A stretch of 27,181 nt of DNA from Nitrospinota bacterium. Its GTDB lineage: Bacteria > Nitrospinota > Nitrospinia > JACRGO01. Within the stretch, counting starts at the first letter, position 1; every line of letters starts with the position of its first letter. Under the pieces are notes generated by a model. It searched no databases and was not told the DNA's origin. It saw only the letters and a list, made by a program, of their open reading frames with translations. Location: NCBI GenBank assembly GCA_016212295.1, contig JACRGO010000148.1:1-27181 (forward strand). The letters are read 5' to 3'. Made by a program: the position numbers and the translations under genes. Below, in pieces: positions 1 through 27,181 of this stretch.

Positions 1-156
1 ACCTTATTTGGCAAAATGGCACGCACCTTCTTGAAGCATATTCGCGTTAATTCAATAGAAGAGCTCAAACAAAGAATTATGCTTGGTATTGAAGAGATAA
101 ATACATTGCCAGTTGTTCATAGATGGAAAAATTTTGAAATTGCATTAAAATATTAA
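1..156 (+). CDS. IS630-type transposase, C-terminal fragment
   Basis: An open frame runs in from the window edge and stops at 154-156, giving 51 residues. The tail (MARTFLKHIRV near the start, then EELKQRIMLGIEEIN and VVHRW) matches my recollection of the C-terminus of IS630-family DDE transposases, where a basic helix is followed by this IEEIN segment. The catalytic DDE residues would lie to the left, outside the window, so I cannot say whether the gene is intact. It suggests an insertion sequence immediately left of the cysteine desulfurase gene. No terminal inverted repeat is identified in the short gap to 242. Confidence 0.7.
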   Translation, partial: TLFGKMARTFLKHIRVNSIEELKQRIMLGIEEINTLPVVHRWKNFEIALKY

Positions 157-212
157 TTGTAAATGTTTTAATGAAACGATATAATAGGGAGCCAGCAAGG
201 AATTTTTTCATA

Positions 213-243
213 TTCTGCCCCCTGGTCCCTGACTCCTGCCTCC
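213..243. repeat. pyrimidine-rich intergenic repeat fragment
   Basis: A run of CCCTG/CTCCTG units directly follows the stop of the minus-strand cysteine desulfurase gene. The same style of units (TCCCTGAC, CACCTG) recurs at 8977-9040 and 24909-25110, which points to one dispersed intergenic repeat family. Function unknown. Confidence 0.45.
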
Positions 244-1385
244 TATATTTTCCCCACTGACCGCAAAAAGTAATCTATCTCTGAATCCGTGGTGAAAAAA
301 CCGGGGCTTACCCTTATCGTGCCTTCCGGATAAGTGCCGATGGTCTTGTGCGCAAGGGGACAGCAATGAAGCCCGACCCTTGTAATGATCCCGTACTTAC
401 TGTCGAGTATTTCCGCTGTTTCCCCGGGATCTTTCCCGGAAACGCGAAAGGAAACCACCGCCGTCTGTTTCTCCGGGTCCAGTGGACCAAAAATCTCAAC
501 GCCTTTCACGCCGGACAAACCCTCCAGCAGTTTCCTGGTCAGGGCCTTTTCCCTTTCCCTGATTTTATCCAGCCCCTCATTTTCTATAAAGGCTATGCCG
601 GCCTCAAGACCGCTGACGCCAGGGGTGTTTTGCGTGCCGCTTTCAAACTTGTCCGGCAGGAGGTCGGGTTGTTCAATGGACTCGGACCTGCTCCCGGTCC
701 CCCCTTCCACCAGTGTGTCCAATTTGATCCCTTCCCGTATGGCAAGGAAGCCGGTGCCCTGGGGACCCATGAGCCCCTTGTGTCCGGTGCAAGCGAGTAA
801 GTCGATGTTCATTTCCTCCATGTCGATTCTCAACGCGCCTGCGGTCTGGGCCGCGTCCACGAGAAAGATGATATTCCGGCTCCTGGCGATTTTCCCGACC
901 TCAAGGACAGGGAGGATGGTTCCTGTGACGTTTGAGGCATGGGTAAGGACGATCAGCCTGGTGGACGGGAGAATCGCCTTTTCGAGGTCATCGGGCGATA
1001 AAAAACCTTGCCTGCCACAAGGGACAATGGTGTAAGGGACCCCGCCTCTGGAAAGTTTTTCCAGGGGCCTCATGACAGCGTTATGCTCCACTCCGGAGGC
1101 CAGGACATGGTCGCCCGGCCTGAGTGTCCCTTTTAGCGCGATATTGATGGACTCCGTGGCGTTCTTCGTGAATACTACATTGCGGCTATCGGGGACGTTG
1201 AAAAATCCGGCGATCCTTTCCCTGGTCCCGAAGAGGACCTTGCCCGCCATGAGGGACATCCTGTGCCCGCCCCTTCCAGGACTGGCGCCGATATTTTTCA
1301 TTGTCTCCAGCATTGCCTTGCTGACCCCTGGAGGCTTTGGATAGGTGGTGGCTGCGTTATCCAGATAGCAAACGCGCTCAGACAT
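243..1385 (-). CDS. cysteine desulfurase family protein (class V aminotransferase)
   Basis: A 380-residue PLP enzyme of aminotransferase class V, closest by pattern to the TIGR01977/EF2568-type 'cysteine desulfurase family'. Visible motifs are LDNAATTYPKP at the N-terminus, VEHNAV (His 101), DAAQ (Asp 177, contacts the PLP ring nitrogen) and TGHKG with the Schiff-base lysine at about residue 203. A C-terminal GLHCCPLAH (Cys 341/342) sits where cysteine desulfurases carry their persulfide cysteine. Sulfur transfer from cysteine is therefore likely, but the physiological acceptor is unknown because no scaffold gene is adjacent. The start chosen is the ATG at 1385 because AAGGA lies 8 bases upstream; an in-frame ATG at 1394 has almost no spacing. 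The start overlaps the upstream flippase-like gene by 8 bases, so the two are probably translationally coupled. Confidence 0.85.
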   Translation of the reverse strand: MSERVCYLDNAATTYPKPPGVSKAMLETMKNIGASPGRGGHRMSLMAGKVLFGTRERIAGFFNVPDSRNVVFTKNATESINIALKGTLRPGDHVLASGVEHNAVMRPLEKLSRGGVPYTIVPCGRQGFLSPDDLEKAILPSTRLIVLTHASNVTGTILPVLEVGKIARSRNIIFLVDAAQTAGALRIDMEEMNIDLLACTGHKGLMGPQGTGFLAIREGIKLDTLVEGGTGSRSESIEQPDLLPDKFESGTQNTPGVSGLEAGIAFIENEGLDKIREREKALTRKLLEGLSGVKGVEIFGPLDPEKQTAVVSFRVSGKDPGETAEILDSKYGIITRVGLHCCPLAHKTIGTYPEGTIRVSPGFFTTDSEIDYFLRSVGKI

Positions 1386-2406
1386 CCACTTCATCCTTTA
1401 CATGGGCCAACTGCTTCAACGAGAAACCCTCCTTCACGAGATAGAAGCTCCCGAGCGCAATCAAAGTCCCGAATTGAACGGCCCAGGTGACCATTCCGAA
1501 GCTCGCGGCCTGGGCCTCCGGCACATGGAAGATATTATGCAAGGCCACAACGCAGCCTATTTGAAAGGAGCCGAGAAAACCCGGGGTCGGGAAGAGGGAG
1601 ATGAAAACGCAGACGATCACCGTCAGCGCCACCAGGGAGGAAAAAGGGAGGCTGTTAAATCCGAAGGCCAAATAAACGGGATAATAGGAAAAGGTGATAG
1701 CAAACCACAGGATCAGGGAAAGAAGGGAAATCATGGCTATGGCTTTAAAATCCTTCAGAATGTGGAGTCCGGTGGAAAAGGAATCAACAAGGTGAAGGAC
1801 CTTGCTCCCTGGCTTTTCAGGAAACGGCCTTAGAAAAACTTTTATAATCCCCGTCATTTTTTCATTCCAATGCACAAGGGAGTAAGAGAAAATGATTATC
1901 CCCAAGCTCAAGGCGAGGGAAAGCCATCCGAACTTTTTCAGAAGATCGATCATGCTGTATCCCCCGAAGCCTGCTATGCCGTCAAAGATGCCGGATTGAA
2001 AGAGGAGGAGCCATATGGCCATGGCAAGCACTGACAGCATATCGAAAATCCTTTCCACGAAGATGGTTGCGAAGGAGGCGCTGACGCTGATCCCTTCCTT
2101 CTTGCCAAGCAGGTAGGCCCGGATCAACTCGCCCGCGCGGGCAGGCAAGAGATTTCCCATGAACCCTACGCACAGGGGCGCCATTAATCTGCTTACGGAG
2201 GTTTTTTTAAGCGAGGAAACCAGAAACGTCCATCTATAGGCGCGCAGGACAAAGGAGAGGACCCCAAGACCCATGGCCGGGACAAGGTAAAAATATTCAA
2301 TGCTTTTGAGAGATAAAATCAATTCATCAAGGGCGACATTGCGGAATGTCAGGTAAAGGGCCGCCCCGGCAATGAAGAGTCCTATGAATAGATGTTTTTT
2401 GTCCAT
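1378..2406 (-). CDS. flippase-like integral membrane protein (TIGR00374/UPF0104)
   Basis: A 342-residue polytopic membrane protein with about eight hydrophobic segments, beginning with a helix right after MDKKHLF. The pattern fits the lysylphosphatidylglycerol synthase transmembrane-region/TIGR00374 family: LRAYRW near residues 55-60, then a conserved GNLLPARAGELIRAYLLGK segment at about 89-107 and FVERIFDM at about 121-128. Family members are lipid or glycolipid flippases or their relatives; the substrate here is unknown. The C-terminal LPG synthase catalytic domain is absent, so this is the short stand-alone form. It lies 12 bases after the phosphorylase stop and overlaps the cysteine desulfurase start, implying one minus-strand transcript. 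Confidence 0.85.
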   Translation of the reverse strand: MDKKHLFIGLFIAGAALYLTFRNVALDELILSLKSIEYFYLVPAMGLGVLSFVLRAYRWTFLVSSLKKTSVSRLMAPLCVGFMGNLLPARAGELIRAYLLGKKEGISVSASFATIFVERIFDMLSVLAMAIWLLLFQSGIFDGIAGFGGYSMIDLLKKFGWLSLALSLGIIIFSYSLVHWNEKMTGIIKVFLRPFPEKPGSKVLHLVDSFSTGLHILKDFKAIAMISLLSLILWFAITFSYYPVYLAFGFNSLPFSSLVALTVIVCVFISLFPTPGFLGSFQIGCVVALHNIFHVPEAQAASFGMVTWAVQFGTLIALGSFYLVKEGFSLKQLAHVKDEVDV

Positions 2407-2418
2407 TTAAAGCCTATA

Positions 2419-4983
2419 TCACCCCCAGAACACCAATCCCGGGAGGTATGGGTTGGGGAGGAGGGCATGGTATGGGACCACCCTGGCGCCGAACACGAAC
2501 TTGCCGCTTTCGCGGCATGATACCACGCCATGGAAAAGATGATGTCCGTTTCCAATGTCCTTTTGGTACTCGAGCCGCACCATTTCCCTGTTGTAAAGAT
2601 TTTCCTTGTCATCCATCTCGCCGTAATATACGTCCAAGGTGATGTCCGCCGGCTGGAGCGCTCCCAGGTAAATATTTACCGCCACATCAAGCTGGGTCCC
2701 CACCTTGAGCTCCACGGTTTCCGAGAACTTTACATCCTTTATTTCAACCTTGGACCAGTTGTTCATGGTTTTTTCCATCCACCTGGCCATCTCCCGCGCG
2801 CCTTTAAAGTTCTCCCCGGAAAGCTTTCTCCAGTTTTCCGAGGCGGGGAAATAGGCGCTTTGGACATAGTCCTCCAACATGCGATGTGAACTGAAGGCCG
2901 GGCAATGGGATTTCAAGGTCCCCTTCATCATGGAAATCCACTTCACCGGGAGGTTTTCAACCCCCCTGTCATAGAATTTGGAGACCACTTCCTTTTCCAG
3001 CAGATCATAAATGGCCTGGCTTTCCACCGCGTCCTGATACTCCAGGTCCTTGAATTCCTCTTCGTGTCCAATGGCCCATCCTATATTTTCCTTGTAGCCC
3101 TCGCACCACCACCCGTCAAGAACGCTCATGTTCAATCCGCCGTTGGCCGCGACCTTCATCCCACTGGTCCCGCATGCCTCAAGGGGACGCCTTGGATTGT
3201 TCAGCCAAAGGTCGACCCCCTGGACCAGATAGCGGGCGATGTTGATGTCATAGTCCTCGATAAAAACGACCCTGTGCCGGAAATTCGGCTTCTTGGAAAA
3301 ATGGATGATCTGCTTTATGAATTCCTTGCCGTACTGGTCCTTGGGATGCGCCTTTCCGGCGAAAATTATCTGGACCGGGCGGGTGGAATTGTTCAGGATG
3401 TCCGATAAACGCTTTTCATCTTTAAAAACCAAGGCACCGCGCTTATATGTGGCGAATCGCCTGGCGAACCCTATGGTCAGCGCCTCCGGATTCAATACCT
3501 CATAGGCGAATTGGATTTCGGACTTGTTCGAGCCGCGCCGTATCAGTTGTTCATGCAGCCTTTGCCTGGAAAAGGCCACCAGCCGCTCCCGCCGCCGCTG
3601 GTGGACGGCCCAGAGTTCCGTGTCCGGGACGTTCTCCACTTTTTTCCATATTTTGGGATCAGGGTCCTCGGTCCATTTCGGCCCCAGATAACGCTCAAAA
3701 ATTTCCACCATTTCCTTGGAAACCCAGGAAGGAATATGCACCCCGTTGGTGATGCCGCTTATGGGAATGTCCTCCTGGACAAAATCAGGCCACAGCGCGC
3801 GCCACATTTTCCTGGAAACCTCCGCGTGCAGTCTGCTGACCCCGTTGGACCTGCCGGATAGCCTCATGGCCAGGACCGTCATACAGAAGGGTTCGTTGTC
3901 GTCCCAGGGATTTTCCCTGCCCATGCCCATGAATTCGCGAAAGGAAATTCCCAACTCCTGCACATACTTGGAAAAGTATTTGGACATAAGGTCCGGGGCG
4001 AAACGGTCGTTTCCGGCCGGGACCGGCGTATGGGTGGTGAAGATATTGTTGGAAATCACCGCTTGCTTGGCGTCGTGGAAGGAAAGGCCGTTTTCCCTCA
4101 TGAGATTTTTGATCCTCTCCAGCGTGGCGAAGGCCGAATGCCCCTCGTTCATGTGGTAGACCTCCGGCTCGATCCCAAGCCTTCGCAGGACCCTTATGCC
4201 GCCGATGCCTAGGAGGATTTCCTGCCTGAGGCGCATTTCAAATTCGCCTCCATACAGTTGGGCCGTGGTGTCACGGAACTCCTCCGGGTTTTCCACCGTG
4301 TTGGTGTCAAGCAGATAGAGCGGGACCCTTCCAACCATGGCCTTCCACACCTTGGCCAGGACGCGGTTCCCGAAAAAATCCACCTCTATGCCCAGGTACT
4401 CATCCCCTTTTTCCGTCTTCGCCTTCTCAATATTGACCGGCATGTTATAGAGGTCGTTTTCGGGATAAAGCTCCTGTTGCCAGCCATCCTGGTTAAGATA
4501 CTGGCGGAAATACCCTTCCTGATACATCAACCCGATCCCGACAAAGGGAATGTTCAGGTCGCTGGCGGACTTCAGGTGGTCGCCGGAGAGTATCCCAAGT
4601 CCGCCGGAATAGATTGGCAGGCAGTCCGCCAGTCCGTATTCGGCGGAGAAATAAGCCACTTTAAAATCCAGGGGTTTTTCCATCCGGAAGGAGTAGGCCC
4701 TGTCCGATTGAAGGTACTGCTGGAATTTTCTGTTGACCCTGTCCAGGGCCATCAGGAATTTCTTGTCTTCCGCAAGGGCAAGCAGTTTTTTGTACTCTAT
4801 CTGCCCCAGCATCCGGATGGGGTTATGGCCTGTCTCTTCCCACGCCACGTGGTCTATTCTGGAAAACAGCTCCACTGCCTCGAGGTTCCATGAAAACCAG
4901 AGGTTGTTGGCTATTTGGGTCAAGGCCGATAATTTTTCCGGCACCTTGGGTATTACTGAAAATGTATGGATGTGTTTTTTCAT
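2419..4983 (-). CDS. glgP: alpha-glucan (maltodextrin/glycogen) phosphorylase
   Basis: An 854-residue GT35-family phosphorylase of the TIGR02094 type, which releases glucose-1-phosphate from alpha-1,4-glucans using PLP phosphate. Diagnostic segments are NNLWFSWN at the N-terminus (a DUF3417-like domain), the YFSAEYGL block, YSGGLGILSGDHLKSASDL, HMNEGHSAF, ITNGVHIPSWV, FARRFATYKR and the PLP site GTSGMKVAANGGLN, with the PLP lysine at about residue 610. The reading frame is open further upstream to a TTG at 5088, but that extension is encoded by an intergenic inverted repeat. The family-conserved sequence begins just after ATG 4983 (MKKHIHTF), so I chose that start. No strong SD is visible at either start. 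It is the first gene of a probable three-gene unit with the flippase-like and cysteine desulfurase genes. Confidence 0.93.
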   Translation of the reverse strand: MKKHIHTFSVIPKVPEKLSALTQIANNLWFSWNLEAVELFSRIDHVAWEETGHNPIRMLGQIEYKKLLALAEDKKFLMALDRVNRKFQQYLQSDRAYSFRMEKPLDFKVAYFSAEYGLADCLPIYSGGLGILSGDHLKSASDLNIPFVGIGLMYQEGYFRQYLNQDGWQQELYPENDLYNMPVNIEKAKTEKGDEYLGIEVDFFGNRVLAKVWKAMVGRVPLYLLDTNTVENPEEFRDTTAQLYGGEFEMRLRQEILLGIGGIRVLRRLGIEPEVYHMNEGHSAFATLERIKNLMRENGLSFHDAKQAVISNNIFTTHTPVPAGNDRFAPDLMSKYFSKYVQELGISFREFMGMGRENPWDDNEPFCMTVLAMRLSGRSNGVSRLHAEVSRKMWRALWPDFVQEDIPISGITNGVHIPSWVSKEMVEIFERYLGPKWTEDPDPKIWKKVENVPDTELWAVHQRRRERLVAFSRQRLHEQLIRRGSNKSEIQFAYEVLNPEALTIGFARRFATYKRGALVFKDEKRLSDILNNSTRPVQIIFAGKAHPKDQYGKEFIKQIIHFSKKPNFRHRVVFIEDYDINIARYLVQGVDLWLNNPRRPLEACGTSGMKVAANGGLNMSVLDGWWCEGYKENIGWAIGHEEEFKDLEYQDAVESQAIYDLLEKEVVSKFYDRGVENLPVKWISMMKGTLKSHCPAFSSHRMLEDYVQSAYFPASENWRKLSGENFKGAREMARWMEKTMNNWSKVEIKDVKFSETVELKVGTQLDVAVNIYLGALQPADITLDVYYGEMDDKENLYNREMVRLEYQKDIGNGHHLFHGVVSCRESGKFVFGARVVPYHALLPNPYLPGLVFWG

Positions 4984-5006
4984 ATAGGGATAAGTGATTA
5001 AAGAAT

Positions 5007-5100
5007 TAACATTGAACATCGAACGTCGAACGTCGAAATATGGCATATTTCCTTCTTCCCACTTCAAGGTTCGATGTTGGACGTTCAATGTTCGATATTC
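5007..5100. repeat. intergenic inverted repeat (GAACATCGAACGTC type)
   Basis: The left arm, about 5011-5037 (ATTGAACATCGAACGTCGAA...), is matched imperfectly by a reverse-complement right arm at about 5069-5100 (...TTCGATGTTGGACG...). The spacer is about 30 bases. The right arm ends on the scpB stop codon (5099-5101). The element fills most of the 115-base gap between scpB and glgP. It could fold in RNA from either strand, but there is no U-tract to make it a classical terminator. Confidence 0.75.
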
Positions 5101-5752
5101 ACTGGCCGCCGTGCTCTTCTTCTGTATTGTTTAGTTCTTCTTCGGTTGTTCCATCGTCATGCTCGACAGCCGCTTCGGTCCTCTCTTCCAGGGGAAGGCT
5201 GGTTTGAAGGGGCTCCTGCTCTCCTTCCTCTTTCTCCTCCATGAATTCCTTCAGGGTCGGAAGCTCGGAAATGTCACGCAGCCCGAAATATTCCAGAAAG
5301 GTTTTGGATGTGCCGTACATGATGGGCCGTCCGGCCACCTGTTTTCTCCCCATGGTGCGGAGCAGCTTTTTCTCGAACAGGGTCTTTACCACGCCGCCTG
5401 AGTCGACCCCCCGGATGTCCTCTATCTCCGCCCTTGTGATCGGCTGTTTGTACGCGATGATGGAAAGCGTGTCAAGGGCCGCCGGCGAGAGCTTGGAGCC
5501 CTTGTCAAGTTTATAGAATTTCTTGATCCAATCGGAGTAATCGACCCTGGTGCAAAGTTGAAAACCCTCCGCGACTTCCTGGATTTGCAGGCCGCGATTA
5601 GAGTAATCCTCCACAAGCTCCTTCATGGCGGCCTTCGTGTCGTCCTTCCCGCACTCCGTCCCTATTATTTCCTGGATTTTATTGAGGGAGATAGGCTGCC
5701 CGGACACCAGCAAGAGGTTTTCAATAATGGCCTTGATTTTGTCCCGCTCCAA
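5099..5752 (-). CDS. scpB: segregation and condensation protein B
   Basis: A 217-residue ScpB with two winged-helix domains: LLLVSGQPISLNKI near the N-terminus, and the strongly conserved ALDTLSIIAYKQPITRAEIE followed by RGVDSGGVVKTL and GRPIMYGTSKTFLEYFGL. ScpB dimers bind ScpA to complete the SMC-ScpAB condensin. The C-terminal 45 residues are Glu-rich and probably disordered, as in many ScpB proteins. The start is TTG at 5752, preceded by AGGAG at a spacing of about 7. It follows scpA after an 89-base gap, the standard scpA-scpB order. Confidence 0.95.
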   Translation of the reverse strand: MERDKIKAIIENLLLVSGQPISLNKIQEIIGTECGKDDTKAAMKELVEDYSNRGLQIQEVAEGFQLCTRVDYSDWIKKFYKLDKGSKLSPAALDTLSIIAYKQPITRAEIEDIRGVDSGGVVKTLFEKKLLRTMGRKQVAGRPIMYGTSKTFLEYFGLRDISELPTLKEFMEEKEEGEQEPLQTSLPLEERTEAAVEHDDGTTEEELNNTEEEHGGQ

Positions 5753-5841
5753 TTTTTTTCTCCTATTATGTCTACTTATTTTTTGCGTTTACTATCCACT
5801 TCTTTGCCTGCAAAATCATGGCGCTTTTTTAAATGCGTTGA

Positions 5842-6555
5842 CTATACTTTATAAATTTTTATTGTCGAGGCGCTTCTTAACTGTTGAATCCTCACGACGC
5901 CTAAACGTATAAGTTCCAAAAGGGCCAGAAACGTTGTGACAATCTCCATCTTGGTCGCTGAATCGCTGAAAAGAGACTCAAAATCCATCAGGCTGATCCG
6001 GTCCAGAATGGAAGTGATGCAACTCATTTTATCAGTGACGGACATGGTCTCTACGGTGATCTCGTATTCCGCCTTGTAGGAAACGGATTTAAGGACCCTT
6101 TTAAACGCGTTCAGAAGATCGAATATGGTGACTTCCAGGAATTCACCCCCTTCGTCTTCATACTCAGGGTTATCGGATTTCCTGGTGAATATCTCGCCTT
6201 GCTTTGTCTCCATACTGCGGAGTTCCAGGGCCGCTTCCTTGTATTTTTTGTATTCAAGCAGTTTTTCCACCAACTCCGCCCTGGGGTCTTGCCCGCCCCC
6301 TTCCTCCTCTTCCTCCCCGGCTTCTTCCACCGGGAGGAGCATTTTGGATTTGATCCTTGCCAGCTCCGCAGCCATGACCATGTAATCCCCTGCAATATCA
6401 AGATTTAATGTCGTCATCAGGTCCAGATATTCAAGATAATGCCGGGTGATCTCCGATATCGGGATATCATAAATATCCAGTTTTTGTTCTTTTATAAGAT
6501 GAAGGAGGAGGTCTAACGGTCCTTCAAAAACCGGGAGCTTTACTTTATATTCCAA
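5842..6555 (-). CDS. scpA: segregation and condensation protein A
   Basis: A 237-residue kleisin subunit ScpA. The N-terminal FEGPLDLLLHLIKEQKLDIYDI signature (split here as FEGPLDLLLHLI then KLDIYDIPI), the YLEYL helix, the MAAELARIKSKMLLP segment and a C-terminal winged-helix ending IRLGVVRIQQ are all present. A Glu-rich linker lies at about residues 80-95. ScpA bridges the SMC heads with ScpB. Translation starts at a TTG (6555) with AAGGA about 8 bases upstream, the same unusual start codon as scpB. Confidence 0.94.
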   Translation of the reverse strand: MEYKVKLPVFEGPLDLLLHLIKEQKLDIYDIPISEITRHYLEYLDLMTTLNLDIAGDYMVMAAELARIKSKMLLPVEEAGEEEEEGGGQDPRAELVEKLLEYKKYKEAALELRSMETKQGEIFTRKSDNPEYEDEGGEFLEVTIFDLLNAFKRVLKSVSYKAEYEITVETMSVTDKMSCITSILDRISLMDFESLFSDSATKMEIVTTFLALLELIRLGVVRIQQLRSASTIKIYKV

Positions 6556-6752
6556 TGGATTTTTCCTTAAAAACCTTGAAGCGGGGGATTCGGGAGTTGG
6601 GTGCCACGGGCCGGGATTATGATCATATCCTTTTTATCTCCAACCAGTCAATAATGCAATGAGGGTTGATTTTGCCCTGGCATTCTGTTTTAATAGCGGC
6701 GGTAAGCCTGTGGCCGCGTTTTGGCAATGTTTTTAACCATTTAGGACCAAGC

Positions 6753-7976
6753 ATGGGGAAAAAGGTTCTCATAATAGACGATGACAAGACTTTACTGGAT
6801 ATAGCCGCCCGTTATTTGAAAAAGGCCGGGTTCGAGACTCTTGCCTTGGAGGACAGTTCCATGGCAATGAAAAAAATTGAGTCCTTCAACCCGGACGTGG
6901 TGGTGGTGGACCTGATGATGCCCAAGATAGACGGCCTGCACTTGTTGAAATCCATCAAGGAAGCCAAGGGGTTCGGCAAGATCAAGACCATCGCCGTCAG
7001 CGCCAAGTCATTTGAGTTCGACAAGAACCGGGCCTATGAGATGGGGGCGCAATTCTTCCTGAAAAAGCCTCTGGACTACGAAAGCCTTGTTGCGGCCATT
7101 GACCGGGTGATCAAGGATGAAATGAAAATTGTCTTCTGGGGGACAAGAGGCACCTTGGCCAAACCCGGCCCTGAGACCTTGAAGTTCGGCGGCAACACCT
7201 CCTGCGTTTCAGTGGAATTGACCCAGGACCGGCTGTTTATCTTTGACGGCGGCACGGGAATAACCGAACTCGGGAAGAAAATGATGGCCTCCAGGAAAAG
7301 ATACAAAATGAACTTTTTCATAACCCATCCCCACTGGGACCACATCAACGGCTTTCCATTTTTCATGCCCTTGTACCAACAGGGGAACGAAATGGTGGTT
7401 TACGGCTCCTCCCACGGAAACGTCAGCCTGCGCGAGGTCATAAGCGGCCAGATGGAAAGCATCTATTTTCCGGTTACCCTAAGGGCCTTTGGCTCCAGGG
7501 TTTACTTCAAGGAAATTTTTGAAGGGGATTACGAAATCGAGGGCCTGTCGCTCAAGACCTTGATGTTGAACCATCCTGGCATAACCCTGGGATACAGATT
7601 GGCGAACGCCAGCGGAAAATCCATGGCGTATATAACGGACAACGAACTGGCGCCGGAGGAGGTGGACAAGGACGGCAGCCATGCAAGAAAAAAACTGGTG
7701 AATTTCCTTGACGGCGTGGACGTGTTGATCCACGATTCGTCTTATTTTGACGAGGAATATAAAAAAAGGGTGGGATGGGGGCATCCCCCCCTCACCGAGG
7801 TTTTGAAATTGGCCGCCGAAGCAAAGGTGAAGAATGTCTATCTGACCCACCATGACCCGGACCATGACGATGCCAGGGTGGAGGAAAAAGAGGCCGCGGC
7901 CAGGCGATTCTTTGAGGAACGGGGCTTGGATATCCAGTGTTACTCCGCAATTGAGGGGAGCGCCGTTATTTTATAA
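6753..7976 (+). CDS. response-regulator receiver fused to MBL-fold metal-dependent hydrolase
   Basis: A 407-residue two-domain protein. Residues 1-121 are a CheY-like receiver: IIDDD acidic pair at 8-11, phospho-acceptor Asp 53 in VVVDLMMPKIDG, Ser 83 and the KKP lysine at about 104. Residues 124-407 are a metallo-beta-lactamase fold: FWGTRGT, the FGGNTSC strand, DGGTGI, and metal ligands HPHWDH (His 192, His 194, Asp 196, His 197), with later HDSSYFDEE and THHDPDHDD. The MBL half resembles the phosphodiesterase-like COG1235 group, so a nucleotide or phosphoester substrate is possible but unproven. The start is the ATG at 6753, with AGGA 6 bases upstream; the open frame extends back to 6666 without family similarity. 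No partner histidine kinase is in the window. Confidence 0.85.
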   Translation: MGKKVLIIDDDKTLLDIAARYLKKAGFETLALEDSSMAMKKIESFNPDVVVVDLMMPKIDGLHLLKSIKEAKGFGKIKTIAVSAKSFEFDKNRAYEMGAQFFLKKPLDYESLVAAIDRVIKDEMKIVFWGTRGTLAKPGPETLKFGGNTSCVSVELTQDRLFIFDGGTGITELGKKMMASRKRYKMNFFITHPHWDHINGFPFFMPLYQQGNEMVVYGSSHGNVSLREVISGQMESIYFPVTLRAFGSRVYFKEIFEGDYEIEGLSLKTLMLNHPGITLGYRLANASGKSMAYITDNELAPEEVDKDGSHARKKLVNFLDGVDVLIHDSSYFDEEYKKRVGWGHPPLTEVLKLAAEAKVKNVYLTHHDPDHDDARVEEKEAAARRFFEERGLDIQCYSAIEGSAVIL

Positions 7977-8084
7977 CTTCTGGCGGTTAGAAAAAAATTT
8001 GAAACTAAAATAGTCCAGTTGGCATCTAAAAATCGTTTTATTGAGTCTTAATATCGCTATAGTTGAAAATTTTTTTTATTAACC

Positions 8085-8155
8085 GCGGAGACGCAGAGGC
8101 ACGGAGAAAAATTTTTTAATTTAACATCTTCTTCTCCGTGCCTCTGCGTCTCCGC
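8085..8155. repeat. perfect 24-bp intergenic inverted repeat
   Basis: The arms at 8085-8108 (GCGGAGACGCAGAGGCACGG...) and 8132-8155 are exact reverse complements over 24 bases around a 23-base AT-rich spacer. It sits 43 bases upstream of the first oxidase gene. It resembles a palindrome type common between genes in many environmental genomes and is related in style to the GCAAAG repeat at 17852-17935. Confidence 0.85.
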
Positions 8156-8198
8156 AGTATATTTTAAATTTCTAAGTATTTTAAAGGGAGGAGGAATA

Positions 8199-8960
8199 AT
8201 GACCGAGCATTCGTCCGAGCACACTCATGGCTGGGAGACAAGCCCCTGGCCCTTGCCTCTTGCGGCAGGTATTCTTTTTTTATTGCCTCTGCCATTTTCC
8301 TTTCATTTTGTTTATAAAAATTCACTTATGGCCATGCTTTCGCTGGGGCTTGGTGTCCCGATGGTCATCATCTCAGTCGCGGGGTGGACGCGGGAGAGTC
8401 TTGAGGACAAATACGGATGGGCGTCCGGCTACATCGTCGGCGCAATGCCGTTTTTCATCATAGCCGAGGCGTTCATCTTCATCGCCTTTCTCGCCGCTTA
8501 CTGGGTCATTAAACTTTCCGCCGGCGTCTGGCCTCCTCCAGGGACCCCTGAATTTCCAGTCCTTATACCCATCATCATGACCATTATCCTGGTCTCGTCC
8601 AGCATCACAATCCATATAGGCGAAGGAAAGCTGGAAGAAGGCGATAAGGAGGGCTTTATCAAATGGCTGGGACTCACTATTCTCCTTGGGACCGTTTTTC
8701 TGTGTTTCACGGCCTTTGAATGGTCCCACTTCATTCATGAGGGATTTCTGATCGGGACCAACGCCAAGGGCACGGTTTTTTATTCCATCACCGGCTTCCA
8801 CGCCTCCCATGTCTTTGTCGGCCTGGCCATCTTTCTTTGCATCCTGCTCCCGGCCATTGCAGGGAAAGTCAGCAAGCCCTTTGTTCAGGCAGGGTCCATC
8901 TACTGGCATTTCGTGGATATAGTGTGGTTTTTCGTGGTCTCGCAAGTTTATTTTTGGTGA
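8199..8960 (+). CDS. haem-copper oxidase subunit III (COX3 family)
   Basis: A 253-residue membrane protein with about seven hydrophobic segments. COX3 hallmarks are SEAFIF-like AEAFIFIAFLAAYW (about residues 90-103), the TAFEW segment at about 173, ITGFHASHVFVGL (about 194-206) and the C-terminal YWHFVDIVWFFVVSQVYFW. Subunit III stabilises subunit I and its proton uptake. The start has an excellent SD (GGGAGGAGG, 6-7 bases upstream). It is first in the locus; subunit III before II and I is a less usual order. Confidence 0.92.
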   Translation: MTEHSSEHTHGWETSPWPLPLAAGILFLLPLPFSFHFVYKNSLMAMLSLGLGVPMVIISVAGWTRESLEDKYGWASGYIVGAMPFFIIAEAFIFIAFLAAYWVIKLSAGVWPPPGTPEFPVLIPIIMTIILVSSSITIHIGEGKLEEGDKEGFIKWLGLTILLGTVFLCFTAFEWSHFIHEGFLIGTNAKGTVFYSITGFHASHVFVGLAIFLCILLPAIAGKVSKPFVQAGSIYWHFVDIVWFFVVSQVYFW

Positions 8961-8968
8961 TAATTCAC

Positions 8969-9040
8969 GGGTACCAGGGGGCAGGAAAAGCGGCAAGGAG
9001 TTTCTCTGCTGTTTGTCCATATCCCTGACACCTGCGAACT
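8969..9040. repeat. intergenic repeat fragment (CCAGGGGGCAGG / CCCTGACACCTGC)
   Basis: The space between coxIII and the SCO gene holds a purine-rich stretch followed by ATCCCTGACACCTGC. That 15-mer recurs exactly at about 25064-25078, linking this fragment to the larger repeat at 24909-25110. Confidence 0.5.
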
Positions 9041-9069
9041 GTTACTATTTTTGGTAAGAGATGATCCAC

Positions 9070-9927
9070 ATGAAAAACTTATTCCTCACCTGGATCATGG
9101 CGGTTGTCCTTTGTTTTTATTCCGCTGTTTGCCACGCGGAGTATGGGCGCGTCCCGAAATCGGAGTTCGATCCAGAGACCATTAAAATCGATGAGGAAAA
9201 ATACCTCGGCTCTCCGGTTGAAAAGAATTATGTATTCATCAACGAAAAAGGCAGGGAATTCACCCTTGGAGACATGCTGGATAAGCCCCTTATACTGGTC
9301 CTGTCCTATTACGCCTGCGACGGGGTCTGTTCCGCTGTCAACGCCTCGCTGATGAACGCCTTGTCCGGCATTGGACTTAAACCCGGCCGGGACTACCGGG
9401 CGCTGACCGTTTCATTTGACAGAAATGACGGCCTGGAAAGTCTTGCCATGTTTAAAAAGCATCTCCAGATTCCAGAAAGACTTGGCGCGGCATGGGAGCT
9501 GGCCGTCGCTAAGAACTATAAAGACATGGAGAGTTTGACAAGGGGCCTGGGCTACAACTTTTTCTGGTCAACGCGGGACCGTATATTTTTCCATCCCAAT
9601 GCGCTGGTGTTTCTGTCGCCGGGCGGCAGGGTGGTCCGTTACCTCTACACGGCCGGCATGAGCAATAAAGACGTGGAGTTGTCCATTCTGGACGCATCCA
9701 GGGACCAGGCAGGCAAGTCCAATATAACCGACCTGGGGAGCGCCTTCTTGATCGCTTGTTACAGTTATAATTTCAAGGAAGGCAAGTATTCCTTGAACTA
9801 TCCTTTGTTCATCGGCGCCGGTTCCCTGTTGTCCGGGGTGGCGCTCCTCGGAATTTCCATGGTTGTCATGGCTAGACAGGGACGCAACCAAAAGAAAAAC
9901 AAAAAACAAATGGCAAATGACAAATAA
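9070..9927 (+). CDS. SCO1/SenC-type copper chaperone with C-terminal membrane anchor
   Basis: A 285-residue SCO-family thioredoxin fold. An N-terminal signal peptide ends at about CHA-E (residue 23). The copper site is present: Cys 83 and Cys 87 in YYACDGVCS, plus His 175 in FFHPNALVFL. A transmembrane helix lies at about residues 247-270, so the domain should sit in the periplasm and be tethered by its C-terminus. SCO proteins load copper into CuA of oxidase subunit II, which is encoded next. The start could be ATG 9061 or ATG 9070; the latter directly begins the signal peptide. The last codons (KKNKKQMANDK) are encoded by the left edge of an intergenic repeat, so the C-terminal tail may be a by-product of repeat insertion. 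Confidence 0.88.
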   Translation: MKNLFLTWIMAVVLCFYSAVCHAEYGRVPKSEFDPETIKIDEEKYLGSPVEKNYVFINEKGREFTLGDMLDKPLILVLSYYACDGVCSAVNASLMNALSGIGLKPGRDYRALTVSFDRNDGLESLAMFKKHLQIPERLGAAWELAVAKNYKDMESLTRGLGYNFFWSTRDRIFFHPNALVFLSPGGRVVRYLYTAGMSNKDVELSILDASRDQAGKSNITDLGSAFLIACYSYNFKEGKYSLNYPLFIGAGSLLSGVALLGISMVVMARQGRNQKKNKKQMANDK

Positions 9928-10042
9928 GTTCCAAGCTACAATTACTGAATGTCCAAAACAAGCCCATTTCCTTGTTTACCCATTGTAATTTTGGTTATTG
10001 AGATTTATTTGTTATTTGGCTATTGGGATTTGGAAATTCATA
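9900..10042. repeat. long imperfect inverted repeat (CAAATGACAAATAA type)
   Basis: The left arm, about 9903-9958 (CAAATGGCAAATGACAAATA...), pairs imperfectly with about 9970-10042 (...TTATTTGTTATTTGGC...). It overlaps the last codons and stop of the SCO gene and fills the gap before coxII. The high AT content contrasts with the flanking genes. Confidence 0.7.
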
Positions 10043-10130
10043 GCGAGGCGTGGCCGCAAGCAAAATAAAATTTCGATGTATTAAAGCGTTTGATGGTATT
10101 GTTACGTTCAAAAATCAGGAGGGCTCTTTC

Positions 10131-10844
10131 ATGAAAAAAATATTCATGGCCTTAACGGCCGCCTTCATGCTTCATACGGCTTCCGCCAAATCCGTTTTCG
10201 CCAACGAAGGGCGGAAGGCCGGGGCCATTGCCGACCCCGCCGAGGGCTGGAGCCGTCTATTTCACGAGGTGCTGGTGGACGTCACCATCATGGGGGTTAT
10301 TTTCGCCGCCATAACTATCTATTACATGCTGAAATACAAGAGGAAGAGTCCGGACCAGGTCGGAAGCTGCAAGAAGCTCAGCGCCGCGCAGATGTGGGGA
10401 TGGGCCTTGATCCCAGCTTTCGTTTTCATGGCGGATGATTTTTTCCTGGCGGCAAACACTTGGTCTCTATGGAACATATACCGCAAACCGCCGGCCGGGT
10501 CCTATGAGATAGAAGTGCGAGCGGAAATGTGGAGTTGGAATTTCATATATCCAGGTGGAGCGGCGGCAGTGAACGAATTGCGGGTCCCGGCCGGGAAACC
10601 CATAGCATTGAGAATGACCAGCAGCGACGTTGTTCACAGCCTTTATCTTTCTGACTTCAAGGTCAAGGAGGACTGCATGCCGGGCCGCGTGACTTATTAC
10701 TGGTTTTACCCAAAGGTCCCCGGGGAACACGTCCTGACCTGCACGGAGTATTGCGGCGCCATGCATTCCGGCATGTACGGCAAGGTCATAGTGATGCCGC
10801 AGGAGGAATTCGACAACTGGCTTAAAAAGGAGACAAAGGCATGA
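10131..10844 (+). CDS. cytochrome c oxidase subunit II (CuA type)
   Basis: A 237-residue subunit II with a signal peptide (about 1-25), two transmembrane helices (about 46-66 and 88-108) and a periplasmic cupredoxin domain. All CuA ligands are visible: His 169 (VVHS), Cys 204, Cys 208, His 212 and Met 215 in CTEYCGAMHSGM. The aromatic MWSW segment that takes electrons from cytochrome c is at about 133-136. No C-terminal cytochrome c domain exists, so this is not caa3. The start is the ATG at 10131, which has CAGGAGGG about 8 bases upstream; the frame continues to a GTG at 10050 without support. The stop overlaps the subunit I start (ATGA). Confidence 0.93.
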   Translation: MKKIFMALTAAFMLHTASAKSVFANEGRKAGAIADPAEGWSRLFHEVLVDVTIMGVIFAAITIYYMLKYKRKSPDQVGSCKKLSAAQMWGWALIPAFVFMADDFFLAANTWSLWNIYRKPPAGSYEIEVRAEMWSWNFIYPGGAAAVNELRVPAGKPIALRMTSSDVVHSLYLSDFKVKEDCMPGRVTYYWFYPKVPGEHVLTCTEYCGAMHSGMYGKVIVMPQEEFDNWLKKETKA

Positions 10845-12445
10845 GCGCGCATGTGAAATCTGGGTTCAAGGAATGGATTTTCACCACGGACCATAAGAGG
10901 ATAGGCATTCTCTACCTCGTGGGCTCAATCACCGCCTTTTGTCTATCCGGAATCATGGCCGTGCTGATCCGGCTGGAATTGTGGTCCCTTGGGCCGACCA
11001 TCACGGATGATCCCACAACCTACAACGTATGGCTGTATATGCACGGCGCGGTCATGATCCTGGGTTTCCAGATCCCGGCCCTGACAGGATGGTTCGCGAA
11101 TTACCTGGCGCCGCTTCAGATAGGGGCCAAGGACGTGGCCTTCCCAAGGCTCAACGCCTTCAGTCTGTGGCTGTTCTGGGCAGGGGTCGTGCTGGCCCTT
11201 CTGACCTTCGTTGTGCCGGACCCGCCGGACGTGATGTGGACCGGGTATCCGCCATATTCAGTCGTGACGTCCGGAAACACCGCCCTTTACTCCTTTACCG
11301 TCCTTGTCATGGGGTTCTCTTCCATCGCGGGCGGGATCAACCTGATCGCAACCATTATTTTCATGCGGGCGCCTGGGATGGCGTGGGGCAAGCTCAACAT
11401 GTTCATCTGGACCGTCCTGGCAGCCTTCACTATCCAGTTGATCTTTGTCCCGGTCCTTGGCTCGGCTGTGACAATGGTGCTCTTTGATAAATACCTGGGC
11501 GCCACCTTTTTCAATCCGGGAATGGGAGGAGACGTCCTCATCTACCAGAATCTATTTTGGTTTTACTCTCACCCGGCGGTCTATGTCATTCTCCTCCCCG
11601 GCATAGGCATGATTTTTGAGATAGTGGCCACCTTTTCCCGCAACCGCATATTCAATTTCAAGGTAGCGGTCTATGGCGGCGTGGGGGTCCTGGTCCTCAT
11701 CACCGGAGAGGTATGGGTGCACCACCTTTACACCTCCGGGCTTGCCGACTGGCTCAGGGTCTTTCAGATGGTCACCACGCTTATGATCAGCGTCCCGGTG
11801 GGGATTCTCATGATCAGCCTGGTGGGGACCTTGCGCGGAGGGGCCATTGATTACAAAACTCCCATGCTCTACGGAGTGGGGTTCATCTTCGTCTTTCTGG
11901 TTGGCGGCCTGACCGGCATTCCGCTAGCCATGGCCTCGCTGGACCTGGCCGTGCATGACACCCATTTCGTGGTGGCGCACTTCCACTTCGTAATGGCGGT
12001 GTCCATGACCTTCGCCATCATGGGCGGGACCTATTACCTCTTCCCCAAGATGAGCGGCAGGATGTACAGTGAGACCTTGGGCAGGACGGGGTTCTGGCTC
12101 TTCCTGATAGGGGTGTTCGTCACCTTCGGGACCATGTTCTTCGTGGGACTCGATGGAATGCCGAGACGCTATTACGATTACCAGATGTTCCCGCAACTGG
12201 AGAACCTTCATAAGGTGCAGACCATAGGGACCATGATCATCGGGCTTGCCGTGATCACCATTTTGATTTCGTGGATACACGGCTTGGTCGCTGGAGAGAA
12301 GGCCCCGAGCAATCCCTGGGGTTCGAGATCGCTGGAATGGGACACTACCTCTCCTCCCGGGCCCGGCAACTTCGGCGGACGGTCCATCGTCGTGCCGGAC
12401 GATTGGGACCCTTACTGTTACGATAAGCCTGGAAGAACTTTATGA
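10841..12445 (+). CDS. haem-copper oxidase subunit I, A family with YS motif
   Basis: A 534-residue, about twelve-helix oxidase subunit I. Ligands read by eye: low-spin haem His 68 and His 382, high-spin haem His 380, and CuB His 244, His 294 and His 295, with the cross-linking Tyr 248 (HPAVY). The Glu of HPEVY is replaced by Ala 246 while Tyr 242-Ser 243 precede the histidine, the signature of A2-type oxidases. The D-channel entrance Asp 98 and Asn 105 (KDVAFPRLN) are kept. In the K-channel segment the usual PTGxK reads PVGIL (Val 320, Leu 323), so the canonical Thr and Lys appear absent. The retained Tyr favours O2 over NO reduction. Coupled by ATGA overlaps to coxII upstream and ctaA downstream. 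Confidence 0.93.
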   Translation: MSAHVKSGFKEWIFTTDHKRIGILYLVGSITAFCLSGIMAVLIRLELWSLGPTITDDPTTYNVWLYMHGAVMILGFQIPALTGWFANYLAPLQIGAKDVAFPRLNAFSLWLFWAGVVLALLTFVVPDPPDVMWTGYPPYSVVTSGNTALYSFTVLVMGFSSIAGGINLIATIIFMRAPGMAWGKLNMFIWTVLAAFTIQLIFVPVLGSAVTMVLFDKYLGATFFNPGMGGDVLIYQNLFWFYSHPAVYVILLPGIGMIFEIVATFSRNRIFNFKVAVYGGVGVLVLITGEVWVHHLYTSGLADWLRVFQMVTTLMISVPVGILMISLVGTLRGGAIDYKTPMLYGVGFIFVFLVGGLTGIPLAMASLDLAVHDTHFVVAHFHFVMAVSMTFAIMGGTYYLFPKMSGRMYSETLGRTGFWLFLIGVFVTFGTMFFVGLDGMPRRYYDYQMFPQLENLHKVQTIGTMIIGLAVITILISWIHGLVAGEKAPSNPWGSRSLEWDTTSPPGPGNFGGRSIVVPDDWDPYCYDKPGRTL

Positions 12446-13368
12446 TGGGAAAGACTCTCGGCGCCGGGAAAATCTGCTATGTCCTTGGCCCGGCCGTGGT
12501 GTTCACCTATCTGCTCATGGTGATGGGAAACTTCGTCACCTCCACTGATTCCGGCCTGGCTTGTCCGGATTGGCCGCTTTGCCACGGGACAGTCACCCCG
12601 CCGCTGGAACTCAGCATCTGGTTCGAGTGGGGACACCGCCTGCTTGGGGCCTTTGCCGGGATACTGATTGTCCTTTCAACCGTCTTTGTGTGGCGGCATC
12701 ACAAGGGGGTCCCTCGATATCTGATGGGGGCCGTGACCGCTCTTCTGGTCTTCGGGGTCCTCATGGGAGGGGTGATAGTCATAACCGAGGCCCCGCACCT
12801 TGACAGCTTCGCGCGGGTGGCCATTGTCTCCTCCCATCTCCTCATATCCACCCTGGTCCTCATCTGCCTGATCTTCACCTTCCGTTACGTGGCGGTCCAG
12901 CGGGTCGTGATGGACAAGGCATATTACCCGCTCCTGTTCAGCGCGGTTTATCTAATGGTGGTCCTGGGGATACTGGTCCGGTATTCCGGCTCGTCCCTTG
13001 CCTGTCCTGATTTCCCGCTCTGCAACGGAGAGTTGATTCCCTCCTTTTCCGATTACGCGGTGGCCCTTCATTTTTCCCACAGGGTCTTTGCCGTGATCAT
13101 CATTCTGCTGAACATGGCCATACTTTACAGGGCGGTTAGGGAGGGCGAGGGAGTTATAGGATATATAGTGACCTTTTTCCTCGTGCTTCTACAGGCTTCC
13201 TTCGGAGTGTTGATCGTCTCCACCGGCATGTTTCTCCCCGTCATAGTCCTTCACGGCGCCACCGGCTTCCTGCTTCTGGCCTGGCTGGCCTATCAGTCAA
13301 TGCCTTATTTTTTTCAATACGCGCATAAAGCCAATGGCACATATCAAGAAACCGCGGGAGCATCTTAA
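12442..13368 (+). CDS. ctaA: haem A synthase (COX15/CtaA family)
   Basis: A 308-residue, about eight-helix membrane protein that oxidises the C8 methyl of haem O to make haem A for the adjacent oxidase. The two halves repeat, as in the family: TDSGLACPDWPLCHG (about 34-48) and GSSLACPDFPLCNG (about 180-193). Each is followed by a histidine helix (EWGHR at about 61-65, HFSHR at about 207-211). His residues near APHL and LHGATG provide the other ligand positions. Both halves keep a pair of cysteines. The start overlaps the subunit I stop by 4 bases, with GGAAGA upstream. A haem O synthase gene (ctaB) is not in the window. Confidence 0.92.
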   Translation: MMGKTLGAGKICYVLGPAVVFTYLLMVMGNFVTSTDSGLACPDWPLCHGTVTPPLELSIWFEWGHRLLGAFAGILIVLSTVFVWRHHKGVPRYLMGAVTALLVFGVLMGGVIVITEAPHLDSFARVAIVSSHLLISTLVLICLIFTFRYVAVQRVVMDKAYYPLLFSAVYLMVVLGILVRYSGSSLACPDFPLCNGELIPSFSDYAVALHFSHRVFAVIIILLNMAILYRAVREGEGVIGYIVTFFLVLLQASFGVLIVSTGMFLPVIVLHGATGFLLLAWLAYQSMPYFFQYAHKANGTYQETAGAS

Positions 13369-13529
13369 ATTAATTCCATTTGGAATGTTATCTCTTCTTT
13401 TATCTTTTAGTCGAAGTTGTTCCAGAGTGGTCAGTTTTTGATTTTAGCTCGCGGCTTTGCTACACTTATTTTGATTTGTTTTTATAAATAAAGCTGTTAT
13501 AAATTTCATAGGTTTTCTTTCCAAAAGCA
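13369..13529 (+). other. left boundary of accessory cassette, AT-rich non-coding
   Basis: Base composition drops to AT-rich right after the ctaA stop and stays so to about 14520. I see no gene here. TGGTCAGTTTTTGATT at about 13429-13444 vaguely recalls ends of some insertion sequences, but no matching end was found on the other side. Confidence 0.4.
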
Positions 13530-13746
13530 ATGAGTAAATTCCCAACCCTGACTAAACCGCCTATTTTAGAAGCTATAATCGAATTTCGTTTTCCTCCTAA
13601 TTACCCTTGATATAGATGTATTTACATATGAAACTGTCGAGGCAAAAAGAGAAACTATTGTGGACAAACTAAATAAGGCGCGCCATTACAAAAATGAGAT
13701 TTTCTTTAATTCATTAACAAAAAAAACTTTAGGACTATTAAAATAA
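13530..13746 (+). pseudogene. TIGR04255-like gene, internally deleted and frameshifted
   Basis: Two pieces of one gene are visible. ATG 13530 opens 26 codons (MSKFPTLTKPPILEAIIEFR...) that look like the N-terminus of the sporadically distributed TIGR04255 family, then hit TGA at 13608-13610. In the +1 frame from about 13606, a C-terminal piece reads LDIDVFTYETVEAKRE, then RHYKNEIFFNSLT, stopping at TAA 13744-13746. That is the usual family ending. Family members are about 250 residues, so roughly 180 residues are missing at the junction near 13605. The stop directly abuts the next start (TAAATG), the coupling expected of an originally intact cassette. Function of the family is unknown. Confidence 0.7.
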
Positions 13747-14256
13747 ATGGCAAAATCAAATGTGCTTTACCTCAGGGATTATTGCGCAGCATCCGCTAAA
13801 ACCGACGGAGTTAGTTCAGCTTCCGAGGATGCGGAGGTTCTATACGATAAAATACACGAAACAGACGGCGCTTTACAGGAAAGCAACCCCTCACGGATTA
13901 AAAATGATTCAATATGCGAACTTGCGGATGTGTTTTCCGAGGGGACTTCAGACGAATTAGACAAAGTACAAAATTCTAGTTTTAAAGAAGCTTTGCTTTT
14001 TTTGCAAAACTTTCCTTTTGAAGACTTCCCTAAACCTATGGTTCTTAGAGAACCTGACGGCTGCATAAGTTTAGATTGGGAAGTGGAAAAATATCCGGGG
14101 AATAATTTTTCCATTAGTTTTTCCGGCAATGGAACTGTCTATTACGCAGGAATGTTTCATAGTGGAGAGGATAATCATGGCAAGGCAATCTTTGATGGTT
14201 ACAACATACCTATGAGCATTATTTTAAATCTTCGGCTACTTTATGAGAAATTTTGA
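13747..14256 (+). CDS. hypothetical protein of TIGR04255-associated cassette
   Basis: A 169-residue soluble protein with no signal peptide or membrane helix. Residues 1-75 are low in conservation features and acidic. Residues about 90-160 carry a compact beta-rich pattern: FPKPMVLREPDGCISLDWE, then NFSISFSGNGTVYYAG and an HGKAIFDGYNIP segment. I recall such a domain (P-x-hydrophobic, DG, L-D/E-W, YAG) in proteins encoded beside TIGR04255 genes, but I cannot name a function. The frame itself shows no damage, unlike the genes on both sides. Codon use is AT-rich compared with the flanking oxidase genes, which suggests horizontal acquisition. It starts immediately after the preceding stop, and its end overlaps the next start by 14 bases. 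Confidence 0.65.
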   Translation: MAKSNVLYLRDYCAASAKTDGVSSASEDAEVLYDKIHETDGALQESNPSRIKNDSICELADVFSEGTSDELDKVQNSSFKEALLFLQNFPFEDFPKPMVLREPDGCISLDWEVEKYPGNNFSISFSGNGTVYYAGMFHSGEDNHGKAIFDGYNIPMSIILNLRLLYEKF

Positions 14257-14522
14257 CGAAAAGGAAATTTCTGGAACTATTGGCGGCGAAGAGCAAATAT
14301 CAAGATTCGTACGCCATGAAAATTATATCCGAAACAATCAGACATTGCGGCATGAAGCATTAGGCGACAGACTATCAAAAAAATGGTTTGCAAATTAAAT
14401 CTACTCCGGCGCGGCATCCGAGACATGCTGATGTGGTGAATTGGCCTGATCGAAAGGATTATCAAAAAATGATTGCAATGCGATTGGCTGAAACAGCGGA
14501 ATTGGAGCGCCCTAACCATTAA
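14243..14522 (+). pseudogene. third cassette gene, frameshifted at an A7 run
   Basis: ATG 14243 opens 51 codons, ending at TAA 14396-14398. Removing one A from the seven-A run at 14377-14383 restores a 92-residue frame to TAA 14520-14522; the 280-base span is exactly 3n+1. The restored C-terminus reads PRHADVVNWPDRKDYQKM then AMRLAETAELE. This resembles the 'PPRHANIVGWP...LALELAE' ending of small proteins I recall beside TIGR04255 genes. The N-terminal EEQISRFVRHENYI also fits that family, but the middle (about 30-40 residues) seems missing near RHEAL-GDRL. It therefore looks doubly damaged. A sequencing or assembly error in the homopolymer is the alternative for the frameshift. Confidence 0.65.
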
Positions 14523-14552
14523 CTACAAGAGTTACAACTATTTTTCGTGAGC

Positions 14553-14660
14553 ATGAACCTATCCCTTGAACAAAAAAAACGCCTCTTCGCATGGATAATG
14601 GGGGGGGTGACGGCCCTTCTCTTCGCCGCCGCCTGGGCAATGATCGCCTGGAGGTGGTGA
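14553..14660 (+). CDS. 35-residue single-helix membrane protein
   Basis: A short frame of 35 codons: a charged N-terminus (MNLSLEQKKR), then one hydrophobic helix (about residues 11-33: GGVTALLFAAAWAMIAW) ending RW-stop. Its TGA shares a base with the DUF420 start (TGATG, 14658-14662), which is strong positional evidence for a real coupled gene. It has GC-rich codons like the oxidase genes and unlike the cassette to its left. Small one-helix proteins accompany many haem-copper oxidases as accessory or subunit IV-like proteins; that role here is inference. The SD is weak. Confidence 0.65.
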   Translation: MNLSLEQKKRLFAWIMGGVTALLFAAAWAMIAWRW

Positions 14661-15064
14661 TGGATTTCCGTTGGCTGATATTCACCGGAAGCCAGACCAT
14701 AATCGGCGTCAGCGGCCTCTTGATCGTCACGGGCTTGGTCCTTATCAAGCAGGGCAGGAAGGAACTCCACAAAAAGGCCATGCTCTCGGCCACTTTTTTC
14801 GCCCTGATATTCGTTGCGCTCTACCTCATCCGGTCGGCGATGTTCCCCCACTCCAAGTACCAGGGAGGCCACAGGTCGCTGTACCTGTTCATAGTCGCCT
14901 CCCATACCCTTCTGGCCATTGTCAACGGCCCGATGGCGGTTGTCACCATATACCGCGCCCTGAAGGAGGATTTCGGCCGCCATAAAAAAATCGCGCCATA
15001 CACGGCCGGGGTATGGATTTATGTCGCCGCCACAGGCTGGATCATTTTCGCGTTCACGAAATAG
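14660..15064 (+). CDS. DUF420 membrane protein
   Basis: A 134-residue protein with four hydrophobic segments, matching DUF420 (YozB-type): the helix after MDFRWLIFTGSQTI, a KEL-HKKAM histidine turn (about residue 37), RSAMFPHSKYQGG (about 60-72), a helix with ASHTLLAIVNGP and a C-terminal GVWIYVAATGWIIF helix. DUF420 genes often lie beside cytochrome oxidase and SCO genes and are thought to help oxidase assembly, with conserved histidines that could bind haem or copper. The start is ATG 14660, overlapping the small upstream gene by one base. Together the pair looks like the displaced distal end of the oxidase operon, separated from ctaA by the accessory cassette. Confidence 0.82.
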   Translation: MDFRWLIFTGSQTIIGVSGLLIVTGLVLIKQGRKELHKKAMLSATFFALIFVALYLIRSAMFPHSKYQGGHRSLYLFIVASHTLLAIVNGPMAVVTIYRALKEDFGRHKKIAPYTAGVWIYVAATGWIIFAFTK

Positions 15065-15523
15065 ATACTGATAGTTCAGAGGGAGGGCAGGCGAAAACAA
15101 CAAAAATAAGAGATTTCTAAAAATGCCCGCACGAAGGTATCCAATCCACAATATTCCAAGCCGGGATTTCATCGCCTGATTATCCTGGCGCGCGATTTGG
15201 TTGCCTGCCTCTATCCCTTCGAGAGCCCGGAAGCGGTTGGGCCTATTGGAGGCCACGGAAAGAATGCTTGAAAAGATATCAATCAATATGATCCAGCCGC
15301 GCAGGCAATACCCCCTTCTTTGTTCAATATGCCGGATTTTCTCCTTTCAAAACCCATGAGGGACTTCGTTTTAGGAGTTTAGGCTGGAGACCGAGGGTTT
15401 TATAATGCTTCAGCCTACTCACCTAATACTTACTGCTCGTTACAGGCTTGCAACCTTTTTAATTTTATATTTCAAATTTTAAATTTCGTTGCCTTTAAAA
15501 AATGGAGCCCCCATTTAGCAGGA
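15065..15523. other. intergenic region between convergent operons, no gene seen
   Basis: The 459 bases lie between the ends of the oxidase locus (plus) and the Mrp gene (minus). A minus-strand open frame crosses it from a TTG at 15286 but continues antisense through DUF420 and resembles no family. A short stem AGGCTG...CAGCCT (about 15379-15416) is present without a U-tract. The right 60 bases are AT-rich. I see no RNA gene or convincing terminator. Confidence 0.5.
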
Positions 15524-16399
15524 TCACCCCTTTGAAATCAGGGCAGCCAGATTTTCCGCGATTTTCATGAATGCCTGGGCCGGGGCCGAATCCGGAGCGG
15601 CTGAAACAACCGGCTTGCCGGAATCGGAACCGGACATGACGTTAGGGTCAAGCGGCACCCTGCCTAAAAAGGGAAGCCCGAATTCCCCGGCCACCTTCTC
15701 CCCGCCTCCTTTTTTAAAGACGTCTATTTCCCCGTTGCAATGAGGGCAGACAAGGGAACTCATGTTCTCAACCACCCCGATATTTTTTATATTGCTCTCC
15801 CTGGCGAAATGGATCATCTTCCTGGCGTCCAGAAGGGCCACCTCCTGAGGGGTGGTCACCACCACGGCGGCTTCCACCTTGCCCATGAATTCGATGATGG
15901 TGATCTGCTCGTTGCCCGTGCCTGGGGGCAGGTCCACGAGAAAAAAATCAAGTTCTCCCCAACTTATGTTTCCCAGGAGTTCTATGATGAAATCGTATTT
16001 GACCGCGTCCCGCCATATAATGGGCATGTCCGGGTCCTCGATTAAAAATCCCAGTGACGCCACCCTGACCCCGGAATCCGTGATATGCGGTCCGATGCCG
16101 TCATCAACCCCCCGAAGCCTCACGCCTTCGATTCCCAGCATCTTGGGGATATTGGGGCCATGGATGTCGGCGTCCGCGAGTCCCACTTTGTAGCCCAGCC
16201 GCGCAAGGGCGAGGGCGAGGTTCGTGGTGACAGTGCTCTTCCCTACTCCGCCCTTATTGCTTCCCACGAGCACCTTGTGCTTGATTTTGGCCATCCTGTC
16301 CCCCACCCTCCAGCGGTTATGCTCTGTTTTATCAAGGGCGCAGGACTCCATTTTTTCGCACATATCGCAAGTGACCGGCAACCGGCATTTTTCAGACAT
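15524..16399 (-). CDS. Mrp/NBP35-type Fe-S cluster carrier P-loop ATPase
   Basis: A 291-residue ApbC/Mrp/NBP35-family protein that carries and transfers Fe-S clusters in the cytoplasm. It has a deviant Walker A, NKGGVGKST (about residues 48-56), DADIHGPNIPKMLG switch I, a DLPPGTGNEQ Walker B-like segment and the LVCPHC pair of cluster-binding cysteines. An extra N-terminal cysteine motif, CRLPVTCDMCEKMESC, is a potential second cluster site, as in NBP35-like members. The start is ATG 16399, with GGAGAAGG just upstream; the frame extends to 16450 without SD. Its position at the end of the molybdoenzyme cluster suggests cluster supply to NxrA/NxrB or the ferredoxin, which is inference. Confidence 0.9.
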   Translation of the reverse strand: MSEKCRLPVTCDMCEKMESCALDKTEHNRWRVGDRMAKIKHKVLVGSNKGGVGKSTVTTNLALALARLGYKVGLADADIHGPNIPKMLGIEGVRLRGVDDGIGPHITDSGVRVASLGFLIEDPDMPIIWRDAVKYDFIIELLGNISWGELDFFLVDLPPGTGNEQITIIEFMGKVEAAVVVTTPQEVALLDARKMIHFARESNIKNIGVVENMSSLVCPHCNGEIDVFKKGGGEKVAGEFGLPFLGRVPLDPNVMSGSDSGKPVVSAAPDSAPAQAFMKIAENLAALISKG

Positions 16400-16458
16400 A
16401 CCTTCTCCTGTTTTAAAATGGTGATAGTTAATAGCTCGGCTTAGACGCAACCAAATTG

Positions 16459-16508
16459 AAGTGACGAGTAACGAGTATCTTTATTCCTCTACTTGTCACT
16501 CGTTACTT
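16459..16508. repeat. short inverted repeat (GTGACGAGTAACGAGT type)
   Basis: The arms at 16459-16476 and 16491-16508 match as reverse complements at about 15 of 18 positions. The right arm covers the stop codon of the minus-strand TorD-like gene (16503-16505), so the element may have altered its last codons. Confidence 0.65.
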
Positions 16509-17180
16509 CCCGGAACAAAGCGATTTGTCCCCTCTCCCCAGAACTATGTCATGTTCGCGCTCAATGAACCACGCGAGGGCACGGGCGAGGAATTTAAAGT
16601 ATCCGCTGCCTGTGGCCTCGCGCACCCCTTCCGCGAATACGCAGCCGGATGGTCCAAGGTATTTCAGCAAGAACATTTTTCCCGCGGCCGCGCATATCGC
16701 CTGTTTTTCCGCTTCTCTCTCCTTCATGGCCAGGAATTCCTTGAAAGCCAACACGTGCATGAACTCCAATTCCACTCCAAAGTGGTCCGGCCTTATCTTG
16801 GCCGCCTCGAACCCGAACGCCTTGTAGCAGCCTGCTATGTCGGCCATGTCGTGGGTCTGGGCCATGAAAGCCGGCTTTTTCTCGTCAACTATTATTTCAG
16901 TCTGGTTAAGCGTCACCCTGATATTCCGGGAATGCGTCCCGAAGAGCCGTTCGTATTCAGTCAGGAGACCGTCTATTCCCATTTCCTTCAGGCCACTTAT
17001 TCCATCGTCGATTTCCTCATAAATGGAAGCGTTTTTATTTTCCTGGACCTGCCTTGCCGCGCCTTTAAGGTTCTCAACGAATTCAGGATCGGTAAAGGTA
17101 TTAAAAACCGTCTTATCAGGATACAAAAACCCCTTTGCAAGAAAATCATATATGATGCTTCTGGCAAGGGTTTTTTCCAT
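16503..17180 (-). CDS. TorD/DmsD-type molybdoenzyme chaperone (second copy)
   Basis: A 225-residue all-alpha protein of the TorD/NarJ superfamily. It has the typical start (LARSIIYDFLAKGFLYPD), then LTEYERLFGTHS at about residues 78-90 and a segment with DHFGVELEFMHVLAFKE at about 133-148. A later cluster reads KYLGPSG-F. Such proteins bind the Tat signal of a molybdoenzyme catalytic subunit and assist cofactor loading. It diverges clearly from the 249-residue copy at 18052-18801, so the two are not a recent duplicate. No SD is visible; TTAGCG repeats lie directly upstream of the start. It lies between the ferredoxin and the Mrp gene on the same strand. Confidence 0.8.
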   Translation of the reverse strand: MEKTLARSIIYDFLAKGFLYPDKTVFNTFTDPEFVENLKGAARQVQENKNASIYEEIDDGISGLKEMGIDGLLTEYERLFGTHSRNIRVTLNQTEIIVDEKKPAFMAQTHDMADIAGCYKAFGFEAAKIRPDHFGVELEFMHVLAFKEFLAMKEREAEKQAICAAAGKMFLLKYLGPSGCVFAEGVREATGSGYFKFLARALAWFIEREHDIVLGRGDKSLCSGK

Positions 17181-17187
17181 TGTATTT

Positions 17188-17222
17188 ATTTAGCGGTTAG
17201 CGATTAGGGGTTAGCGGGTAGG
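17188..17222. repeat. TTAGCG direct repeats
   Basis: TTAGCG occurs at 17190, 17197 and 17211 with degenerate TTAG and GTAGGG copies between. They fill the 44-base gap between the ferredoxin stop and the downstream chaperone start. Confidence 0.6.
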
Positions 17223-17224
17223 GG

Positions 17225-17833
17225 CTATGATTTATAAGAGCCCTTTTCCACTTTAATCGCCGGCGGATTATTTATCGCGATGCAGGCGCTCTCACAAAGG
17301 CCGCATCCGGCGCATTTCTCCTCAATGACCACCGGCTTTGAATCATCCACTATAATAGCCGTTCCCCGCAAGGGACACTTCAAGGAGCAAAGGAGGCACA
17401 CCCCGGAGGCGCCGCTCCACGCGAAGCACAACTCCTTTTTTATGCGGGCCGTGCCCATACGGACCTCGCTTCTGTCCTTGACCGGCAATAGGGCCTTTGG
17501 CGCGCACGCCTTTATGCACGGGAGATCCTCGCATAGACGGCAAGGGCCTTCGGACGGAATAATGACGGGCGTCCCCTTAATCCGCCTGCCCCACTCGCCT
17601 CCCGCTTTTTTGATGCTCCCATGCGGACAAGCCTTCAGGCAGTCGTCGCATTTCGTGCACAGGGAAAGAAAAGCCTCCTCATCAACAGCGCCGGGGGGTC
17701 TGATGGGGACGCCTGCGCGCCGTTCCCTTTCCGCTAGTTCCCCCATGCCTTCCGAGACCTTGGCGGCCAGGAAGTTAAGGCCATGCAGGAAAAATCCGCG
17801 TCTCTCTATTTTTTTTTCCTTTGGCATACGCAT
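17225..17833 (-). CDS. four-cluster ferredoxin, NapF/NapG (MauM)-like
   Basis: About 202 residues with four cysteine clusters: CTKCDDCLKACP, CRLCEDLPCIKACAP, a split LCFAW...GVCLLCSLKCP, and CAGCGLCESACIA. This arrangement is that of the NapF/NapG/MauM ferredoxin-type proteins associated with periplasmic nitrate reductases. The N-terminus has ERRGFFLHGL, a twin-arginine-like motif, but the following stretch (LNFLAAKVSEGM) is weakly hydrophobic, so whether it is exported or stays cytoplasmic like NapF is unclear. Possible starts are ATG 17833, ATG 17827 or TTG 17839; none has an SD, and the upstream sequence is a palindromic repeat. It may pass electrons to or from the NXR-type enzyme or help its Fe-S assembly. 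Confidence 0.8.
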   Translation of the reverse strand: MRMPKEKKIERRGFFLHGLNFLAAKVSEGMGELAERERRAGVPIRPPGAVDEEAFLSLCTKCDDCLKACPHGSIKKAGGEWGRRIKGTPVIIPSEGPCRLCEDLPCIKACAPKALLPVKDRSEVRMGTARIKKELCFAWSGASGVCLLCSLKCPLRGTAIIVDDSKPVVIEEKCAGCGLCESACIAINNPPAIKVEKGSYKS

Positions 17834-17850
17834 GAACAAAAATCTAATTT

Positions 17851-17936
17851 AACCGCAAAGCCGCAAAGGACGCAAAGGAAATTATTTTTCTCTTTCAAAA
17901 ATATTATTACTTTGCGCTCTTTGCGTCTTTGCGGTG
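17851..17936. repeat. intergenic inverted repeat (ACCGCAAAGCCGCAAAGG type)
   Basis: The left arm at about 17852-17878 and right arm at about 17910-17935 are imperfect reverse complements built from GCAAAG units around an AT-rich loop. It lies immediately upstream of the ferredoxin start codons and has the same general design as the palindrome at 8085-8155. Confidence 0.75.
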
Positions 17937-17954
17937 AATTTTATAATTCCTTTA

Positions 17955-17998
17955 CAAAAACAAAAAAAGGGCGATGCAAGCAAAAAGCATCGCCCTTT
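17955..17998 (-). terminator. rho-independent terminator after TorD-like gene
   Basis: Read on the minus strand, a perfect 12-bp stem AAAGGGCGATGC / GCATCGCCCTTT (17998-17987 and 17977-17966) with a 9-base loop is followed by TTTTGTTTTTG. It lies about 55 bases after the chaperone stop at 18052 and should separate nxr transcription from the ferredoxin gene. Confidence 0.85.
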
Positions 17999-18051
17999 CA
18001 GAAAAAAACTGATTTGTGTAAGGCAGACGGATTAAACCCTATGAAAGATCC

Positions 18052-18801
18052 TTAAATTTCCAACGGGGCTTCAGCCACATCACTTGGCGGCGCTATCTCC
18101 GATGGGCAGGTTATGGCTTCCTCCGGCTCCTTCGGTAATTCCTTCACGCCTTCAACCTCAACCACTATCCCGTAGGATTTAAGCTCCTCATCAATGGCTT
18201 TAGCGGTGAGCAGGGCGAGTTTCTTATAAAAATCAAAAGTGGTCCGCTCCTCAAGGTTCCTGCAGAAAACGCCGGCCCACGGCCCGATATGCTCCGCGAG
18301 AAATTTCTTCCTGGCCGTGACGCAGATATCAAGATTTTCATCCATCCCCTGGTCAATGGCATACGCCTCCTTCAGGGCAAGCGAGCTTAAAAATTCCATT
18401 TCAACCGCTATATGGTCCGGCATTACCGCGGCCTTATCAGAAAGGGTAAAACCAAACGCCTTGTAAAACCCGCTGATGTCGGCAAGGATATTCACCTTGT
18501 CAAACCTGAGCCCTCCATACCCGTTCTCATAGGGGGTGCAGATCATCCTCGTCAGGAAAAGCTCCGAATACTCGAACTTCAGCGGCTCGACGTCGGCGCT
18601 GTTAATGGCCCCTTGAAATTCAGAATACTCCTTCTTGATATCATAGGGCAGGAGGTCCAGGACCGCCTCTATGTCACCGGCAAGAAAGTCCAGGGATTCC
18701 ATCTTTTCCCTGTCGAGGTACTCAAAGGCGGTTGAGAGGAACCTGTAAAGGTCCGCCTTTGCCAGGGCAATATCCTTTGCCGCGGTTTCTGTCTTTGTCA
18801 T
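18052..18801 (-). CDS. TorD-type chaperone for the NXR-like molybdoenzyme
   Basis: A 249-residue all-alpha TorD/NarJ-superfamily protein: LAKADLYRFLSTAFEYLDRE at the N-terminus, FEYSELFLTRMICTPYENGYGG (about 76-97), ISGFYKAFGF (about 109-118), PDHIAVEMEFLSSLALKE (about 127-144) and a later HIGPWAGVF. The PYE-DHIAVE-HxxPW signature is typical. A proline/glutamate-rich tail ends the protein. Chaperones of this type bind the Tat leader of NarG/NxrA-like subunits until the Mo cofactor is inserted; the gene's place right after nxrABC makes NxrA the likely client. GAGGAT lies about 8 bases upstream of the ATG. It has its own terminators on both sides, suggesting lower or separate expression from nxrABC. 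Confidence 0.88.
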   Translation of the reverse strand: MTKTETAAKDIALAKADLYRFLSTAFEYLDREKMESLDFLAGDIEAVLDLLPYDIKKEYSEFQGAINSADVEPLKFEYSELFLTRMICTPYENGYGGLRFDKVNILADISGFYKAFGFTLSDKAAVMPDHIAVEMEFLSSLALKEAYAIDQGMDENLDICVTARKKFLAEHIGPWAGVFCRNLEERTTFDFYKKLALLTAKAIDEELKSYGIVVEVEGVKELPKEPEEAITCPSEIAPPSDVAEAPLEI

Positions 18802-18814
18802 ATTTCAATCCTCA

Positions 18815-18832
18815 TCCGGCCCGAAGGCCGGA
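18815..18832 (-). promoter_or_regulatory. UUCG-loop hairpin beside the chaperone ribosome binding site
   Basis: On the minus strand TCCGGCC-TTCG-GGCCGGA forms a 7-bp stem with a stable UUCG tetraloop. Its 3' end touches the GAGGAT SD of the TorD-type gene. It may protect the 5' end of a processed mRNA or modulate translation; this is inference. Confidence 0.5.
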
Positions 18833-18841
18833 GCCTCTCAT

Positions 18842-18884
18842 AAAAAGGGGCGGGGTCGACTTGCAAAGCAAATCAGACCCCGCC
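18842..18884 (-). terminator. rho-independent terminator after nxrC
   Basis: On the minus strand GGCGGGGTC (18884-18876) pairs with GACCCCGCC (18857-18849), with an inner partial stem around GCTTTGC, followed by CCCTTTTT. It starts 16 bases after the nxrC stop, so it probably attenuates read-through from abundant nxrABC mRNA into the chaperone gene. Confidence 0.85.
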
Positions 18885-18899
18885 TTATCCTCTCGTGTA

Positions 18900-19766
18900 T
18901 TATTGAATGTTCAGCTTAACCCAGCCGCCATCGGAAAAATTCTTCCTGGCGCCTCTTTCACCCTTGCTGCCGTCCCATACGGTGAAAGCCACCGGAACCG
19001 TGGACCCGGCCTTTAAAACCGCGTCAGACGCGTCGCCGGAATCAAGGGGCCTTACAATAACGACCTTCCAGTAGCGGTAATCAGAAACGCCCTTGCCCTT
19101 GGCGTTTTGTGTCGCCTGGGCCGTAAGCGTCCCGAACCCTTCCGCGTTCATCTCCTCAACCGAGGTGTTCTTAAGTGGATTGGAAAGGTTGTTGCCTGCC
19201 GCAAGCCCTGCGATGTACTTTTGCGCGTTAGGCGAAAAAGAAGTCACAGGGTAGTTTGCCTTTTGCGGAACCGCCTTTGTCTCAGGATACGTGTCCACAT
19301 TGTAGTTAGGGTAGGCTTGCTCCACGTCCTGATAACCCTTTGCAAGGTCCTTTTCCCAGGCGGCTTTCCATTGCAGTATCTGGACAGGGCCGTTCGGCTC
19401 GCCCATCATGAAATTCGGCTCAGTGCCGGGTTTCACCGCGAACTGAACCGCGCATGCATCGGCGAATTTATCGGACATATTAACCGCGTCATTCACTGTG
19501 CTGTCGTACCACTCCACCTTAATAGCTATGTCCTTGTCATTATGAACGGACGAGACCTTGATGGAAGGGACCGACGCCGCCTTGATTCCAGGCGTGGCGA
19601 CATTCTGGGGCGCCATTGGAATTATAGTTGCGCCCGCGCCGTCCCATGCGGGATCCATCGGGTCCGTTAAAATATCCTTCACTGCCCCTGATGTTATTAC
19701 AGGCTCAGCGGCAAAGGAGATCGAGCCCATTGCCAAAAGAAAAGCCAAAACAAGCAATTTTTTCAT
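18900..19766 (-). CDS. nxrC: NXR-type gamma subunit, haem b-binding (ethylbenzene dehydrogenase-related)
   Basis: A 288-residue secreted protein with a signal peptide (about residues 1-19, cleavage near SFA-A). It belongs to the EbdC/NxrC/DMSO-reductase type II gamma family: DPMDPAWDGA at about 35-44, FMMGEPNGPVQILQWKA at about 119-135 and a C-terminal WDGSKGERGARKNFSDGGW. By position, Met 121 and Lys 275 are the best candidates for the axial haem b ligands known in EbdC (Met and Lys). It would carry electrons from the NxrB clusters to a periplasmic acceptor such as cytochrome c. No C-terminal membrane helix is seen. GGGAGGAAG lies about 5 bases before the start. It is separated from nxrB by a strong hairpin at 19809-19852. 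Confidence 0.88.
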   Translation of the reverse strand: MKKLLVLAFLLAMGSISFAAEPVITSGAVKDILTDPMDPAWDGAGATIIPMAPQNVATPGIKAASVPSIKVSSVHNDKDIAIKVEWYDSTVNDAVNMSDKFADACAVQFAVKPGTEPNFMMGEPNGPVQILQWKAAWEKDLAKGYQDVEQAYPNYNVDTYPETKAVPQKANYPVTSFSPNAQKYIAGLAAGNNLSNPLKNTSVEEMNAEGFGTLTAQATQNAKGKGVSDYRYWKVVIVRPLDSGDASDAVLKAGSTVPVAFTVWDGSKGERGARKNFSDGGWVKLNIQ

Positions 19767-19808
19767 ATATACTTCCTCCCTTAATATTAGGCTGCAATTC
19801 GAGATATT

Positions 19809-19852
19809 GACCGGCCCCCGCCATGCCCAAGGGCATTGGCGGGAGGCCGGTC
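19809..19852 (-). promoter_or_regulatory. strong nxrB-nxrC intercistronic hairpin without U-tract
   Basis: GACCGGCC (19809-19816) pairs with GGCCGGTC (19845-19852), and the inner CCCGCC-TGCCC pairs with GGGCATTGGCGGG, leaving one bulged base and a tiny loop. No run of U follows on the minus strand. It is better explained as an mRNA-stability or processing element than as a full terminator. Confidence 0.75.
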
Positions 19853-19868
19853 ATTCATAAAGCCTCTG

Positions 19869-20999
19869 TTACGAGTTGTTGTACAGAAACGCGCCGGTCT
19901 TCTGGCTGAATTCCCTGACAAAGGAAGGTTCCCTGGTCGGTACCCTGGCCGTCTCGGCCCCCTTGTCGTCAATGCCCACGGCGAGATCGCCCTCAGCCTT
20001 GAACTTGCTCGTCATCGGCTCAGCGCAACCAAAGATGGTAAGCGCGGCAAGGAGCTCCTTGTCGTTAGGGGCGTTCCTGTATGCCTTCACCGCCTCCTCG
20101 GCCCCAGGACCGAACATCTGCAACAGATACTTCGGATCCACGTGAACGGGAGGAATGTAATAGACATTAGGCTGCGTCCCGAATTGCGGATAGAGAGGCA
20201 GGGCTATCTTCCTTATATGGATCAGATAATCAAACGGGTTGTCCTTGTTGGCCTGCGCCGGGTCAACGCTCTTGAAGCCGTTCAATCTGATCTTTCCTAT
20301 GCAATTGGTCGTGCATTGCGACTGCTGGCCGGTGGCCTCCATCTTCGGATAGCAGGAGATGCACTTTTCGCTGACCCTCGTGGTGTTGTTATAGAAGGGT
20401 TTCTTGTAAGGGCATGCCTTCACGCATTCCCTGTATCCCCTGCACCTCTTCTGATCGATCAGCACAATGCCGTCCTCGGCCCTCTTGTAAATCGCCTTTC
20501 TAGGGCACGCCGCGAGGCAGCCGGGGTATGCGCAATGATTGCATATCCTGGCGAGATAGAAGCCCCATTTCTTGTGGACCCCTTTTAAATGCTCGCCCCT
20601 TTCCACGCTGGCGCTGCATTCGTCCTCAGCGAGATTTGGGCTTTCGTAGTCCCTTTCGTTGGGCAGGTAACCAAGAACGCTCTCCTGGTCAGGGGCGGCC
20701 TCGAACACGGTCTTGCCCGCGTACTTGCCGCCTTCCCATTTTTGTGGTCCAAGGAGGCCAAGGGTTTGCACGTCCCATCCCAGTGGGTAGAAGCCGTAGG
20801 GCTTGGACTCCACGTTGTTCCAGAATACATACTCCTGGCCCTTGCCTGACGTCCAGGTGGTCTTGCAGGCCATGGTGCAGGTCTGGCAGGCTATGCATTT
20901 ATTCGGATCGAAGATAAAGGCAACCTGTTTTTGGGGTTTGCTCTCGGGATAGGGGTACTCCATGTCCCTCCCGATTTGCCAATTTTTTACTTTAGGCAT
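19869..20999 (-). CDS. nxrB: NXR-type beta subunit, four Fe-S clusters
   Basis: A 376-residue NarH/NxrB-family subunit. Cysteine groups in order: Cys 35-38-41-45 (CIACQTCTMAC), Cys 153-156-161-165 (CNHCAYPGCLAAC), Cys 186-192-196 (CRGYRECVKAC) and Cys 213-216-229-233. In the third group Tyr 189 stands where a fourth cysteine would be, as Trp does in NarH, consistent with a [3Fe-4S] cluster. No signal peptide is present, so export with Tat-bearing NxrA is expected. The start ATG 20999 (MPKVKNW) matches the usual NxrB beginning; an ATG at 21008 is the alternative. It is shorter than the roughly 430-residue Nitrospira NxrB I recall. It lies 45 bases after the nxrA stop. Confidence 0.9.
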   Translation of the reverse strand: MPKVKNWQIGRDMEYPYPESKPQKQVAFIFDPNKCIACQTCTMACKTTWTSGKGQEYVFWNNVESKPYGFYPLGWDVQTLGLLGPQKWEGGKYAGKTVFEAAPDQESVLGYLPNERDYESPNLAEDECSASVERGEHLKGVHKKWGFYLARICNHCAYPGCLAACPRKAIYKRAEDGIVLIDQKRCRGYRECVKACPYKKPFYNNTTRVSEKCISCYPKMEATGQQSQCTTNCIGKIRLNGFKSVDPAQANKDNPFDYLIHIRKIALPLYPQFGTQPNVYYIPPVHVDPKYLLQMFGPGAEEAVKAYRNAPNDKELLAALTIFGCAEPMTSKFKAEGDLAVGIDDKGAETARVPTREPSFVREFSQKTGAFLYNNS

Positions 21000-21044
21000 C
21001 GTTATCATTCCTTATTTAAAAGTTAATATGAATAAAGGCGCAGC

Positions 21045-24000
21045 CTATGATTTCTTGGACGCAGCCTCGGCCGTGACAAAACCCGCGCTCAGATACTTCT
21101 TCATTGCATCGTTCTCATAGGTCGGCCTGTAGCCCAGCGCCGCAGCCCTCCAGACCTTGCCGTCAGGATCTCCGGACTCGGCCTTTGTGAACTTCACAAA
21201 GGACTCCTTTGGGGCGCCGTTCGCCGCATGGACGTCCGCCTCGAAGCCCTTGAGTATGGCCTGTCCCATGTTCATCTTGTGGGTCATGGTGTCGGTCATA
21301 AGGGTCGGGCTCAGCCATGCCCTTGTGGTGCTCTGATGGCTCCCGAACCTGAACATGGCCTGATAGCTTGTCCTTGGGTTCTTGGCAAGCCCGTCGGCCC
21401 TTGTCTTCGCGCCTTCAATGGAGCCGTAGGTCGCGGTGTAGGCGCTGAAATACATCCTTGTCACGCCTCGCGGGCAACCCCAGAAGTACCTGGCCCTTGC
21501 CATGCAACGCGCAAGCTCATACTCCTTGGTCCCTGGCTTCCATCCGCGATAGGGCCTGTCGCCCGGATCACCGTCGATCCAGACATAGTCACCCTCATCG
21601 ATCCCCAATTCCCTGGCGTCGAGCGGGTTGATGTCAACGTAGCCTTCGCCAACGGACGGCTTCCGTTTGTCATGCCTGTACATATCGCCGAAGGGTCCGT
21701 ACCAGGCCGTCATCAGGTCAGTGTCGATGGGGGTGGTATGGGCGGAATGCCTGTACTTCGGCGTGTTGAATATGAAGCGATAACCTTCCTTGTGCAAGGG
21801 ATGCTGGGTTGCCATCAGCTCCTTGGTGGTCTTTACAACGTGCCTGCCCTGGCGGTTCTCGGCAATCGTGAGGCTGTTACCGTCCCTCTCAAGGCCGTAC
21901 TTCTCCGGCGAATCAGGATTGCAGGCGCGGCTCTTGCCGACAATGACGTTAGGCTCATGGAACGTGGCGTCGATAGGCTCCCTGTAGTTGGTGAGGTTCT
22001 CACCGCACTCCAGCCACCTGGGCTCGTCCTTGTAGAATTCGAGCCTTCCGGTCTTAGTGGCATAAGGCTTGCCTTCCTCGCCGTTCTCCCATCCGCTGAC
22101 CCTTGGATAGGTCCTGTTCATCATAAGGGTCGGGATGCCCTCCTTGGCCTTGGCCGCCACTTCATCAACCTTATATCCCCTGGTTGCGTTGCTGGCGTTG
22201 AAGATCCTCTGGAGATAAGGCTCTGATTTGCCGTCAACAAGAATGAACTTCCAGAAATCCGCGAATCTCTGGTCCCCGGTCAGGCTGGTCATCGCCTTTC
22301 CAATGCCGGCGTAGACCTCCATGTCGGATTTTGAATCAAAGACCCTCTTCATGGGGGTTATCGGGAGACAATACAGGAACGAGTTGGTGCAGGAGGCGGA
22401 CATGTCGGTGAATTTCGCCTCAAGCCAACTGTCAACCGCCCATACGATGTCACTGTATTCGCAGGAGCCGGTCCAGTTCCATTCATTGTACATGAGAAGT
22501 TCCCACCTCGGCAGGGTGTTGATTACAAGGTCAAAGTGTCCCTTACAGTTGCCGACCGAGGAGTTGCTGTTCGACTGCCACATCACCTTGGTGGGCGTGG
22601 GCATGTGGGTGCTGTCCGTGTAAAGCTTGTTTCCCACGCGGAGCGGTCTGTCCCCGTAATTATAGAAGTGGGATGATTCGAACTTGAGGTAGGGCTCGAC
22701 CCTGGCCATCTTGGTGGCGTCGAGCTCCGCGTCAAAGGGGTTCTCATAGTTGAACTGCCCCTGGCCCGCGAAGAGGGAGACCCTGTAATTGCCGACAAAG
22801 TTCCCTATGCATGCCCCGCCGACATGGCCTATATTGTCCGTTAAGGCGCAGAGAAGGATAAGGGCCTTGTCCTTGAGGTGCATGTTGAAATGGTGGTTGT
22901 TGCCGGCGCCGGTGGCGATGATGGTCTTGGCCTTGTTCTGGGCCACCTCCCGCGCGAGGCTTACTATGGCGTCCTTTGGCGCCCATGTGATGGCCGAGGT
23001 ATTCTCAGGCGTGAACTCATCCAGGTATTCCTTCTGGAGTTGGAATACGGTGGTGACCTTTACCTTGCTCCCGTCAGCCAAGGTCACCTCGAAATCACCT
23101 TCCAGGGCCGGGTCTATGCCCTTGTCCTTGAATTTTACGCCGCACTCATCCCTTGTCACCACTACCGGGGCCTTGGTCTTCAAGTCCCACATAACCGCGT
23201 CACCCCATGAGTTCCTGAGGGATTGCTTGACTAAATGCTTGGAGTGAGCGGCAAAGGGGAGCGGCCATTTGGCGTCGTCCGGAAGGACCTCTATGCAATT
23301 TGAGAGCGGGGCCAGTTGGTAATCCTTGATTATGTCGGACGCCTTCAGACCCTTCCAATTGTCCGTCCTGATAAGGAGGGGCATGTCGGTGTTGGCCTTC
23401 AGGTATTGAGGATCAAAAAGCTTTTCCTTAATAATCACATGGCACATTCCAAGGCCAAGGGCTGCGTCCGTGCCGGCCCGGATGATAATGACCTCATCCG
23501 CCTTGTTCGCCGACGCATGGTAATCAATGCTTACGTCAACGATCTTCGTGCCCTTGAGCCTTGCCTCGGATATCCAGTGCGCGCAAGGCATCTTGGTGGC
23601 TATCATGTTAGTGCCAAGCATGATCACGAGCTTGGCATGCTCAAAGTTCGCGATGTCATAATCAAACGCCTGATGGCCGGTGACCATCGGGGTCCCGGGC
23701 GCGAGGTCCGTATGCCAGGTGTAGCTGTCAAGGCCCTTCGCGGCCTGCGCGTCCTTGGCGTCCACCTTTCTTATGTACTGGTCTAACAGGGCCATCATCT
23801 GGCCTTGCCTGATCTGGCCGAATACCCTGGTGATGCCGAGAAGCGCCATTCCGCCCCTGAACTTCATGGTTTTTACGCCGGCGCCCTTCATTGCCTTGAT
23901 CATCTCAGGGTCATAATCCTGCTTCTTAAGCAGTTCAGCCCCCTTATCGCCGGAATATGTCGTGGATATATTCAGCATCGCCCTTGTGGCTATTGAAAAT

Positions 24001-24545
24001 GCCTCGTCCCATGGGACCGGTATAAATGGTTCCAAGCCCCGTTGGAAATATTTCTTGTCCGGGAGCCCGGTAGCGGTCCTTGGAAAACCGTCATTCACCC
24101 ATTCCATGAAACCCTTCCTGACCAGCGGGCTCTTGGGCCTTCTGTCGGAATATATTCTCCTGGCCATGACCAGTCCTTTATTGCAGCAACGTGGGTCCCA
24201 TCTGTGGGACGCCTTGTTTCCCAATTGGTCCGTGGCCTTGCCGAAGCCGTAAGACGGCGAAATCCTGACCACAACGTCGTTCTTCACGTGGGCCTTTAAC
24301 AGACAGTTATGCGTGTCGTTCGGTACGCAGAGGAAAACAAAATCGCTGTCCACTTTCCACATATTCCGGTACACATTCTCCCAGTCCCGGCTCGGATAGG
24401 CGGCGAGCGGATTGTCAACCGATACCGGTGCCAGATACGTAGAGGCGGCAAAGGCGTTCTTCCCCATCACGAGCATTCCCATGGTGGCGGAAAGCTTCAG
24501 AAAACTCCGTCTCTCTATTTTACTTTTGCTAAAATCTTTCTCCAT
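21045..24545 (-). CDS. nxrA: NXR/NarG-type periplasmic molybdoenzyme catalytic subunit
   Basis: 1166 residues, Mo-bisMGD family, DMSO reductase type II. A Tat signal is clear (ERRSFLKLSATMGMLVMG, residues 11-28), so the enzyme faces the periplasm. The N-terminal Fe-S motif is CVPNDTHNC: Cys 73, Asp 77 and Cys 81 take the positions of NarG His-Cys-Cys, with Cys 121 completing the set. Asp 280 in HTDLAPGTP aligns with the NarG molybdenum ligand. The sequence is of the NxrA/archaeal pNarG type (for example KMPCAHWISEARLKGTK at about 318-334). It would oxidise nitrite to nitrate, or in the reverse direction reduce nitrate; context with an aerobic oxidase favours the former. GGGGGAGG lies about 5 bases before ATG. 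First gene of nxrABC. Confidence 0.9.
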   Translation of the reverse strand: MEKDFSKSKIERRSFLKLSATMGMLVMGKNAFAASTYLAPVSVDNPLAAYPSRDWENVYRNMWKVDSDFVFLCVPNDTHNCLLKAHVKNDVVVRISPSYGFGKATDQLGNKASHRWDPRCCNKGLVMARRIYSDRRPKSPLVRKGFMEWVNDGFPRTATGLPDKKYFQRGLEPFIPVPWDEAFSIATRAMLNISTTYSGDKGAELLKKQDYDPEMIKAMKGAGVKTMKFRGGMALLGITRVFGQIRQGQMMALLDQYIRKVDAKDAQAAKGLDSYTWHTDLAPGTPMVTGHQAFDYDIANFEHAKLVIMLGTNMIATKMPCAHWISEARLKGTKIVDVSIDYHASANKADEVIIIRAGTDAALGLGMCHVIIKEKLFDPQYLKANTDMPLLIRTDNWKGLKASDIIKDYQLAPLSNCIEVLPDDAKWPLPFAAHSKHLVKQSLRNSWGDAVMWDLKTKAPVVVTRDECGVKFKDKGIDPALEGDFEVTLADGSKVKVTTVFQLQKEYLDEFTPENTSAITWAPKDAIVSLAREVAQNKAKTIIATGAGNNHHFNMHLKDKALILLCALTDNIGHVGGACIGNFVGNYRVSLFAGQGQFNYENPFDAELDATKMARVEPYLKFESSHFYNYGDRPLRVGNKLYTDSTHMPTPTKVMWQSNSNSSVGNCKGHFDLVINTLPRWELLMYNEWNWTGSCEYSDIVWAVDSWLEAKFTDMSASCTNSFLYCLPITPMKRVFDSKSDMEVYAGIGKAMTSLTGDQRFADFWKFILVDGKSEPYLQRIFNASNATRGYKVDEVAAKAKEGIPTLMMNRTYPRVSGWENGEEGKPYATKTGRLEFYKDEPRWLECGENLTNYREPIDATFHEPNVIVGKSRACNPDSPEKYGLERDGNSLTIAENRQGRHVVKTTKELMATQHPLHKEGYRFIFNTPKYRHSAHTTPIDTDLMTAWYGPFGDMYRHDKRKPSVGEGYVDINPLDARELGIDEGDYVWIDGDPGDRPYRGWKPGTKEYELARCMARARYFWGCPRGVTRMYFSAYTATYGSIEGAKTRADGLAKNPRTSYQAMFRFGSHQSTTRAWLSPTLMTDTMTHKMNMGQAILKGFEADVHAANGAPKESFVKFTKAESGDPDGKVWRAAALGYRPTYENDAMKKYLSAGFVTAEAASKKS

Positions 24546-24908
24546 AATTACCTCCCCCTAAATGTTAAGATTGAGAAGTCCACAAAAAGAAAAACCGATT
24601 GAGAAATTTTCCCCCACCACCTCCTTTTTTCTTTAATGTTTAATTTTTGAAATGGCGGCAGCCATTCCAAAATAACCATTTTCGGGGCGGTACCCCGATT
24701 AATAATCAATGATATTGCGGTATTCAAGCAGGAATGAAAAGCTTTGAAACCTGGTTGCCGGCCTCCAACCCCCAGGATTTTGGCCGGCTCCAATCCACTT
24801 TTAGCTAAATATCATAAAAAAATGGATGAAGAAATTTAACAAATTTTTACTTTTATGTCAAGAACAAATTAAACTTTTTTTAAAAAATCATAAAAATTGG
24901 TAGTAGAA
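24546..24908. promoter_or_regulatory. nxrA upstream leader region with hairpins
   Basis: No gene is seen. Read toward nxrA (minus strand) there are short stems: GCCGGCC/GGCCGGC (24757-24788), TCGGGG/CCCCGA (24682-24698) and AATGGC/GCCATT (24651-24666), followed by a second SD-like AGGAGGTGG at about 24620 with no plausible start codon behind it. The region probably contains the nxr promoter, but I cannot pick -35/-10 or activator sites with confidence. The distal part (24800-24900) is very AT-rich. Confidence 0.45.
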
Positions 24909-25110
24909 CTCAGGTTTCAGGTTTCAGGGGACAGGGGACAGAAGACAGAAAGACGGAAGGCAGAGGACAGAAAAATAACGGGGTTTTAATAGTTATCGGG
25001 ATATATAGCGCCATTAGGAGGCACATTAAAAAACTGCCCTCTGCCTTCCGCCCACTGATACCTGATCCCTGACACCTGCACCCTGCCCCTGTCCCTGTCC
25101 CCTGCCTCTC
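24909..25110. repeat. purine/pyrimidine-asymmetric inverted repeat
   Basis: A GGACAG/GGCAGAGG-rich arm (about 24909-24976) faces a CCCTCTGCCTTCCG...CCTGTCCC arm (about 25037-25110), imperfect reverse complements around a 60-base centre. The same units occur at 213-243 and 8969-9040, including a shared 15-mer (ATCCCTGACACCTGC). A dispersed intergenic element is likely. Confidence 0.7.
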
Positions 25111-25173
25111 AAAAACGCCGCGATTGAAATCCGCAGGGGTTTGTTTTAGACTTGATTGTCAATTGTTGCCTTA

Positions 25174-25357
25174 ACACACCCCGGCCTTCGGCCACCCCTC
25201 TCAAGAGGGGAATTTTTAAAAGGAAAAAATTTTAAATCGCCGGTGGTATGATTTCCAGCGGTTTGCCGCGACGCCTTATTCCTTAACCCCATATTGAAAG
25301 GGCGCCACCACCTATAAATTCCCCTCTTTAGAGGGGTGGCCGAAGGCCGGGGTGTGT
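25174..25357. repeat. MITE-like element with 42-bp terminal inverted repeats
   Basis: The arms 25174-25215 and 25316-25357 are reverse complements at 41 of 42 positions. Each arm is itself two small palindromes, GGCCTTCGGCC and CCCCTCT-AGAGGGG. The 100-base centre has no gene. No target-site duplication is evident. It occupies the gap upstream of the aminotransferase gene. Confidence 0.85.
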
Positions 25358-25443
25358 CAGTGGGCTTCTTATTGCAATCGCATGTTTGCCTTTCAGGGTA
25401 AACGTTTTTGTCAAAACAACTTCTAAATTTTTGGAGAAAAACC

Positions 25444-26658
25444 TTGGAATTCGATCACGCCTCCAGATTGACACAGCGGGTTAAGGTCCTTAAGCCATCC
25501 ATAACCCTCGCCATTGCCGCCAGGGCAAAAAAATTAAAGGCTGAAGGAGTGGATATACTGAGCTTCGGGGCAGGAGAACCGGATTTCGACACGCCGGACA
25601 ATATAAAGGAAGCTGGAATAAAGGCAATAAAATCCGGTTTCACCAAATACACCGAGGTGGGCGGAATCCCGGAATTAAAGAAGGCGATCATTGAAAAATT
25701 CCAAAGAGACCAGGGACTCGCCTACGGTCCGGACCAGATACTGGTGTCCTGCGGGGCCAAGCACTCCTTATATAATCTAGCGGTGTCCCTCTTCGAGGCG
25801 GGCGACGAAGTCATCATCCCGGCCCCCTACTGGGTGACTTTTCCAGAGCAGGTGAGTTACGCCGGCGCCACGCCTGTCATAATCCCCACCAAGGAATCGA
25901 ACCGCTTCGCTCTGGAAGCGGCCGATTTGCGGAAGGCAGTGACTAAAAAAACCAAGGCCGTGATATTAAACAGTCCGAACAACCCCACAGGGGAAATTCT
26001 TCCACGGGAAACCCTGGCTGAAGTCGCGGAATTCGCGGTGGAAAACAAAATTTACGTTATATCGGACGAGTGTTATGAAAAGCTCCTTTATGAAGGCGCG
26101 GAACATGTCTCAATCGCCACGCTGGGTAACGCTATAAAGGAGCAAACCATTATAGTGAACGCCGTGTCCAAGACCTATTCCATGACAGGATGGAGGATTG
26201 GATACGCCGCCGGCCCCAGGGAGATCATAAAGGCAATGGACACGGTGCAGAGCCAGGCCACCTCCAACCCCACATCCATCGCGCAGAAGGCCGCGGTTGA
26301 GGCGCTGGCCGGCCCGCAGGAGGTGGTTGCAGAAAGGAACAAGGAATTCCAAAAGCGCAGGGACCACATAGTGGACGGCTTGAACAAGATTGACGGCATA
26401 ACCTGCCTCAAGCCCTCAGGCGCCTTTTATGTGTTTCCAAATGTCTCAAGGCTATACGGCAAAAAATACAAGGGCAAGGCAATAGACGGCTCTATTTCCT
26501 TTTCGGAGTTTCTCCTTGAGGCGGCCAAGGTGGCTGTTGTTCCAGGGATAGGCTTCGGGTCGGACGCCCATATCCGACTCTCCTACCCCTACTCAATCGA
26601 TTTCATTTCCGAGGGGGTGAAGAGGATAAGGGAAGCGGTTTCCAGGCTGGCAAAGTGA
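25444..26658 (+). CDS. aspartate-type aminotransferase (class I, PLP)
   Basis: A 404-residue fold-type I aminotransferase of the bacterial aspartate aminotransferase Ib kind. Visible segments are SFGAGEPDFDTP, GFTKYTEVGGIPELKKAI, CGAKHSLYNL, APYWVTFPEQ, LNSPNNPTG, SDECYEKLLYEG, the PLP-lysine segment NAVSKTYSMTGWRIGY and a C-terminal RLSYPYS with the carboxylate-binding arginine. It interconverts aspartate and oxaloacetate; some members also act on prephenate. The start is TTG 25444, because GGAG lies 7 bases upstream and the conserved region begins soon after; the frame runs back to a TTG at 25408. Its stop is one base from the following small gene. Confidence 0.9.
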   Translation: MEFDHASRLTQRVKVLKPSITLAIAARAKKLKAEGVDILSFGAGEPDFDTPDNIKEAGIKAIKSGFTKYTEVGGIPELKKAIIEKFQRDQGLAYGPDQILVSCGAKHSLYNLAVSLFEAGDEVIIPAPYWVTFPEQVSYAGATPVIIPTKESNRFALEAADLRKAVTKKTKAVILNSPNNPTGEILPRETLAEVAEFAVENKIYVISDECYEKLLYEGAEHVSIATLGNAIKEQTIIVNAVSKTYSMTGWRIGYAAGPREIIKAMDTVQSQATSNPTSIAQKAAVEALAGPQEVVAERNKEFQKRRDHIVDGLNKIDGITCLKPSGAFYVFPNVSRLYGKKYKGKAIDGSISFSEFLLEAAKVAVVPGIGFGSDAHIRLSYPYSIDFISEGVKRIREAVSRLAK

Positions 26659-26659
26659 A

Positions 26660-26998
26660 ATGGACATAGATTGGATAAAGAAAAAGATCAAGGAAGAAAA
26701 TTATGAATTTTCGGCTCACGCCGAAGAAGAGCGCCAGGCTGGCAAACTCATGGTTTCTGAAATTGAATCGGCTTTGCTTGAGAGTGAGATACAAGGAGGT
26801 AGAATCACTGTTAAAGGAAAGAAAGAGTTTCAATCAGCAGATATGCATTCCTGTTACGTCATATTAAGGAGGCGGACAATGAAACATTGCATTGTTGTTG
26901 TAATGATATGCTGTTCCGTCCTGATGGGAAATTTTTCCCACGCGGAATTTCTCAAACAACCCCCCACATACTCCAGCAGTTTGACCGTAACAGTTTAG
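26660..26998 (+). CDS. DUF4258-like small protein with aberrant C-terminus
   Basis: A 112-residue frame. Residues 1-45 (IKKKIKEENYEFSAHAEEER, then KLMVSEIESALLESEI) match the start of DUF4258 proteins, which are small and often toxin-like, with the conserved H-A-x-x-E/R-R turn. The usual second half (beta strands with a GYT or VVxGY motif) is missing; the sequence changes character at about residue 46. From residue 74 an in-frame ATG (26879) sits 6-7 bases after AAGGAGG and opens a 39-residue signal-peptide-like stretch (MKHCIVVVMICCSVLMGNF). This may be a separate gene, or a remnant of the small zinc-finger partner often found after DUF4258. I regard the locus as probably broken. Confidence 0.55.
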   Translation: MDIDWIKKKIKEENYEFSAHAEEERQAGKLMVSEIESALLESEIQGGRITVKGKKEFQSADMHSCYVILRRRTMKHCIVVVMICCSVLMGNFSHAEFLKQPPTYSSSLTVTV

Positions 26999-27181
26999 CC
27001 CAAATTTTTTAGAGCGCATCACGGCTTCAGCTTGAGTTTTGGTATAGAGCCTACGCATAAATTAAAAAACAACAAATCAATTTTAAAAAACCCAACAAAA
27101 TCAATGAGTTAGGATTTTAGGGTCTATGGGTAAATTGAAAACCAGTAAATATAAACTTGTCAATTTTGAAGCAGTCCCATA

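Follow-up and report, generated by a model that had tools for sequence, protein, structure and literature searches.

A likely Nitrotoga-type nitrite oxidoreductase operon and its linked assembly genes in an uncultured bacterium, probably of the Nitrospinota

Main finding

The 27,181-nucleotide contig analysed here in full (JACRGO010000148.1, hereafter the window) is likely to carry a Nitrotoga-type periplasmic nitrite oxidoreductase (NXR) operon equipped with its own assembly genes, in an uncultured and probably Nitrospinota bacterium. NXR type serves to infer which organisms oxidise nitrite. The NXR family itself is an established one. What seems to be new is its occurrence in this host, its linkage to assembly genes and its coexistence with a second NXR; the searchable literature apparently reports neither the assembly module nor the dual NXR.

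Organization of the locus

Seven genes, in the order nxrA-nxrB-nxrC-torD1-ferredoxin-torD2-Mrp, run along the minus strand from 24545 to 15524, confirming the coordinates and single orientation given by the initial annotation. A second set, on the plus strand (8199-15064) and convergent on the nxr cluster, comprises coxC, a SCO-like gene, coxB, coxA, ctaA, an unknown gene and a DUF420 gene.

21045..24545, minus strand: nxrA, Mo-bisMGD catalytic subunit, 1166 aa, Tat signal ERRSFLK; 857 bits to Kuenenia NxrA (7b04)
19869..21008, minus strand: nxrB, iron-sulfur subunit, 379 aa, without signal
18900..19766, minus strand: nxrC, secreted haem b subunit, EB_dh fold; PF09459, alignments to 7b04_C and 2ivf_C
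18052..18801, minus strand: torD1, Mo-enzyme chaperone; PF02613, TIGR03482 below cut-off
17940..18051, minus strand: intergenic region with a 12-bp terminator-like hairpin and U7 after torD1; fold -29.5 kcal/mol, z -2.8
17225..17839, minus strand: ferredoxin, NapG/NapF-like; 16 Cys (four [4Fe-4S]), N-terminal RR-x-F-F
16503..17180, minus strand: torD2, second, divergent TorD-type chaperone; PF02613
15524..16450, minus strand: Mrp/Nbp35-type Fe-S carrier ATPase; PF10609 (299 bits), N-terminal C-x5-C-x2-C-x5-C
14591..15064, plus strand: DUF420 membrane protein; PF04238
13747-14256, between ctaA and the DUF420 gene: 169-aa protein, no Pfam match
12442..13368, plus strand: ctaA, haem A synthase; PF02628
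10841..12445, plus strand: coxA, A-type oxidase subunit I; YSHPAVY site, TIGR02891 at 552 bits, below cut-off
10050..10844, plus strand: coxB, oxidase subunit II; CuA ligands, without fused cytochrome c, TIGR02866 above cut-off
9061..9927, plus strand: SCO1/SenC-like oxidase assembly protein; PF02630 at 21.7 bits, just below the 22.8 cut-off
8199..8960, plus strand: coxC, oxidase subunit III; PF00510

The terminator-like hairpin separates torD1 from the ferredoxin gene, so the seven genes may form two transcription units, nxrABC-torD1 and ferredoxin-torD2-Mrp. The Mrp start codon is probably further in, at about 16396 (MSEKC...), directly before the conserved Cys motif. The window contains no cytochrome c gene and no detectable RNA family, and the earlier statement that it encodes no membrane-anchor subunit holds. 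At 8082-8158, where the congener-like flank meets the cox genes (the synteny break described below), lies a near-perfect 38-nt palindrome.

Sequence features of the NXR subunits

The closest solved structure of each subunit is its counterpart in the Kuenenia NXR 7b04, with 401 bits for NxrB and an E-value of 5e-28 for NxrC, beside the 857 bits of NxrA. The cofactor motifs noted at first reading are indeed present: NxrA keeps the Mo-site Asp279 and the FS0 motif C-x3-D-x3-C plus C120, NxrB a NarH-like cysteine pattern, and NxrC the haem ligands Met121 and Lys275. NxrC carries the secretion signal that had been proposed for it and lacks a C-terminal membrane helix, NxrB has no signal, and NxrA has its Tat motif. 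The initial annotation had reserved this motif for NxrA only, a claim that goes too far: an N-terminal RR-x-F-F is also present in the ferredoxin and in its orthologues from Gallionella. The hydrophobic core there is weak, and export of the ferredoxin is uncertain. A C-terminal transmembrane helix is found in NxrC of several relatives outside the Nitrotoga-type clade, and Nitrotoga NxrC is soluble.

Cluster IV of NxrB has Cys instead of Asp, CIACQTCTMACKTTW. The window NxrB thus retains, in its N-terminal cluster, the Cys published for Nitrotoga and described as a difference from Nitrospira (PMC6050957); this position is occupied by His in the Nitrospinia copies examined, which also carry insertions. 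At the Mo site, the window reads Y-4x-D-11x-QA, departing from the Nitrotoga pattern Y-4x-D-11x-QM. Because the last position also varies among Gallionellaceae members (T, C, N), QM marks the genus Nitrotoga and not the whole clade; having QA, the enzyme is therefore filed in the Nitrotoga-type clade and not as a Nitrotoga NXR proper.

The EB_dh fold of NxrC, together with weak family-level matches to ebdA and pcrA, would also fit a different member of the type II DMSO reductase family, acting on a substrate such as chlorate, perchlorate, selenate or a hydrocarbon. Yet against the score to Kuenenia NxrA, the window NxrA reaches only 181 bits with perchlorate reductase (PcrA), 132 with ethylbenzene dehydrogenase (EbdA) and 24 with NapA models, and it sits deep within the NXR/pNAR superclade, outside the Nap, perchlorate reductase and hydrocarbon dehydrogenase groups. 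Another substrate is thus highly improbable.

Ancestry of the enzyme

A scan of named genomes with the NxrA-led alignment gave the highest identities to Gallionella, Ferrovaceae and betaproteobacterial MAGs (64-66%), followed by Candidatus Nitrotoga (62%), with all others at or below 57%; NxrB is 63% identical to that of Nitrotoga. In trees built without named Nitrospira, Nitrolancea or Hydrogenobacter sequences and with a Kuenenia NxrA incomplete at its C-terminus, the window NxrA was the first branch of the Nitrotoga/Gallionellaceae group (support 100/100), and the NxrB tree was congruent in this grouping (100/99). Constraining NxrA to join the Nitrospina-type copies of its own phylum, Kuenenia and NC10 cost 204 log units and was rejected (p-AU 1e-67), as were its union with the second NxrA of the same genome (p 2e-57) and its nesting in the Gallionellaceae subgroup (p 0.0009).

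The cluster had initially been described as built like the NXR of Nitrospira, Nitrospina and anammox bacteria. This is correct for its architecture, cofactors, Tat/Sec export and TorD, when compared with Kuenenia 7b04 and with PMC3578206, but not for its ancestry: the constrained grouping failed, and the Nitrospinia copies share just 36-38% identity with the window NxrA. By its sequence, then, the enzyme is a Nitrotoga-type periplasmic NXR and not, by ancestry, one of the Nitrospira/Nitrospina/anammox type. Besides subunit identities, it has in common with Candidatus Nitrotoga the nxrABC-torD order, the NxrB cluster Cys, a Tat-bearing NxrA and a Sec-exported NxrC without transmembrane helix. 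In contrast, Nitrotoga belongs to another phylum, has Met after the Mo-site Gln where the window has Ala, uses a cbb3 oxidase where the window has an aa3 oxidase, and has nxr loci without the ferredoxin and the second TorD; the window branch is basal to the Nitrotoga-type clade.

NAR/NXR-like proteins from Omnitrophota, Methanoperedens and others form the sister groups in the NxrA tree. NXR is reversible, the Nitrotoga clade neighbours putative nitrate reductases (PMC6050957), and a published survey considered nitrate reduction the more likely function of NXR/NAR-like enzymes outside the class Nitrospinia (PMC10839748). Such observations would suit an enzyme acting mainly as a periplasmic, cytochrome-linked nitrate reductase of the Hydrogenobacter type, in which electrons from quinol would reach nitrate by way of complex III and cytochrome c. 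Because of these putative nitrate reductases neighbouring the clade, we only infer the direction of catalysis. Nitrate reduction as the main activity nevertheless appears unlikely, since the physiologically tested members of the sister group (Nitrotoga) oxidise nitrite, the window lacks a quinol-oxidising anchor and has an aa3 oxidase with assembly genes adjacent, and the genome encodes an alternative-complex-III-like operon, ATP-citrate lyase and a bd-like oxidase/cytochrome c set like that of nitrite oxidisers (see below). Nitrite oxidation is hence the reading retained here.

A candidate assembly module

TorD1 and TorD2 each match the chaperone family of type II DMSO reductases, and the best matches of the ferredoxin are NapG/NapF; these NCBIfam scores lie below the curated cut-offs. 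The ATPase domain of Mrp has CFD1 (6g2g) as its best structure match, and its N-terminal four-Cys motif is one that we take to resemble Nbp35; the complete C-x5-C-x2-C-x5-C occurs in every orthologous Mrp examined. The protein thus shares with Nbp35/Mrp (ApbC) carriers the PF10609 domain, a CFD1-like ATPase and an N-terminal four-Cys motif with C-x2-C-x5-C, but differs from them by its dedicated linkage to NXR genes.

Best matches for NxrA, NxrB, TorD1, the ferredoxin and Mrp are all from Gallionellales. TorD1 is 49-55% identical to its Nitrotoga/Gallionella orthologues, NxrC 51% to Nitrotoga NxrC, and Mrp 60-66% to orthologues of Nitrotoga-type nxr loci, while ferredoxin orthologues were found beside nxr in a Gallionella MAG (57-58%) and beside torD/Mrp in a Gallionellaceae MAG (55-56%). 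The Gallionella MAG STA_52 (G078:C9) has nxrABC-torD-ferredoxin-Mrp in identical order, at 45-68% identity; this cluster differs from the window by its betaproteobacterial host, the lack of torD2 and the lack of any adjacent cox genes seen. In the Gallionellaceae MAG (G080:C53) the order is torD-ferredoxin-Mrp, and in the two betaproteobacterial/Nitrosomonadales loci with sufficient sequence it is nxrABC-torD-Mrp; Mrp follows in a Nitrosomonadales locus whose NxrA is near-identical to that of Nitrotoga. A further nxr copy of STA_52 (L029) consists of nxrABC only, with 10 kb downstream covered. Outside the Nitrotoga-type clade, where NXR/NAR loci were counted only if at least 8 kb downstream of nxrA was available (n=44), TorD was found in 42 loci and Mrp in none, and one distant ferredoxin match lay elsewhere in its locus. 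No second TorD occurred in the syntenic Nitrotoga/Gallionella loci examined, making torD2 an addition of the window.

The torD-ferredoxin-Mrp synteny common to Gallionellaceae bears out the earlier suggestion of a dedicated maturation module, and from protein family and gene linkage we infer that the ferredoxin and Mrp serve Fe-S assembly of NXR. The accessible part of the literature retrieved by a search on NXR maturation does not describe this module. The ferredoxin and the Nbp35-like Mrp are concrete candidate factors for making active NXR in a laboratory host.

Host genome and origin of the contig

The host assembly totals 3.74 Mb in 237 contigs and is 90.5% complete; no 16S rRNA gene was found in it. 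An NXR-like NxrA occurs in 23 of the 77 genomes of the phylum, mostly 36-42% identical to the window NxrA, and the legend of Fig. 7 in D'Angelo et al. 2023 treats the divergent nxrA of GCA_016212295 (Nitrospinota) as a relative of Nitrotoga nxrA (PMC10203281). Based on this NxrA distribution, the published note and the presence of ATP-citrate lyase, the host probably belongs to the Nitrospinota. Primer sites of N. gracilis had no close match in the loci examined.

Over its left flank (243-7976), the window runs collinear with a congener, G002, at identities of 65-75%. The congener continues with a Mpl-like ligase gene (named by eye), so that the cox-nxr block begins at the synteny break. Beyond nxrA, a MITE-like 45-nt inverted repeat with arms 96% complementary (25174-25357) has a copy on C235, the contig of the second nxr (L108 14579-14959), and was absent from the seven loci of other genomes checked. 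The collinear flank and the repeats shared with the second-nxr contig indicate that the contig is native. The one congener compared has neither this nxr type nor the adjacent cox genes, coxA among them, so the nxr/cox block was, on sequence comparison, probably acquired horizontally.

The same absence from the congener, and the Gallionellales best matches of five of the encoded proteins, could be read as the mark of a binning error or a chimera, with the contig stemming from a Gallionellaceae-like nitrite oxidiser. However, a single 27 kb contig links the cluster to nearly 8 kb collinear with the congener, the inverted repeat also occurs on the contig that bears the genome's own second nxr, and NxrA falls outside the Gallionellales group. 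Synteny and common repeats thus largely refute misbinning, which we regard as very improbable, and horizontal acquisition by the host is retained as the probable origin of the block.

A second NXR and respiratory genes elsewhere in the genome

The second nxr set, on C235 (L108, L109), has nxrA and nxrB 8 kb apart, separated by a repeat-bearing insert, and is followed downstream by ModE- and molybdate/tungstate-transport-like genes (transport assigned by eye). Its NxrA is 42% identical to that of the window, forms a separate deep branch and is shared with the congener. Besides the two NXRs, no narG-type or type II enzyme was found in the genome. Two aa3-type oxidases are encoded (C105, C93), one of them adjoining the nxr cluster, and at a threshold of 1e-60 its coxA matched nothing in the phylum's 76 other genomes.

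Contig C186 encodes a pentahaem cytochrome, a 999-aa molybdopterin/ferredoxin protein, an NrfD-like protein and cytochromes c, a gene order that we take to be that of alternative complex III. A bd-like oxidase, a diheme and a monoheme cytochrome c and an alternative NxrC, in which two haem-c sites are joined to an EB_dh domain, lie on C44:298-5339 (L179), a contig assigned by binning. This set resembles the NXR-linked components of Nitrospina, Nitrospira and Kuenenia, and such components are listed by Luecker et al. as conserved with NXR in these organisms (PMC3578206). ATP-citrate lyase (ACL) is present, and NirB was found at 885 bits. Reverse-Dsr sulfur oxidation was considered as the main lifestyle and discarded: no DsrA scored above cut-off, and the two weak matches were NirB and a sulfite-reductase-C-like protein.

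Proposed working and significance

Beyond the presence of genes and ligands, the following scheme is modelled on Nitrotoga and Kuenenia. NxrA would fold in the cytoplasm, where TorD1 (and TorD2) may guard cofactor insertion and the Tat signal, and the Nbp35-like Mrp and the four-cluster ferredoxin would provide NxrAB with its five Fe-S clusters or repair them. Exported by Tat, NxrAB would join the Sec-exported NxrC outside and convert nitrite to nitrate in the periplasm. Electrons are predicted to pass from Mo through FS0, the NxrB clusters and haem b of NxrC to a soluble cytochrome c and the neighbouring aa3 oxidase, with some driven uphill via alternative complex III and an assumed complex I towards CO2 fixation by an ATP-citrate-lyase reductive TCA cycle.

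Since a Nitrotoga-type NXR with assembly genes is combined with a second, different nitrite oxidase, the host may be an unrecognised nitrifier. The initial idea of nitrite oxidation in a lineage not recognised as nitrifying is accordingly plausible on gene content, which makes this bacterium a good candidate for a nitrite oxidiser overlooked so far and questions the view that Nitrospinota other than the marine nitrite oxidisers do not nitrify. More tentatively, we might be dealing with an unrecognised autotrophic nitrite-oxidising lineage of Nitrospinota whose two periplasmic NXRs differ in phylogenetic origin, the deep-branching enzyme being its own and the Nitrotoga-type enzyme having come in with the aa3 oxidase. 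Each NXR would be suited to different nitrite or oxygen levels, and the ferredoxin/Nbp35-type module would be required for the Nitrotoga-type NXR; this fuller account is possible, though somewhat less likely than not. Found together with its assembly genes, an oxidase and a second NXR in one genome, a Nitrotoga-type NXR would show nitrite oxidation spreading between phyla as a transferable package.

Additional NXR copies in other genomes

Three nxrA genes (L029, L030, L117) occur in the Gallionella-labelled MAG STA_52 (G078); in a published pangenome, nxrAB was reported within the family in Nitrotoga only (PMC10734462). Two separate NXR-type enzymes are encoded next to each other in the NC10 bacterium CSP1-5 (L049); their identities to the window enzyme are 39% and 55%.
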